Position numbers and translations under genes: made by a program
Shown here: positions 1 to 64,000 of the stretch, one piece after another
How positions within the stretch are numbered: the stretch's first letter is position 1
Layout of the letters: each line of letters starts with the position of its first letter
Notes under the pieces: generated by a model
Seen by the model: the letters and a program-made list of their open reading frames with translations, nothing else
What the model was told of the DNA's origin: nothing
The model's database searches: none
NCBI RefSeq assembly: GCF_000506985.1
Contig: NZ_KI650979.1
Span: 1,175,839-1,239,838, forward strand
Length of the DNA stretch: 64,000 bases
Direction of reading: 5' to 3'
From: Advenella kashmirensis W13003
GTDB taxonomy: Bacteria; Pseudomonadota; Gammaproteobacteria; Burkholderiales; Burkholderiaceae_B

Positions 1-387
1 AGGCACGCCAACCTGACGGGACAGCAGGATGTGCTCACGTGTCTGAGGCATCGGGCCGTCAGCAGCAGAACATACCAGGATCGCGCCGTCCATCTGCGCC
101 GCACCGGTAATCATGTTCTTAACATAGTCGGCGTGGCCCGGGCAGTCAACGTGCGCGTAGTGACGGTTCGTTGTCTCGTACTCAACGTGAGCCGTGTTGA
201 TCGTGATACCACGCGCTTTTTCTTCAGGCGCCGCATCAATCTGGTCGTAGCCTTTGGCTTCGCCGCCAAACTGCTTGGACAAGACCGTTGTAATCGCCGC
301 TGTCAGCGTTGTTTTGCCATGGTCAACGTGACCAATCGTACCAACGTTTACGTGTGGTTTGGTACGTTCAAACTTACCTTTTGCCAT
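1..387 (-). CDS. tuf: Elongation factor Tu, N-terminal part (partial at window edge)
   Basis: This is the N-terminal 129 codons of EF-Tu, the GTPase that delivers aminoacyl-tRNA to the ribosome; the rest lies left of the window. The start ATG (387-385) gives [20 protein letters not shown] followed by the P-loop GHVDHGKT. The DCPGH motif and the start of the NKxD-containing GTPase domain are readable further in. It is the last visible gene of the minus-strand order rpsL-rpsG-fusA-tuf, about 90 bases after fusA. Only a weak Shine-Dalgarno is visible (GATAGATATT before ATG). It cannot be told from the window whether this is tufA or a second copy. Confidence 0.97.
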
Positions 388-426
388 AATATCTATCCAA
401 TACTTAATCTATCTGAATATGAAAAC

Positions 427-464
427 GTTGCACCTGCCCTACCTTGGGTAAAAACAGGTGCAAC
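427..464 (-). repeat. Perfect 10-bp inverted repeat in the fusA-tuf gap
   Basis: GTTGCACCTG (427-436) and CAGGTGCAAC (455-464) are exact reverse complements separated by 18 bases. The repeat sits in the 89-base gap between the fusA stop and the tuf start, so the fusA-tuf transcript can form a stem-loop there. No long U run follows it, so a strong intrinsic terminator is unlikely. An attenuator, processing site or mRNA stability element is possible (inference). Confidence 0.6.
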
Positions 465-476
465 ACCTTTTGTGTT

Positions 477-2582
477 TTATTTGCTGCGGGCGCTGATGAC
501 TTCGTCGGCAACGTTCTTAGGTGCTTCAGCGTACTGCTTGAATTCCATCGTGTACGTTGCACGACCTTGCGTCAGAGAACGCAGGTTGGTCGCATAACCG
601 AACATCTCGGCCAGGGGTACCTCGGCCTTGATGACCTTGCCGCCGCCAACCATATCGTCCATGCCCTGAACCATACCACGACGTGAAGACAGATCGCCCA
701 TCACAGTACCGGCATAGTCTTCAGGTGTTTCCACCTCAACAGCCATCATGGGTTCGAGCAATACGGCCTGAGCCTTGCGCATCCCTTCCTTGAAGGCCAT
801 CGAAGCAGCCATACGGAACGCGTTTTCGTTCGAGTCAACGTCATGGTAAGAACCGAAGAACAGCGTTACCTTGACATCAACAACCGGGTATCCGGCAACC
901 ACACCGGCACTCAGTGTTTCCTGAATACCTTTGTCAACGGCAGGAATGTATTCACGAGGAACCACACCGCCCTTGATGGCGTCAACGAATTCGTAGCCGG
1001 CACCGCCTGGAGGCAGGGGTTCCAGTTTCAGCACGACGTGACCATACTGACCACGACCACCGGACTGTTTGACGAACTTGCCTTCGACTTCTTCACATAC
1101 CTTGCGGATGGTTTCACGGTAGGCTACTTGTGGTTTACCCACGTTGGCTTCCACGTTGAACTCGCGCTTCATGCGGTCTACCAGAATTTCCAGGTGCAGC
1201 TCGCCCATACCGGAAATAATGGTCTGGCCTGATTCTTCGTCGGTGCGGACGCGGAAGGACGGATCCTCTGCGGCCAGACGGGACAGCGCCAAGCCCATTT
1301 TTTCCTGGTCGGCCTTGGTTTTTGGCTCAACCGCCTGTGAAATCACAGGCTCAGGAAATACCATGCGTTCGAGCATGATGTGCGAATCTACGTCGCACAG
1401 CGTTTCACCGGTCGTGACGTCTTTCAGACCAACGACAGCGGCGATGTCGCCCGCCAGCACTTCCTTGATTTCGGCACGGTTGTTCGCATGCATCTGAAGA
1501 ATCCGGCCGATACGTTCTTTTTTGCCCTTGATAGGGTTGTAGACCGTGTCGCCAGAGGCCAGGACGCCCGAGTAAACGCGCACGAAAGTCAGCTGACCAA
1601 CAAAGGGGTCGGTCATCAGCTTGAATGCCAGTGCAGAGAATTTCTCTTTGTCATCGGCCTTGCGGCTGACTTCGTTACCGGCGTCATCTTCGCCAGTGAC
1701 AGGAGGAATATCGGCAGGTGAAGGCAGATAATCGATCACTGCATCCAGCATGCGCTGCACGCCTTTGTTTTTGAACGCAGTGCCGCACAGCATAGGCTGA
1801 ATTTCGCAGGCAATGGTCCGCTGACGAATGGCGGTGTTGATTTCCTCTTCGCTCAGCTCGCCGCTCTCAAGGTACTTGTCCATGAGTTCTTCGGTGGCTT
1901 CTGCTGCCGTTTCAACCAGCTTTTCGCGCCATTCATTGGCTGAGTCAACCAGTTCTGCCGGGATATCTTCGTAATCGAACTTGGTGCCGTGGCTGGCCTC
2001 GTCCCAGATGATCGCTTTCATCTTGATGAGGTCGACCACACCCTTGAAGTTATCTTCGGCGCCGATTGGGATGACCACAGGCACAGGATTGGCACGCAGG
2101 CGTGTTTTCAACTGGTCATAGACCTTGAAGAAATTCGCACCGGTACGGTCCATTTTGTTCACAAAGGCCAGACGAGGCACTTTGTACTTGTTGGCCTGAC
2201 GCCATACGGTTTCAGATTGAGGCTGTACGCCGCCCACTGCACAGTAAACCATGCAAGCGCCATCAAGCACACGCATGGAACGCTCAACTTCAATGGTGAA
2301 GTCAACGTGTCCCGGGGTGTCGATGATGTTGATGCGGTGCTCAGGATAATTACCCGCCATGCCCCGCCAGAAAGCGGTAGTCGCAGCTGAAGTAATGGTA
2401 ATACCGCGTTCCTGTTCCTGCTCCATCCAGTCCATGGTGGCGGCACCGTCGTGCACTTCACCGATTTTATGGTTCACACCGGTATAAAACAGAATACGTT
2501 CTGTCGTTGTGGTTTTACCAGCGTCAATGTGAGCAGAAATACCGATATTGCGGTATCGTTCGAGCGGGGTTTTGCGGGCCAT
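477..2582 (-). CDS. fusA: Elongation factor G
   Basis: The 701-residue product is EF-G, the cytoplasmic translocase GTPase of translation. The N-terminus [20 protein letters not shown] runs into the P-loop [12 protein letters not shown], then the switch [10 protein letters not shown] and the NKMD motif. The C-terminal part holds the domain IV and V sequences ([22 protein letters not shown]). The length is normal for bacterial EF-G. The gene starts 15 bases after the rpsG stop and belongs to the str operon order rpsL-rpsG-fusA-tuf. The many plus-strand open frames across it are shadows. Confidence 0.99.
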
Positions 2583-2597
2583 GGTTGTGTCCTTAAA

Positions 2598-3068
2598 TTA
2601 CCAGCGGAAATGAGAGAAAGCTTTGTTAGCTTCTGCCATTTTGTGTGTGTCTTCACGCTTTTTCATTGCAGCGCCACGGCCTTCGGCCGCATCCATCAGT
2701 TCCCCGGCAAGACGAAGGTCCATTGATTTTTCACCGCGTTTTTTCGCGGCTTCACGCAGCCAGCGCATTGCCAGCGCGAGGCGACGGACGGGACGGACTT
2801 CGACAGGTACCTGATAGTTGGCACCACCCACGCGACGGCTTTTAACCTCGACGATGGGTTTGATGTTGTTGATTGCCAGGTTGAACACCTCGATAGGCTC
2901 TTTACCTGTTTTGGCCTGGACTTGATCAAGCGCGCCATAAATGATACGTTCTGCGACGGCTTTTTTGCCTGACAGCATGACAACGTTCATGAATTTTGCA
3001 AGATCGACACTGCCGAATTTTGGATCGGGCAGGATCTCGCGTTTTGGTACTTCGCGACGACGTGGCAT
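2598..3068 (-). CDS. rpsG: 30S ribosomal protein S7
   Basis: The 156-residue product is ribosomal protein S7, which nucleates assembly of the 30S head by binding 16S rRNA. The start [20 protein letters not shown] and the block [16 protein letters not shown] are typical of the family, and the length is standard. It lies 188 bases downstream of rpsL and 15 bases upstream of fusA on the same strand. S7 usually autoregulates its operon by binding the rpsL-rpsG intercistronic mRNA; the 188-base gap is long enough for such a site, but I could not fold it with certainty. Confidence 0.99.
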
Positions 3069-3256
3069 TGTACTTCCTTAGAGTGTCTGTTTCAGTTGAA
3101 CCACTTGCGTGGCCGTGGCTGCCTATATGAGAGGTCAGCCCCTTACGTACCGCAGATAATTTTTTCTCGCAGCTGCGGCTGCACGCTTACCAACCGGTGG
3201 GAAGGAAGCTGTCTGGGCGTTTCCGCCTTACGGATGAACCGTTCAAAAAAAGCGGA

Positions 3257-3634
3257 TTAGGCTTTCTTCGGACGCTTGGCACCGTATTTGGAGCGGGACT
3301 GCTTACGGTCCTTGACGCCTTGCAGGTCAAGTGAGCCGCGTACGATGTGATAGCGCACACCCGGGAGGTCTTTTACACGACCGCCACGAACAAGAACCAC
3401 GGAGTGTTCCTGCAGGTTGTGACCTTCACCACCGATGTACGAAATAACTTCGAAACCGTTGGTCAGGCGCACTTTGGCGACTTTACGCATCGCAGAGTTC
3501 GGTTTTTTAGGTGTGGTTGTATACACACGTGTGCATACGCCACGACGCTGAGGGCAGTTTTCAAGCGCTGGGCTTTTGCTGCTCTCATGGCTGCTTTCGC
3601 GCGGTTTACGCACGAGCTGGCTGATGGTTGGCAT
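3257..3634 (-). CDS. rpsL: 30S ribosomal protein S12
   Basis: The 125-residue product is ribosomal protein S12, part of the decoding centre. It begins [13 protein letters not shown] and contains [20 protein letters not shown]. The lysines corresponding to the classic streptomycin-resistance positions (in TTPKKPNS and [13 protein letters not shown]) are the wild-type lysines, so no resistance change is seen. A good Shine-Dalgarno (AGAAGGTT) precedes the ATG. It is the first gene of the str operon and has a 693-base upstream gap. An S12-type aspartate methylthiolation site is expected in the PGVR loop region from family knowledge. Confidence 0.99.
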
Positions 3635-3786
3635 AACCTTCTATCCTATTTCATGTACAGAAAACCTGTACCGATTTATATTTGCGTCTGTTTTACGTAC
3701 TGACGTTAATGTACGTCCGGAAGAGAATGGGGCAAAGTCGCGATATTAACGCCGGCATATGACCGGTGCGTGTCGCCACTGTTCGG

Positions 3787-3818
3787 ACAGGATTTTTTCT
3801 CTTGCTGAAAAATCCTGT
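3787..3818. repeat. 11-bp perfect inverted repeat upstream of rpsL
   Basis: ACAGGATTTTT (3787-3797) pairs perfectly with AAAAATCCTGT (3808-3818) around a 10-base loop. It lies about 150 bases upstream of the rpsL start and 510 bases upstream of the regulator gene. It could be a leader hairpin of the str operon or a regulator site. There is no U run after the stem on either strand, so it does not look like a standard terminator. Confidence 0.55.
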
Positions 3819-4244
3819 ACAGGCCATGTGCGAAGCTCAGGCAATCAACACAACCGCTGCACTCGTGGGCGCAAAGCGCCTGACTGCGGCGTTGTCTGTC
3901 TGCATGTTGCTTTGGCACGACATTCTGACCAGGATACGGCTTTTAAAATTGTGCTCCCGAAGATGTCTGCACCGAAATTGCAAAACCCATTCCAGAATAG
4001 TTTACGCGAAACCTTTACCAGAACCCTGTTTTGCCACATTCGGGCCACCAAAGAGCAACAAGTCTACTGCTTTTACTGCTACCACCTAACGCTATTACCA
4101 CTAGGTAGCCCGTAACATTAACATAATTGCGATAAAACGTCAAGAAAACAGGACGTTGCGAGAACAAACAGAACAACCGGATGTGTTGCAGGCCGGCCTC
4201 AGCTTTCTATCTGGATCCGAAATCCCAAAAAACAACTGTTTTGC

Positions 4245-4306
4245 TATAATTTCGAACCTGAGGCCCGCCACGTGCGGGCGGCTAGAGAAGCCAGTGATCC
4301 TGGCTT
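4245..4306 (+). promoter_or_regulatory. Promoter and two-hairpin 5' leader of the response regulator gene
   Basis: A consensus -10 box TATAAT lies at 4245-4250 (no good -35 is visible). Downstream come two hairpins: GCCCGC/GCGGGC (4263-4268 with 4274-4279) and AAGCCAG/CTGGCTT (4288-4294 with 4300-4306), both with 5-base loops. They end shortly before the ribosome site AGGAA and the ATG at 4328. This is read directly from sequence; a regulatory role for the leader is inference. Confidence 0.55.
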
Positions 4307-4327
4307 TGCTGCATTAGGAATACTCAC

Positions 4328-5086
4328 ATGAACATTGCCATACTGGAAGACGATCTGCCTCAGGCAGCGCAGATGACGCAGGCAGTAGAAAAAATGGGAT
4401 ATACCTGCAGGCATTACAGCTCAGGCAAGGACTTGATAGTCGACCTCATGGCACCGAATTCATTCGAGCTGCTTATTCTGGATTGGGAGTTGCCGGACAT
4501 TACCGGCAAGGACGTCCTGATCTGGATGCGCCAGAATCTGGGTTATGCCCTGCCGGTGCTGTTTATCACCAGCCGCAGCGGCGAAGAAGACCTGGTCGAT
4601 GCAATCGAGACCGGCGCCGACGACTATATTGTCAAACCTTATTCCGAACCGGCCCTGCGTGTGCGCCTGCTTGCATTGCTGCGCCGCAGGAATGCAGCAG
4701 GCCCCGATAGCACGGTTTTTGAAGTCGGTCCTTACGTTTTCGACGCGCAGGCGCGCTCCGTCCATCTGCATGACGAGGCAATCACCCTGGCACCCAAGGA
4801 ATTCGATCTGGCGGTGCTGTTTTTCCGTAACCTGGGGCGGCTTTTTTCCCGCGACGCACTGAGCGTCGCCATCTGGAACCGCGAAATTCCCGCCACCTCG
4901 CGTACGCTGGACACCCATTTGTCCAACGTGAGGCAAAAGCTGCGTATCCGTCCCGAAAATGGCTTGCGTATCGTGTCGTCTTACGCATTGGGTTACCGCC
5001 TGGAAACCGTTTCCGATTCTGCACAGGCCGACAATCCCCCTTTATCGGGACAGACTGGAACAAGCAGGTCTGCCGGTCAGATATGA
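4328..5086 (+). CDS. OmpR/PhoB-type response regulator
   Basis: The 252-residue product is a two-component response regulator and DNA-binding transcription factor. The N-terminal receiver domain (about 1-115) has the acidic pocket at E7/D8/D9, the phosphoacceptor D52 in LLILDWELPD, a conserved Thr in PVLFITSR and the Lys in DDYIVKPYS. The C-terminal winged-helix domain (about 130-228) shows APKEFDLAVLFFRN and TSRTLDTHLSNVRQKL. The last 25 residues are a polar tail. AGGA precedes the ATG. A CHASE2 histidine kinase follows after 19 bases and is the obvious partner. The regulon is unknown. Confidence 0.93.
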   Translation: MNIAILEDDLPQAAQMTQAVEKMGYTCRHYSSGKDLIVDLMAPNSFELLILDWELPDITGKDVLIWMRQNLGYALPVLFITSRSGEEDLVDAIETGADDYIVKPYSEPALRVRLLALLRRRNAAGPDSTVFEVGPYVFDAQARSVHLHDEAITLAPKEFDLAVLFFRNLGRLFSRDALSVAIWNREIPATSRTLDTHLSNVRQKLRIRPENGLRIVSSYALGYRLETVSDSAQADNPPLSGQTGTSRSAGQI

Positions 5087-5105
5087 GCGTCCTGTGCTGT
5101 AATGG

Positions 5106-7481
5106 ATGACAGATGCCATGCAGAAGTCACTGTATCGGCGCTATCAGCGTGAATGGATCCTGGTTGCATTGCTGATTCTGGGCATCACCCTGTTCTGCAG
5201 CCGGTTTTCCGTCTTCTCGCGCATCAGTTCCAGCCTGTATGACAAGGTGGTCAGTTACACGCATGTCCGCCAGCCCGATCACGATATTGTCATGATCGTG
5301 ATCGATGACAAAAGCCTGGCACGAATCGGATTCTGGCCCTGGAGACGCAGTTTGCACGCCCGTCTTCTTGAACGACTGCACCGTGCCCGGGCGGTGGGAT
5401 TCGATATTCTTTTCTCGGACGCCGATTGGGCTCACCCGCAAGATGACGACGCATTATCCGGCGCGATCCGGCGCAACGGCAAGGTTGTGCTTGCCTATTT
5501 CCTGTCAGGGACGGCCATGCAGCGGCCGGTCCGGCCGGTCTCGGGATTGAGCACGGCCACCCGGCATCTCGGCTTTATTAATATCGTGCCCGATCCCGAT
5601 GGCACGGTACGCCGAATACGTCTCTTTTCTCCAAATGACCCAAGCTATAAACACCTTGCCCTGGCCATGCTCGAAGCGGGCGGTCAGACCGCGGCCGTTG
5701 ACAGGCTCAGGGCCCATCGTACCGAGCCGCCCTTGCTCATCCCATTTGTCGGCGCACCCCTGCGATTTCCGATGATCCCATACAGCGAGGTGCTGGCGGG
5801 AGACGTTCCGGCAGATTATTTCGCCAATAAATACGTTCTGATCGGCGCCTGGGGAACAGGCATGGGAGACAGTTTTCCGACACCCGTTTCCGCGGACACG
5901 ATCGACAATATGGCCGGCGTCGAAGTGCTGGCCAATGTCCTGCAGTCTGCGCGCGAAGGCAACTGGATCCGCCACCCAGGCCAGACCATGCAAAGCCTGA
6001 TATCACTGGCGCCCGTTTTATTGCTGCTTGTGGCAGTCAGGCGACTGTCGCCGCGGCGCGTTCTGCTTGCCACCGGCATCGCCCTGGTGGTGGTGCTGTC
6101 CGGTACCCTGCTGACGCTATATCTGGGCAATTATTGGATATCGCCTGTTGCCGCCATGATGGGTATCGCCCTGACCTACCCGATCTGGAGCTGGCGCACA
6201 CAGGAAATCGCCCTGAGCCAGATGAGTCGGGAAATGGGCGAGCTCAATCGCGAGTACCCCCTGCTGGGTGCCGAGGTGGCGGCGACAGACCCTGCCGGCA
6301 AGGATCGCCTGTCCCTGAATGAAAGAGTCATGCAGTTACGCTTTGGGCTGAACCGCGTGCGGTCACTGCGCCGGTTCATCAGTGACAGTTTTAACGCCAT
6401 TGCCGACCCGGCGGTGGTTTTCGATGCCCATCATCAGTTGACGCTTTGGTCAGCCAGCGCCACGCGTTATATGACCAGCCTGAACGCGCCTCCGCTGACC
6501 GACGGTCTGCATATCCAGGCCTTTCTGGAAACGATTATTGCCGATCCGGTCGTGTGCCGGGAATTGGTCGCCGCCATCGACCACCCCGAGCAGGCTCAGG
6601 ACGGCCACACACCACAATCCGGTGTCGGGGCATGGGCGGTGCATACTGACAAGGGGTACGAAGTGCGCGACTGTGCCGGGCGCGATTTGCTGCTCAAATC
6701 CATGTCCACCCATACCGCCACGGGTCGCCACTCTGGGTTCATTCTGAATCTGATCGATATCAGTGCTTTACGCCAGGCCGAACGCAGGCGCGACGACACC
6801 CTGCGCTTTATTTCACATGACATGCGAGCGCCGCAAGCCTCGATCCTGGCGTTGATCGATCTGCAGCAACATCCCGCACAGGCCCTTCCTGCCGGGGAAC
6901 TGCTGCAACAGGTGAAGCAGCTTTCAACCCGCACGATCAGGCTGGTAGATGATTTTGTGCAGTTTACCCGTGCCGAGCAAAGCGGCATGGACTTCGTGCC
7001 GCTGAATCTGAGCGATCTGCTGCAGGACGCCGTCAACGAGTTCTGGGCGGCCAGCCGGGCGCGTCATATCACGATTGTGAACGAAGACGGGCCCGTTTGC
7101 GCCTTTGTCCGCGGAGACCAGTCATTGCTGACCCGCTGTTTTGGCAATTTGCTGGACAACGCCCTCAAATACAGCCCGGACCATACCACGGTCACCTGCA
7201 CGATTGTGTCGGCAGGCGATTTCTGGGAAGTCACCATTCGCGACCAGGGCCGCGGTATCAGCGAGCATGATCAGAAGGCGCTCTTTACACGCTTTAGCCG
7301 CGTGAGTCCGGGCGAGGCGGATGACCCGGGTGGCCTGGGCCTGGGGTTGCTGTTCGTCAAGACCGTTGTCACCCGTCATCATGGCGATATCCGGGTCAGG
7401 TCCGCCCCCGCTTGGGGGTCGGACTTTATCGTGCGCCTGCCTAAGGATGAGCCTGAAGAATCTGACGAGCCTTCTCTATGA
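5106..7481 (+). CDS. CHASE2-domain sensor histidine kinase
   Basis: The 791-residue product is a membrane sensor kinase. A first transmembrane segment (about 17-35) leads into an extracytoplasmic CHASE2 domain (DHDIVMIVIDDKSLARIGFW and FDILFSDADW). Three hydrophobic segments follow around 295-365, a typical CHASE2 arrangement. A PAS-like region, then the H-box FISHDMRAPQASI, N-box GNLLDNALKYSP and G-boxes DQGRGIS and GLGLGLLFVK complete a full kinase. It is co-directional with the response regulator 19 bases upstream, so they form one operon. The ligand sensed by CHASE2 is unknown. Its 3' end overlaps the convergent lyase gene by 41 bases. Confidence 0.94.
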   Translation: MTDAMQKSLYRRYQREWILVALLILGITLFCSRFSVFSRISSSLYDKVVSYTHVRQPDHDIVMIVIDDKSLARIGFWPWRRSLHARLLERLHRARAVGFDILFSDADWAHPQDDDALSGAIRRNGKVVLAYFLSGTAMQRPVRPVSGLSTATRHLGFINIVPDPDGTVRRIRLFSPNDPSYKHLALAMLEAGGQTAAVDRLRAHRTEPPLLIPFVGAPLRFPMIPYSEVLAGDVPADYFANKYVLIGAWGTGMGDSFPTPVSADTIDNMAGVEVLANVLQSAREGNWIRHPGQTMQSLISLAPVLLLLVAVRRLSPRRVLLATGIALVVVLSGTLLTLYLGNYWISPVAAMMGIALTYPIWSWRTQEIALSQMSREMGELNREYPLLGAEVAATDPAGKDRLSLNERVMQLRFGLNRVRSLRRFISDSFNAIADPAVVFDAHHQLTLWSASATRYMTSLNAPPLTDGLHIQAFLETIIADPVVCRELVAAIDHPEQAQDGHTPQSGVGAWAVHTDKGYEVRDCAGRDLLLKSMSTHTATGRHSGFILNLIDISALRQAERRRDDTLRFISHDMRAPQASILALIDLQQHPAQALPAGELLQQVKQLSTRTIRLVDDFVQFTRAEQSGMDFVPLNLSDLLQDAVNEFWAASRARHITIVNEDGPVCAFVRGDQSLLTRCFGNLLDNALKYSPDHTTVTCTIVSAGDFWEVTIRDQGRGISEHDQKALFTRFSRVSPGEADDPGGLGLGLLFVKTVVTRHHGDIRVRSAPAWGSDFIVRLPKDEPEESDEPSL

Positions 7482-8250
7482 CCGGCATATCGACCATCTG
7501 GCCATCCAGCTTGAAGGCGGCACGGCCGCTTTTCTGATGCTCGTCCAGCACCCGTTGCGCCCATTCCCGTTCGCTGGCCGTGGGTTCGAACACGCCATGA
7601 ATGACCGCCAGTTGCGAAGGATGGATGCACAAGGCGCCTGCAAACCCCATACCCTTGGCCAGTCCGACCGACTGTGCAAGCCCGTCGCTGTCTGAAATAT
7701 CGGGAAAGACGCCGTCCAGAGGCGCCTGAATGCCTGCTGCACGACTCTGTATAACCAGTTGCGGGCGAACGCTGGCCAGCAACTGCTGCGCCCCCGCCGA
7801 ATCGCGATCCATGTTCAGGTCCAGCGCCAGATCCAGCGCGCCGAAAGACAGCCGGGCCACACCAGGCGCCTGGCATAGTTCCGGCATGCGCATGAGGCCC
7901 ATCGCGCTTTCAATGATCGGGTACACCGGCTTTCGGGCCAGACTGGCGGCCTGAATCTGGGAGCTGCTTTCGGCCTTGGGGAGCATGACGCCGGTAATAT
8001 TCGCAACTTTTGCGCACATGGCAATATCGTCGTTGAACCAGCGGCTGCGCGCATCGTTGACCCTCAGCATAAACTGCGCCTGCGGATTGGCCTGCGCAAA
8101 ATCGCTTAATGCTGCGCGTGCGCTTTCCTTGGCGTCCTGCTCAACGGCATCTTCAAGATCGACAATAACGGCATCGGCGCCACTGGCCAGGGCCTTGGGG
8201 ATCCGGTCGACCCGGGTCGCAGGAACAAACAGTGCAGAACGCATTCTCAT
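7441..8250 (-). CDS. ccl: HpcH/HpaI-type CoA ester lyase, probable (S)-citramalyl-CoA lyase
   Basis: The product (269 residues from ATG 8250) belongs to the CitE-like branch of the HpcH/HpaI aldolase family. It begins RMRSALFVPATRVDRIPKA and has VIVDLEDAV and GVMLPKAE, the Mg-binding and substrate-binding blocks. In the known itaconate pathway this enzyme splits (S)-citramalyl-CoA into acetyl-CoA and pyruvate. The assignment rests on its neighbours, a CaiB/BaiF CoA-transferase and a MaoC-type hydratase, plus LysR, acyl-CoA dehydrogenase and MmgE/PrpD genes. A TTG at 8259 is a less likely start, as TTAGGAG would be too close to it. Its 3' end overlaps the convergent kinase gene by 41 bases. 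Confidence 0.82.
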   Translation of the reverse strand: MRMRSALFVPATRVDRIPKALASGADAVIVDLEDAVEQDAKESARAALSDFAQANPQAQFMLRVNDARSRWFNDDIAMCAKVANITGVMLPKAESSSQIQAASLARKPVYPIIESAMGLMRMPELCQAPGVARLSFGALDLALDLNMDRDSAGAQQLLASVRPQLVIQSRAAGIQAPLDGVFPDISDSDGLAQSVGLAKGMGFAGALCIHPSQLAVIHGVFEPTASEREWAQRVLDEHQKSGRAAFKLDGQMVDMPVIEKARQILQAHP

Positions 8251-8316
8251 GACAGGCAAAACTCCTAAATGGGGATTAACGGCAAGACAGATGACAGAAA
8301 TCGGCAGGCAAGCCGC

Positions 8317-9522
8317 TCAAACGATACCGCCCGCTTTCCACTCACTGACGGTGGCCTCATCATAGCCCAGCTCGGCCAGAATCGCAGCCGAATGTTCGCC
8401 CAGATCCGGAACCGCATCGATCCGGAAGTCATAGCTATTGTTGACGCCCGGCGGCAATAAAGCAGGCAGCGTACCCACCGGACTCTCCATATGGGTCCAG
8501 CGATCGCGTGCCTTGAGCTGGGGGTGCTCCCACACGGCTTTCATGTCGTTGACTCGTGCGTTGGCAATCCCCGCTTTTTCCAGCCGTTCGATGATTTGTT
8601 CGTCATCATAGGCGGCAAAGGCCTGAATAATCAGGTCACGCAGCGCATCACGATTGGCGGTGCGCATGGAGTTGGAAACAAAGCGGGCGTCCGTTGCCAG
8701 TTCGGGCTTTTCGAGCACCAGGTCGCAGAACGTTTTCCATTCCCGTTCATTCTGCAGGCCCAGCATAATGGTTTTGCCGTTACCCGCCAGAAACGGTCCG
8801 TAAGGATAGATGGAGGCGTGCGCCGCCCCCGCCCTGACCGGCGCCGGTGCGTCTTCAAATGCATAGTAAAGGGGAAAGCCCATCCATTCGACCATGCTCT
8901 CGAGCATGGTCAGATCAATGTGACTGCCTTTGCCGGTCTTGCCACGCTGCAACAGGGCGGACAGAATATGCGAATAGGCGTACATGCCGGCTGAAATATC
9001 GGCAATCGAACAGCCGGCCTTGGCCGGTTCGTTGGCACTGCCCGTGACGGACACAAAACCGCTTTCGCTCTGGATCAACAGATCGTAGGCCTTCTTGTGT
9101 TCATATGGGCCGCCGGCGCCGTAGCCGGAAATATCGCAAACGATCAGCTCCGGATACTGTTCATGCAGGGCCTCGAACGACAGTCCCAGGCGCGCCGCCG
9201 CACCCGGCGCCAGGTTTTGCACCAGCACATCGACCTGAGGCAGCAGGCGCGCCAGCACTTCACTGGCCTCGCGGCTTTTGAGATCCAGCGTCAGGCTTTC
9301 CTTGGACCGGTTGGTCCAAACAAAATGCGAAGCCATGCCTTTAACACGTTCATCATAATTACGTGCGAAATCTCCCACGCCTGGCCGCTCCACCTTGATG
9401 ACGCGCGCGCCCAGGTCGGCCAGCTGGCGGGTGCAGAACGGTGCCGCGATGGCGTGTTCCAGGCTCAGGACGGTAATGCCGTCAAGGGGACGAACCCCGT
9501 TTGTTTGCTTGTGTGTTTTCAT
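8317..9522 (-). CDS. ict: CaiB/BaiF (class III) CoA-transferase, probable itaconate CoA-transferase
   Basis: The 401-residue product is a class III CoA-transferase: RPLDGITVLSLEHAIAAPFC at the N-terminus, GARVIKVERPGVGDFAR, and the catalytic Asp region YDLLIQSESGF, all typical. It should activate a dicarboxylate (itaconate or mesaconate/citramalate) with CoA from succinyl-CoA. It overlaps the hydratase gene by an ATGA junction (9519-9522), so the two are translationally coupled, and the lyase follows 66 bases downstream. The order hydratase-transferase-lyase under a LysR regulator matches the itaconate catabolic locus described in Pseudomonas aeruginosa (family knowledge). Substrate is inferred, not shown. 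Confidence 0.8.
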   Translation of the reverse strand: MKTHKQTNGVRPLDGITVLSLEHAIAAPFCTRQLADLGARVIKVERPGVGDFARNYDERVKGMASHFVWTNRSKESLTLDLKSREASEVLARLLPQVDVLVQNLAPGAAARLGLSFEALHEQYPELIVCDISGYGAGGPYEHKKAYDLLIQSESGFVSVTGSANEPAKAGCSIADISAGMYAYSHILSALLQRGKTGKGSHIDLTMLESMVEWMGFPLYYAFEDAPAPVRAGAAHASIYPYGPFLAGNGKTIMLGLQNEREWKTFCDLVLEKPELATDARFVSNSMRTANRDALRDLIIQAFAAYDDEQIIERLEKAGIANARVNDMKAVWEHPQLKARDRWTHMESPVGTLPALLPPGVNNSYDFRIDAVPDLGEHSAAILAELGYDEATVSEWKAGGIV

Positions 9523-10358
9523 TTGAAATTGACCTCTGCTGTCTGGGCAACGCTACCCTCCTGCTCTGCCCATACGCGGGCGCGACCCGGCTCGGCGATG
9601 GCGCCCTGTGCGCGAAAGACGGCCGGCGCAATCAGCGGTCGATGGCCGCGAAATGAAAAGCCGGTCACGGTTTTATCGGGATTGGCATGGGTGAAGGCCT
9701 GCAGCAGGCGTGTCGCAATCATGGGGCCATGCACCACCAAGCCCGGATAGCCTTCGGTTTCGGTGACATAAGGATGGTCGTAATGGATGCGATGACCGTT
9801 GAAGGTGACGGCGGAATAGCGAAACAGCAAGGTACTGGTCGGCGAAATGCTTTCCGACCAGGCCGCAGTTTGCGCAACCTCGGTACCACCCAGTTTCGGT
9901 GGCGAAGGCTCACGATAGACAATGTCCTGCTCTTCGTAAATGCACAGTTCACCGTCCTGTGTGTATTCGTGGGTGACGGTGACAAAAAGCAGTTTGCCGG
10001 TACTGCCTTCTTTCTCTTTGATTGCCTTGATGGTGGACACGCGCTCGCCGTCCCGGCCGACCAGAAGCGGCCGATGAAACTGCAGGCGACCGCCCGCCCA
10101 CATGCGGTTGCGATCATCGGCGGGTGGCAGAAAACCGCCCCGCTGCGGATGGCCGTCAGCGCCAAGCTGATCCTGTGGTGCCGGTTCGATAAACAGCGCC
10201 CATTGCCACAAGGGCGGCAGCGGCTCGCCGGCAGCAGGCGCGCTCGCCTCCAGCGAAGCCGCAATTTTTCTTACGTGGGACGGATTGATGAAATCCTGAG
10301 CCACTTCCTGACGACCAATCCAGTCGGAAAGGTCGGACTGCCGAGCATCCTGAGTCAT
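9519..10358 (-). CDS. ich: MaoC/FAS1-like dehydratase, probable itaconyl-CoA hydratase
   Basis: The product (279 residues from ATG 10358; a GTG at 10364 is equally possible behind AGGA) is a double-hotdog enzyme. It has an N-terminal FAS1-like dehydratase domain (WIGRQEVAQDFINPSHVR) and a C-terminal MaoC hydratase half. The hydratase motif FNGHRIHYDHPYV and HGPMIATRLLQAF are present. Relatives include mesaconyl-C4-CoA hydratase and itaconyl-CoA hydratase. With the coupled CoA-transferase and the CitE-like lyase it would convert itaconyl-CoA to citramalyl-CoA. It is the first gene of the minus-strand catabolic operon, 283 bases after lysR. Confidence 0.8.
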   Translation of the reverse strand: MTQDARQSDLSDWIGRQEVAQDFINPSHVRKIAASLEASAPAAGEPLPPLWQWALFIEPAPQDQLGADGHPQRGGFLPPADDRNRMWAGGRLQFHRPLLVGRDGERVSTIKAIKEKEGSTGKLLFVTVTHEYTQDGELCIYEEQDIVYREPSPPKLGGTEVAQTAAWSESISPTSTLLFRYSAVTFNGHRIHYDHPYVTETEGYPGLVVHGPMIATRLLQAFTHANPDKTVTGFSFRGHRPLIAPAVFRAQGAIAEPGRARVWAEQEGSVAQTAEVNFK

Positions 10359-10641
10359 GCGCACTGTTTCCTGATATGAATATAATAATTAACATCAGCA
10401 TAACCGGTTCGGCATTCTCAGGGGAATTATTAATCCTGAAAGGGGGACTTTGCCAGACCAGATAGGCGCGCGTTGCACCGATTTATCACAACCCGCGCCA
10501 CCGATCGTAATGCCTTCTGGCATGCGTCGCGCAGATCAGAATGGACCCCGGCGGCTATCGCGCAGAGGTCGGGATGCGTTCGGACAGGTGTCGCGCAAAA
10601 CGGAATGGGCCCAGGCTGGCGTCGCACTGCATCCGTGCCGG

Positions 10642-11577
10642 TTACGCAGCATCGGCGCCGTTTGAGGCGCCGGCGTCTTGCTGCATCAGCGCAACCAGTT
10701 CCTGGGCAAACGACGGGAGTTCTTCCAGACGGCGCACGCAGACATACAGCCGGCGCAGCGCCCAGCTGTCGGTCAGGCGAATAATTTTAAGCGGCATGGT
10801 GGCGGCATAGCGCAGCGCGGCCGTCTCGGGAATCACGCCAATGCCGGCGTTGGCGGCAATCATTCGGCAGGCGGCCTCAAAGCCGCCCACCTCAATGCGA
10901 AAGCGCAGCGGGCTGCCCAGCGTTTCGGCCGCCTGCTTCAGAAACGAATGAATGGCGCTCCACTCCGACAGGCCAACGAATTCGTATGACAGGCTTTCTG
11001 CGAACGACAGTTCATCATGGCCGGCCAGCTGATGCCCGCGCGAGGTCACCAGCACCAGATTGTCGGAGCGATAGGGAATGAAGCGCACGCCCTCTTCCGA
11101 CACCGCCTGATCTTCGTCGATGCCGGCCACTACGCCGATATCGGCCACGCCTTCGCTGACCAGCTTGACGATGCGATAGCTGAGCCGCTCGCGCAGTTCG
11201 ACGCTGACATCCGGATGCAACGCCAGGTATCGGCTCAGGATGTCGGGCATGAATTCGTTCATTGCAGTTGTATTGGCGTAAACGCGGACCTTGCCCTTGA
11301 TGCCTTCGGCAAACTCGCGGATATCGCCGCGCAGATGTTCCAGCTGACGCAGCACGATATGCGCGTGGCGCACGAAGGCTTCGCCCGAAGGGGTCAGGGT
11401 GACACCCTGGCTATTCCGATACAATAGGGCTGTTCCCAGATTGTTTTCGAGGTTTTTGATCCGGTTGCTGGCGGCGGGCAGGGACAGGTGCGAGCGTTCG
11501 GCACCTTTGGTCAGGCTGTGCACTTCGCTGATGTGTACCATCAATTGCATATCCGTCAGGTCAAAATGCATCGCCAT
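10642..11577 (-). CDS. LysR-family transcriptional regulator of the itaconate-type locus
   Basis: The 311-residue product is a LysR regulator. The N-terminal winged helix-turn-helix (MQLMVHISEVHSLTKGAERS then LPAASNRIKNLENNLGTALL and VTLTPSGEAFV) is followed by the co-inducer binding domain (about 95-300). The ATG is preceded by AAGGAGCG. It is divergent from the acyl-CoA dehydrogenase gene and lies upstream of, and on the same strand as, the hydratase-transferase-lyase genes. That position fits the itaconate-responsive LysR of the homologous pathway loci. LysR proteins usually bind the divergent intergenic region, here 11578-11692. Confidence 0.9.
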   Translation of the reverse strand: MAMHFDLTDMQLMVHISEVHSLTKGAERSHLSLPAASNRIKNLENNLGTALLYRNSQGVTLTPSGEAFVRHAHIVLRQLEHLRGDIREFAEGIKGKVRVYANTTAMNEFMPDILSRYLALHPDVSVELRERLSYRIVKLVSEGVADIGVVAGIDEDQAVSEEGVRFIPYRSDNLVLVTSRGHQLAGHDELSFAESLSYEFVGLSEWSAIHSFLKQAAETLGSPLRFRIEVGGFEAACRMIAANAGIGVIPETAALRYAATMPLKIIRLTDSWALRRLYVCVRRLEELPSFAQELVALMQQDAGASNGADAA

Positions 11578-11692
11578 CTGCGGCGCTCCTTAATAAACGC
11601 TAAAGTCTTAGTTAAGCAAACAACAATATTCAGAACCGGCGCGATCTGTCACAGTACAGGCTGTTCCTGTTCATATTTCCGAGATTCCGACC
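11578..11692. promoter_or_regulatory. Divergent lysR / acyl-CoA dehydrogenase control region
   Basis: This 115-base gap separates the divergent lysR and acyl-CoA dehydrogenase genes. The lysR-proximal half is AT-rich and contains CTTAGTTAAG, an imperfect palindrome around 11608, as a LysR-site candidate. No consensus promoter is clear. The call rests mainly on gene layout and on the habits of LysR regulators. Confidence 0.4.
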
Positions 11693-12853
11693 ATGCAACA
11701 TCAAACCGACGCCTACCAGGATATTCGCGATGCCATTCGTGATTTGTGCGCCCAGTTTCCTGCCGAATACTTCCGTGATATTGACGAAAAGCGCGCCTAC
11801 CCGGAAGCTTTTGTCAATGCCCTCACCGAGGCCGGCTGGCTGGCCGCCCTGATTCCGCAGGAATATGGTGGGTCGGGCCTCAGTCTAACTGAAGCGTCGG
11901 TCATCATGGAGGAAATCAACCGTTGCGGGGGTAATTCCGGAGCTTGCCATGGCCAGATGTACAACATGGGCACCCTGCTGCGCCATGGCTCTGATGCACA
12001 GAAAAAAACCTATCTGCCGAAAATCGCCACCGGCCAGCTGCGTCTGCAGTCCATGGCCGTGACCGAACCGACCACCGGCACCGACACCACCAAGATCAAA
12101 ACCACCGCGACAAAGAAAGACGGGCGCTACGTGATCAATGGCCAGAAAGTCTGGATTTCGCGCGTTCAGCACTCCGACCTCATGATTCTGTTGGCCCGCA
12201 CCACGCCGCTGGAACAGGTCACACGCAAGTCCGAAGGCATGTCCATTTTCCTGGTCGATATCCATCAGGCGCTCAAATCCGGCATGAGCCTGCAGCCCAT
12301 CCCCAATATGGTGAACCACGAAACCAACGAACTGTTTTTTGACAACCTGGAGTTGCCCGAAGAGAGCCTGATCGGCGAAGAAGGCAAGGGGTTCAAGTAT
12401 ATTCTGGATGGCCTGAATGCCGAGCGCACGCTGATTGCCGCCGAATGTATCGGCGACGGCTACTGGTTTATAGACAAGGTGAGTGCGTACGTCAAGGAAC
12501 GCAAGGTGTTTGGCCGGCCTATCGGCCAGAACCAGGGAGTACAGTTCCCCATTGCCAAGGCCTTCATCAATATTGAAGCAGCGAGCCTGATGCGCTATGA
12601 AGCCGCCCGTCGTTTTGACGCCAAGCAAGCTTGCGGCACCCAGGCCAATATGGCCAAGCTGCTGGCCTCGGAAGCATCATGGGAAGCGGCCAATGCCTGC
12701 CTGCAATTTCACGGCGGCTTTGGCTTTGCCAACGAATACGATGTCGAGCGCAAATTCCGCGAAACCCGGCTGTACCAGGTGGCGCCGATCTCCACCAATC
12801 TGATTTACTCTTACGTTGCCGAACACGTGCTGGGGCTGCCCCGTTCGTTCTGA
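11693..12853 (+). CDS. Acyl-CoA dehydrogenase
   Basis: The 386-residue product is an FAD-dependent acyl-CoA dehydrogenase of normal length. The N-terminal helical domain (IPQEYGGSGLSLTEASVIME) is followed by the family motif LQSMAVTEPTTGTDTTKIKT and VINGQKVWISR. The C-terminal helical domain includes FGRPIGQNQGVQFPIAKAF and LQFHGGFGFANEYDVER. It is divergent from lysR and followed 40 bases later by an MmgE/PrpD gene. In the P. aeruginosa itaconate locus an acyl-CoA dehydrogenase and a PrpD-like gene are also present, with uncertain roles; a methylsuccinyl-CoA or itaconyl-CoA related substrate would fit (inference). Confidence 0.9.
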   Translation: MQHQTDAYQDIRDAIRDLCAQFPAEYFRDIDEKRAYPEAFVNALTEAGWLAALIPQEYGGSGLSLTEASVIMEEINRCGGNSGACHGQMYNMGTLLRHGSDAQKKTYLPKIATGQLRLQSMAVTEPTTGTDTTKIKTTATKKDGRYVINGQKVWISRVQHSDLMILLARTTPLEQVTRKSEGMSIFLVDIHQALKSGMSLQPIPNMVNHETNELFFDNLELPEESLIGEEGKGFKYILDGLNAERTLIAAECIGDGYWFIDKVSAYVKERKVFGRPIGQNQGVQFPIAKAFINIEAASLMRYEAARRFDAKQACGTQANMAKLLASEASWEAANACLQFHGGFGFANEYDVERKFRETRLYQVAPISTNLIYSYVAEHVLGLPRSF

Positions 12854-12893
12854 TCCCGTCAACACGTTTCTGCCCCAGTCCAGGATATATGCC

Positions 12894-14246
12894 ATGTCAC
12901 AAACTCCCAGTGCTACGCTCGCCGAATTTACCGCTACCCTTGCCGATGACATGATCCCCGATGCGGTCATGTCGCGCTGCGAGGACTTTCTGCTGGATAC
13001 GTTCGGTTCCATGCTTGCGGGCTATCCGGCCCGCCCCGTCAAGTCCATCCGCGATTTTGCGCTTGCCATGGGGCCAGCCCAGGGCAGTGCGCAAATCATC
13101 GGTTCGACCCGGACAACGTCGCCACTTTTTGCCGCGCTGGCCAATGGCGCCGCTGCGCATATGGTGGAACAGGACGACGTGCATAACGGCTCGGTCTTTC
13201 ATCCTGCCGCCGTGGTGTTTCCTGCGGCGCTGGCCGTGGCCCAGGAAACGGGCGCCTCGGGCCGCCAGCTGCTCACCGCCTGCGTGGCTGGATACGAGGC
13301 GGGAATCCGGGTTGGAGAATTCCTGGGGCGTTCTCATTACCGGATTTTTCATACGACAGGGACGGCCGGCACCATTGCGGCCGCAGTGGCAGTGGGTCGG
13401 TTGATGTCCTTGACGCCAGCCCAAATGCTGGATGCCATTGGCTCGGCTGGCACGCAGGCGGCAGGATTGTGGGAATTTCTGCGTACCGCCGCCGACTCCA
13501 AACAGTTGCATACCGCCAAAGCCGCCGCCAACGGCCTGACAGCCGCCTGGCTGGCCCGGGATGGTTTCACCGGTGCCAGACAGATTCTGGAAGGCACGCA
13601 GGGAATGGGGGCCGGCATGTCCAGCGACGCGGATCCGGCCCGCCTGACCGACAGGCTGGGATCGCGCTGGGCACTGGCGGAAACTTCGTTCAAATATCAT
13701 GCTTCATGTCGTCATACCCATCCTGCGGCCGACGCGCTGGCGCAGGTCATGCAGGATAATAAGCTGTCAGCGGACGATATTGTGCGGGTCGTCACACATG
13801 TACACCAGGGCGCCATTGATGTACTGGGTGCGGTCACCCGCCCCGAAACGGTTCATCAGTCCAAGTTCTCCATGGGCACCGTTCTGGCTTTGATCGCCTT
13901 GCGTCAGCGTGCAGGCCTGCCCGAGTTCGATGCCGCGCTGGATGACCAGTCTGTGGCCGCCTTCCGTGACAAAGTCACCATGGAGCGCGATGAGGAAGTG
14001 GACACAGCCTATCCTGAGCGCTGGATCGGCAAGGTCTCGGTCACAACCCGGGACGGACGCATCCTGCAAGGCCGGGTTGATGAACCCAAGGGCGACCCCG
14101 GCAATACGCTGTCGCGCCAGGAAATCCGGGACAAGGTCCTGGGACTGGCGCAATATGGCAACACGCTGTCGGATGAGCAGTTGCATGCCGGTTTGCACGC
14201 CATTGAGACTATTCGGGGCGCGACCCAGGTAAAGCGTCTTTATTGA
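12894..14246 (+). CDS. MmgE/PrpD family protein
   Basis: The 450-residue product is of the MmgE/PrpD family, which includes 2-methylcitrate dehydratase and the cis-aconitate decarboxylases that make itaconate. Typical blocks are LLDTFGSMLAGYPARPVKSI, MVEQDDVHNGSVFHPAAVVF, HTTGTAGTIAAAVAVGRLMS and FKYHASCRHTHPAADAL. The ATG at 12894 is preferred over an in-frame start at 12816 inside the dehydrogenase gene, since it follows CCAGGA and fits family length. No prpB, prpC or acnD neighbours are present, so a methylcitrate role is unlikely. Its place in an itaconate-type locus makes a C5/C6 dicarboxylate substrate likely (inference). Confidence 0.85.
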   Translation: MSQTPSATLAEFTATLADDMIPDAVMSRCEDFLLDTFGSMLAGYPARPVKSIRDFALAMGPAQGSAQIIGSTRTTSPLFAALANGAAAHMVEQDDVHNGSVFHPAAVVFPAALAVAQETGASGRQLLTACVAGYEAGIRVGEFLGRSHYRIFHTTGTAGTIAAAVAVGRLMSLTPAQMLDAIGSAGTQAAGLWEFLRTAADSKQLHTAKAAANGLTAAWLARDGFTGARQILEGTQGMGAGMSSDADPARLTDRLGSRWALAETSFKYHASCRHTHPAADALAQVMQDNKLSADDIVRVVTHVHQGAIDVLGAVTRPETVHQSKFSMGTVLALIALRQRAGLPEFDAALDDQSVAAFRDKVTMERDEEVDTAYPERWIGKVSVTTRDGRILQGRVDEPKGDPGNTLSRQEIRDKVLGLAQYGNTLSDEQLHAGLHAIETIRGATQVKRLY

Positions 14247-14329
14247 TGTGACCGCCTTTGCTGGAAGTTACGGTTTTATTGACGCTACCGCCATCGCTGA
14301 CTTTAGTGCAACAGAAATCTGTTTTACAG

Positions 14330-15289
14330 TTACTGATACCTTTCCCGATAGGCCAGCGGCGACAGGCCGCTGTACTTGCGAAAGGTATCCCGAAAGGCCT
14401 TGGCGTCGTTATACCCTACACCATACATCACATCTGAAATCGTGCTGGAAGTCATTTCCAGTTGCCGCTTGGCCGCCTCTACCCTTACCCGCTGCTGATA
14501 TTCCAGTACCGACTGCCCGGTGGCTTTGCGAAAACGCCGCTCCAGGGTGCGGCGACCCATGGCAAACGAATCACAAAGCTGTTCAACGGTGATTTTTTCC
14601 GAATAGTGCCGTTCCAGAAACGACTGCACCGGCATGATGGACGAATCGCCATGCGCTTTCCAGCCATTGAAAATGGAAAAAGGCAACTGGGAATGACGTT
14701 CGTAATCGAGCTGAAAGACCTTCGCGCAATAAATGGCGGTGGGCCGGTCCGAATGCATTTCAATCAGATGCAGAATCAGGCGACTGGCCGACACCGCCCC
14801 ACCGCTGGTAAATACGCCCCCATCAAAATCCATGGTCTTTTCGGCATTCCAGCGAACCCTGGGAAACGCCTGCTGCATGGGTTCCAGCGCCTGCCAGTGT
14901 GTCACTGCGCGCAGGCCATCCAATATGCCGGCGGCGGCCAGCAGGGCGCTGCCCATGCACAGGCTTGCCATGGGTGCGCCCTGGGCATACTGAGACCCTA
15001 GCCAGCCAATTAAGGGGGCATTGTCTTGCAACGCAGCCTGAGAGGGCTCGGTCGGCGGCACAATGTACAGATCAGCCTGCGGCACCGCAGACAGTAAATG
15101 ATCGGGGTGAATAGTGTAATGACCATTGCCGGCACGAATATCTGCGTGCGCCCCTGCCAGCGATACCTCGAACGGCATGGGCAGGTTGTGCTGCTGCCGG
15201 TAGCGACACGCTTCGGCCAGGCCCAGCCTGGCCTGCTCCAGGCCGGCCAGATTGACCCCCTGGGGAACAAGAAAAACAATGTGTTTCAC
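14330..15289 (-). CDS. GlxA-type AraC family transcriptional regulator with DJ-1/PfpI domain
   Basis: The product (319 residues from GTG 15289) has an N-terminal DJ-1/PfpI amidase-like domain (KHIVFLVPQGVNLAGLEQAR, and SLCMGSALLAAAGILDG with the nucleophile-elbow Cys) and a C-terminal AraC helix-turn-helix pair (VEQLCDSFAMGRRTLERRF and ISDVMYGVGYNDAKAFRDTF). The GTG is chosen because GCGGGG precedes it and the protein then starts right at the DJ-1 domain. The architecture matches GlxA/CdhR-like activators of amine and carnitine catabolism. It is convergent with the MmgE gene and divergent from two VOC genes. Target unknown. Confidence 0.88.
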   Translation of the reverse strand: MKHIVFLVPQGVNLAGLEQARLGLAEACRYRQQHNLPMPFEVSLAGAHADIRAGNGHYTIHPDHLLSAVPQADLYIVPPTEPSQAALQDNAPLIGWLGSQYAQGAPMASLCMGSALLAAAGILDGLRAVTHWQALEPMQQAFPRVRWNAEKTMDFDGGVFTSGGAVSASRLILHLIEMHSDRPTAIYCAKVFQLDYERHSQLPFSIFNGWKAHGDSSIMPVQSFLERHYSEKITVEQLCDSFAMGRRTLERRFRKATGQSVLEYQQRVRVEAAKRQLEMTSSTISDVMYGVGYNDAKAFRDTFRKYSGLSPLAYRERYQ

Positions 15290-15461
15290 AGCACACCCCG
15301 CTTGGGAATTGACAGCGGCGCGACGCACCGCCCACGCGTTCACTATACGACAAGTGCGTGTCGCAATCAACCTGTGGTATTGCCGTTATCTGCACTTTCA
15401 CATTTGTCATCCTGCCACTATAGTGGCTCCATGTCGTTGACACCTTTCCAGGAGATCGAAC

Positions 15462-15917
15462 ATGCGCGTCACACTTTCACCTTATCTGAATTTCAACGGC
15501 CAGTGCCGCGAGGCGCTGACACTTTACCAGTCGTGTTTCGGGGGCGAACTGCTGTTTCGCACCGTCGCCGAATTCCCTGCGGACTCCCCCGACTGTCCGA
15601 CCGCCTCTGCCGATCCTGACACCATTATGCATGGCCAGCTGGTCAACCAGGATTTTATGATTCTGGGTACCGATATGAACAATCCGGCGGGGTTTCGGCC
15701 CGGTAATGATTTCGGCTTTGGCGTCAGTATCGATAGTGAAGAGAACCTGCACCGGTCCATCGAGATTCTGGCCAGCGGCGGCACCCTGGCCGTTCCGCCC
15801 GGGCCCACCCCATGGGCAGACATGTTCGCTGTTGTTGCCGATCGGTTCGGCAAAATATGGTATTTGAATTATTTTGGCAGCAAATCACCCCAATCACCAT
15901 CCCGGAGTACACAATGA
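15462..15917 (+). CDS. PhnB-like VOC family protein
   Basis: The 151-residue product is a single-domain vicinal oxygen chelate (glyoxalase/bleomycin-resistance fold) protein of the PhnB / 3-demethylubiquinone-methyltransferase-like group. It begins MRVTLSPYLNFNGQCREALT and has a YQSCFGGELLFRTVAEFP block and a C-terminal DRFGKIWYLNYF. The ribosome site GGAGATCGAAC precedes the ATG. Its stop overlaps the start of a second VOC gene (ATGA at 15914-15917), so they are coupled. The function of PhnB-type proteins is unresolved. Confidence 0.85.
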   Translation: MRVTLSPYLNFNGQCREALTLYQSCFGGELLFRTVAEFPADSPDCPTASADPDTIMHGQLVNQDFMILGTDMNNPAGFRPGNDFGFGVSIDSEENLHRSIEILASGGTLAVPPGPTPWADMFAVVADRFGKIWYLNYFGSKSPQSPSRSTQ

Positions 15918-16366
15918 ATACAGATAACCCCACCCTGCTTTTTGTGAACCTGCCCGTCAATTCCGTTGACACCACCAAAGCCTTTTTCTCGGGCCTGGGC
16001 TTTACCTTCAACACCATGTTCTGCGACGAAAAATCGCTATGCATGGAAGTGAATCCGATGGCAAGTGTGATGTTCCTGGAGCGCAAGCGCTTTGCCGACT
16101 TCACCCCCAAAACCGTTGCCGATGCGCACAAGAGCAGCGAAGTGCTCATGTGCATCAGCCGGGAATCACGGGCCGCGGTGGATGAGCTGACACAACGCGC
16201 CTTGTCACTGGGCGCCACCGAAGCACGCGAACCCCAGGAACATGGCTTTATGTACGGGCGCAGTATCAATGACCCTGACGGTCATATTTGGGAAATCATC
16301 TGGATGGATATGGCGCAGTTTCCAGGAAACGAAGCGGCTGGCAAAGGGGAAGAAAAACCCGCGTGA
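15914..16366 (+). CDS. VOC family protein (glyoxalase-like)
   Basis: The 150-residue product is a second VOC-fold protein: LLFVNLPVNSVDTTKAFFSG at the start and GRSINDPDGHIWEIIWMDMA at the end, a standard metal-site strand. The start at 15914 overlaps the stop of the upstream VOC gene by 4 bases. A frame opening further upstream at 15812 is inside that gene and is not used. Likely a small-molecule dioxygenase, lyase or binding protein; the substrate cannot be told. It could be a target of the divergent GlxA-like regulator. Confidence 0.85.
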   Translation: MNTDNPTLLFVNLPVNSVDTTKAFFSGLGFTFNTMFCDEKSLCMEVNPMASVMFLERKRFADFTPKTVADAHKSSEVLMCISRESRAAVDELTQRALSLGATEAREPQEHGFMYGRSINDPDGHIWEIIWMDMAQFPGNEAAGKGEEKPA

Positions 16367-16508
16367 GCCGGTGCGCAATCCAGCTCAGATGCCGCCAGCA
16401 GGCGGTTCTCCGCCTTCTCTGCCGGGAGTTTTCCGATCAGGGATCAACGTGCTCGACGGCAGGATGACTGCCCATCCACTGGTGCTTATTGCGGGCCCGT
16501 CTCGCGTA

Positions 16509-16775
16509 TCAGGTACCAGGCAAACGCGGTTCGATATCGTCAATATCGTCCTGCGATTGCCCGGCCTGCGCGCGGGCGGTCAGTATTTCCTGGACCAGCT
16601 TGTGGCGCCGCTGGATGCATAGCCGCAATACGTCACGCTTGCGCGCGTCGGAAAACGTCTGCCACTGGAACCGCTCTTCCCGGTTGCGCAGGCAGCCACG
16701 GCACAGGCCGCGGCTGTTCATTTCGCATATGCCCCGGCAGGGGCTGGGAATTTCAAAAAACTCTAGCTGTTCCAT
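16509..16775 (-). CDS. DUF1289 cysteine-rich small protein
   Basis: The 88-residue product belongs to DUF1289 (YdhL-like): an N-terminal cluster IPSPCRGICEMNSRGLCRGC with four cysteines and the following FQWQTFSDARKRDVL. The Cys set suggests a zinc or Fe-S site, but no function is established for the family. It lies 45 bases downstream of fumC on the same strand and may be co-transcribed with it. No strong Shine-Dalgarno is visible. Confidence 0.85.
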   Translation of the reverse strand: MEQLEFFEIPSPCRGICEMNSRGLCRGCLRNREERFQWQTFSDARKRDVLRLCIQRRHKLVQEILTARAQAGQSQDDIDDIEPRLPGT

Positions 16776-16820
16776 GATGTTCGAACGGGAGGTTCATTCG
16801 GTGACGGGCCGGATGAATCC

Positions 16821-18194
16821 CTACAGTCCGCCCTCGGTCAGTTTCTTGGGATCAAGCAGCTTGCGCAATTGCGCTTCGCCCAGATCGGTCTGTTCCGCGG
16901 CCACGTCAATAATGGGCCGTTTCTCCTTATATGCCTGCTTGGCGATTTCCGCAGCCTTCAGATAGCCGACCACCGGGTTCAGTGCCGTGACCAGGATCGG
17001 ATTCTTGTCCAGCGCCTCCTGCAAGCGCGCCTGATTGACCTTGAAAGTAGCGATCGATTTGTCGGCCAGCAGGCGCGATACATTGGCCAGCAGCTCAATA
17101 CTGTTCAACAGATTATGCGCAATCATGGGCAGCATCACGTTCAGCTCGAAATTGCCCGCCTGTCCGCCAATCGTGATTGCAGCATCGTTGCCGATCACCT
17201 GTGCGGCGACCATGGCTGTCGCCTCGGGAATGACGGGGTTGACCTTGCCAGGCATAATAGACGAACCCGGCTGCAGGGCTTCCAGCTCGATTTCGCCCAG
17301 GCCGGCCAGCGGGCCGGAGTTCATCCAGCGCAGATCGTTGGCGATTTTCATCAGCGTCACCGCCGTGGTTTTGAGCTGTCCTGACAGCGCTACGGCGATA
17401 TCCTGAGAGCTGATATGGGCAAAAAAGTTCTCGGCCGGAGCAAACCGCACACCGGTCAAAGAACTGATCTGCCGGGCGAATTCTGCCGCAAAGCGCGGGT
17501 GCGCATTAATGCCGGTGCCCACGGCCGTCCCGCCCTGCGCCAGCGTCTGCAGCAGCGGCTGCTGAGCCTTCAGCAGCCGGATATTCTGCTCCACCTGAAC
17601 CGCCCAGCCTTCGAGCGTCTGGCTCATGCGCACCGGCATGGCGTCCATCAAATGGGTTCTGCCGGTCTTGACGTAGCGGTCCACCGATTTCGCCTTTTTG
17701 CGAATCACTTTGGCCAGATGCGCCAGCGCCGGCAGCAGTTCCTTGTGCAGTTGCACGGCCGCGCTGATATGAATGGTACCCGGGATCATATCGTTACTGC
17801 TTTGCCCGTAATTGACATGATCATTGGGGCTGACCGTTTCCCCATACAGCTTGGAGGCCAGCGTTGCCAGTACCTCGTTGGCATTCATATTGGTGCTGGT
17901 GCCTGATCCCGTCTGGTAGATATCGATCGGAAAATGCACCATGAAGTCACCTTCGAGCAGTGTGTCCACGGAGGTGACAATGGCCTGACCCATATCGGCC
18001 GGAATCTGCTTGAGCCTGACGTTGGCTCTGGCTGCGGCCGCCTTGGCCAGCAGCAACGAACGAATAAAAGGGGCGGGCAGGCGCTGCCCGCTGATCGGGA
18101 AGTTATTGATGGCGCGCTGCGTCTGCGCCCCATAAAGTGCCTGGGCCGGAACCTGCAACTGACCCATACTGTCTTTCTCGATACGTGTCTTCAT
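16821..18194 (-). CDS. fumC: Class II fumarate hydratase
   Basis: The 457-residue product is class II (oxygen-stable, iron-free) fumarase, converting fumarate and L-malate in the TCA cycle. The family signature GSSIMPGKVNP is present, as are GTGTSTNMNANE (here GSGTSTNMNAN), QSSNDMIPG and TGRTHLMDAMPV. The length is normal, and GAGGTG precedes the ATG. The DUF1289 gene follows on the same strand. The alternative aspartase is less likely, given the THLMDAMPV and C-terminal sequence. Confidence 0.96.
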   Translation of the reverse strand: MKTRIEKDSMGQLQVPAQALYGAQTQRAINNFPISGQRLPAPFIRSLLLAKAAAARANVRLKQIPADMGQAIVTSVDTLLEGDFMVHFPIDIYQTGSGTSTNMNANEVLATLASKLYGETVSPNDHVNYGQSSNDMIPGTIHISAAVQLHKELLPALAHLAKVIRKKAKSVDRYVKTGRTHLMDAMPVRMSQTLEGWAVQVEQNIRLLKAQQPLLQTLAQGGTAVGTGINAHPRFAAEFARQISSLTGVRFAPAENFFAHISSQDIAVALSGQLKTTAVTLMKIANDLRWMNSGPLAGLGEIELEALQPGSSIMPGKVNPVIPEATAMVAAQVIGNDAAITIGGQAGNFELNVMLPMIAHNLLNSIELLANVSRLLADKSIATFKVNQARLQEALDKNPILVTALNPVVGYLKAAEIAKQAYKEKRPIIDVAAEQTDLGEAQLRKLLDPKKLTEGGL

Positions 18195-18395
18195 TCGTTC
18201 ACCTCATCAGTTCGAAATCTAAAAATCGGGCAGGCGATATACCGGCCTGCCTTTCCATTATAAGCACCCCGGGCGATGTCATAAACGCAAGGGGCAATAT
18301 GCATGCCGATTTGCGCTGTCCGGTGGTTGCGCATTATGATAAGAGCTGTTTGCAGCGACTCCCCTGATCACCCTTTTGCCTGTAAGGATTGTGCC

Positions 18396-19028
18396 ATGCC
18401 AGCGAACCGTATCACCTTCTATTCCAACCCGCAATCGAGGGCCGCCGTTATTCACTGGATGCTCGAAGAAGTGGGGGAACCGTACGAGACGATTTACCTG
18501 AATTTTCAGGGCGCCATGAAAACGCCCGAGTATCTGGCCATCAACCCCATGGGCAAGGTGCCCACCATCGTTCATGATGGGCAGGTCGTGACCGAGGGAG
18601 CAGCCATTTGCGCCTTTCTGGCCGATCAGTATCCACAGGCAAACCTGGCACCGGCCCCGGACAGCCCGTTGCGCGGCACGTATTACCGCTGGCTGTTCTT
18701 TGCCGCGGGGCCGCTGGAAGAGGCAATTACCATGAAGTCACTGAATATGGACATCCCCTCGGACAAAAGCGCGATGCTCGGCTTCGGTACATTGGAGCGC
18801 ACCGTGGACGTACTGGAGAAGGCCGTTTCGGACAGCCCGTGGATTTGCGGAGAACAATTCACCGCCGCCGATGTATACGTGGGCTCGGCCATCCGGTTTT
18901 ATGTGCAGTTCGGCGTGCTGGAAGCGCGCCCGGCGTTCAACGCCTACGTGGACCGCCTTACACAACGCCCGGCTTATCAGCGCAGTCTGGAGATACTGCA
19001 AAAGGCCGCGGCGGCGCAACAGAAGTAA
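18396..19028 (+). CDS. Glutathione S-transferase family protein
   Basis: The 210-residue product is a cytosolic GST. The thioredoxin-fold domain (about 1-80: RITFYSNPQSRAAVIHWMLE, NPMGKVPTIVHDGQVVTEGA) holds the cis-proline VP and the E/S glutathione-binding turn. The helical domain contains GEQFTAADVYVGSAI with the conserved N-capping Asp. The ATG at 18396 follows AAGGATTGTGCC; an upstream in-frame codon at 18303 has no support. It is divergent from fumC. The substrate is unknown. Confidence 0.92.
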   Translation: MPANRITFYSNPQSRAAVIHWMLEEVGEPYETIYLNFQGAMKTPEYLAINPMGKVPTIVHDGQVVTEGAAICAFLADQYPQANLAPAPDSPLRGTYYRWLFFAAGPLEEAITMKSLNMDIPSDKSAMLGFGTLERTVDVLEKAVSDSPWICGEQFTAADVYVGSAIRFYVQFGVLEARPAFNAYVDRLTQRPAYQRSLEILQKAAAAQQK

Positions 19029-19088
19029 AAAAACGGATAGACCGACAAAGAGATACATCGCCGATATTGAAGCGGTGATCCCGACTAA

Positions 19089-19385
19089 TTACGCATCCGT
19101 GTTGGCCAATGCGTCAATGACAGCCTGGGGGTTGTGTTCAATGACATTGAGCAAAACCAGCGCAGGTCCGTGCGGAACGCGGTCACCCCGTTCCCAGTGA
19201 CGCAACGTTGCTGTTGAGAAACCGAAACGTGCTGCAAACTGTTCCTGAGTCATTCCTATTTTGGCTCGCACCGCCTTCACATCCACATCACGAGGCATAT
19301 GGACGCGCACGCCACGTTCATCACCTTTGGCGTACGTTATCGCCTCTTCCAGCCCTTGCTTAATATTTTGATATACGGTGCTCAT
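19089..19385 (-). CDS. Helix-turn-helix antitoxin (NadS/HigA-like)
   Basis: The 98-residue product is a DNA-binding antitoxin: a short N-terminus (MSTVYQNIKQGLEEAITYA) followed by a Cro/C1-type HTH (MTQEQFAARFGFSTATLRHW, then ERGDRVPHGPALVLLNVIE). The pattern is typical of NadS/HigA proteins. It is encoded after, and overlaps by 26 bases, the toxin gene, so the order is toxin first, as in higBA. It probably represses its own operon through the palindrome at 19727-19751. Confidence 0.88.
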   Translation of the reverse strand: MSTVYQNIKQGLEEAITYAKGDERGVRVHMPRDVDVKAVRAKIGMTQEQFAARFGFSTATLRHWERGDRVPHGPALVLLNVIEHNPQAVIDALANTDA

Positions 19386-19722
19386 GATTTCGCCCTTTCC
19401 AAATACTGACCAAATGATCAACCAGTCCTGCCAGATCATTGCGCTCGGCCTGGCTCAGGTTGGCCTTATCTCCTTTGGCAAATAACGCCAAAAGATATAA
19501 CGGCATACGTTCATCGTGATAATAATAAATTATTCGTACACCCCCGCTTTTACCTTGTCCACTTCTGCGCCAACGTAACTTGCGTATACCACCTGTGCCC
19601 TGGAGAATATCTCCGGCCTTGGGGTGCTCGGCTAGATAAGTGATTAAGTCCTCGTTTTCACTGCCGCTCAAAAGCTTATCTGCAGTTCTGATGTATGTGG
19701 GTAATTCAACGATACTATGCAT
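19360..19722 (-). CDS. RelE/HigB-type toxin
   Basis: The 120-residue product is a RelE/ParE-superfamily toxin of the HigB2 (COG4737) type: FTR-like start (ELPTYIRTADKLLSGSE), GTGGIRKLRWRRSGQGKSGG, VRIIYYYHDERMPLYLLALF and KGDKANLSQAERNDLAGLV. These are expected to be ribosome-dependent mRNA endonucleases. The Arg/Lys-rich strand with RKLRW and VRIIYYY carries the usual catalytic residues. The last 26 bases overlap the antitoxin gene. The gene sits 5 bases after a 25-base perfect palindrome that contains the -10 box. Type II addiction or stress module on the chromosome. Confidence 0.88.
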   Translation of the reverse strand: MHSIVELPTYIRTADKLLSGSENEDLITYLAEHPKAGDILQGTGGIRKLRWRRSGQGKSGGVRIIYYYHDERMPLYLLALFAKGDKANLSQAERNDLAGLVDHLVSIWKGRNHEHRISKY

Positions 19723-19726
19723 AGCC

Positions 19727-19751
19727 TGGTATAATCCAATGGATTATACCA
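19727..19751 (-). promoter_or_regulatory. Operator/promoter palindrome of the toxin-antitoxin operon
   Basis: TGGTATAATCCA and TGGATTATACCA are perfect 12-base arms around a single central base. TATAAT occurs in each arm; the one on the minus strand (19748-19743) can serve as -10 for the toxin-antitoxin operon. The site ends 4 bases before the toxin start, so a bound antitoxin would block RNA polymerase. The sequence is direct; autorepression is inferred from the family. Confidence 0.75.
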
Positions 19752-19825
19752 AACCAAGCTGAAAGCGTAGCAGATATAGCACAACACGGACGAAAATTAT
19801 TCTTTATAACAGCATCGTAAAGGGG

Positions 19826-20737
19826 CTACGACGACCGCTGCTGCGGGCGCCGTCTTATCCGCAACTTCACTTCACTGACCACCACGCTCACGACAATCAA
19901 CACGGCGCCGAACAGCGCCAGCGCTGAATGCCGTTCATCGGCAAATACGCGGCCGATAATGCCGGCCCAGACGGGTTCACCGGCATAGATCACAGTAGCA
20001 CGCGTGGCGGAAATATGGTTTTGGGCCCAGTTCATGGTGATCTGAATAACGGCACTGGCCAGGCCCAGGACCAGAATGCTGACCACCAGAACCGGCGAGG
20101 ACAATTCAGGCATCCCTTCGCCACGCGCCACGCCGGTCATCCCCGCCAGTATCGCAGCGGTCGCCAGTTGAATAATCGTGACGCGACGCAAATTCACCCG
20201 GCCCGCGAAGCGGCTGATCAGAATCACTTCCACCGCAATAGCAATCGCGCTGAAAACCGTCAGCCATTCGCCCACGCCGGCACCGCCCTCCATGCTTTGC
20301 GGATCGGCCAGCAGCACCAGTCCGACAAACGCCATGCCCGCGCCCACCCAGTTCATCAGCGTAGGCGGGCGTTTCAGGAACAGCCACTGCATTAGCGGCA
20401 CCAGGGGAACATATAAGGCGGTAATGAATGCCGACTTGCTGCTCGCAATGGTTTGCAGGCCCACCGTCTGCAGGCTGTAGCCCAGGAAAATACACAGGCC
20501 GATCAGCATTCCGGCACGCACTTCCAGCGCGGTCAGCCCGCGCAGAACACGCAGCGAGCACACAGTCATGGCCAGCGCAGCGCAGCCAAAGCGCATGCCG
20601 ACGAAAATAAAAGGATCGCTGTGTGCCAGCGCTTTCTGGACAATCAGGAAAGTGGCGCCCCAGAATACCGTGATGATAATCAGCGCGCATTCGTAGCGGT
20701 TAAGGATGGGAGGCTTGATGGAATCGGATGGGCTCAT
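19826..20737 (-). CDS. EamA/DMT family transporter
   Basis: The product (303 residues from ATG 20737; a TTG at 20764 would add 9) is an inner-membrane drug/metabolite transporter with about ten hydrophobic segments in two EamA repeats. Blocks such as VFWGATFLIVQKALAHSDPF, FIFVGMRFGCAAL and SSKSAFITALYVPLVPLMQW mark the first repeat, and VIYAGEPVWAGIIGRVFADE the second. A basic C-terminus follows. It is divergent from the methyladenine glycosylase gene. The substrate (amino acid, drug or metabolite) cannot be predicted. Confidence 0.9.
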   Translation of the reverse strand: MSPSDSIKPPILNRYECALIIITVFWGATFLIVQKALAHSDPFIFVGMRFGCAALAMTVCSLRVLRGLTALEVRAGMLIGLCIFLGYSLQTVGLQTIASSKSAFITALYVPLVPLMQWLFLKRPPTLMNWVGAGMAFVGLVLLADPQSMEGGAGVGEWLTVFSAIAIAVEVILISRFAGRVNLRRVTIIQLATAAILAGMTGVARGEGMPELSSPVLVVSILVLGLASAVIQITMNWAQNHISATRATVIYAGEPVWAGIIGRVFADERHSALALFGAVLIVVSVVVSEVKLRIRRRPQQRSS

Positions 20738-20870
20738 GATGACGGTATGCCGCAAGCCAGGCAACTGGGCCGCCGGACACTGCAGAACGCTCTACAGGAT
20801 ACAATAATGCAGCATGGTATCAGACCCTTGCGATTTGCCCTTCTTCTTTTTTCACTTACCCGAAAACATC

Positions 20871-21431
20871 ATGAGCTACTGCGTGTTCGTTGCACAATTG
20901 CCTACAGAACCGGCTTCCCTTCATCGTTCTTATCACGACGAACGCTACGGCTTTCCCGTGCACGATGACAATGAACTCTTTGGCCGGCTTATTCTGGAAA
21001 TCAATCAGGCCGGCCTGTCCTGGTCGACCATCCTCAACAAGGAAGCGAATTTCCTGCGCGCGTATGACAAGTTCGATATTGATACCGTCGCAGCCTATTC
21101 CGAAGCCGACCGCGAACGCCTGCTGCAGGACGCCGGCATCATCCGCAACCGCCTGAAGGTCAATGCTGCCATCCACAACGCGCAGGTCATTCAGGGATTA
21201 CAGAAGGAGCATGGCTCGTTCAAGGCCTGGCTGGATCAACACCATCCCATGAGCAAAGAGGAATGGGTGCGCCTGTTCCGCAAGACATTCAAGTTCACGG
21301 GCGGCGAAATTGTCGGCGAATTCCTGATGAGTACCGGCTATCTTCCAGGCGCGCACGATGAAGATTGTCCGGTGCACCGTAAGGCCATGAAGGCCGGCGC
21401 AGCGTGGACACGACAATCACAATCGAAATAA
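20871..21431 (+). CDS. DNA-3-methyladenine glycosylase I family protein
   Basis: The 186-residue product is a Tag-family glycosylase that removes 3-methyladenine from alkylated DNA. It retains SYHDERYGFPVHDDNELFGR and LEINQAGLSWSTILNKE, which contains the catalytic Glu and the base-stacking Trp. Zinc ligands of Tag are plausibly present as C4 and the C-terminal HDEDCPVH. The N-terminus differs from the standard CxW start (here YCVFVAQ), so it is a divergent member. ATG 20871 is used; the earlier in-frame start lacks a ribosome site. It is divergent from the EamA transporter. Confidence 0.85.
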   Translation: MSYCVFVAQLPTEPASLHRSYHDERYGFPVHDDNELFGRLILEINQAGLSWSTILNKEANFLRAYDKFDIDTVAAYSEADRERLLQDAGIIRNRLKVNAAIHNAQVIQGLQKEHGSFKAWLDQHHPMSKEEWVRLFRKTFKFTGGEIVGEFLMSTGYLPGAHDEDCPVHRKAMKAGAAWTRQSQSK

Positions 21432-21498
21432 AATTCCGTCGCTACGGCATGTCCCGGCATGGCCGGGTACACTGTGCACGATTAGCTCTGCACCCGCA

Positions 21499-21957
21499 TC
21501 AGCATTCTTGCGGTTGCCGCCCCCAATAGCGGCTGCGCAGCGTGTCATACGCCAGATTGTAGATATACGCATACGGCAGATAGAACAGGATCAGCCCGAT
21601 ATCCAGCACCAGCGCTTCCCACAAGCCAATGTTCAGCCGCCACATGACAAATGGAATTGCCATGAACAGCAGCCCCAGCTCGAAGCCGATGCTGTGCCAG
21701 ATGCGCAAGACAAGTGTCTTGCTTTTTCCGGTTGCCGCCAGAAAACGGTCAAACAGCGCGTTGTAGACCATATTCCAGATCAGCGCCATCACGGCGATGA
21801 CCACCGTGACCACGCCCATATCGGTCATCGAATGACCCGAAAGCAAGGCGGCCAGCGGCGCAGACAGGCCAATGGCCAGTACTTCGAAAACAAGGGCATG
21901 CAGGAACCGCTCCAGAACCGTCTTGTTCTTTTCCTGACCCGTCATTGATTGTTGCAT
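21499..21957 (-). CDS. PACE family (AceI-like) efflux transporter
   Basis: The 152-residue product is a small four-helix inner-membrane protein of the proteobacterial antimicrobial compound efflux family (chlorhexidine-type pumps). Two tandem bacterial transmembrane pair domains are visible, with the conserved ERFLHALVFEV acidic helix, WNMVYNALFDR, RIWHSIGFELGLL and YNLAYDTLRSRYWG. It starts 3 bases after the arginase stop, behind AAGG, so the two genes form an operon. Why arginase and a PACE pump are paired is unclear; PACE members also export short diamines such as cadaverine or putrescine (family knowledge). Confidence 0.9.
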   Translation of the reverse strand: MQQSMTGQEKNKTVLERFLHALVFEVLAIGLSAPLAALLSGHSMTDMGVVTVVIAVMALIWNMVYNALFDRFLAATGKSKTLVLRIWHSIGFELGLLFMAIPFVMWRLNIGLWEALVLDIGLILFYLPYAYIYNLAYDTLRSRYWGRQPQEC

Positions 21958-21960
21958 GCC

Positions 21961-22908
21961 TTATCTGCCGTTGCGATGGGTGGATTTGGTTCGCACCAGT
22001 GTACTCTGCCCGAACAGACTGCGTACAAGATCCAGCGCCACTTCGGCCGTCTGGTTGCGCACATCCAGTGCGGGATTGAGTTCGACGATATCGAGCGATG
22101 CCATGCATTCGGTATCGGCAATCATTTCCATGCACAATTGCGCTTCCCGATAGTTCGGCCCGCCGCGCACGGTCGTACCGACGCCGGGGGCGATATCCGG
22201 ATCCAGAAAATCCACGTCGAAACTGACGTGCAAGTGCGTGTTTTCATCCAGGCCGTGCAGCGCCTGTTCCATGGTGTGGCGCATGCCATGCTCGTCAATG
22301 TACCGCATATCGAAAACTTCGATTCCCTGTTCATGAATGAATTTTTTTTCACCGTCATCCACGCTGCGAATTCCGATCTGGCGCAGCATATCAGCCTGCA
22401 ATGCAGGCGCCTGCCCGGCCATGTCCACCAGTTCGCGCGGTCCGTATCCGAACAGGCAGGCGACCGGCATGCCATGTATATTGCCGCTGGGCGTCAGGTC
22501 TGCGGTATTGAAGTCGGTGTGCGCGTCCAGCCACAGCACGCGCAGCTTGCGACCCTGTTCCCTGCAATAGCGCGATACGGCCGAAATCGAACCCACGCCC
22601 AGGCAATGATCACCGCCCAGCATAATGGGAAAACGTCCTTCCGATAATTGAGCGTATAACGCATCGTGCGCCAGCTGATTCCAGGCGATGACTTCCTCAA
22701 GATGACGGTAGCCCTCCTGGGGCGGCTGCCACGGGTTCGGCGGCCCGCTCAGATTGCCGCAATCGCGCACTTCGATGCCCAATTGCTCCAGCGTTTGTGT
22801 AATTCCTGCTACGCGAATCGCTTCGGGGCCCATGCTGGAGCCGCGATGACCTGCTCCTACGTCGGTCGGCACCCCGACCAGGCTGACTTGCTTTCGTGTG
22901 TCCTGCAC
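21961..22908 (-). CDS. rocF: Arginase
   Basis: The 315-residue product is a manganese-dependent ureohydrolase, most likely arginase (L-arginine to L-ornithine plus urea). Metal-binding blocks are GGDHCLGVGSISAVS, WLDAHTDFNT, SFDVDFLDPDIAPGVGT and VELNPALD. The N-terminus VSLVGVPTDVGAGHRGSSMG is arginase-like rather than agmatinase-like. The GTG at 22908 is the likely start, behind AGGAGAAATATTCAA; an upstream GTG would overlap this site. It is followed 3 bases later by the PACE transporter gene. Ornithine could feed the ornithine cyclodeaminase encoded at 46.0-47.1 kb. Confidence 0.93.
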   Translation of the reverse strand: MQDTRKQVSLVGVPTDVGAGHRGSSMGPEAIRVAGITQTLEQLGIEVRDCGNLSGPPNPWQPPQEGYRHLEEVIAWNQLAHDALYAQLSEGRFPIMLGGDHCLGVGSISAVSRYCREQGRKLRVLWLDAHTDFNTADLTPSGNIHGMPVACLFGYGPRELVDMAGQAPALQADMLRQIGIRSVDDGEKKFIHEQGIEVFDMRYIDEHGMRHTMEQALHGLDENTHLHVSFDVDFLDPDIAPGVGTTVRGGPNYREAQLCMEMIADTECMASLDIVELNPALDVRNQTAEVALDLVRSLFGQSTLVRTKSTHRNGR

Positions 22909-22989
22909 TTGAATATTTCTCCTGATAGTTGCGATGTGCACTGCCGTCGCGACCTACCTGGCGTTCGACAGCGGCACCACGCCTATTGC

Positions 22990-23011
22990 GTCGTATACGA
23001 CTCTTATTGTA
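22990..23011 (-). promoter_or_regulatory. rocF: Arginase promoter candidate with operator-like palindrome
   Basis: On the minus strand TACAAT (23011-23006) can act as -10. The perfect 12-base palindrome GTCGTATACGAC (22990-23001) falls where the transcription start would be, about 82 bases before the GTG start. That layout suits a repressor site. No convincing -35 was found, so the call is tentative. Confidence 0.4.
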
Positions 23012-23133
23012 CCCGTAAAAAGGTACCGTGCTACGGGCTCGACATGGCCTGGAACAGCCCTCGCAATGCATCACGAACAAGCACTTTCGCGTGCCCCTCT
23101 TTGCAACAGTCGCCTGCCTGATGGATTTATTTA

Positions 23134-23175
23134 TCCGTGATCACACTTTCAACTTTTGCCTGCGCCAGTTATCAT
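23134..23175 (+). promoter_or_regulatory. GntR-type operator candidate and promoter upstream of the first SDR
   Basis: TCCGTGATCACAC (23134-23146) contains the palindrome GTGATCAC. It directly precedes TTTCAA (23147-23152), a 17-base spacer and TATCAT (23170-23175), a plausible sigma-70 promoter for the SDR gene at 23240. The same core, as TCTGTGATCACAG, occurs in the gntR / binding protein gap at 24899-24911. Confidence 0.5.
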
Positions 23176-23239
23176 AAGCAAGACAAGTCACAAATCAAAT
23201 CCACAAATGACAGCGATCAAACATCAACAGGAGACATAT

Positions 23240-24010
23240 ATGAATTTGCAGGGACGACGGGTATTGATTACAGCCGGTGGCAGCGGCATCGGCCTGGCCA
23301 TGGCCCATGTTTTTACACAGGCCGGCGCAGCCGTTTTTGTCACGGATATCAATGAGGCCGCCCTCAAGACGTTGAAGACCCAATTGCCGCAAATCCACGC
23401 CATTACGGCCGATGCGGGCAATGAACAGGATGTCATCCGCACGATCGACGAGGCGGTCAGCGCGCTGGGCGGGCTGGATATTCTGATCAACAACGCCGGT
23501 GTTGCCGGACCCACCGGCCCGGTCGAGGATATTACGCTGGCCGAATGGGAAAATACCCTGCGCATCAACATCACAGGGCAGTTCCTTTGCGTGAAATACG
23601 CCCTGCCTCATCTGCGCAAGGGAACGCATCCGGCCATCGTCAACTTGTCCTCTGCGGCAGGACGCCTGGGTTTTGCCGGACGCACGCCCTATTCATCATC
23701 CAAATGGGCCGTGATCGGCTTCACCCGCTCACTGGCCAACGAACTGGGGCCCGACGGTATTCGGGTCAACGCAATCTGTCCGGGGGCGGTGGACGGTCCG
23801 CGCATCCAGCAAGTAATTGGCGCCAAGGCCAAAATGCTGGGCAAACCCCACGCTGAAGTGGAAGATACCTATAAAGCCCAGTCGGCCATGCATACCATGG
23901 TGACCGCCGACGACATCGCCAACCAGGCACTGTTCGTGTGCAGCGATCTGGCACTGAATATTTCAGGCCAGGCACTGGCCGTAGACGGACATACCGAAAA
24001 ACTGTACTGA
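23240..24010 (+). CDS. Short-chain dehydrogenase/reductase (SDR)
   Basis: The 256-residue product is a classical SDR oxidoreductase. The NAD(P) motif is TAGGSGIG, followed by NNAG in ILINNAGVAGPTGPVED, the catalytic Ser in VNLSSAAGRLG, and Tyr/Lys in YSSSKWAVIGF. The acidic residue after strand 2 (VTDIN) suggests NAD rather than NADP. The ribosome site AGGAG precedes ATG 23240; the earlier in-frame codon at 23156 overlaps the promoter region. The upstream palindrome shared with the gntR region suggests that it belongs to the same regulon as the genes at 25-29 kb. Confidence 0.92.
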   Translation: MNLQGRRVLITAGGSGIGLAMAHVFTQAGAAVFVTDINEAALKTLKTQLPQIHAITADAGNEQDVIRTIDEAVSALGGLDILINNAGVAGPTGPVEDITLAEWENTLRINITGQFLCVKYALPHLRKGTHPAIVNLSSAAGRLGFAGRTPYSSSKWAVIGFTRSLANELGPDGIRVNAICPGAVDGPRIQQVIGAKAKMLGKPHAEVEDTYKAQSAMHTMVTADDIANQALFVCSDLALNISGQALAVDGHTEKLY

Positions 24011-24026
24011 TCGCAGGGGCATAAAG

Positions 24027-24058
24027 GGACCCGGCAGCGTCTGGCGCACGCCGGGTCC
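24027..24058. terminator. Hairpin between convergent SDR and gntR genes
   Basis: GGACCCGGC (24027-24035) pairs perfectly with GCCGGGTCC (24050-24058) over a 14-base loop. It lies 17 bases after the SDR stop and downstream of gntR on the other strand. No U run follows, so it may be a weak or bidirectional terminator. Confidence 0.5.
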
Positions 24059-24160
24059 ACCGGCCTTACTGCAGGCGAACCTGCCACCATTGGCAAGCCC
24101 TGCTCTGCTCTGTTCTGCTCGTCATAGCCGACACAATGACAGCAGGCCACCAAACACGCC

Positions 24161-24874
24161 TTAACCGGCCCCGCGGTCGTCGGGCGGCAAAAACAGACTG
24201 GGCGTGCGCGCCGCCATATAATCGTACGCGCCGCCGATATCGGCCACCACCGCCCGCCGGGCTCCTTCCGGTTCACCTTGCTGCAAGGCGTCAATCAGGG
24301 CGCGGTGATGCCTGACCGCCACCTGCTCCCGGGTGCGTGGTGACCCCTGGCGCAGGTCGTAATTCAGAATCGGCCCGATACGCAGCCACAGGCTCTCGAT
24401 CATCTGAAACAGCACTGGCATACCGGCCGCTTCGTAAATGGCGAAATGAAACCGCTGGTTCAGGCTGACCAGTTCCTGGGTGTCCGCCTGTTCCTTGCTC
24501 ATTTCCAGCGACAACGCGTCGTTCATCTCCCGGATAGTCTGCAACAGATCGGGGTTCGCATGCCCGGCCGCTTCGGCCACGGCCATGCCTTCAATCTCAA
24601 AACGGATACGGGTAATTTCGGTAAAGGTTTGCAGACTGAGCACCGGCACACGCACCGAGCGGTTCGGCGTGACCTCCAGTGCATGATCGGCCACCAGCCG
24701 GGAAAATGCGTCCCGCACGGGCATCATACTGACGCCCAGCGCTTCTGCCGTTTTGCGTATGGACAATTGCTCCCCGGGCATGACCTTACCACTCCACAGA
24801 ATCTGTTTAATCTGTTCCAGCGTGGATGCGCTGAGCGTCTGGCGGCTGGCCGGGGCGTCGATTGTACTTTTCAT
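24161..24874 (-). CDS. GntR family (FCD-type) transcriptional regulator
   Basis: The 237-residue product is a FadR/FCD-type GntR repressor. The N-terminal winged helix contains ILWSGKVMPGEQLSIRKTAE, ALGVSMMPVRDAFSRLVADH and the wing ALEVTPNRSVRVPVL. The C-terminal all-helical FCD domain (about 90-225) has the metal-ligand-like NQRFHFAIYEAAG and VRHHRALIDALQQG. It is divergent from the periplasmic binding protein gene and convergent with the first SDR. FCD regulators commonly sense organic acids, which agrees with the hydroxyacid enzymes next door. Confidence 0.92.
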   Translation of the reverse strand: MKSTIDAPASRQTLSASTLEQIKQILWSGKVMPGEQLSIRKTAEALGVSMMPVRDAFSRLVADHALEVTPNRSVRVPVLSLQTFTEITRIRFEIEGMAVAEAAGHANPDLLQTIREMNDALSLEMSKEQADTQELVSLNQRFHFAIYEAAGMPVLFQMIESLWLRIGPILNYDLRQGSPRTREQVAVRHHRALIDALQQGEPEGARRAVVADIGGAYDYMAARTPSLFLPPDDRGAG

Positions 24875-24898
24875 ATAAGGGTATTTACCAAGGTTTTT

Positions 24899-24938
24899 TC
24901 TGTGATCACAGTTGTTATAGTTTACTTATATTAACAAC
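24899..24938. promoter_or_regulatory. Operator candidates between gntR and the binding protein gene
   Basis: CTGTGATCACAG (24900-24911) is a perfect 12-base palindrome. It abuts a second inverted repeat, GTTGTTA (24911-24917) with TAACAAC (24932-24938), whose 14-base AT-rich centre (TAGTTTACTTATAT) could hold a -10 box. Both lie in the divergent 100-base gap, as expected for a GntR autoregulatory site. Confidence 0.6.
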
Positions 24939-24974
24939 AACGTGCATCTGCAACCGCAGTGTATAGGAGACTCG

Positions 24975-26180
24975 ATGAAATCAACAACTGTATTGCTGGC
25001 GGGATGCTGCGCTCTGGCCGCCGCCCCCCTGGCGCATGCTGCCGGTGGCATTTCTGACGACGAAATCCGTATCGGCTTTATTACCGATATGTCTGGTGTA
25101 TATGCTGACACTGATGGGCCGGGCGGCACGGTCGCCATTCAAATGGCGATCGACGAACTCGGCGGCGCCATCGACGGTAAAAAAATCACCCTGGTCACCG
25201 CCGACCACCAGAACCGGGCCGATCTGGCCGCCTCCAAGGCGCGAGCCTGGATCGACCAGAACAAAATCGACGTGATTATCGGCGGAACCAATTCGGCGAC
25301 AACGCTGTCGATGGCCGCCGTTGCCGCCGAGAAACACGTGCCGATGATTTCGGTGGGCGCCGGTGCCACTGCCATCACCAATGAATATTGCACCCCCTAT
25401 ACCGTTCACTATGCATACAATACCCGGGCGACGGCCTACGGTGTGGCCTCAGCGGTGCTCAAACAGGGCGGCAAGGACTGGTTCTTTATTACCGCTGACT
25501 ACGCATTTGGTCATGCCCTGCAGCAAACCGCGTCTGACGTGGTCACCCACTCGGGCGGCAAGGTCATGGGCAGTGTGAAGGTCCCTCTGAGCACGGCTGA
25601 TTTCTCTTCCTACATGCTGCAGGCCCAGTCTTCGGGTGCGAAAATTCTGGGCCTGGCCAATTCGGGCAATGATTTTATCGCCTCAGTGAAGGCAGCCAAT
25701 GACTTTGGCGTGACCTCCAGCATGCGTCTGGCCGGGCTGCAAGTGTATATCAGCGATATTCACGCGCTTGGCCTCGAACCTACACAGGGCATGTACCGGA
25801 CCGCACCCTGGTATTGGGACCAGGACGAAGAATCACGCAAGTGGTCGCAGGCGTTTATGAAAAAACATCACGCCATGCCCACTTTCAATCAGGGCGGCGA
25901 TTATTCAGCCGTCAAAACTTACCTGAAAGCCGTAGCCGCCACCAAAACCGATGATGGCAAGACGATTATGGACTGGTTCAAGTCCACGCCGATATCCGAT
26001 TTTTACATCAAGAACGGCAAAGTGCGCGCCAACGGTTTGCTAGTACATGACATGTTCCTTTATGAAGTGAAGAAGCCCTCTGAATCCAAAGGTGAATGGG
26101 ACTACTTCAAGGTCTCCGCCACCATCCCCGGCGAAGAGGCCTATGGCCCCGAATCCGAAGCCGCTGCGTGCAAGTTGTAA
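24975..26180 (+). CDS. Periplasmic substrate-binding protein, branched-chain amino acid ABC type
   Basis: The 401-residue product is a Peripla_BP_6 (LivJ-like) binding protein. An N-terminal signal peptide (KSTTVLLAGCCALAAAPLAH, cleaved near AHAAG) is followed by DDEIRIGFITDMSGVYADTD and NKIDVIIGGTNSATTLSMAA, typical of lobe 1. AGGAGACTCG precedes the ATG. No permease or ATPase genes lie next to it, so it is an orphan receptor that must share a transporter encoded elsewhere. It heads a five-component locus with a hydroxyacid dehydrogenase and BKACE, so it probably binds the acid degraded by them (inference). Confidence 0.92.
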   Translation: MKSTTVLLAGCCALAAAPLAHAAGGISDDEIRIGFITDMSGVYADTDGPGGTVAIQMAIDELGGAIDGKKITLVTADHQNRADLAASKARAWIDQNKIDVIIGGTNSATTLSMAAVAAEKHVPMISVGAGATAITNEYCTPYTVHYAYNTRATAYGVASAVLKQGGKDWFFITADYAFGHALQQTASDVVTHSGGKVMGSVKVPLSTADFSSYMLQAQSSGAKILGLANSGNDFIASVKAANDFGVTSSMRLAGLQVYISDIHALGLEPTQGMYRTAPWYWDQDEESRKWSQAFMKKHHAMPTFNQGGDYSAVKTYLKAVAATKTDDGKTIMDWFKSTPISDFYIKNGKVRANGLLVHDMFLYEVKKPSESKGEWDYFKVSATIPGEEAYGPESEAAACKL

Positions 26181-26181
26181 T

Positions 26182-27147
26182 ATGATGAATGCGACTTCCT
26201 TACCTGCAGTCAGTATTATCGGTACCGGCCTGATCGGACAAGCCTGGGCTGTGGTGTTTGCCCGTGCCGGGTGCCAGACGACCCTCTGGGACGGTAATGC
26301 CCAGGCCGCCCAGGCGGCGCTCGCGCTGGTCCGCCAGCAAATGGAAACGCTGGCCTCCTACGGACTGGTGGACGATGTCCCGGGCGCCATGGCGCGCATC
26401 CAGGTTGCAGACAGCCTCGAATCGGCCGTCGCCGGCGCCGATTATGTCCAGGAAAATCTGCCGGAAGTGCTGGACATCAAGCTGGACATTTTTGCCCGGC
26501 TCAACGCTGCCGCGCCACTGCACGCTATTCTGGCCAGCTCCACATCCGGGATTCCCGCCTCCGCCTTTACCGAAAACCTCAGTGGACGCGAGCGCTGCCT
26601 TGTCGCGCATCCCGTTAATCCGCCTTCCCTGATCCCCGTGGTCGAGTTAAGCGGTGCCAGCTGGACCAGCGCGCAAACGCTGGCGCGCACCCGCGACATT
26701 ATGAATGCCGTCAAGCAGAAGCCGGTGACGGTCATGAAGGAAATCAACGGTTTTATTCTGAACCGGCTGCAGGGGGCGCTGCTGCGCGAAGCCTTCCGAC
26801 TGGTTGAACAGGGCTACGTCTCGGTCGAGGACCTGGACACGACAGTCAGTGACGGCCTGGGCTTGCGCTGGTCATTCATGGGCCCGTTCGAAACCATCGA
26901 CCTGAACGCCCCCGCCGGTATCAGCGATTATGCCAGCCGCTATGGCCCGTTATACCAGGAACTGGCCAAAACCCAGGTAGACACGGCACCCTGGCCGAAG
27001 GCGCTGATCGACGACATCACCCAGGCCAGACGGGCTGCGCTGCCGGCAAGCGATCTGGCGACACGACGCAGCTGGCGCGACCAGCGTCTCATGGCGCTGG
27101 CAGCACACAAGCGCCAGGCCGCCGATGACCAGACCGAAACAAGCTGA
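26182..27147 (+). CDS. 3-hydroxyacyl-CoA dehydrogenase family protein (3-hydroxyacid / carnitine dehydrogenase-like)
   Basis: The 321-residue product has an N-terminal NAD fold (VSIIGTGLIGQAWAVVFARA), ending with the HPVNPPSLIPVVEL block, and a C-terminal helical domain (INGFILNRLQGALLREAFRL). This short form resembles L-carnitine dehydrogenase and L-gulonate 3-dehydrogenase, which oxidise free 3-hydroxyacids. It starts one base after the stop of the binding protein gene, without a clear ribosome site, so it is probably translationally coupled. The BKACE gene follows. It would make the beta-keto acid that BKACE cleaves. Confidence 0.88.
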   Translation: MMNATSLPAVSIIGTGLIGQAWAVVFARAGCQTTLWDGNAQAAQAALALVRQQMETLASYGLVDDVPGAMARIQVADSLESAVAGADYVQENLPEVLDIKLDIFARLNAAAPLHAILASSTSGIPASAFTENLSGRERCLVAHPVNPPSLIPVVELSGASWTSAQTLARTRDIMNAVKQKPVTVMKEINGFILNRLQGALLREAFRLVEQGYVSVEDLDTTVSDGLGLRWSFMGPFETIDLNAPAGISDYASRYGPLYQELAKTQVDTAPWPKALIDDITQARRAALPASDLATRRSWRDQRLMALAAHKRQAADDQTETS

Positions 27148-27224
27148 GCATTTGCCCGCTGGCGTCTGCCCTGCAACGCCAGCGGCTCTCTTATTACTCT
27201 AACTAACGTCACGGAATCTACACT

Positions 27225-28166
27225 ATGAGCACGAGCACGTCCTCTCGCAAAGTCATTATTACCTGCGCCGTCACAGGTGCTATTCATACACCCAGCATGT
27301 CAGCACATCTGCCGGTGACCGCAGAACAGATTGCCGATGACGCAATTGCCGCCGCCCGCGCCGGCGCTGCGATTCTGCATTTGCACGCACGCGATCCCAA
27401 AGATGGTCGTCCTACGCAGGACCCGGAATTTTTCAAACCCTTTCTGGCCCGCATCAAGGCCGAAACCGACGCCGTCATCAATATCACCACGGGCGGCAGT
27501 CCCCATATGACGGTCGAAGAACGCATGCGTCCGGCCACCACCTTCAAGCCCGAACTGGCATCGTTGAACATGGGCTCGATGAATTTCGGCCTGTACACCA
27601 TGCTCGACCGCTTCAAGGAATTCAAACACGAATGGGAACGCGAACACCTGGAAAAAAGCCGCGATCTGGTGTTCAAAAATACCTTCAGGGACATTGAAAC
27701 CATTCTGCGACTGGGCAACGAAAATGGCACCCGTTTTGAATTCGAATGCTATGACATCAGCCATCTGTATAACCTGGCTCACTTCATGGACCGCGGCCTG
27801 GTGAAATCACCGCCTTTCATCCAGTCCGTGTTCGGCCTGCTGGGCGGCATCGGCCCCCACCCCGAAGATCTGATGCATATGCGCCGCACCGCCGACCGCC
27901 TGTTCGGCAAGGATTACCAATGGTCGATCCTGGGGGCGGGCCGCAACCAGATTCCGCTGGCTTCAATGGGCGCCAGCATGGGGTCCAACGTGCGCGTCGG
28001 GCTGGAAGACTCCTTGTGGATCGCGCCAAAACGCCTGGCCCAGTCCAATGCCGACCAGGTATCGCAAATCCGCCAGGTGCTCGAGGGGCTGAACCTGCAA
28101 ATCGCCAGTCCCGATGAGGCGCGCGCAACCCTGCAATTGAAGGGGGCCGCGAATGTCAACTTCTAA
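27225..28166 (+). CDS. Beta-keto acid cleavage enzyme (BKACE, DUF849)
   Basis: The 313-residue product belongs to the BKACE family (founder: 3-keto-5-aminohexanoate cleavage enzyme Kce). These TIM-barrel zinc enzymes condense a beta-keto acid with acetyl-CoA and release acetoacetate plus a new acyl-CoA. KVIITCAVTGAIHTPSMSAH at the start, the zinc-binding LHLHARDP and NITTGGSPHMTVEERM fit the family. It follows a 3-hydroxyacid dehydrogenase, as in carnitine-type and related pathways, and overlaps the next SDR gene by 14 bases. The true substrate is set by active-site residues that I cannot assign. Confidence 0.9.
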   Translation: MSTSTSSRKVIITCAVTGAIHTPSMSAHLPVTAEQIADDAIAAARAGAAILHLHARDPKDGRPTQDPEFFKPFLARIKAETDAVINITTGGSPHMTVEERMRPATTFKPELASLNMGSMNFGLYTMLDRFKEFKHEWEREHLEKSRDLVFKNTFRDIETILRLGNENGTRFEFECYDISHLYNLAHFMDRGLVKSPPFIQSVFGLLGGIGPHPEDLMHMRRTADRLFGKDYQWSILGAGRNQIPLASMGASMGSNVRVGLEDSLWIAPKRLAQSNADQVSQIRQVLEGLNLQIASPDEARATLQLKGAANVNF

Positions 28167-28938
28167 CCCGGCACCGTCGGGGCGATTCTCGCTGGCAGGC
28201 CAGACGGCGCTGGTGACCGGCTCCAGCCGCGGCATCGGCCTGGCCAGTGCCCGTGCGCTGGCCGAGCAGGGTGCCAAAGTCATTCTGAATGGTCGAACCC
28301 GCCAGACCCTGGCGGACGCCGCCGCCGGCTTGCGCCAGGCGGGGCTGGACATTATTGAAGCACCATTCGATGCATCCAATATTGATGAATCCATCGCGAC
28401 CGTGGACCGTCTGACCGACGAACATGGTCCGATCCAGATCTTCATGGCCAACGCTGCCATGCAGCATCGGGAAAGCCTGCTGACGTTTCCGCAAAAAAAG
28501 TTTGAAGAGGTTCTCGCGCTGAACCTGACGGCACAATGGGCGCTGGGCCGTCATCTGGCAGCGCAAATGGTGCAGCACCAATACGGTCGCATTATTGTGA
28601 CCGGATCGGTCACGGCCCTGCAGGGACGCAGCGACATTACCGCCTACACAGTTGCCAAGGCAGGCCTGCATGCGCTGGCCCGGCAGTGGGCCGTGGAACT
28701 GAGTCCGCACAACATTACTGTGAATGCGGTGGCCCCTGGCTATATTGCGACTGAATTTAATGAGCCGCTGCAAAACGATGACCGCTTCAACCAGTGGCTG
28801 TTTGACCGGGTGCCGCAGAAAAAATGGGGCCGCCCCGAAGATATTGCCAATGCAGTCTGCTATCTGGCCTCGCGCGAAGCGTCATTTGTAACGGGTCAGA
28901 CGCTGGCGGTCGACGGCGGCTTTACCACTGCGCTGTAA
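28153..28938 (+). CDS. Short-chain dehydrogenase/reductase (SDR)
   Basis: The 261-residue product is a classical SDR with GSSRGIG in the cofactor motif, NAAMQH in place of NNAG, the catalytic Ser in VTGSVTALQG, and YTVAK. NGRTRQ after strand 2 suggests NADP preference. It looks like the gluconate 5-dehydrogenase-like group. The start lies inside the end of the BKACE gene (14-base overlap, AGGGGG as ribosome site), so it is the last gene of that operon. It may oxidise or reduce the stereo-isomer of the hydroxyacid handled by the upstream dehydrogenase (inference). Confidence 0.9.
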   Translation: MSTSNPAPSGRFSLAGQTALVTGSSRGIGLASARALAEQGAKVILNGRTRQTLADAAAGLRQAGLDIIEAPFDASNIDESIATVDRLTDEHGPIQIFMANAAMQHRESLLTFPQKKFEEVLALNLTAQWALGRHLAAQMVQHQYGRIIVTGSVTALQGRSDITAYTVAKAGLHALARQWAVELSPHNITVNAVAPGYIATEFNEPLQNDDRFNQWLFDRVPQKKWGRPEDIANAVCYLASREASFVTGQTLAVDGGFTTAL

Positions 28939-28967
28939 TACGTTGTAGTAGATTATGTGCCAATGGG

Positions 28968-28995
28968 GCCAGCCGCCCCGACCGGGAGGGCTGGC
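28968..28995 (+). terminator. Weak hairpin after the BKACE-SDR operon
   Basis: GCCAGCC (28968-28974) pairs with GGCTGGC (28989-28995) across a GC-rich 14-base loop, 29 bases after the SDR stop. There is no U run. It is the only terminator-like structure seen in this gap. Confidence 0.35.
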
Positions 28996-29051
28996 GACCG
29001 CTGGCCGGCAAAGCTATAAAGCGACAAGGCTGCAAACCCAATGCCACCGGC

Positions 29052-29486
29052 TCAGCGCACAATGTCGCCCTTGAGCGCCACCCCGGTCACGAAAGCGCCG
29101 GCATGACATTCATAATTGACCGTGCTGGCGTTCACATTCTTCTTGTAATAGCTGACGATATTGCTGACGCCGGTGCCACCCAGCTCCCTGGCCCGCTGTT
29201 GTAATTGCTTGTAGGCGGACAGAAACACCCAGGCGCAGGCCTTCTCGTCGCTGCCCTTGCCGATCCGGCTGGTTTTCTTATTGGTGACGGCATCGGCTTC
29301 GATCACCCTGCCCCCGTTCTTGTGCCCGAACGTCATTTTGATACCAGGATCAATAATACCTGCCGCCTCTGGCGAAGAGAGCGCTTGCGCGATCGGCAGA
29401 TCATACCGGGTATCACGTGCATGTACCTGCGTGGCAGCCATTGCCAGCACACCCGTCAGACATATCATTGAGATTTTACGAGCCAT
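29052..29486 (-). CDS. Small exported protein of unknown function
   Basis: The 144-residue product has a signal peptide (ARKISMICLTGVLAMAATQV, cleaved near VHARD) and then a periplasmic domain of about 120 residues. Blocks are NKKTSRIGKGSDEKACAWVF, LGGTGVSNIVSYYKKN and YECHAGAFVTGVALKGDIV. Two cysteines (in KACAW and YECHA) could form a disulfide. From memory, similar small proteins of Betaproteobacteria carry the misleading name 'excinuclease ATPase subunit'; nothing here resembles UvrA. AGGAG precedes the ATG. It is convergent with the SDR operon and divergent from the pigment cluster. Confidence 0.8.
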   Translation of the reverse strand: MARKISMICLTGVLAMAATQVHARDTRYDLPIAQALSSPEAAGIIDPGIKMTFGHKNGGRVIEADAVTNKKTSRIGKGSDEKACAWVFLSAYKQLQQRARELGGTGVSNIVSYYKKNVNASTVNYECHAGAFVTGVALKGDIVR

Positions 29487-29680
29487 TTCATTCTCCTGAA
29501 CAATATGTTGGAAACCGCTAGACTACCGTCTGGCAGCGAGGTGACAGCTGACTTTGCCCGGAAAACGCCTGGTCGCCGATGGGCGGGTAAATGCCGCCGC
29601 CGACGCCAATTGTGTACTATATCGATGAAGCGACCGACTCAACTGCAAGCGCCTTTTTGTCGCAAGTCAGAATAGTTTAA

Positions 29681-29710
29681 TTTCTGTCACAATCAGAAAC
29701 ATATTATAAT
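29681..29710 (+). promoter_or_regulatory. Candidate promoter/operator of the aryl polyene cluster
   Basis: An AT-rich stretch precedes the first pigment gene. TATAAT lies at 29705-29710. The inverted repeat TTTCTG/CAGAAA (29681-29686 with 29694-29699, 7-base centre) covers the -35 zone, where no consensus -35 is found. Absence of a good -35 next to an inverted repeat suggests activator-dependent expression (inference). The ATG is 43 bases downstream of the -10. Confidence 0.5.
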
Positions 29711-29753
29711 GTTTTTAGACAGGCACTGAATTTCAAACAGGCAATGAATACTC

Positions 29754-30503
29754 ATGTTTTCCTTTGAACTGACCATTTCGGAACAGCATGCGCGCGCTCC
29801 CGGCCTGTCCACGGCTACACAATGGGAACAATGGCTTCTGGCCTCCGAATCCCAAAAACAGGACATGGCCCTATCAGCGGCCTCCCAGGAGGGGCCCGCC
29901 CTTGATTTTCTGCCGGCCATGCAACGCCGCCGTCTCAGCCCGCTTTCGCGCCTGGTGTTTGCGGCGGCCTGGCCCATTCTGGAAACATGCCCGCAATGCC
30001 CGGTGGTGTTCTCTTCGCGCAATGGCGAAATCAATCGCAGCTTTCAATTACTGGTCCAACTGGCCCGGGGCGAAGGCGTCTCGCCCACCTCTTTCGGTCT
30101 TTCGGTACATAACGCCATCGCCGGACAACTGGCCATTCACCACGAGAACCATGCAGAGCAATCGGCCATTTCCGCCCACGAACACGGTCTGGAAAACGCC
30201 CTGCTCGAAGCCTGGCTGATGCTGCAGGATGGCGCCGACAGGGTGCTGGTGCTCTACGCGAACGACCCGCTCGCTGCCGAGTACGAAGTGGACATCGAAC
30301 GGGAGCCCTTTGCGTTTGCCACCGCCCTGCTGGTCGAAAAAGGCACAGACTGGCGTCTACAGCGAGATGATACGGTGCACACAGCTTCGGTCAATGCAGA
30401 GGGTGATATCGGAGTGACTGCGCGCCTGCTGGCCGGCCAGGATCACTGGACAACCCCAACCCCGCGAGCGCCTGCGGGCTGGACCTGGACCCGCCGCAGA
30501 TGA
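29754..30503 (+). CDS. apeC: Aryl polyene ketosynthase-like chain length factor
   Basis: The 249-residue product is a truncated ketosynthase-like protein: FGLSVHNAIAGQLAIHHENH corresponds to the ketosynthase active-site region but has no catalytic Cys, and ENALLEAWLMLQDGADRVLV follows. In aryl polyene systems such a protein pairs with an active ketosynthase (here the 41216 gene) and sets chain length. It is the first gene of the cluster and overlaps the acyltransferase gene by ATGA at 30500-30503. The symbol follows the Xenorhabdus/E. coli ape naming and rests on position plus domain type. Confidence 0.82.
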   Translation: MFSFELTISEQHARAPGLSTATQWEQWLLASESQKQDMALSAASQEGPALDFLPAMQRRRLSPLSRLVFAAAWPILETCPQCPVVFSSRNGEINRSFQLLVQLARGEGVSPTSFGLSVHNAIAGQLAIHHENHAEQSAISAHEHGLENALLEAWLMLQDGADRVLVLYANDPLAAEYEVDIEREPFAFATALLVEKGTDWRLQRDDTVHTASVNAEGDIGVTARLLAGQDHWTTPTPRAPAGWTWTRRR

Positions 30504-31276
30504 ACTCAGTCAGCACTTTTCTTTGGCATAAGTGGCGCTGGCTGGCCATCGCCAGCGGCTATATCGTGTTCGGCCTGTTTGGCCTTCTGGTCAAAGTCGT
30601 GCTGCTGCCCTTTACCTGCGGATTGCTGGATACGCGGCAACTGCGCAATCAGAACCGCGCGCGGCGCATCATCCAGTACCTGTGGCGGCAGTTTCTAAAG
30701 TTTGTACGCCTGATCGGCGGTTTCAATTACCATTTCCCCGACCACGACCAGTTGGGCCGTCCCGGACAGATCATCATCGCCAATCATCCGTCGCTGCTTG
30801 ATGTGGTGTTCATGCTGGCCCATGCCCGGCAATCGAACTGCATCGTCAAGCAAAGCCTGCTGGCCAACCCGTTTCTGAACAGCGCCATCCGGGCCTGTGG
30901 CTTCATTGCCAACGATGGGTCCCCACAGGTCATCGATCACGCCGTCGCGGCCTTGCAAGGCGGGCAGTCGATCCTGATTTTTCCCGAAGGCACGCGCACG
31001 GGCGACGACGAAATTATCCGTTTTCACCGAGGTGCCTGTGCGATCGCGCTGAGGGGCGCTACCGTGATCACGCCTGTTATAATCCGGATGCGCCCCCGCT
31101 GCTTCAAGCGGAACCAGCCGTGGTACCTCATCCCGCGTGACAAAGTTAATTATGAATTCATCATCGGCGATGACATTGATCCGGCAGCGTGGTTGTCGGG
31201 AAAGCATATGCCCGCAGCAACCCGGCAACTGAATGCCTACCTACAGACTTATTTTGAACGAGAACTACAGAAATGA
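30500..31276 (+). CDS. 1-acyl-sn-glycerol-3-phosphate acyltransferase-like protein (LPLAT)
   Basis: The 258-residue product is an LPLAT-family acyltransferase. One N-terminal membrane segment (SGYIVFGLFGLLVKVVLLPF) is followed by the HX4D motif NHPSLLDVVF and the FPEGTRTG motif. It should transfer the polyene acyl chain, or a lipid chain, to an acceptor in the inner membrane. Every aryl polyene cluster that I know carries one. It is coupled on both sides: ATGA with the chain length factor at 30500 and ATGA with the acyl carrier protein at 31273. Confidence 0.88.
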   Translation: MNSVSTFLWHKWRWLAIASGYIVFGLFGLLVKVVLLPFTCGLLDTRQLRNQNRARRIIQYLWRQFLKFVRLIGGFNYHFPDHDQLGRPGQIIIANHPSLLDVVFMLAHARQSNCIVKQSLLANPFLNSAIRACGFIANDGSPQVIDHAVAALQGGQSILIFPEGTRTGDDEIIRFHRGACAIALRGATVITPVIIRMRPRCFKRNQPWYLIPRDKVNYEFIIGDDIDPAAWLSGKHMPAATRQLNAYLQTYFERELQK

Positions 31277-31545
31277 CTACTGCGCTCAATCTTGAGATAA
31301 AAGAACTGATTATATCGAGCCTCGGACTCGAAGATATCGCGCCGGAAGACATTGATGACGGCGCCGCCCTGTTCGGCGAAGGACTGGGACTGGATTCGGT
31401 CGATGCACTGGAGCTGGGCCTTGCCCTGCAAAAGCATTTTGGCATCCAGTTCAATACAAAAACACAGAATTTGCGGGATCACTTCAAAGATATCAATACA
31501 CTTGCTGCGTTTGTTACTGAACTTAAAGACAACCCACAAACCTGA
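31273..31545 (+). CDS. apeE: Acyl carrier protein 1 of the pigment cluster
   Basis: The 90-residue product is an acyl carrier protein with the phosphopantetheine attachment motif LGLDSVDALELG; the serine is residue 42. It is acidic, as expected (EDIAPEDIDDGAALFGEGLG). It carries intermediates of the iterative polyene synthase and must be activated by the Sfp-type transferase at 44989. The start overlaps the stop of the LPLAT gene by ATGA. The second carrier protein gene begins 9 bases after its stop. Confidence 0.9.
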   Translation: MTTALNLEIKELIISSLGLEDIAPEDIDDGAALFGEGLGLDSVDALELGLALQKHFGIQFNTKTQNLRDHFKDINTLAAFVTELKDNPQT

Positions 31546-31554
31546 GGGGCTACC

Positions 31555-31806
31555 ATGAATCCATCAGACCAAATTTATCAGACGCTCAAGACTGCCCTGG
31601 TCGACCTGTTTGAAATCGAACCGGATCGTATTCGACCAGATGCCGACCTGTACAATGATTTGAATATCGATAGCATCGATGCCATCGATCTGATTGACCA
31701 TATCAAGCGCGAAACTGGCCAGAAACTGCAGGCCGAGGACTTTCGCAGTGTGCGCACCGTGCAGGATGTGGTGGACGCGGTCAATCGCAAACTCAGTCCC
31801 GCTTAA
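31555..31806 (+). CDS. apeF: Acyl carrier protein 2 of the pigment cluster
   Basis: The 83-residue product is a second acyl carrier protein, with LNIDSIDAIDLIDHIKRETG and the phosphopantetheine serine at residue 40. It is clearly different in sequence from the first carrier. In studied aryl polyene systems the two carriers divide the starter-loading and elongation work (family knowledge); which does what here is not known. GAGGGGC lies before the ATG. The small membrane protein follows after 14 bases. Confidence 0.9.
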   Translation: MNPSDQIYQTLKTALVDLFEIEPDRIRPDADLYNDLNIDSIDAIDLIDHIKRETGQKLQAEDFRSVRTVQDVVDAVNRKLSPA

Positions 31807-31820
31807 AGGAAAGCGGGCGG

Positions 31821-32393
31821 ATGTCATTCCCGTTGCGGCGCAGTGGCTTGCGCCTGGTGAATCTGCTGGTGATTCTGTCATTGGCGGCCTATCCTTTTCT
31901 TGTTTATTACGGCAGGGAAACAATAGGCTCGCTGTGGATCACGGCCGGATTGCTGCTGCTCTGGGGTATCAAGAGTGTCCTCAGCCGCCAGCGCTGGCAG
32001 CAGATCGTGACGCTGGCGCTGCTGGCGTGCGTGGCCGTTTTTGCCATGACCGATCGCCCCGGGTTTCTCTACTTCTATCCGGTTGTCATCAACCTGGTGC
32101 TGCTGGCCGTCTTTGCGGGCAGTCTGCTTACCTCCATGAGCGTGGTCGAGCGCATCGCGCGCAGTCGCGAGCCCGACCTGCCCGAGTCGGCCCGGCGTTA
32201 TACACGCAATGTCACCAAAGTGTGGTGTCTCTTCTTTATAGTGAACGGAAGCGTCATTTATATGCTGGGACAGGCGGGTTACACCCAGGCCTGGTCGGTC
32301 TATACCGGTTTCGTGTCCTATCTGCTGATGGGACTGCTCTTTGCATGTGAATGGATCTATCGTCGCCGATACAAGCGAAAAAACGCATTATGA
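31821..32393 (+). CDS. COG4648-type integral membrane protein of the pigment cluster
   Basis: The 190-residue product is hydrophobic, with about five to six membrane segments (VNLLVILSLAAYPFLVYYG, SLWITAGLLLLWGIKSVL, VINLVLLAVFAGSLLTSM and VYTGFVSYLLMGLLFACEW). It matches the uncharacterised COG4648 membrane proteins found in most aryl polyene clusters. Its role is unknown; it may anchor the synthase or help export. GGAAAGCGGGCGG precedes the start. Its stop overlaps the next gene by ATGA (32390-32393). Confidence 0.82.
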   Translation: MSFPLRRSGLRLVNLLVILSLAAYPFLVYYGRETIGSLWITAGLLLLWGIKSVLSRQRWQQIVTLALLACVAVFAMTDRPGFLYFYPVVINLVLLAVFAGSLLTSMSVVERIARSREPDLPESARRYTRNVTKVWCLFFIVNGSVIYMLGQAGYTQAWSVYTGFVSYLLMGLLFACEWIYRRRYKRKNAL

Positions 32394-34246
32394 GTGATTC
32401 AGTTCAGGGCGTGCTACTGCCTTTCCCCCGTCCCGATGCGCTGGTTGCTACCCGGCCTGCCCTGCTACGTTCGCAATTTGAAGCCCTGATCAACGCCCTG
32501 GTCCGGCAGTTGCAGGCGCAGTCCTGCTCCCGGGCGGGTTTGTGGTTCGAGGACGCCGGTCTGTTCAGTTGCGCGCTGCTGGGCTGCTGGGCAGCCGGCG
32601 TACAGCCGCTGCTGGCGCCTGATCTGCTGGACGATACCCGCAACTGGGTCGACACCGAGGCCGCCTTGTGGATCAGTGATCAGGAAATCCCTGATCCGTC
32701 CCTGCCCGTTCTGCGGCTGGATACCCTGCTTTTGAGCTCGCCGCCGGCCGTCAGCCAGCCAGACCGGCAAATACGAAATGCAGATAGCGTTCGCCCCGCA
32801 GCCAGCGTCTTTGAGGACCGCGGGCAGGACGGCCTGTTTTTGCCACTGCCTGCCGACGCACTGGCCTATTTGCGCACCTCCGGCTCAACGGGCACCCCGG
32901 GGGTCATTCGCAAGACATTCGCGCAACTGCATGCCGAAGCGCTCACGCTGATTGATCACTGGTCGTTGCACAGGCTGCACGCCACCGTGATTGCCAGCGT
33001 CAGCCATCAGCATATGTACGGGCTGACATTTCGTATTATGGTGCCCTTGCATGCCGGACTGGTGATGGATCGGGTGCAGGCCCGTTATCCCGAAACGCTG
33101 GCCGAGCAAACGCAGACACATGAACAGTGCATCTGGATCACCAGCCCCGCCCTGTTACAGCGCCTGCCCGAGACCCTGCCGTGGCCGGCGCTGTTGCCGC
33201 GCTTGTCGCGCGTCGTGTCTGCCGGCGGCACCCTCTCTGAGGACATCCGCGGCAGGCTGCTGCAAGCCCGTTGGCCACTGCACGAGATATATGGAAGCAC
33301 CGAAACCGGCGTTATCGCCACCCGGCACGAGCAGCCCTATTGGACGCCCTTTGCGGGCGTTGTCCTGGAAACAGACCAGGAAAGCCAACTGGCAGTGAGA
33401 TCGCCCTGGGCGCCAGAGATGCAGCAGACCGCCGACCTCATCAGTCACAACAGCGATGGCGCAGGTTTCTTCCTGCTGGGCCGGGCCGATCGCATCCTCA
33501 AACTCGAAGACAAACGCATTTCTCTGGCACGCATTGAACAGGCCGCGCTCGCTCACCCCTATGTCAGCGACATCCACTGCGCCCCCAGCCCGCTGGGCGG
33601 CCGGTTGTGCGCCATGGTGGAACTATCGGCAGCGGGCATCGAGGCGTTCCGGCAGCACGGACGCCGCAGGACCATTGAGGCCATTGCCAGCCTGCTGCGC
33701 ACGGCGGTGGACCCGCTGGCCATTCCCCGCCACTGGCGTTTGCTGGCCGCACTGCCGCGCAATGCCCAATCGAAGGTGACCCGGCAGCAAGTAGAGGATT
33801 GTTTCACCCGGCCGGTGCGCAGCCCGCAGTGGAAACGATGCAACACTGATACCAACACCAGCACACAGACGGACACTGCGATCGGAGCCGAAGCAAATAC
33901 CGAGCGCGGAACCACTGCCGGGGATGCTGACAAACACTGGGTTTGCGAGCTCAAGGCCCGTATCCCCCTGGAACTGGTGTATTTTTCGGGCCACTTCCCC
34001 TCTTTCCCCCTTGTCCCCGGCGTCGTGCAGCTGGGCTGGGCGCTGCAGCAGGCCGGACACTACGGATTGTGCCGTGGCGATCTACAACGAATCGAAAATC
34101 TTAAGTTTCAGCAGTTTTTGAGACCCGCCGATACCTGCACAATGACGTTAAAATGGGACAATGCTAAACATAAACTTTATTTCTCGGTCCGTACCGGAGA
34201 AACCATGACGGCATCGGGACGCGTTGCGTTCCGCGTTCCCGTCTGA
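32390..34246 (+). CDS. apeH: AMP-dependent acyl ligase fused to a hotdog dehydratase
   Basis: The 618-residue product joins two enzymes. Residues 1 to about 480 are an adenylating ligase: P-loop LRTSGSTGTPGVIRKTF, YGSTETGVIATR, LGRADRILKLEDKRISL. It probably activates the aromatic starter acid. A Thr/Asn-rich linker (about 483-515) follows. The last 100 residues form a FabA/FabZ-like hotdog (LVYFSGHFPSFPLVPGVVQ, IENLKFQQFL), a predicted 3-hydroxyacyl-ACP dehydratase. In E. coli-type clusters these are separate proteins (ApeH and ApeI). The start at 32390 is preferred over the in-frame 32351 because of the ATGA overlap with the upstream gene. Confidence 0.88.
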   Translation: MSDSVQGVLLPFPRPDALVATRPALLRSQFEALINALVRQLQAQSCSRAGLWFEDAGLFSCALLGCWAAGVQPLLAPDLLDDTRNWVDTEAALWISDQEIPDPSLPVLRLDTLLLSSPPAVSQPDRQIRNADSVRPAASVFEDRGQDGLFLPLPADALAYLRTSGSTGTPGVIRKTFAQLHAEALTLIDHWSLHRLHATVIASVSHQHMYGLTFRIMVPLHAGLVMDRVQARYPETLAEQTQTHEQCIWITSPALLQRLPETLPWPALLPRLSRVVSAGGTLSEDIRGRLLQARWPLHEIYGSTETGVIATRHEQPYWTPFAGVVLETDQESQLAVRSPWAPEMQQTADLISHNSDGAGFFLLGRADRILKLEDKRISLARIEQAALAHPYVSDIHCAPSPLGGRLCAMVELSAAGIEAFRQHGRRRTIEAIASLLRTAVDPLAIPRHWRLLAALPRNAQSKVTRQQVEDCFTRPVRSPQWKRCNTDTNTSTQTDTAIGAEANTERGTTAGDADKHWVCELKARIPLELVYFSGHFPSFPLVPGVVQLGWALQQAGHYGLCRGDLQRIENLKFQQFLRPADTCTMTLKWDNAKHKLYFSVRTGETMTASGRVAFRVPV

Positions 34247-34316
34247 TTTTGTATCGAAATGTTGCCATGACTCTCTGGAAACAGGCCCTGACAGACGTGA
34301 TGGCGGTCACACTACT

Positions 34317-35060
34317 ATGAATCGACCCATTGCCCTGATCCCGTTCTATAACCATCCGGATGCCATTCTGTCCGTGGTCGACCAATTGCGTCAGCATGAA
34401 TTGCCGGTGCTCATCGTCGACGACGGTTCCGATGCCGCTTCGCGCACTGTCCTGGACACCTTCAGCACCTCGCCCCATGTACAAGTGCATCGCAAGCCCA
34501 AAAACGGCGGCAAAGGCAGCGCCGTCAAGGTAGGGTTCGAACTGGCCGATTCAATGGGTTATACGCATGTACTGCAAGTGGATGCAGATGGCCAGCACCA
34601 CCTGGCCGACGTGCCTGCCTTTCTGGCACTCTCTGAAGCGCACCCCGATACCGTCATTTGCGGCCAACCTGTGTACGGTCACGATATTCCCGCCGCCCGT
34701 CTGCACGGTCGCAAGCTGACCCGGTTCTGGGTCAATCTGCAGACCCTGTCGCACGCGATTCCCGACGCCCTTTGCGGCTTTCGTCTGTATCCGCTTGAAG
34801 CGGTGCGATTTGTCAGACAAACGCCTTATATGGGCAACTGGATGGATTTCGACCCCGAAATCCTGATTCACCTGTACTGGCGTGATACGCCGCTGCGCTG
34901 GATTCCGACCCGCGTTTCATACGCCACCGACGGCGTCTCCCATTACCGCATGGTCCGCGACAACCTGCTCATGTCTCGCATGCATGCGCGCAGTTGCCTG
35001 CACATGTTGCCATATCTGCCCTCGCTGCTGCGGCGCGCCCTCAAAAGAGACGGCACATGA
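34317..35060 (+). CDS. Family 2 glycosyltransferase of the pigment cluster
   Basis: The 247-residue product is a GT-A fold glycosyltransferase: PIALIPFYNHPDAILSVVDQ, VLIVDDGSD, GGKGSAVKVGFELA and the DXD-bearing LQVDADGQHH. It looks like the polyprenyl-phosphate-type GT2 branch. It probably adds a sugar to the polyene carboxylate or lipid anchor (inference). The 70-base gap before it is the widest so far in the operon, and its ribosome site is weak. Its stop overlaps the next acyltransferase gene by ATGA (35057-35060). In enterobacterial clusters the two are a single fusion protein, as I recall. Confidence 0.87.
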   Translation: MNRPIALIPFYNHPDAILSVVDQLRQHELPVLIVDDGSDAASRTVLDTFSTSPHVQVHRKPKNGGKGSAVKVGFELADSMGYTHVLQVDADGQHHLADVPAFLALSEAHPDTVICGQPVYGHDIPAARLHGRKLTRFWVNLQTLSHAIPDALCGFRLYPLEAVRFVRQTPYMGNWMDFDPEILIHLYWRDTPLRWIPTRVSYATDGVSHYRMVRDNLLMSRMHARSCLHMLPYLPSLLRRALKRDGT

Positions 35061-35983
35061 GCCAGCACTGGTCCACCCGCCAGGAGCGAGGCAATCTTTT
35101 CGTGCTCCGGCTGGTCACCCGGCTGATACGCTACTGCCCCCCATGGCTGATCGCCCTTCTGATGCGCCTGGTGGTGCTGTACTTTTTCATCACCTCACCT
35201 TCTGAACGGCGCAATATCGCCGAATACCAGCAGCACCTGCGATCCTGGTCGGGACGCTCCGACCTGCTGCCCGCCTTTGCGCCCGTTTATCGGCAATTTG
35301 TCGCCTTCGGGCAGGCCATGACCGACCGCTTTGCCGTCTGGCAGGGACGCCTGCGCTATGAACACATCGTGATACATGACCCCGATGGCATCCATCGCGA
35401 GATGCTCTACGCAAAAGGCCGTGGCCAGATATTGATCTGTTCGCATCTGGGCAACACCGAAATCAGTCGCGCACTGGTTTCCCATCACAAGGGGCTGGTG
35501 CTCAATATCCTGATTCACAGCAAGCATGCACAACAGTACAACCAGGTCATGGCCGATCTGGGGGCGGACAATGACATCCGCCTGCTGCAGGTGACCGATC
35601 TGGATATTGATACCATGATGATGTTGCAGCAGCGCGTGGATAATGGTGAATGGATCGCCATTGCCGCCGATCGTGAGCCGGTACGCGGCGAAAAGGTGGT
35701 GCAGGTGCCCTTCCTGGGCGAAAATGTGTCGTTTCCGCAAGGCCCCTGGCTGATGGCAGGCCTGCTGCGGGCCAGCGTCAACACCCTGTTCTGCACCCGT
35801 CAGCACGGCCGTTATGCCCTGCATATCGAACGCATGAGCGAACGTATCCAGTGGTCGCGCCAGGATCGCGACCAGGTCATCCACGGCTGGGTACAGCGCT
35901 ATGCCGGTCGCCTGGAGCACGTCTGCATGCAGGCTCCGCTGCAGTGGTTCAATTTCTATGATTTCTGGAAACATCATGAATAA
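35057..35983 (+). CDS. LpxL/HtrB-like lysophospholipid acyltransferase
   Basis: The 308-residue product is an LpxL/HtrB-like (COG4261) acyltransferase. After an N-terminal hydrophobic segment (WLIALLMRLVVLYFFITSPS) it has CSHLGNTEISRAL with the catalytic His and an acidic partner, and ADREPVRGEKVVQVPFLGE. It is likely to attach an acyl chain to the glycosylated anchor of the pigment at the membrane. It is coupled to the upstream glycosyltransferase by ATGA and overlaps the thioesterase gene by 8 bases. Start chosen by the overlap; the earlier in-frame codon lies inside the upstream gene. Confidence 0.87.
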   Translation: MSQHWSTRQERGNLFVLRLVTRLIRYCPPWLIALLMRLVVLYFFITSPSERRNIAEYQQHLRSWSGRSDLLPAFAPVYRQFVAFGQAMTDRFAVWQGRLRYEHIVIHDPDGIHREMLYAKGRGQILICSHLGNTEISRALVSHHKGLVLNILIHSKHAQQYNQVMADLGADNDIRLLQVTDLDIDTMMMLQQRVDNGEWIAIAADREPVRGEKVVQVPFLGENVSFPQGPWLMAGLLRASVNTLFCTRQHGRYALHIERMSERIQWSRQDRDQVIHGWVQRYAGRLEHVCMQAPLQWFNFYDFWKHHE

Positions 35984-36410
35984 GCATCCCGGCCTGGGCA
36001 TTTCGGTGCCAATGACCGTTCCCTTCTTCGATGTCGATGCCATGCAGATCGTCTGGCATGGACATTACGTGAAGTATCTGGAAATCGCCCGCTGTGCCCT
36101 GCTGGATAAACTGGGATATAACTACGACACCATGCGCGAGGCCGGCTATGTCTGGCCGGTGGTGACCATGCAACTCAAATATGTGCGCCCGGCCCTGTTC
36201 GGCCAGCAGATACAGGTACACGCGCAAATACAGGAATGGGAGTCGCGCCTGCGTATTCACTACACGATTACCGACGCCTCTTCGGGCGAGCGACTCACCC
36301 AGGCTGAAACCACGCAAGTGGCGGTCCTGCTGGAGACCCGTGAAATGCAATTTGAAACACCGCAGGACTGGCAAACGCTTATTGCCCGGATCCTGCAGTC
36401 ACCTTCCTGA
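35976..36410 (+). CDS. apeK: Hotdog acyl-CoA/ACP thioesterase (4-hydroxybenzoyl-CoA thioesterase type)
   Basis: The 144-residue product is a small hotdog thioesterase with FFDVDAMQIVWHGHYVKYLE, the Asp/His motif of the 4HBT/YbgC family. It may release the finished polyene or edit misprimed carriers. It is in the usual place between the acyltransferase and the LolA-like gene and overlaps the upstream gene by 8 bases. No clear ribosome site is seen, which fits coupling. Substrate is inferred from the cluster only. Confidence 0.86.
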   Translation: MNKHPGLGISVPMTVPFFDVDAMQIVWHGHYVKYLEIARCALLDKLGYNYDTMREAGYVWPVVTMQLKYVRPALFGQQIQVHAQIQEWESRLRIHYTITDASSGERLTQAETTQVAVLLETREMQFETPQDWQTLIARILQSPS

Positions 36411-36435
36411 CCTTCCATTGCGAGCGATATCTATT

Positions 36436-37059
36436 ATGTCCTTGATTTCTCCCGTGCTATCGGCTCTACGTTTTTCCTTGCTGCTGTCTCTGCTGCTGTG
36501 CGGGGCCGCGCAGGCATTCACCCTGCAGGATCTGCAACAGCAACTGTCGGCCCACCAGACGGTCCAGGGCGATGTGCAACAGCGCCGGTTCCTGCGCTCC
36601 CTTGAACAGCCGCTGATCAGCGAGGGAACATTCGTCATGCAGGCGCAAAAAGGGTTGCTATGGGAAACTCGCAGCCCGATCGCCAGCCTGATCCGGATTA
36701 CCCCAGACGGCATGACGCAGAAAGACAGCGCCGGGAACTGGCAGCCATTGCAACAGCAAGGGGCCGGCAGTCAATCACAGATCCGCCTTTTCATGGATCT
36801 GCTTGCTGGCAACACCCGTGCCCTATCGGGGCAATTCGACCTCTCATTGCAAGGTGATGCCGGAGACTGGACCCTGACGCTGGGCCCCACCTCTTCCATA
36901 CTTAAACAGATTTTCCAGCGCATCGTCATCAGGGGTGGGCAGACCGTTAACCAGGTCACGCTCAGCGAAACGCAGGGCGACAGGACCGAAATCCTGTTTT
37001 CGAACCTGCGTCTTGATCAGCCCTTGCCAGCAGACGCCCGGCATGCGCTTGAACACTGA
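36436..37059 (+). CDS. LolA-like periplasmic carrier of the pigment cluster
   Basis: The 207-residue product resembles the outer-membrane lipoprotein carrier LolA. A signal peptide (LRFSLLLSLLLCGAAQA, cleaved before FTLQD) is followed by the LolA-type start LQDLQQQLSAHQTVQGDVQQ, RFLRSL, EGTFVMQAQKGLLWETRSP and IRITPDGM. It is expected to shuttle the lipid-linked polyene across the periplasm to the outer membrane. A 17-base overlap joins it to the MMPL exporter gene. It is distinct from a housekeeping lolA, judged by its cluster position. Confidence 0.86.
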   Translation: MSLISPVLSALRFSLLLSLLLCGAAQAFTLQDLQQQLSAHQTVQGDVQQRRFLRSLEQPLISEGTFVMQAQKGLLWETRSPIASLIRITPDGMTQKDSAGNWQPLQQQGAGSQSQIRLFMDLLAGNTRALSGQFDLSLQGDAGDWTLTLGPTSSILKQIFQRIVIRGGQTVNQVTLSETQGDRTEILFSNLRLDQPLPADARHALEH

Positions 37060-39397
37060 ACGCTGCTGGGCGGGCCTGTATGCCCTGGGGCTGATCGGGC
37101 TGCTTGTGTTTGCCGGGTGGCAACTGGCCTGGCGCCAGCCCATCCATACCGACCTGCTCGCCCTGCTGCCGCCCGAACAAAAACAAAGCGAAATCCAGGC
37201 ACAGGCCCAGCAGGCTATCCGCCAGACACTGAACCGCCAGATCATTATGCTGACCAGCGCCGCCGATCCGGCCACGGCCCTGGCTGCAGCACAAAGACAG
37301 GCGCAGCAATGGACAGCCAGCGGCCTGTTCGAGCGGGTGGACCTGCAGGTCTCGGGCGATCTGACCGCCTTGCGCAACGAACTCAAATATATGGACCAGG
37401 CGGGCTTACCCGCCCGGGCACGTGAACAACTGGCTCATGATCCGCAGGCATGGTTCGGCCAGCGCGCCCAGCGCATCATGTCGCCGCTGGGCGAGCAGAC
37501 GCTGGTCCCCGCCGACCAGGACTGGCTTGGCTTTGCGTCGCGCGTCTCGGACAAACTGCAGTCGGCCTCGGCCGTGCACTATGACATCACCAGCAATACC
37601 ATGCAAATCGAGGCCGATAACCGGATCTGGTATGTGATGCGCGCCCAGCTGGATGCCACAGATAGGCCCGGGCGCGACGAAAAGTTGCTCGGACTCATTG
37701 AACATACCCGGCAACAGGCCGACAGCGAGCAGGTGCGCGTACTGATGGCGGGCGGCGCCATCTACAGTGCCCACGGCAAAGCCGAAGGCGGTCGCGAAAG
37801 CACCTGGATGAGCCTGACCGGTAGCGGCCTGACGATCCTGTTTTTATTGCTCATGTTTCGTTCGCCACGCATTCTGCTGCTGGCGCTGCCCGTGACGGCC
37901 GGCCTGCTGACCGGATTTGCCGCCTGCATCGCGCTGCTGGGCTCGATCCATATCCTTACTCTCATTATCGGTACCAGCCTGGTCGGGCTGGTCGTCGATT
38001 TTCCCCTGCACTGGCTCAGCCACGCCACGCTGGACGCACGCTGGGAGGCCCGGGAGGCGGTCAGGCGCGTGTCGCGCCCCTTTATCATCAGCCTGTCGGT
38101 CACGGTCACCGGCTATCTGTTTCTGCTGCTCACGCCACTGCCCATCCTGCAGCAAACCGCCGTCTTCTCTGCGGCATCGCTGATCAGCACGTTCCTGTTT
38201 ACGCGCCTGCTGCTTCCCGCACTGTTCAGGCGCTGGCAGCCCCGGCCGATGCCGGGCCTGGTACCCTTTCTGGCCCGTCTGCTGGCAGCCATACGCCACA
38301 CCGGCGAACGTATTCTGGCTCGACCGCTCTTGGCGCTGCTGGCGGTCGTCGTACTGGGGGGCGGTTTGTACCTGAGCAATTGGCATGATGATATCCGCAA
38401 CTGGGTGAGCACACCCGAACCCTTGCTGCAGCAAGCCATACAAGTGGGACAGCTGACCGGCATTGAACCAACCAGTCAATACTTTATTGTTCAGGCGAAC
38501 GACGAAGACGGCCTGCTGCGAACCGAACAGCAGTTGGCGACGCGGTTGGACACCCTGGTCACACAAGGGCATTTACGCAGTTACAACGCTCTGAGCCAAT
38601 GGGTCAATCCGCCAGGGGAACAGGCCGCGCTGAAAACAACGCTCGCCACGCTATCGACCCGCCCGGCAGACTGGGCGCCACTCCGGGCGCTGGGTGTGCC
38701 GGACAACGCGGTGCAGGCAGAACTGGCGCGTCGTGCGCAGCAACCGGTGCTCACCATCGACCAGGCGCTGCGCGGCCCATTGGCCGAACCCTGGCGCCCC
38801 CTCTGGCTGGGACAGGACGAACAGGGCCGCCCCAGCAGCATGGTCACCCTGAACGGGCTGGATGATCCGGCCCTGCTGTCGTCTGCCGTCGGCACGCTGC
38901 CCGGCGTCACACTCGTAGATCAGCGCAACCATATCAATGCGCTTTTTGCCCAGACGCGCCTGGAAGCCATCATTCTGAAACTACTCTCGTATCTTGTCGG
39001 CTTTCTCATTCTGTATCGTGTCTTTACCGCCAGGGCAGCCTTGCGCATTTTGCTGGTGCCGCTGTCTGCCTCGGTCACCGTCATGAGCCTGTCCGGCCTC
39101 ATCGGCATACCTCTGAACCTGTTTTGCATCTTCGGCCTGCTGCTGGTGACAGCCATCGGGATCGACTACGCCGTCTACGCCTACACCCCCACCCTGCCGC
39201 CGGATGAAAAAATGGCCGGTATCGTCATGACCTCGATGACCACCATGATCACCTTCGGCCTGCTCTACTTCAGCTCGACCCCGGCGGTCTCGACTTTCGG
39301 ACTGAGTGTCGTACTGGGGGTCCTGTGCAACGTCATATATACTTTCTGGTATATGCGAATTTTTCTGACAAATGGGAACTCCTCTATACAGTCATAA
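37043..39397 (+). CDS. MMPL/RND-type exporter of the pigment cluster
   Basis: The 784-residue product is an MMPL-like RND exporter. A first membrane segment (AGLYALGLIGLLVFAGWQLA) precedes a large periplasmic loop starting HTDLLALLPPEQKQSEIQAQ. Two blocks of five or six helices follow (for example ILTLIIGTSLVGLVVDFPLH with the family Asp, and NLFCIFGLLLVTAIGIDYAV). The last segment is near the C-terminus (VSTFGLSVVLGVLCNVIYTF). It likely lifts the pigment lipid from the inner membrane to the LolA-like carrier, in whose gene it starts. ATG 37043 avoids a long antisense-like extension to 36935. Confidence 0.9.
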   Translation: MRLNTERCWAGLYALGLIGLLVFAGWQLAWRQPIHTDLLALLPPEQKQSEIQAQAQQAIRQTLNRQIIMLTSAADPATALAAAQRQAQQWTASGLFERVDLQVSGDLTALRNELKYMDQAGLPARAREQLAHDPQAWFGQRAQRIMSPLGEQTLVPADQDWLGFASRVSDKLQSASAVHYDITSNTMQIEADNRIWYVMRAQLDATDRPGRDEKLLGLIEHTRQQADSEQVRVLMAGGAIYSAHGKAEGGRESTWMSLTGSGLTILFLLLMFRSPRILLLALPVTAGLLTGFAACIALLGSIHILTLIIGTSLVGLVVDFPLHWLSHATLDARWEAREAVRRVSRPFIISLSVTVTGYLFLLLTPLPILQQTAVFSAASLISTFLFTRLLLPALFRRWQPRPMPGLVPFLARLLAAIRHTGERILARPLLALLAVVVLGGGLYLSNWHDDIRNWVSTPEPLLQQAIQVGQLTGIEPTSQYFIVQANDEDGLLRTEQQLATRLDTLVTQGHLRSYNALSQWVNPPGEQAALKTTLATLSTRPADWAPLRALGVPDNAVQAELARRAQQPVLTIDQALRGPLAEPWRPLWLGQDEQGRPSSMVTLNGLDDPALLSSAVGTLPGVTLVDQRNHINALFAQTRLEAIILKLLSYLVGFLILYRVFTARAALRILLVPLSASVTVMSLSGLIGIPLNLFCIFGLLLVTAIGIDYAVYAYTPTLPPDEKMAGIVMTSMTTMITFGLLYFSSTPAVSTFGLSVVLGVLCNVIYTFWYMRIFLTNGNSSIQS

Positions 39398-39406
39398 AGG
39401 CATACT

Positions 39407-40663
39407 ATGAATACAGTCAGCTTACCTAAATGTACAGATGTCGCCATCATCGGCGCCGGACCGTCGGGTTCGGTGGCCGCCGCTCTTTTGCGCCAGCGCG
39501 GCTGGCAGGTGTGCGTGCTTGAACGCCAGCATTTCCCCCGCTTCTCTATCGGGGAAAGTCTGCTGCCCTACTGCATGGAAATTCTGGAAGAAGCCGGCCT
39601 GCTGCAGGCAGTCAATGAGGCCGGATTCCAGGTCAAAAACGGCGCCGCCTTTACCTGGGGAGACCGGAACACGACCATTGATTTCCGGGACAAATTTACA
39701 GCCGGCCCCGGCACGACCTTCCAGGTGCAGCGCGCGCGCTTTGACCAGATTCTGATCCAGGAAGCGGAAAAAATGGGTGCCGAGGTTCATTTCGGCCACA
39801 CGGTAAACAATCTGGACTTCACGGACGAACATGCCACCTTGTCAGTCAGCACCGACCAGAATCAGTCCTACACCCTGCAGGCGCGCTTCGTTCTGGATGC
39901 CAGTGGCTATGGACGCGTCCTGCCACGCCTGCTGAATCTGGAGCGTCCATCGGCATTCCCGTTGCGAGAGGCCTGGTTCACCCATATACAGGACAACATC
40001 AGCGACCCGGATTTCGACCGCGAAAAAATTGTCATCGCAACGCATCCGCGCGATCGCGCCATCTGGATGTGGCTGATTCCATTCAGCCAGGGCAGGTGCT
40101 CTATCGGCGTCGTCGGCGAACCAAGCCACCTGGCCATGAACGGACGCGACCCGCTGGTATTTCTGCAAGACATAACCCGCGAAATTCCACTACTGAAGCG
40201 GTTGCTGGAAAACGCCATATGGGATACGCCCGTCAATCCCCTGCGAGGCTATTCGGCCAACGTGACATCGCTGCACGGCTCGCGCTATGCGCTGCTGGGC
40301 AATGCTGCCGAGTTTCTGGATCCGGTTTTTTCTTCCGGCGTCACCATTGCCATGCACTCGGCAAAACTGGCGACGGCACTCGTGGACAAAACCCTGCACG
40401 GACAAACGCCCGACTGGGAGAAGGATTTTGTCCAGGCATTGCGCGTAGGCATCGAAACCTTCAAAACATATGTGAGTGGCTGGTATGACTGTCGCTTCCA
40501 GGATGTTATATACTCCACACAAATGAACCAGGACATTCGGCGCATGATTGCCTCTGTTCTGGCAGGATATGCTTGGGATATCAGCAATCCCTTTGTTGAA
40601 AAATCGGAAAGGCGCCTGAACGCGTTGGCGGAGATATGTGGTGAAGCACAACTGGATACTTGA
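39407..40663 (+). CDS. FAD-dependent oxidoreductase with flavin-dependent halogenase signatures
   Basis: The 418-residue product is a flavoprotein. The FAD motif is IIGAGPSGSVAAALLRQRGW (residues 14-33). Three halogenase hallmarks are readable: K77 in FQVKNGAAFTWG, where the catalytic lysine of acyl/pyrrolyl halogenases lies; WMWLIP at 220-225 (the WxWxIP motif); and FLDPVFSSG at 303-311 (the FxxPxxSxG motif). This points to a flavin-dependent halogenase acting on a carrier-bound or phenolic substrate. Related dehydrogenases share parts of this pattern, so activity is not proven. It starts 9 bases after the exporter gene and overlaps the DUF3261 lipoprotein gene by 26 bases. Confidence 0.82.
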   Translation: MNTVSLPKCTDVAIIGAGPSGSVAAALLRQRGWQVCVLERQHFPRFSIGESLLPYCMEILEEAGLLQAVNEAGFQVKNGAAFTWGDRNTTIDFRDKFTAGPGTTFQVQRARFDQILIQEAEKMGAEVHFGHTVNNLDFTDEHATLSVSTDQNQSYTLQARFVLDASGYGRVLPRLLNLERPSAFPLREAWFTHIQDNISDPDFDREKIVIATHPRDRAIWMWLIPFSQGRCSIGVVGEPSHLAMNGRDPLVFLQDITREIPLLKRLLENAIWDTPVNPLRGYSANVTSLHGSRYALLGNAAEFLDPVFSSGVTIAMHSAKLATALVDKTLHGQTPDWEKDFVQALRVGIETFKTYVSGWYDCRFQDVIYSTQMNQDIRRMIASVLAGYAWDISNPFVEKSERRLNALAEICGEAQLDT

Positions 40664-41219
40664 TGGCAGGCCTGTACGTGCCTGGCTGTGTCTGCTGTTG
40701 GCGCTGCTGCTCGCCGGGTGTGCGGCAACGTCGACGCTGCCGCGCCAATATAGCGGACCTGCCCAGGTTCAATCCTGGAAACTGAGTCTGGTAACGGCCT
40801 CGGGCCAGACCGAAGACAGCCTGCTTGTCATCCAGCCCGAAGCGCAAAACGCAACCCGCTGGATCCAGACCAATCCGCTGGGCGCGCCGCTGGCCCGTTT
40901 GTCGCTGCATGACGGAAGCTGGAGCACCGACGGTTTTTTACCGCCCAATCCCCGCGCCCGCCAGCTGTTTGAAGCGATTATTGCCGCGCAGATGCCGCGT
41001 GCACAATGGCCTGCCGCCTATCCGGATACGGTTGTGACGACATCCACCGAAGGCGGCTTCGCTACGTACACATTCAGCCGCCAGGGACGCCTGCTCTGGT
41101 CGATCCGGTTGCCGGCGATGACCACTGCGAACTCCGGTACGAGCCATCAGCCATCCACGCACATCGTGCTGCCGGACCACAGCCAATGGCAACTGACTCC
41201 AATATCGACACGCACATGA
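40638..41219 (+). CDS. DUF3261 lipoprotein
   Basis: The 193-residue product is a predicted outer-membrane or periplasmic lipoprotein: signal sequence with lipobox LLLALLLAGC, the Cys being the lipidation site, then a beta-rich DUF3261 domain (VQSWKLSLVTASGQTEDSL, TNPLGAPLARLSLHDGSW). DUF3261 proteins are regular members of aryl polyene clusters, probably helping to place the lipid in the outer membrane (inference). A GTG start (two tandem GTG codons at 40638) follows GGAG. The gene starts inside the flavoprotein gene and its stop overlaps the next by ATGA. Confidence 0.86.
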   Translation: MVKHNWILDGRPVRAWLCLLLALLLAGCAATSTLPRQYSGPAQVQSWKLSLVTASGQTEDSLLVIQPEAQNATRWIQTNPLGAPLARLSLHDGSWSTDGFLPPNPRARQLFEAIIAAQMPRAQWPAAYPDTVVTTSTEGGFATYTFSRQGRLLWSIRLPAMTTANSGTSHQPSTHIVLPDHSQWQLTPISTRT

Positions 41220-42412
41220 GAAGTTACCTGAGCCAGCCTGCCACTGTCAGTTCCTTGGGGCTGACCTTTGCCGACACCATGCAGGCGCTGTATTCATCAT
41301 CGGCCTCACCCCTGGCGCCGGAATCTCAATGGGTCAAAGGCAAAACACTGTACACCGGCCGCCCTGCTGCCCCGCCCCCGGCCTTGCCGGCCGACACGCC
41401 TGCCCAATTCGATACACATAACAACCGGCTGATGTGGCATGCCGCCAGTCAGCTGGATGAACGTATCCTGCACGCACGCTCGACCTATGGCGGGCAGCGG
41501 ATCGGCGTAATCATCGGCACGACAACCACCGGCGTTGACGACAACTACCCGGCCTTTGACGCCTTCGCCCGCGAGGGAACATGGAATCGCGATCTCTACC
41601 GGCATGAATACCAATTGCTGTCGGCACCCGCCGATTTTCTGGCGCATCATTATGGCCTGAGCGGCCCGGTGTATAGCATTTCAACGGCCTGCACCTCCGG
41701 GGCACGGGCCATTATTAGCGCGCACCGGCTGCTGAGCAACGACATTTGCGATGCGGTTATTTGCGGCGGCGTCGATTCGCTGGCCCGCCTGACCATCAAC
41801 GGCTTCGACTCCCTGCAGGCACTGTCCGCGGGTCTAGCCAATCCATTTTCAGTCAATCGGGATGGGATCAATATCGGCGAAGCCGCCGCGCTGTTTGTCA
41901 TGACACGCAATGAGCAGGATGGCCTGCCCCTGCTCGGCTATGGCAACAGCGCCGATGCCTGGCATATGTCTTCACCGGATCCCAAGGCAAATGGCGCCAT
42001 TCTGGCGATTGGCGAAGCACTGAGCCGCGCCGGCGTGCAGCCTGCAGACATTGGCTGGATCAATTTGCATGGCACCGCAACCGAGCTGAACGACAGCATG
42101 GAAAGCCTGGCGCTGGCCACCTGCTTTCCCCAAGGGGTGCCCTGCACCAGTACCAAACCGCTCACCGGCCATACCCTGGGTGCTGCGGGAGCGCTGGAAG
42201 CGGCGCTGCTGTGGGGCGTCATTGACCGCGGTTTTAATCCGACGGGCGCATTACCCGCGCAGCTCTGGGACGGCCAGGCAGATCCGGCCGTGCCGCCGAT
42301 CCAGATCACAGACAAGACGTCAAAATGGCAGATGCAGCGCCGCCTGGGCATGAGCCTGTCCTTTGCTTTCGGCGGCAACAATGCCGTCCTGATACTGGGA
42401 GAACGCGAATGA
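41216..42412 (+). CDS. apeO: Beta-ketoacyl-ACP synthase of the aryl polyene synthase
   Basis: The 398-residue product is a complete FabF-like ketosynthase with Cys159 in ISTACTSGARAI, the first His in NLHGTATELND and the second in TGHTLGAAGALE. It is therefore catalytically competent and the likely partner of the chain length factor encoded at 29754. It would elongate the aryl starter with malonyl units. ATG 41216 overlaps the stop of the lipoprotein gene by ATGA, and its own stop overlaps the dehydratase gene in the same way (42409-42412). Confidence 0.93.
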   Translation: MRSYLSQPATVSSLGLTFADTMQALYSSSASPLAPESQWVKGKTLYTGRPAAPPPALPADTPAQFDTHNNRLMWHAASQLDERILHARSTYGGQRIGVIIGTTTTGVDDNYPAFDAFAREGTWNRDLYRHEYQLLSAPADFLAHHYGLSGPVYSISTACTSGARAIISAHRLLSNDICDAVICGGVDSLARLTINGFDSLQALSAGLANPFSVNRDGINIGEAAALFVMTRNEQDGLPLLGYGNSADAWHMSSPDPKANGAILAIGEALSRAGVQPADIGWINLHGTATELNDSMESLALATCFPQGVPCTSTKPLTGHTLGAAGALEAALLWGVIDRGFNPTGALPAQLWDGQADPAVPPIQITDKTSKWQMQRRLGMSLSFAFGGNNAVLILGERE

Positions 42413-42912
42413 TGGACACCCCCATTCGACATCTTTCCCCGCTCCTGCCCCATGCCGGCGATATGATTCTGCTGGACGAAATTTGCAGCTATTCCGACGA
42501 TCGCCTGCAGGCCGTGACCCGCATCGGGCCGGATCACCTGTTTCTGGATGAAAACGGGCAATTGCCCATGTGGGTTTCTGTGGAAATCATGGCGCAGGCC
42601 ATCGCGGCGCTGGCCGGATGTCATGCGCATGATGCCGGCGAACCCGTCAAGCTCGGCTTTCTGCTGGGCAGTCGCCACGTTGATATTCTACGACCCAGTG
42701 TTGCCCAGGGCAGCCTGCTGCGCGTCGACGTTACGGCCTCAACACGCGACCAGGCCAGCGGCTTCGGCGTTTTCGACTGCGTACTCAGCCTGCTCAACGA
42801 CACTTGTGATGATTCGCAAGACGAGGGGCAGGGCGAGCCCCTGGTCAATGCCCGGCTCAGCGTGTTCAGTCCACCCGATCTCGACCACTACCTGCAGGAG
42901 CAGACGACATGA
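42409..42912 (+). CDS. apeP: Hotdog 3-hydroxyacyl-ACP dehydratase
   Basis: The 167-residue product is a FabZ/FabA-like dehydratase: RHLSPLLPHAGDMILLDEIC contains the active-site His, and MWVSVEIMAQAIAALAGCHA is the central helix with the acidic residue. It makes the trans double bonds of the polyene together with the dehydratase domain fused to the ligase. Translation is coupled at both ends by ATGA overlaps (42409 and 42909). The C-terminal tail is polar and variable. Confidence 0.9.
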   Translation: MMDTPIRHLSPLLPHAGDMILLDEICSYSDDRLQAVTRIGPDHLFLDENGQLPMWVSVEIMAQAIAALAGCHAHDAGEPVKLGFLLGSRHVDILRPSVAQGSLLRVDVTASTRDQASGFGVFDCVLSLLNDTCDDSQDEGQGEPLVNARLSVFSPPDLDHYLQEQTT

Positions 42913-43640
42913 CAGCCCCTCGTGTTCTTGTGACCGGCTCCAGTCGGGGCATCGGCAAAGCCATCGCCCTGGAACTGGCGCAGGCCGGTTACGACATCAC
43001 ACTCCATTGCCACAGCCGGCGCGATGATGCGCTGCAGGTGGCCGACCAGATCCAGGCCCTGGGTCGCCACGCCGACCTGCTTCAGTTCGACGTTTCCGAT
43101 CGCCAGGCCTGCCGGCAGGCATTACAGGAATACCTGGACAAAAACGACGCCTTTTACGGCGTGGTGCTCAATGCCGGCCTGACCCGTGACAACGCCTTTC
43201 CGGCTTTTACCGACGAAGACTGGGATCTGGTGCTGGATACCAATCTGGGCGGATTCTACAATGTCCTGCATCCGCTGATCATGCCCATGATTCGCCGGCG
43301 CAAACCAGGCCGCATTGTGTGCATGGCTTCCGTTTCGGGGCTGATCGGCAATCGCGGCCAGGTCAATTACAGCGCCTCCAAGGCGGGCGTGATCGGCGCG
43401 GCCAAGGCCCTGGCCGTGGAACTGGCAAAGCGTCGCATCACCGTCAACTGCGTGGCGCCCGGCCTGATCGACACCGATATGCTGAACGAACAGGTACCCG
43501 TCGACGAGATTCTCAAAATGATTCCCGCCCAGCGCGCGGGCCAGGCTGAAGAGGTGGCGGCCGCCGTTGCCTTTCTGATGTCGGAAAAAGCCGGCTACAT
43601 TACCCGCCAGGTCCTGGCCGTCAATGGAGGGTTGTGCTAA
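42909..43640 (+). CDS. apeQ: 3-oxoacyl-ACP reductase (FabG-like) of the pigment cluster
   Basis: The 243-residue product is a FabG-type SDR. It has TGSSRGIGKAIALELAQAGY, LNAGLTRD (in the NNAG position), the catalytic Ser in MASVSGLIGNRGQ, YSASKAG and the FabG-type end YITRQVLAVNGG. It reduces the beta-keto intermediates of the polyene chain. NADPH use is expected from the family. Its stop overlaps the start of the last ketosynthase gene by one base (TAATG). Confidence 0.93.
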   Translation: MTAPRVLVTGSSRGIGKAIALELAQAGYDITLHCHSRRDDALQVADQIQALGRHADLLQFDVSDRQACRQALQEYLDKNDAFYGVVLNAGLTRDNAFPAFTDEDWDLVLDTNLGGFYNVLHPLIMPMIRRRKPGRIVCMASVSGLIGNRGQVNYSASKAGVIGAAKALAVELAKRRITVNCVAPGLIDTDMLNEQVPVDEILKMIPAQRAGQAEEVAAAVAFLMSEKAGYITRQVLAVNGGLC

Positions 43641-44866
43641 TGAAACGCGTCGTTGTGACCGGGATGGGCGGGGTGACCGCATTGGGCAATACCTGGCCGC
43701 AAATCCGCCAGGCCTTTTCCCGCGGGCGCAGTGCCGTACGCACCATGCCGGAATGGGATCGCCACACTGAACTGAATACCCGGCTGGCCGCCCCCATTAT
43801 TGACTATCGCCATCCGGCACACTGGCAGCGCAAGCAGTTGCGCAGTCTGGGCAGGGTCTCGCAACTGTGCGTCGATGCGGCCGAACGCGCGCTCACCGAC
43901 GCAGGGCTGCTTGGCGACCCGCGTATCCAGTCCGGCGCCATGGGCGTGGCCTGCGGTTCATCTACCGGTAGCACCGAGGATGTCAGAGCACTGGCCAGCC
44001 TGATCATGCATGGCGAATCACAGGGCGTCAGCGCCAATACGTATGTGCGCATGATGCCCCATACCACCGCAGCCAACGTCGGCATTTTCTTTGGCCTGAA
44101 GGGACGCATTATTCCCACCTCCAGCGCCTGCACCTCGGGCAGCCAGGGCATCGGCTACGCATACGAGGCAATCAAATACGGCCTGATCCCCATGATGCTG
44201 GCCGGCGGGGGCGAAGAGCTATGCCCCAGCGAAGCCTATGTGTTTGATTCCCTGTATGCCACCAGTCAGCGTAACCAGGCCCCCCACACCTCGCCACGCC
44301 CCTACGATCAGGACCGCGACGGGCTGGTCATTGGCGAGGGTGCCGGCATGTTCGTACTGGAAGAGCGCGATCATGCCCTGGCGCGCGGCGCACGACTTTA
44401 TGCAGAAATCGTGGGCTTTGGCAGCAATTCGGACGGCGCCCATATTACACGCCCGCAATCCGACACCATGCAGCGAGCCATGGCTCTGGCCATTGAAGAT
44501 GCAGGCATTCACGCCGACCAGATCGGCTATGTCAACGGCCACGGCACGGCGACCGAACAGGGGGATATTGCCGAATCCCACGCAACGGCAGCCCTGTTCG
44601 GCAATCGCATCGCCATCAGTTCACAGAAAAGCTTCCTGGGACATACGCTGGGCGCCTGCGGGGCCCTGGAGTCCTGGTTTTCCATTGCCATGATGCACGA
44701 TCGCTCATTTGCGCCAACGCTGAATCTGGAACGGGTGGATTCGCGTTGCGCCGAACTGGATTATCTGCAGCATGACTGGCGCACCATCGACACCGACTAT
44801 GTCATGAATAATAATTTTGCGTTTGGCGGCATCAACACCTCGCTTGTTTTTCGCAAGCCCGATTAA
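43640..44866 (+). CDS. apeR: Second beta-ketoacyl-ACP synthase of the aryl polyene cluster
   Basis: The 408-residue product is a FabF-like ketosynthase with all catalytic residues: Cys164 in TSSACTSGSQGIGY, His in NGHGTATEQGD and His in KSFLGHTLGACGALE. In aryl polyene systems this third ketosynthase has been linked to initiation or to a side acyl chain (family knowledge). The start MKRVVVTGMGGVTALGN at 43640 is preferred over 43634. It is the last plus-strand gene of the cluster; the transferase gene that follows is convergent. Confidence 0.92.
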   Translation: MKRVVVTGMGGVTALGNTWPQIRQAFSRGRSAVRTMPEWDRHTELNTRLAAPIIDYRHPAHWQRKQLRSLGRVSQLCVDAAERALTDAGLLGDPRIQSGAMGVACGSSTGSTEDVRALASLIMHGESQGVSANTYVRMMPHTTAANVGIFFGLKGRIIPTSSACTSGSQGIGYAYEAIKYGLIPMMLAGGGEELCPSEAYVFDSLYATSQRNQAPHTSPRPYDQDRDGLVIGEGAGMFVLEERDHALARGARLYAEIVGFGSNSDGAHITRPQSDTMQRAMALAIEDAGIHADQIGYVNGHGTATEQGDIAESHATAALFGNRIAISSQKSFLGHTLGACGALESWFSIAMMHDRSFAPTLNLERVDSRCAELDYLQHDWRTIDTDYVMNNNFAFGGINTSLVFRKPD

Positions 44867-44988
44867 CGAGGAGCGTCATCGGGCAGCGCTTGCCTGTCCG
44901 TCGGGCAGACCTGGCGGCGGTTCTGAGAAACAGCGCGCTAAGGCATTTTACGCTATTGATTTTGCTGGCGATGAAATCGCAGACGGCC

Positions 44989-45846
44989 TCAAAGGGTGAC
45001 GGGCGATTCCGGGTAAAAACAGACCGCTTGCGCGAGCGTCAACGGACGCGTATGTCCCGGCACGGCCTGCCTGGCGACGATGCCCGCCGACGCAGAATCG
45101 TGCTGTGCCGCGCCCACGAGCGGCGCTGCGCCCTGCTTGCCGGCCAGGCCCTGCCCTGGCCATACCACCGCCATCATCCAGTCGTCATCAATCATGGCCG
45201 ACAGACCGCACCACGGCCCGTTTCCGAGCCCGACCAGTTGCCATCCGCGAACGGGCATCGGCGTTACGTTTTGCCTGTCTGCCTGCCGACCAGGCAAAAC
45301 CTGATCCATGTTGTCAGGCAGGCCCGCAAGGCGGGACGCGATCCCTGCGCTCACTGTCGCGCACACCGAGCCGCGTCTGATGCCAACCTTGAACATATCG
45401 GCCGGAAAATCGCCGCCCGCCGCCTTGACCAGGGCTTCCTTGAGCGTCCACAATCGGTAAAAGAGGCGCGTTCGGCACTGCCCTTGCAGACAGCGCAATA
45501 AGGCCAGTTCCTGCTCATCCGACACCAGTTCCGCCAGCGCCAGTTCGTCGACCGACTTCATTCTTTCCAGATCCACGCCGATCTGTGCATGAATACTTGA
45601 AGCCGCCCACAGGGCATGCCCATCGCTATGAGACAGATTGGAGGAACGATATGGGATTAATAATCGACGCTGCAGGGCGCGGCTCACTCGCCACTCATGC
45701 GCGTTACGCCCGGCCAGCCGGGCAGTTTCGCGCGCACGATCCCCCGCAGTGAGCGCCTGCGGATCATATTCCGCCTGCAAGGCAGGACCGGCAAACCAAA
45801 GCTGCATTGGTGCCGGCGAACCGGAATCGGAAACGAAAAACGGCAT
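44989..45846 (-). CDS. Sfp-type 4'-phosphopantetheinyl transferase
   Basis: The 285-residue product is an Sfp/Gsp-type phosphopantetheinyl transferase that activates carrier proteins. The Mg-binding and catalytic motifs IGVDLERMKS and RLWTLKEALVKAAGGDFP are intact, and SLSHSDG-like SNLSHSDGHALWAAS is the CoA-binding strand. It very likely modifies the two carrier proteins of the pigment cluster, at whose 3' end it sits in the opposite direction. The start codon (45846) lies inside a 17-base inverted repeat and has no clear ribosome site. The C-terminal third (about 200-285) is longer than in Sfp and variable. Confidence 0.9.
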   Translation of the reverse strand: MPFFVSDSGSPAPMQLWFAGPALQAEYDPQALTAGDRARETARLAGRNAHEWRVSRALQRRLLIPYRSSNLSHSDGHALWAASSIHAQIGVDLERMKSVDELALAELVSDEQELALLRCLQGQCRTRLFYRLWTLKEALVKAAGGDFPADMFKVGIRRGSVCATVSAGIASRLAGLPDNMDQVLPGRQADRQNVTPMPVRGWQLVGLGNGPWCGLSAMIDDDWMMAVVWPGQGLAGKQGAAPLVGAAQHDSASAGIVARQAVPGHTRPLTLAQAVCFYPESPVTL

Positions 45847-45896
45847 GAATACGCAACTGGAGTTTAATAAGACTCTATTTTACGCATTCATGCCGT
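45840..45896 (-). repeat. Inverted repeat spanning the start of the phosphopantetheinyl transferase gene
   Basis: ACGGCATGAATACGCAA (45840-45856) and TTACGCATTCATGCCGT (45880-45896) form 17-base arms with two mismatches, around 23 bases. The start codon lies in one arm. In mRNA starting upstream of 45896, the start region would pair with the 5' arm. TTGACA (minus strand, about 45911-45916) lies just upstream and may be a -35 box. Confidence 0.6.
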
Positions 45897-46048
45897 CCAC
45901 AGGACATTTGTCAAAAGATTAAGTGCAATCCCGTGACGCATTGACCTGTTATCTGCGGTTCACCTGCGACGGAATCATCGTCCATTCACCGCCGGTTCCG
46001 TTTAAGTCAGCGGACCCGATCAATGCAACAGATCAGTCAACCGGCTCA

Positions 46049-47131
46049 TCAAGGCAATGCCGCAACCGGTTCGTCTGCCCGCGCAATCTGTCCGATGCCC
46101 AGATAGGAGAACAAGTCCTTGGGATCGGCCAGCTCGGGAACCAGGGAGATCGGCTGCATCAGATCAAGCTTACGGGCGACATCGCGCATGTAGACCAGGG
46201 CCGAAAAGTCTTCCAGGGCAAAGCCCACGGAATCGAACAGCGTGATCTGCTCGTCGGTTTCGCGACCCTTGGCCTGCCCCTGGAATACCTGCCACAAATG
46301 GCTGACGGGGAAATCTGCAGCGACATTCTGCAGTTCGCCTTCCACACGGGTCTGCGGTTCAAACTCGACAAAGACTGTTGCCATATCCAGAATGGCCGGA
46401 TCCAGTTCCGTTTTGCCCGGGCAATCGCCCCCGACCGCATTGATATGCATGCCCGGTTTGATCATGTCCGGCGTGAGGATATGGGCACGTGAATATTCCG
46501 CAGTCACGGTCGTCACGATGTCTGCCCCCTGCACTGCCTGAGCCACGCTGTCGGCGATCTCGACTTTCATACCGGTGTGACGCAAGTTGTCAGCCAGTTT
46601 CTGGGACGCGCTACGATCCAGATCGTAAACGGCCAGTTCCTGGATGCCCAGCACGTAATGAAAGGCCAGCGCCTGGAACTCGCTCTGGCAGCCATTGCCG
46701 ATCAGGGCCATGCGACGGCTGTTGCTGCGGGCCAGATACTTGGCGGCCAGGGCCGACATGGCGGCCGTACGCAATGCTGTCGTCAGCGTCAGTTCACACA
46801 GCACATCGGGTTTGCCGGTGCTGTTGTCCACCAGCGCACCGAAGGCCAGCACTGTTGACAACCCGTCCTTGGGGTTGTGAGGATGACAGTTGACATATTT
46901 GAATGAATAGTTCTGCTTGTCGGCTATGGGCATCAGTTCCATCACCCCGTCCTGGACATACTTGGCGACACGTGCCGACTTATCAAATTCGTCCCAGCGC
47001 AGATAGTCGGCGAAAATATAGTTCATCACGCCTTCGATGGTCTGCTTCATGCCCTGTTGCTGCACAATGCGGGCGACATCCTGGGGACGAATCAGCCCGG
47101 TGCTCAGATTTGATTGGTTCAGATTGCTCAT
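46049..47131 (-). CDS. Ornithine cyclodeaminase
   Basis: The 360-residue product belongs to the ornithine cyclodeaminase/mu-crystallin family. It should convert L-ornithine to L-proline and ammonia with bound NAD. Key blocks are FAFGALVDNSTGKPDVLCEL-type (LAFGALVDNSTGKPDVLCEL), TLTTALRTAAMSALAAKYLA, LIGNGCQSEFQALAFHYVLG and NAVGGDCPGKTELD, which matches the long ornithine-specific members. GGAGATAAGC precedes ATG 47131. It is divergent from an Lrp/AsnC regulator. The arginase encoded at 22 kb could supply ornithine. Confidence 0.93.
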   Translation of the reverse strand: MSNLNQSNLSTGLIRPQDVARIVQQQGMKQTIEGVMNYIFADYLRWDEFDKSARVAKYVQDGVMELMPIADKQNYSFKYVNCHPHNPKDGLSTVLAFGALVDNSTGKPDVLCELTLTTALRTAAMSALAAKYLARSNSRRMALIGNGCQSEFQALAFHYVLGIQELAVYDLDRSASQKLADNLRHTGMKVEIADSVAQAVQGADIVTTVTAEYSRAHILTPDMIKPGMHINAVGGDCPGKTELDPAILDMATVFVEFEPQTRVEGELQNVAADFPVSHLWQVFQGQAKGRETDEQITLFDSVGFALEDFSALVYMRDVARKLDLMQPISLVPELADPKDLFSYLGIGQIARADEPVAALP

Positions 47132-47429
47132 GCTTATCTCCATCTGGATGTGCAGGCGCCATTGGCGGTTTCTTCAGTCCTTATCGGCGCATTTCCCTGC
47201 GCGCTTGCACCCTGGGGCCTCTCCTTTCAGCCCCCGACCAGCCACCCGAATTACGAAATGACCGTTAAAGCCATCGTTTCGGCAATGTGGCCGGTTGCCC
47301 GAAAAAAGACGCGCCTGCCGTACTGGCGCTGCACATATGTTGCTCAAAATTTTGTACTTTTAGTTTGCCGTATTCTGCTGGCAAAGCATATCGGCAATTC
47401 TGTACACTTTTAGGCGTTAATTTGCCATA
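47132..47429. promoter_or_regulatory. Divergent ornithine cyclodeaminase / Lrp control region with repeats
   Basis: Two related blocks occur: TGTACTTTTAGTTTGCC (47353-47369) and TGTACACTTTTAGG followed by TTTGCC (47401-47426). TTTGCC/GGCAAA (47364-47369 with 47380-47385) and TTGCCAT/ATGGCAA (47422-47428 with 47430-47436) are inverted repeats. Spaced repeats of this kind suit an Lrp/AsnC regulator, which binds as an octamer or larger. Confidence 0.55.
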
Positions 47430-47879
47430 ATGGCAATAAAAATTATCGAAATGATGAAAATGGACTCAACAGACCAATCCCTTATTTCCCTGCTACGACA
47501 GAACGCACGCTACGCAGTGGCCGATCTGGCCAAAAAACTCGGACTGTCACGCGGCACGGTACGCAACCGCATGCTGCGGCTCGAAGACAGTGGTGTGATT
47601 GTCGGCTATACGGTGCAATTGCGCCCGGACACGCAGATCCAGACGATCCGCGCGTGGATGAGTATCGCTATCGAAGGCAATATGAGTCGTCAGGTGATCG
47701 CCAGCCTGCTCGGCGAACCCTGCATTGTGGCCCTGCACGACACCAATGGGCGCTGGGACCTGCTGGCCGAGCTGGAAGCGGCGTCGCTGGCCGATCTTGG
47801 GCAGGCGCTGGAACGCATCCGGCTCATCCGCAACATCAGCAACTCTGAAACCAGTATCCACCTGAAAAGTTACCGCTAG
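47430..47879 (+). CDS. Lrp/AsnC family transcriptional regulator
   Basis: The product (149 residues from 47430) has the Lrp-type N-terminal winged helix (DSTDQSLISLLRQNARYAVA, LAKKLGLSRGTVRNRMLRLE, SGVIVGYTVQLRP) and a C-terminal RAM ligand-sensing domain (about 70-140). ATG 47430 lies inside a perfect inverted repeat and has no ribosome site, so ATG 47451 or 47460 may be the true start. It is divergent from ornithine cyclodeaminase, so it is probably its ornithine- or arginine-responsive regulator (inference). Confidence 0.9.
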   Translation: MAIKIIEMMKMDSTDQSLISLLRQNARYAVADLAKKLGLSRGTVRNRMLRLEDSGVIVGYTVQLRPDTQIQTIRAWMSIAIEGNMSRQVIASLLGEPCIVALHDTNGRWDLLAELEAASLADLGQALERIRLIRNISNSETSIHLKSYR

Positions 47880-47898
47880 TGCGAACCTCAGGGCAGTC

Positions 47899-49284
47899 CT
47901 ATGAAGGCAGTGTCGGCGAATAGGCGTGCCAGGCCGTCAAAGACTGAATTGCCGCGCCAATCCGCAACAATCGGCGTTCGTCACCGGGCTTGCCCACCAG
48001 TTGTACGCTGACGGGCATATTGCCTGGATCGAACCCGGCGGGCAGTGCCAGCGCGCACGTGCCGGTCCAGTTGGCCAGGCGCGTAAAGAATCCCGGACTC
48101 GCGGTTTCATCAATCTCGCTCAATAGCGGCGCAACCGCTGGTACCGAAGGCAGCATAAACGCGTCCTTGTCGACCATCCATCGCTGCCATACGAGTGCGG
48201 CTTCCCGTTGAGTTCCAAGCAAATCCTGGAACTGGCTCTCACTCACATGCCGCCCGGCCAGAATCCGTCGGCGTATGAACGGATCCATGGGCAACGCTGC
48301 ATCCAGAGCCTCGTTGCCATGCAGATGCCAGCCGCAAGCCGCCATCAACAGGTTAGTTTGCTCTACGACACTGGCAACGGACAGGGGAAGCGGCTCCCGC
48401 ACAATACGCGCCCCCGCCATCTCGGCCATTCGCAGCATGTCGCGCAGCCCCAGCCGGACCGAGCGCTGCACGTCAATCTCGTACTGTTCATCAGGTACCG
48501 CGCACAATATCATGCCGTCCAGGCCATCACTCTCATCGGATAAACCATAACAGGACGCATCCGATCCGCTGTCCGGGTCGCTGGTCAGCGCCTGGTACAC
48601 GATCGCTGCGTCATCAGCGGTGTGGGTAATCGGCCCGACACTATCCAAAACCGGGGCCAGCGGCATGACCCCACTGGTGTCAATCCGCCCAGCCGTCATC
48701 TTCAAACCGGTCAGACTGCAGAAAGCAGCCGGAATACGCACGGAGCCCCCGGTATCGGTACCAATGGCACACGGGGCAAGGCCCGCCGCCACGGCAACGG
48801 CGGAACCGCTGGACGAACCACCCGGCGCACGGGCGCGATGACTGTCCCATGGATTGCGCGGCGTGCCCTTATGCGTATTGGTGCCCCAGCCGCCAAAGGC
48901 AAATTCGACCGTATGCGTTTTGCCGATCACAATGGCGCCATGCGCCTGCAGACGCCGCACCAGTGCTGCTGTCTCCTTACAGGCCTGCCCCGCTTGCAAA
49001 GCTGAACCCTGTGTCGTCACGGCCCCGGCCACGTCGATCATATCCTTGATCGCAATCGGAATGCCGTCAAGCGGACCCAGCGTCTGGCCCGCCCTGCGCC
49101 GGACATCTGACGCCTGCGCATCCCGAATGGCCTGCTCGCGAAACACCGTCACAAACGCATTGAGCGTGGGGTTCAATTGATCGATACGCTTGAGAAAAAA
49201 CGTCGTGAGCAATTCGGCCGTTACACTCTGCGTATCCAGGTAGCCGGCCAGCCTGGCGATGGTATTAAATGCGTAATGTTCCAT
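47899..49284 (-). CDS. Amidase (amidase signature family)
   Basis: The 461-residue product is an amidase-signature hydrolase. The Ser-cisSer-Lys triad is readable: Lys in PLDGIPIAIKDMID, the Gly/Ser-rich PGGSSSGSAVAVAAGLA and the nucleophile in GTDTGGSVRIPAAFCSLTGL. It resembles AtzF/GatA-like aspartyl/glutamyl amidases of uncertain substrate. No gatB or gatC lies nearby, so it is not the GatCAB subunit. ATG 49284 follows AGGCAGAC; a TTG at 49311 is less likely. It is convergent with the Lrp gene; its own upstream gap (49285-49576, 292 bases) shows nothing clear. Confidence 0.9.
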   Translation of the reverse strand: MEHYAFNTIARLAGYLDTQSVTAELLTTFFLKRIDQLNPTLNAFVTVFREQAIRDAQASDVRRRAGQTLGPLDGIPIAIKDMIDVAGAVTTQGSALQAGQACKETAALVRRLQAHGAIVIGKTHTVEFAFGGWGTNTHKGTPRNPWDSHRARAPGGSSSGSAVAVAAGLAPCAIGTDTGGSVRIPAAFCSLTGLKMTAGRIDTSGVMPLAPVLDSVGPITHTADDAAIVYQALTSDPDSGSDASCYGLSDESDGLDGMILCAVPDEQYEIDVQRSVRLGLRDMLRMAEMAGARIVREPLPLSVASVVEQTNLLMAACGWHLHGNEALDAALPMDPFIRRRILAGRHVSESQFQDLLGTQREAALVWQRWMVDKDAFMLPSVPAVAPLLSEIDETASPGFFTRLANWTGTCALALPAGFDPGNMPVSVQLVGKPGDERRLLRIGAAIQSLTAWHAYSPTLPS

Positions 49285-49576
49285 AATGTCTGCCTGAGTC
49301 GCCCTGTTCAAATCATCAAATCCTGCAGCAATTTCCGTGCCATCGTCCTTTCCCAGTGTAAGCCAATCACCTGCAGCCGACAGTCAATTTCACTTGTCAT
49401 GCGCATGGCTGAGCGGTTACGCGTATATTCGTTTATATTCTTCTCATCGGCCCGATCGTTCAGCTTAATGTCATCTTCGTGGCATGCTGCGTGATTGCGG
49501 CCTGCCTTCGGGCATCATATCAGTGCCTGTTTGTTGTCATCGGGTGCGTCTTTGTCATTGAACCAAGGAGATTTGC

Positions 49577-50818
49577 ATGAAACCAGCCATTCGCCCAATA
49601 GCACAGTTACCACTCTCTTTCTCTGCCTCGGTCAAAATGCTCTCACCCGTGCGTCCGCTGTCTCAGGCTTGCCTGGCAGCGATGCTGGCAACGATAAGTA
49701 TCGCCAGCCTGGTGCACGCTCCCGCAGCGCGCGCCGATACGGTCATGTCGCCCGGTGAAAAAACGCCGGTGGCAAAAAATATTGCAACTGAAACCCTTCT
49801 GGAAGGACTGGACCACCCGTGGTCCATGGCCTTTCTGCCGGACAATGGCGGCATGCTCATTACTGAACGCAGCGGCGCGCTCAATTTCTGGAAACCCGGT
49901 AATGACAAACCCGCGCCAATCAATGGCACGCCGCAGGTCTGGGCTCAGGGCCAGGGCGGCTTGCTGGACGTGGTGCTGGCACCCGACTTTGCCACAAGCC
50001 GCCATATCTACCTGAGTTACGCTGAAGAAGGCAAGGACGGCAAAGCGGGTACCGCCGTGGGCTTCGGCACGCTCTCGGCAGACAACACCACACTCGCCGA
50101 CTTTAAAGTTGTCTTCCGCCAGGAGCCCAAACTGTCGACCGGCAATCATTTCGGCTCGCGTATCATTTTTGATCGCAAGGGCTATATGTTTATCGCCCTG
50201 GGTGAAAACAACCAGCGGCCGACCTCGCAAGACCTGGACAAACTGCAGGGCAAGATCGTCCGACTGTTCCCCGACGGCCGCATTCCCCAGGACAATCCCT
50301 TTGTCGGTAAACAGGGCGTGCGCCCTGAAATCTGGTCATATGGGCATCGCAATCAACAGGGCGCGGCGCTCAACCCCTGGAGCGGTGCATTATGGACCAA
50401 CGAACACGGTCCGCGCGGCGGCGATGAAGTCAATATCCCGGAGCCCGGCAAAAATTACGGCTGGCCCCTGGCCACTTACGGTATCAACTACTCCGGCCTG
50501 CCGATTCCCGAAGCCAAGGGCACCGACGGCCCCGGCCTGACTCAGCCCATTTATGCGTGGAAAGTGTCGCCCGCCATCAGCGGTATGGCGTTCTACGATA
50601 GCGATCGCTTTGCTTCGTGGAAGCATTCAGTGTTTATTGGCGCCCTGTCGCAGAAACGACTGCTCAACCTGAAGGTCGACGGCAACACCCTGAAGGATGA
50701 GCAGGTCATTTTCGAAGGAGAACGCATTCGTGATGTGAAGGTCGGGCCAGACGGCTATGTGTATGTGCTGACCGATGACAGTAATGGCAAGCTTATCCGG
50801 CTGGGCCAGAAAAACTGA
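49577..50818 (+). CDS. PQQ-dependent aldose sugar dehydrogenase (soluble GDH/YliI type)
   Basis: The 413-residue product is a periplasmic beta-propeller quinoprotein. An extended N-terminus with a signal-like hydrophobic stretch (LSQACLAAMLATISIASLVH, cleaved near AARAD) leads to LLEGLDHPWSMAFLPDNGGM, and NEHGPRGGDEVNIPEPGKNY is the family motif. GLPIPEAKG and WKVSPAISGMAFYDSDRF complete the propeller. It oxidises aldose sugars and passes electrons to quinone; PQQ genes are not in the window. AAGGAGATTTGC precedes the ATG. Confidence 0.92.
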   Translation: MKPAIRPIAQLPLSFSASVKMLSPVRPLSQACLAAMLATISIASLVHAPAARADTVMSPGEKTPVAKNIATETLLEGLDHPWSMAFLPDNGGMLITERSGALNFWKPGNDKPAPINGTPQVWAQGQGGLLDVVLAPDFATSRHIYLSYAEEGKDGKAGTAVGFGTLSADNTTLADFKVVFRQEPKLSTGNHFGSRIIFDRKGYMFIALGENNQRPTSQDLDKLQGKIVRLFPDGRIPQDNPFVGKQGVRPEIWSYGHRNQQGAALNPWSGALWTNEHGPRGGDEVNIPEPGKNYGWPLATYGINYSGLPIPEAKGTDGPGLTQPIYAWKVSPAISGMAFYDSDRFASWKHSVFIGALSQKRLLNLKVDGNTLKDEQVIFEGERIRDVKVGPDGYVYVLTDDSNGKLIRLGQKN

Positions 50819-50995
50819 CACGGTTCGAACTCATTCAGACTAACTTTACTCTGAGCAACTTAATGCAGACCGGCGCAATTCAAAACTGCTACAGGTGACC
50901 TTCTCATGCGGTGTCGGCCGTAACGCAGCCCCCGTCAGCCCACCGCACAAGTTCAGCGTTAGCCGGCCAGAGACAGCGCTTAATCCGCCTAAAAC

Positions 50996-51031
50996 AAGGC
51001 CCGCTCACATTTGCAATGTGGCGGGCTTTGG
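50996..51031 (-). terminator. Terminator between serA and the sugar dehydrogenase gene
   Basis: CAAGGCCCGCTCACATT (50996-51012) pairs with AATGTGGCGGGCTTTG (51016-51031) over a 3-base loop, with one bulge and one G-U pair. Read on the minus strand the stem is followed by TTGTTTTA, suiting the end of serA (stop at 51104). It may also act on the convergent sugar dehydrogenase gene. The rest of the gap, 50819-50995, shows nothing else. Confidence 0.7.
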
Positions 51032-51103
51032 TCGGCCGGGTCGCTGAGAGTGGTTCATCAATAACCAATATCCACCCGATCAGCGCCCATCAGGCGCTGG
51101 CGA

Positions 51104-52333
51104 TCAATACAGGACGCGGGCCTTGATCGTGCCCGGAATGGCCTTGAGCTGATCCAGTGCGTTATCCACTTCCGGCGTTTCTACGTCAATGACCACGTAG
51201 CCATTCTGGGGATCGGTCTGCAGATACTGCCCCACAATGTTGACGCCTTCCTTCTGGAACACCTGGTTGATGGCCGTCAGTACGCCTGGACGGTTCTCAT
51301 GGATATGCAGGAAGCGGCGGGCTGCCCTGTTTTCCGGCAAGGACACTTCAGGGAAATTGACCGCAGACAGCGTAGAGCCATTGTCGGAATATTTCACCAG
51401 CTTGCTGGCTACTTCGATCCCGATGTTTTCCTGCGCTTCGGAGGTCGAGCCGCCGATATGCGGGGTCAGGATCACGTTATCGAATTTGCGCAACGGTGAC
51501 ACGAATTCTTCGTTGTTGGATTTCGGCTCGGACGGGAAAACATCAATGGCGGCGCCGGCCAGGCGTTTTTCTTCCAGAGCCTGCGCCAATGCCTCGATGT
51601 CCACCACCGTGCCGCGCGATGCGTTGATCAGATGCGCACCCACTTTCATTTGAGCAATGCGTTCTGCGCTCATCAGATTTTTGGTGCTGTCGTTTTCCGG
51701 CACGTGCAGTGAAACCACATCTGAAATATTCAGCAGCTCAGAGAGCGAATTGATGGCACGTGCATTGCCCAGTGGCAGCTTGCTTTCCACGTCGTAGAAA
51801 TAAATTTCCATACCCAGCGCTTCGGCCAGCACGGACAATTGAGTGCCGATATGACCGTAACCGATAATACCCAGCTTCTTGCCGCGCACTTCGTGGCTGC
51901 CCACGGCCGATTTCACCCATTCGCCCCGGTGCACTTCCGCGTTGGCCGCCGGAATGCGGCGCATCAGCAGAATCAGTTCCGCGAGCACCAGCTCGGCAAC
52001 AGAGCGGGTATTGGAAAACGGTGCGTTAAAGACAGGGATACCCAGGCGCTTGGCCGCCTGCAGGTCCACCTGATTGGTGCCGATACAGAAACAGCCGACG
52101 CCAACCAGTTTCTTGGCCGATTGCAACACATCCGCGGTCAATTGGGTGCGCGAGCGAATCCCCACGAAATGCGCATCTGCAACCGCCTCAATGAGCTGAT
52201 TGCCTTCCAGCGCTTTCTTGTGATAGTCAATATTGGTGTAGCCCGATGCGTGCAATACGTCCAGCGCATTCTGATGAACGCCTTCGAGCAATACAATTTT
52301 AATTTTATTCTTATCGAGTGACACTTTTTCCAT
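51104..52333 (-). CDS. serA: D-3-phosphoglycerate dehydrogenase
   Basis: The 409-residue product is phosphoglycerate dehydrogenase, the first step of serine synthesis. The Rossmann motif is LGIIGYGHIGTQLSVLAEAL; the substrate and catalytic blocks LINASRGTVVDIEALAQALE, FPSEPKSNNEEFVSPL and NVILTPHIGGSTSEAQENIG follow. A C-terminal ACT domain (FLHIHENRPGVLTAINQVFQ) suggests serine feedback control, as in E. coli SerA, whose length is nearly equal. ATG 52333 fits; the TTG at 52375 is less likely. It lies downstream of rpoC on the same strand, beyond a terminator. Confidence 0.96.
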   Translation of the reverse strand: MEKVSLDKNKIKIVLLEGVHQNALDVLHASGYTNIDYHKKALEGNQLIEAVADAHFVGIRSRTQLTADVLQSAKKLVGVGCFCIGTNQVDLQAAKRLGIPVFNAPFSNTRSVAELVLAELILLMRRIPAANAEVHRGEWVKSAVGSHEVRGKKLGIIGYGHIGTQLSVLAEALGMEIYFYDVESKLPLGNARAINSLSELLNISDVVSLHVPENDSTKNLMSAERIAQMKVGAHLINASRGTVVDIEALAQALEEKRLAGAAIDVFPSEPKSNNEEFVSPLRKFDNVILTPHIGGSTSEAQENIGIEVASKLVKYSDNGSTLSAVNFPEVSLPENRAARRFLHIHENRPGVLTAINQVFQKEGVNIVGQYLQTDPQNGYVVIDVETPEVDNALDQLKAIPGTIKARVLY

Positions 52334-52491
52334 GGGTTTCTTCGCTTGTGCAGTTTGGGTGTGGGAGGAGATCAATTGTATCGAAATGCGCTGGTGGCGT
52401 CTTGCAAAGCCAGCGCACCATTCAAATGTAGCGCGTCCTTTCTTAAACCAAGGTAAATTTTCTCATATCTGCGTGAATTGTCTGCATAGAA

Positions 52492-52524
52492 AAAGCGCCC
52501 TGCATTCACGATACAGGGCGCTTT
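52492..52524 (-). terminator. Intrinsic terminator of the rpoBC operon
   Basis: AAAGCGCCCTG (52492-52502) and CAGGGCGCTTT (52514-52524) are perfect arms with an 11-base loop. On the minus strand the stem ends in a run of U residues (TTTTT). It lies 42 bases after the rpoC stop. This is a textbook rho-independent terminator. Confidence 0.92.
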
Positions 52525-52565
52525 GAGCCCGGCCGAGGCCGGGATGACATCTGAAATACCTTCGC

Positions 52566-56812
<4,247 letters not shown>

Positions 56813-56816
<4 letters not shown>

Positions 56817-59800
56817 TCTTTACGCTCCAAATCCATGTCCAGTGACAGAGAACGAATCTCTTTCACCAGCACGTTGAACGACTCAGGCATACCTGCGTCG
56901 ATGACGTGATCGCCCTTCACAATGTTCTCATACACTTTGGTACGTCCGGCAATGTCATCCGATTTAACGGTCAGCATTTCCTGCAGCGTATACGAAGCAC
57001 CATAGGCCTCAAGTGCCCACACCTCCATCTCACCGAAACGCTGGCCACCGAACTGGGCTTTACCACCCAACGGCTGCTGCGTTACAAGAGAATACGGACC
57101 AGTAGAACGTGCATGCATCTTGTCGTCGACCAGGTGATGCAGTTTCAGGTAATGCATATAGCCGATCGTAACAGGACGCTCAAAGCGCTCGCCCGTACGG
57201 CCATCGAACAGGTAAGCCTGGGTGCGAGAGTCGGTCAGTTGCAGACGTTCTTTCACATCATCAGGATAAGCCAGTTCCAGCATGCTGGTAATCTCTTCCT
57301 CGGTGGCGCCGTCAAAGACAGGCGTTGCCAGCGGCACACCGTTTTTCAGATTACGCGCCATCTCGATGACTTCTTCATCGCTCAGTGTGTCGATTTGAGC
57401 CTTGGCACCCGTGGTGTTGTACACCTTGTTCAGGTACTCGCGAATCTGTCCGACCTGAACCGAACGCTCATCTTTCATGAGGTCGGCAATACGATAGCCT
57501 ACGCCCTTGGCAGCCCATCCCAAATGCACTTCCAGCACCTGACCCACGTTCATCCGTGACGGCACACCCAGCGGGTTCAGCACGATGTCGGCAGGGGTAC
57601 CATCAGCCATGTGAGGCATATCTTCAACAGGCGTAATACGAGAGACCACACCCTTGTTACCGTGACGACCGGCCATTTTGTCACCTGGCTGCAGACGACG
57701 TTTCACGGCCAGATAGACCTTGATCATCTTCAGCACGCCGGGTGGCAGCTCATCGCCCTGGGTCAGTTTCTTGCGCTTCTCTTCGAAGGCCAGATCAAAC
57801 TCGTGACGTTTCTGCTCAACCGATTCCTTGGTCTGCTCCAGCGCAACCGCCGCGCTTTCGTCAGACAGGCGGATATCGAACCAGTGCCAGCGTTCCACGC
57901 CGTCCAGGTATTCCGAAGTAATCTCGGCGCCCTTGGGCAGACGGTTCGGACCCCCGTTGACTGTTTTGCCGATCAGCAGCTTGCGGATACGATCAAACGT
58001 GTCGTTTTCCACAATACGCAGCTGGTCATTCAGATCCTGGCGATAACGGCTCAGTTCATCATTGATGATGGACTCGGCGCGTTTATCACGCTGTACGCCT
58101 TCACGGGTAAAGACCTGAACGTCAATAACCGTACCGACCATGCCGGATGGCACGCGCAGCGAGGTGTCTTTCACGTCGGAGGCTTTTTCACCGAAAATCG
58201 CACGCAGCAGTTTTTCTTCCGGCGTCAGCTGGGTCTCGCCTTTTGGCGTGACTTTACCGACCAGTACGTCATCGGCACGCACTTCCGCACCAATATGCAC
58301 AATACCAGACTCGTCAAGACGGTTCAGCTGGGCTTCTGCCAGGTTGCTGATGTCGCGCGTGATTTCCTCGTTACCCAGTTTGGTATCGCGGGCCACCACG
58401 GTCAGCTCTTCGATGTGGATAGACGTATAACGGTCATCGGCCACCACTTTCTCGGAAATCAGAATCGAATCCTCGAAGTTATAGCCATTCCACGGCATGA
58501 ACGCGATCAGCATGTTCTGACCCAGTGCCAGTTCGCCCAGATCGGTCGAAGCGCCATCGGCCAGTACGTCGCCACGCGCCACGTGATCACCACGTTTGAC
58601 GATCGGACGCTGGTTGATGTTGGTGTTCTGGTTGGAACGCGTATATTTGATCAGGTTGTAGATATCCACACCCACTTCGCCGGCCTGGTTTTCGTCGTCA
58701 TTGACGCGAATCACCACGCGATCGGCGTCCACATGATCAACGATACCGCCCCGCTTGGCCTGCACGGTCGTGCCTGAGTCGACCGCCACGGTACGTTCGA
58801 TACCCGTACCCACCAGCGGTTTTTCAGGACGCAGACAAGGAACCGCCTGGCGCTGCATGTTGGCGCCCATCAGTGCCCGGTTGGCATCGTCGTGTTCCAG
58901 AAACGGAATCAGAGACGCCGCCACGGATACGATCTGGGAAGGCGCCACGTCCATGTAGTGCACGTTTTCCGGTGCGGTCAGCATGGTCTCGCCGGCTTCA
59001 CGGCAAGCGATCAGGTCATCCTGGAAGCGACCGTCTTCGTCCAGCACCGCGTTGGCCTGGGCGATCACATAGTTGCTTTCCTCGATGGCTGACAGATACT
59101 CGATCTGGTCGCTGACTTTGCCGTCGATAATTTTGCGATACGGTGTTTCAAGGAAACCGTAATCGTTCAGACGGGCATACAGCGCCATGGAGTTGATCAG
59201 ACCAATGTTCGGACCTTCAGGCGTTTCAATCGGACACACGCGGCCGTAATGGGTCGGATGCACGTCCCGCACCTCAAAGCCGGCACGTTCGCGCGTCAGA
59301 CCACCAGGGCCCAATGCGGAAACACGACGCTTGTGCGTAATTTCAGACAGCGGATTGGTCTGGTCCATGAACTGCGACAGCTGGCTTGAACCGAAGAACT
59401 CTTTGATGGCAGCCGAAATCGGCTTGGAGTTGATCAGATCATGCGGCATCAGATTGTCGGCTTCAGCCTGACCCAGACGCTCCTTGACAGCACGTTCAAC
59501 ACGCACCAGTCCGGCGCGGAACTGGTTCTCTGCCAGTTCGCCCACGCAACGCACGCGACGATTACCCAGGTGATCGATATCATCGATCACGCCCTGGCCG
59601 TTACGCAGCGACACCAGCACTTTGATGGTTTCCAGAATGTCTTCGTCGGTCAGGGTCATCGGACCGGTGATGTCATCACCACGGCCCAGACGGCTGTTTA
59701 CCTTCATGCGGCCCACGCGCGACAAATCGTAAGACTCTTCGCTATAGAACAGGCGCTGGAACAGGGCCTCGACCGCTTCTTCGGTTGGCGGCTCGCCAGG

Positions 59801-60928
59801 ACGCATCATGCGGTAAATGGCGACACGCGCAGCCATCTGGTCGGCGGTTTCGTCCGTACGCAATGTCAGTGAAATAAACGCGCCGCGATCCAGTTCATTC
59901 GTGAAAATGGTCTGGATTTCATGCACGTTGGCATCACGAATCTTGTCCAGCATGGATTCGGTGATCTCGTCATTGGCATTGGCGATCACTTCACCCGTTT
60001 CAACGCTGATCACGTTTTTGGCCAGAACACGACCGATCAGATAATCTTCAGGCACGGAAATGCGTTCGATGCTGGCGTTGGCCAGTTCGCGCAAATGCTT
60101 GCTGTTGATTCGCTTGTCTTTTTCGACCAGCACTTTACCGTTCTTGTCGGTGATGTCAAAGCGCGCCACTTCGCCTTTCCAGCGCTCGGGCACCATCTGC
60201 ATCAATGCGCCTTCGGATTTGATATTGAAATGATCAAATTCGTAGAAATGCGCCAGAATGGTTTCCGGTGTCAGGCCGATCGCCTTGAGCAGAATCGTGA
60301 CGGGCATCTTGCGGCGACGGTCGATACGGAAGAACAGAACGTCCTTGGGATCGAACTCAAAGTCAAGCCACGAGCCACGGTAAGGAATTACGCGGGCAGA
60401 AAACAACAGTTTGCCGGAGCTGTGCGTTTTACCACGATCATGTTCAAAGAACACGCCGGGAGAGCGGTGCAGTTGTGATACGATTACACGCTCGGTACCG
60501 TTGATAACGAAAGAACCGGTGTCAGTCATCAGGGGAATTTCACCCATGTAGACTTCCTGTTCCTTGATTTCTTTAACGGTCGGTTTGCTGACTTCGCGGT
60601 CCATCAGCACCAGTTTGACTTTGGCGCGCAGCGGCGATGCAAAGGTCAGTCCACGCAACTGACACTCTTTGACATCAAATACCGGCTCGCCCAGCATATA
60701 GCTGTCGAACTCCAGCCTCGCCATGCCGTTGTGGCTGACGATGGGGAAAATAGATTTAAACGCGGCCTGCAGACCTTCATCTTTGCGCTTGCTTGAAGAA
60801 ACCGACTGCTGCAGGAAAGTGCGGTAGGAATGTAATTGTGTTGCTAACAGATAAGGTACATCCTGTACATCTTCGCGTTTAGCGAAGCTTTTACGGATAC
60901 GCTTTCGTTCTGTATACGAGTAAGGCAT
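56813..60928 (-). CDS. rpoB: DNA-directed RNA polymerase beta subunit
   Basis: The 1371-residue product is the beta subunit of RNA polymerase. The start is [20 protein letters not shown] (ATG 60928; a frame opening 6 bases upstream is not used). The rifampicin pocket reads [20 protein letters not shown] and [11 protein letters not shown], all wild type, so no rifampicin-resistance change is visible. [15 protein letters not shown] and [20 protein letters not shown] are further family blocks. It is separated from rplL by 186 bases holding an attenuator hairpin, and is coupled to rpoC. Confidence 0.99.
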
Positions 60929-61064
60929 GAGCACTCCGACTCGAGAGGGTTGTAAGAATTATGGGTGGGTCCATAATCCATGGGGTTTTACGACTCCACG
61001 AAAAACGCCTTTATTCATATTATTCTGCCCCAAAGGCAGTGAAAAGGCCGTCTTTCCTAGAAAC

Positions 61065-61098
61065 GCAAAAACCCGGAGGTGGCTAAAGCCACTCCGGG
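61065..61098 (-). terminator. Attenuator-like terminator between rplL and rpoB
   Basis: On the minus strand ACCCGGAGTGGC pairs with GCCACCTCCGGGT (one bulged G) over a TTTA loop at 61070-61098, followed by TTTTT. It lies 17 bases after the rplL stop and 137 bases before rpoB. In other bacteria a partial terminator at this spot lowers rpoBC expression relative to the ribosomal genes (known for E. coli); the same role is likely here. Confidence 0.82.
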
Positions 61099-61114
61099 TA
61101 TCATCATAAGATGA

Positions 61115-61495
61115 TTACTTGAGTTCAGCTTTAGCGCCGGCGTCTTCAAGTTTTTTCTTCGCTTCTTCAGCTTCAGCTTTGGAAACGCCTTCTTTAACTG
61201 GTTTTGGTGCACCGTCAACCAGATCTTTCGCTTCTTTCAGGCCAAGACCTGTCAGTTCGCGAACGGCTTTAATGACGTTCACTTTCTGAGCGCCAGTTTC
61301 TGTCAGTACAACTGTGAACTCTGTTTGCTCAGCGGCAGCAGCAGCTTCGCCACCGGCTGCAGGAGCAGCAACAGCCACAGCGGCAGCAGCAGCTGACACG
61401 CCAAATTTCTCTTCCATTTCTTTGATCAGCTCAGACAGTTCCAGCACAGTCATGCCGGCGATAGCGTCGAGGATTTCTGCTTTGTTTAAAGCCAT
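61115..61495 (-). CDS. rplL: 50S ribosomal protein L7/L12
   Basis: The 126-residue product is L7/L12, the stalk protein that recruits translational GTPases. The N-terminal dimerisation domain ([20 protein letters not shown]) and a flexible Ala-rich hinge (about 38-55) are followed by the C-terminal domain, [40 protein letters not shown]. Length and order are standard. It follows rplJ after 77 bases and is the last ribosomal gene before the attenuator hairpin. Confidence 0.99.
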
Positions 61496-61572
61496 TTTAG
61501 AACTCCGAATAAATTTAAATAATTGCCAGGGTTTTGTATCGCTTAGTCTTTAAAAAAGAACCAACAGCAGCC

Positions 61573-62097
61573 TTAAGCAGCTTCTTTCTGGTCGCGCACG
61601 GCAGCAAGGCCACGAACGAACTTGGTTGGAACTTCATTAAGCGTACGCACAAATTGTGTAACAGGTGCCTGCATGGTACCCAACAGTTTGGACAGCAGCT
61701 CTTCGCGAGAAGGCATGGTGGCCAGGGCTTTAACGCCGTTGGGGTCAAGGAGGCTGCCTGGAAGGGCGCCACCCTTGAGTACGATCTTGTCATTCGTTTT
61801 GGCGAATGTAGACAGTACTTTGGATGCAGAAACAGGATCTGCACTGATCGCATAGATCAGCGGACCGGTCAGTTGATCAGACAAGCCTTCGAAAGGCGAG
61901 CCGTTGATCGCGCGACGGGCCAGCGTGTTTTTCAGAACACGCAGATAAACACCTGATTCACGTGCAGTTTTGCGCAATACGGTGACAGAAGCAACGTCAA
62001 TACCACGGTACTCAGCAACAATAATGGATTGTGCATTCGCTACCTGAGCGGATACTTCCTCGATTACTGCCGCTTTCTCATTACGATTGAGACTCAC
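61573..62097 (-). CDS. rplJ: 50S ribosomal protein L10
   Basis: The product (174 residues from GTG 62097) is L10, the base of the L7/L12 stalk and autoregulator of its operon. [40 protein letters not shown] and [15 protein letters not shown] are typical. An open frame continues upstream to 62151, but that part lies in the mRNA leader; the GTG behind GGAGTGTTCAAACC is the natural start by family length. It is preceded by the L10 leader. Confidence 0.97.
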
Positions 62098-62342
62098 GGT
62101 TTGAACACTCCATCTAAAGACGCGGCTGGGAACAGTTCCCAATTGCGTCAACCATATGCGGCGTACCTCTGGTCGAGCTCTGCTAAGAATTCTTCCATGG
62201 GACGCCGTCTACGCAGGATCCGGAAAACCTACTCCGGTTTTAAGCTTGCCTGCCTGATCACGGTGTGAAAAGGCCGGCTTGCTCCAGCGGTCTTTGACAG
62301 CAATGCCTGATGCACAATCAGGCACAGCCCAAAGTTCTGTTA
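62098..62342 (-). ncRNA. L10 leader (rplJL autoregulatory mRNA leader)
   Basis: The 245-base gap between rplA and rplJ carries the landmarks of the L10(L12)4-binding leader, as I remember it from E. coli: AAAGACCGCTGG (minus strand, about 62284-62295) and CCTGCGTAGACGG (about 62209-62221). A perfect hairpin, TGCCTGAT/ATCAGGCA (62304-62324), lies just after the rplA stop. Repression of rplJL translation by excess L10-L7/L12 is the known role. Boundaries are approximate. Confidence 0.75.
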
Positions 62343-63038
62343 TCAGGCTGCCAGAGAGGCAACCTCGATTTTTGCTCCGCCACCCATGGTGGATGAAACG
62401 GCCAGCTTGCGCAGGTAAACGCCTTTTGACGTAGCCGGACGGGCTTTGTTCAAGGCATCAACCAGTGCAGCCAGGTTTGACTGAAGTTTGTCGATGTCGA
62501 AAGACGCGCGACCAATGGTCGCGTGAATGATACCGGCCTTGTCGGTACGGTATTGAACCTGACCGGCCTTGGCGTTTTTCACAGCGGTGGCAACGTCTGG
62601 CGTCACTGTACCCACTTTAGGGTTAGGCATCAGGCCACGAGGACCCAGGATTTGACCCAGTGTACCGACGATACGCATTGTGTCAGGAGACGCAATCACG
62701 ATATCAAAGTTGAACTGGCCAGCCTTGATCTGGTCAGCCAGATCTTCCATGCCAACGATATCGGCGCCGGCAGCCTTGGCTGCTTCCGCTTTCTCGCCCT
62801 GGGCAAAAACAGCCACACGAACAGATTTACCGGTACCGGCAGGCAACACGACAGAGCCGCGAACCAGCTGGTCGGATTTCTTGGGGTCGATACCCAATTG
62901 AACGGCTACGTCGATAGACTCATCGAACTTGGCTGTTGCAGTTTCCTTGACCAGTGTCAGGGCTTCGGCAACAGGGTACAGCTTGTTGCGGTCGATTTTG
63001 GAAGCGATAGCTGCCGCGCGTTTTGATACTTTAGCCAT
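62343..63038 (-). CDS. rplA: 50S ribosomal protein L1
   Basis: The 231-residue product is L1, the mobile L1-stalk protein and translational repressor of rplKA. It starts [20 protein letters not shown] and has [60 protein letters not shown]-type ([20 protein letters not shown]) and [20 protein letters not shown]. Normal length. The start codon overlaps the rplK stop by one base (TAATG), so the two genes are coupled. Confidence 0.99.
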
Positions 63039-63472
63039 TAGTTCACTCCTTCAACCGTGATACCCATGCTGCGGGCACTGCCGGCAATCGTGCGTACTGC
63101 AGCGTCCAGATCGGCAGCAGTCAGATCAGGTTCTTTTGTTTTTGCAATTTCTTCAGCCTGGGCACGTGTCAGCGTACCGACTTTGTCGGCGTGCGGACGT
63201 GGAGAACCCTTCTGAATACCAGCCGCTTTCTTGATCAGAATCGTGGCCGGTGGCGTTTTCATGATAAATGTGAAAGATTTATCAGCAAACGCGGTAATCA
63301 CAACAGGAATCGGCAGACCAGGTTCCATGCCCTGAGTCTTGGCATTGAAGGCCTTGCAGAATTCCATGATGTTCAGGCCGCGCTGACCCAGCGCCGGACC
63401 GATTGGGGGTGACGGATTGGCTTTTCCTGCAGGTACCTGCAGTTTGATAAAGCCGACGATTTTCTTCGCCAT
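63038..63472 (-). CDS. rplK: 50S ribosomal protein L11
   Basis: The 144-residue product is L11, which binds the GTPase-associated centre of 23S rRNA. The start [20 protein letters not shown] leads to [20 protein letters not shown], typical, with the prolines of the thiostrepton-site domain unchanged. [20 protein letters not shown] and the C-terminal [10 protein letters not shown] complete it. It lies 78 bases after nusG. L1 normally represses this operon through a site before rplK; I could not identify that site with certainty. Confidence 0.99.
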
Positions 63473-63550
63473 GCTATGCTCCTTACGGGTTCAATCGCGG
63501 CGTGATGCCGCTCCCCGGGGTTAATGAAATCGAAATCGGCTGGATCCTGA

Positions 63551-64000
63551 TCAGGTTTTTTCGACCTGACTGAAATCCAGCTCAACAGGGGTAGCGCGAC
63601 CAAAAATAGTCACATTGACGCGCACCTTGCTTTTCTCGTAGTTAACTTCTTCCACATTGCCATTAAAATCGGCAAACGGACCTTCTTTGACGCGCAGCAT
63701 TTCGCCCACTTCAAAAAGGATTTTCGGACGGGGTTTCTCAACGCCTTCTTCGATCTGGGAAAGAATCTTTTCGACTTCTTTCTCGGAGATCGGCGCCGGA
63801 CGGTTACCCGAGCCACCCAGGAATCCGGTCACACGATTCGTGTTTTTGACCAGGTGCCAGGTTTCGTCTGTCAGATCCATCTCAACCAGTACATAACCGG
63901 GAAAAATCCGACGTTCGGTGATGGCTTTTTGTCCACCGCGCATTTCGATCACTTCTTCCGAAGGGACCAGAATCCGACCAAATGAGGTCTGCAGGCCAGC
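63551..64000 (-). CDS. nusG: Transcription termination/antitermination protein NusG (partial)
   Basis: The C-terminal 149 codons of NusG are present; the N-terminus lies right of the window. The reading frame at the edge gives [20 protein letters not shown], then [20 protein letters not shown] of the NGN domain and the KOW domain ([20 protein letters not shown]). The end [19 protein letters not shown] is standard. NusG links RNA polymerase to Rho and the ribosome. It precedes rplK, as in most bacteria. Confidence 0.98.

Follow-up and report, generated by a model that had tools for sequence, protein, structure and literature searches.

A conserved halogenase-like flavoprotein subfamily of aryl polyene gene clusters, seen from Advenella kashmirensis

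Aryl polyene pigments and the Advenella cluster

Aryl polyene (APE) clusters have been described as the most abundant family of biosynthetic clusters, with products whose head groups differ in methylation and halogenation (PMC8253772), and the rings of flexirubins are reported to differ in methylation and/or chlorination (PMC3992019). Halogenase genes are described in the xanthomonadin clusters of two Xanthomonas species, while Lysobacter is described as being without one and its pigment as being without a bromine pattern (PMC3691225). Steroidobacter strain 35Y is reported to make a dibrominated xanthomonadin (PMC5979037), and the APE clusters of Acetobacteraceae to contain “a probable halogenase” (PMC8776678). 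The arcuflavin of Azoarcus is given as C41H52O4, i.e., halogen-free, though arcA is annotated as a halogenase (PMC3949708), and thus finding an annotated halogenase gene in such a cluster is no guarantee that the pigment carries a halogen.

The APE cluster of E. coli CFT073 has the same gene order as that of the window (the whole stretch of 64,000 nucleotides analysed here, from the 4.85 Mb genome of A. kashmirensis W13003), but its exporter and DUF3261 genes are adjacent, whereas in the window a flavoprotein gene lies between them. The window's cluster occupies 29754-44866 on the plus strand, in the order ApeC to ApeR. It opens with ApeC, a chain-length-factor-like ketosynthase (29754-30503, PF13723), the acyltransferase ApeD (30500-31276, PF01553), the acyl carrier proteins ApeE (31273-31545) and ApeF (31555-31806, both PF00550), the membrane protein ApeG (31821-32393, matching the E. 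coli cluster) and a fusion of ApeH and ApeI, AMP ligase and dehydratase (32351-34246, PF00501 and PF22818). The two parts of ApeJ follow as a family 2 glycosyltransferase (34224-35060, PF00535) and a lipid-A-type acyltransferase (34994-35983, PF03279), and then the thioesterase ApeK (35901-36410, PF13279), all three with provisional start codons; the LolA-like ApeL (36181-37059, PF03548) and the exporter ApeM (36935-39397) probably start internally to these ORFs. ApeM gave no Pfam match at 0.001, yet in sequence and in its place in the gene order it corresponds to the MMPL gene of E. coli. After the flavoprotein gene come the DUF3261 lipoprotein ApeN (40638-41219, PF11659; start codon provisional), the ketosynthase ApeO (41006-42412) and the dehydratase ApeP (42325-42912, PF22817), both probably with internal starts, the ketoreductase ApeQ (42909-43640) and the ketosynthase ApeR (43634-44866). 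The components of an APE pathway are thus present: the ApeC/ApeO ketosynthase pair, two acyl carrier proteins, a ligase, the ApeI and ApeP dehydratases, a ketoreductase and the L, M and N export genes. A 4'-phosphopantetheinyl transferase gene adjoins the cluster on the opposite strand (44989-45846, minus, PF01648), and just downstream are genes for an ornithine cyclodeaminase-family protein (46049-47143, minus) and an Lrp/AsnC regulator (47430-47879, plus).

Aromatic amino acid lyase gave no match in the window, so the aryl starter unit of this cluster probably comes by another route. A lyase match was found in 58 of the 80 named loci discussed below (L017-L096); given its absence from the window, the lyase is not a partner tied to the flavoprotein gene.

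A divergent lineage of the flavin-dependent halogenase family

The flavoprotein gene is a 418-residue ORF at 39407-40663 on the plus strand, running from ATG to TGA; it begins 9 bases past the ApeM stop, and ApeN, as listed, overlaps its 3' end. Its profiles, motifs, tree position and predicted fold all mark the product as a halogenase-like FAD enzyme, and four sequence features of flavin-dependent halogenases were found in it: the GxGxxG FAD motif as GAGPSGS (residues 16-22, 39452-39472), WxWxIP as WMWLIP (residues 220-225, 40064-40081), FxxPxxSxG as FLDPVFSSG (residues 303-311, 40313-40339), and a lysine, K77 (codon 39635-39637), in FQVKNGAAFTWG (residues 74-85), which aligns with the lysine of six solved halogenases. 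GESLLP is found at residues 49-54. The first-pass annotation, which was made from the DNA alone, had described a 418-residue flavoprotein with GAGPSGS, K77, WMWLIP and FLDPVFSSG, and had placed its gene in an APE operon between exporter and lipoprotein genes; each motif was found at the residues it gave, and the neighbours are indeed ApeM and the DUF3261 protein ApeN. In the profile search that it had proposed, Pfam FAD_binding_3 (85.2 bits, cut-off 22) and Trp_halogenase (70.9 bits, cut-off 21) scored above their cut-offs, and the geranylgeranyl reductase subfamily TIGR02032 scored 120.4 bits, under its own of 158.8. That subfamily was one of the top NCBIfam matches, together with the CmlS halogenase (NF033113, 162.8 bits where more than 900 are needed) and QhpG (NF049967, 132.2 bits where more than 240 are needed), and the enzyme was assigned to none of the three. 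Public records label the gene NAD(P)/FAD-dependent oxidoreductase or tryptophan 7-halogenase. Its closest named match, among the matches listed, is from Advenella sp. FME57 (83% identity), and against four orthologues of the same genus (L003-L006) the corrected non-synonymous change is about one tenth of the synonymous, i.e., the gene is under purifying selection.

Relatives of the flavoenzyme were aligned in 127 rows, comprising 104 of clade I, in which it falls, and 23 of clade II; the window's own locus (L001), identical copies and L040 had been dropped. Clade II was represented by 20 of the 38 weaker relatives from a draw of 369 genomes, the other 18 being left unaligned, plus three others. 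K77, W220, W222, I224, P225, F303, P306, S309 and G311 are identical in every row of clade I (104/104) and clade II (23/23) and in 7/7 PDB structures, and the FAD motif is kept in 102 or 103 of the 104 clade I rows. Two other positions divide the groups. All six solved halogenases (PltA, Mpy16, ChlB4, CmlS, CndH and FasV) have Asp at 281 and 299, a criterion drawn here from comparing these six structures; clade I has Gly at 281 in 100/104 rows and Asn at 299 in 104/104, and clade II has Asn at 281 and Asp at 299 in 23/23. N299 (codon 40301-40303), which turns the GD of the compared halogenases into GN, takes the place of an Asp that contacts FAD in this fold. Since Asn and Gly replace both Asp residues, clade I was filed as a divergent subfamily and not with the six. 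One of the scan patterns contains N299, which may bias the sampling of the scanned loci, and in the 25 clade I loci free of this bias N299 and K77 were each present in 25/25. Residues that mark clade I, being present in at least 95% of its rows and absent from clade II and the six halogenases, include A17, R187, H213, G281, N299, E302, W359, Y388 and W390, and the same nine are found in 3nix, a solved structural-genomics protein of Cytophaga hutchinsonii that bears the name flavoprotein/dehydrogenase. The residue set would speak for one old, separate function common to Proteobacteria and Bacteroidota.

A phylogeny was built from 51 clade I sequences less than 80% alike, 23 of clade II, seven PDB entries and one outgroup, 82 rows in all. 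It united clade I and 3nix with support of 100/100 on a stem 2.31 long; clade I as labelled requires two changes on this tree, because 3nix is nested in it. Clade II (98/99) is sister to clade I plus 3nix, with 95/83 at the joint node, and both clades fall among CmlS, CndH, FasV, ChlB4, Mpy16 and PltA. The root is unsure, the sole outgroup, the LodB-like L167, having a branch 10 long; LodB-like outgroup searches matched 2 of 229 genomes, both below cut-off, and a QhpG search matched 0/229 at 1e-60, a result that does not show absence. The predicted model (pLDDT 93.0) was compared with solved structures: in the VIA-align ranking 3nix is followed by nine halogenases without a break, and the reductase structure 3oz2 ranks 50 in Foldseek, below halogenases. 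Sequence, tree and predicted fold together place the flavoenzyme inside the radiation of flavin-dependent halogenases, and clade I forms with 3nix a long-stemmed, divergent subfamily of its own.

Clade II was taken to be the ArcA/xanthomonadin type by synteny, in a tree without Xanthomonas or Azoarcus sequences, because the layout of its named Azospirillum example (MipA/OmpV, acyltransferase, glycosyltransferase, two methyltransferases, deacetylase, exporter and LolA) matches the arc cluster of Azoarcus as published (PMC3949708). The flavoenzyme is not a member of this xanthomonadin/arcuflavin-type clade, since it falls in clade I with 100/100. Two APE-like loci (L213 and L214, in genomes G411 and G412) carry a more distant flavoprotein, of 21-28% identity, perhaps of a third clade.

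Distribution of the gene and its relation to ApeB

A pattern scan of named genomes, from which the best 80 of 553 relatives were analysed, ruled out a gene unique to the window. These 80 include Pseudomonas, Stutzerimonas, Shewanella, Neisseria, Snodgrassella, Pasteurellaceae, Herbaspirillum, Cupriavidus, Achromobacter and a Campylobacter metagenome-assembled genome, and in them, among the 18 query genes, ApeM was the upstream neighbour in 69/80 loci and ApeN (53) or ApeO (21) the downstream neighbour in 74/80. The 369-genome draw of the class yielded a clade I gene in 17 genomes, the window's own included, and a weaker relative in 38. ApeP was found in 37/369, 16 of which carry a clade I gene, and 16 of the 17 clade I genomes also have ApeP. 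The flavoenzyme is thus a regular part of one large group of APE clusters. Three Neisseriaceae loci (L019, L022 and L027) have no APE gene around the clade I copy, with ApeR (65-69% identity) elsewhere in the genome. Records of a plasmid collection gave matches in Acinetobacter baumannii and Pseudoalteromonas, with a full cluster in the record inspected for each, in Caballeronia and Burkholderia multivorans (gene matches alone), and in the Bacteroidota species Aureispira anguillae, where a copy of 43% identity lies near an MMPL/acyltransferase/methyltransferase fusion and an AMP-binding protein. In two chromosome-sized Neisseria gonorrhoeae records (H1 and H2) the match, of about 60%, is split into three, and the gene may be broken there. 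Phages gave no match.

ApeB, the proposed ring methyltransferase of the E. coli cluster, was used as a query against the 369 genomes and gave 25 matches, 17 of them strong (at least 40% identity); the same query found none in G000. A clade I gene and a strong ApeB coincide in only one genome of the draw, G222, where they lie on different contigs. The ApeB contig of G222 has a weak ApeQ-like match, and no match was found around its second ApeP. Among the genomes of 50 of the 80 named loci, 43 are without ApeB, and the other seven have it on contigs of other lengths, the 20 kb fetched around it showing no APE gene; a strong ApeB-like methyltransferase standing alone in this way was seen in Stutzerimonas, Shewanella and Neisseria (L225-L231). 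Of the 16 ApeP stretches without the flavoenzyme gene, four (L203, L204, L208 and L212) contain ApeB, and since no APE gene turned up in L210 or L215, not all 16 are APE clusters. ApeB and the flavoenzyme gene occur together in 0/136 loci, and in-cluster ApeB was counted in 0/66 genomes with the gene against 5/16 without it (p = 0.00016), a test on hand-compiled lists of related genomes in which the 66 are 50 plus 16 that possibly overlap; in one of the five, G348, ApeB lies about 22 kb from ApeP. At genome level the counts were 1/16 and 6/21 (p = 0.11, again among related genomes), so exclusion at that level is only suggestive. Finding no cluster with both genes suggests that the flavoenzyme and ApeB are alternative means of head-group tailoring. 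Against such an alternation, the Bacteroidota example has a methyltransferase domain in the same stretch as its flavoenzyme relative.

The likely reaction and the described enzymes

It is very probable that the flavoenzyme acts in a tailoring step of the APE pathway. For the step itself, we put at about even the chance that clade I is an APE-cluster subfamily of flavin-dependent halogenases which modifies the head group in place of ApeB methylation, and halogenation would be the likeliest reaction, on a case built from family resemblance. The enzyme would receive reduced FAD in trans from a general flavin reductase; reduced FAD, O2 and halide would yield a hypohalous species that travels a tunnel to K77, where an electron-rich 4-hydroxyphenyl head group would be halogenated on an aryl or aryl-polyene intermediate bound to an acyl carrier protein, which would take the place of the methylation that ApeB is proposed to carry out on the ring in clusters of the E. 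coli type. We infer the cofactor cycle, the use of halide, the carrier-bound substrate, the structure of the head group, the ring position and the choice of halogen. Against halogenation are the replacement of Asp 281 and Asp 299 in clade I, the halogen-free arcuflavin and the finding that no flavin reductase domain matched among the cluster genes scanned. The first-pass reading of a halogenase in an APE cluster is partly supported: it stays plausible by family, motifs and cluster, and is tempered by the replaced Asp residues and by the separation from the xanthomonadin-type clade.

Another reading is a flavin monooxygenase of halogenase ancestry with a disused halide site, hydroxylating the head group or the chain, but K77 and WxWxIP are kept in all 104 clade I rows, and sequence and predicted fold are nearer most halogenases than hydroxylases; we consider this unlikely. 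The name of 3nix and the geranylgeranyl reductase match suggest instead a flavin dehydrogenase or reductase whose substrate is the polyene or its lipid anchor. Such an enzyme would agree with a gene that adjoins export genes and not head-group genes, and with the TIGR02032 score, though below cut-off; that name is no assay, however, and with 3oz2 so far down the structural ranking this is less probable again. The example of ArcA and arcuflavin raises a further reading, a true halogenase that is silent or optional, the pigment being mostly unhalogenated. ArcA-type genes belong to the other clade, albeit by synteny alone, and the strict residue conservation of clade I and the low dN/dS of the window's gene argue against a dispensable activity, which leaves this the least probable of the three.

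Returning to halogenation as the preferred reaction, we tentatively propose, as a reading somewhat short of even odds, that the outer membranes of Pseudomonas, Shewanella, Acinetobacter, Neisseria, Pseudoalteromonas and their relatives commonly contain halogenated APE lipids; that clade I puts a halogen on the head group that clusters of the E. coli type would methylate; that it is a halogenase lineage of its own, in which the FAD site has been rebuilt (Gly 281, Asn 299); and that 3nix represents this lineage in Bacteroidota as a solved structure and is perhaps the flexirubin chlorinase. A literature search covering titles and abstract openings, with subscription papers mostly outside it, found no paper characterising the clade I subfamily, no halogenated pigment from a clade I organism and no assay of a clade I enzyme. 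Clade I appears as a conserved, so far uncharacterised subfamily, real as a group and plausible as a halogenase. Were it a true one, xanthomonadin would by far understate how common halogenated pigments are in the envelopes of Gram-negative bacteria, a function could be assigned to 3nix, and a set of halogenases for phenol rings would be ready to draw on.

Among the described proteins, 3nix shares the clade I residues and differs in coming from Bacteroidota, the window's enzyme being proteobacterial. The ArcA/xanthomonadin type, taken as clade II, has the same motifs, is sister to clade I and lies mostly near APE genes, but it is 30-36% identical to the flavoenzyme, keeps GD and has another cluster layout. 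PltA, Mpy16 and ChlB4, chlorinases that act on carrier-bound substrates, are 26-29% identical to it, have both Asp residues and serve other pathways. ApeB is an unrelated protein, and it is in the proposed step, as the other way of tailoring an APE head group, that it would be the counterpart of the flavoenzyme.
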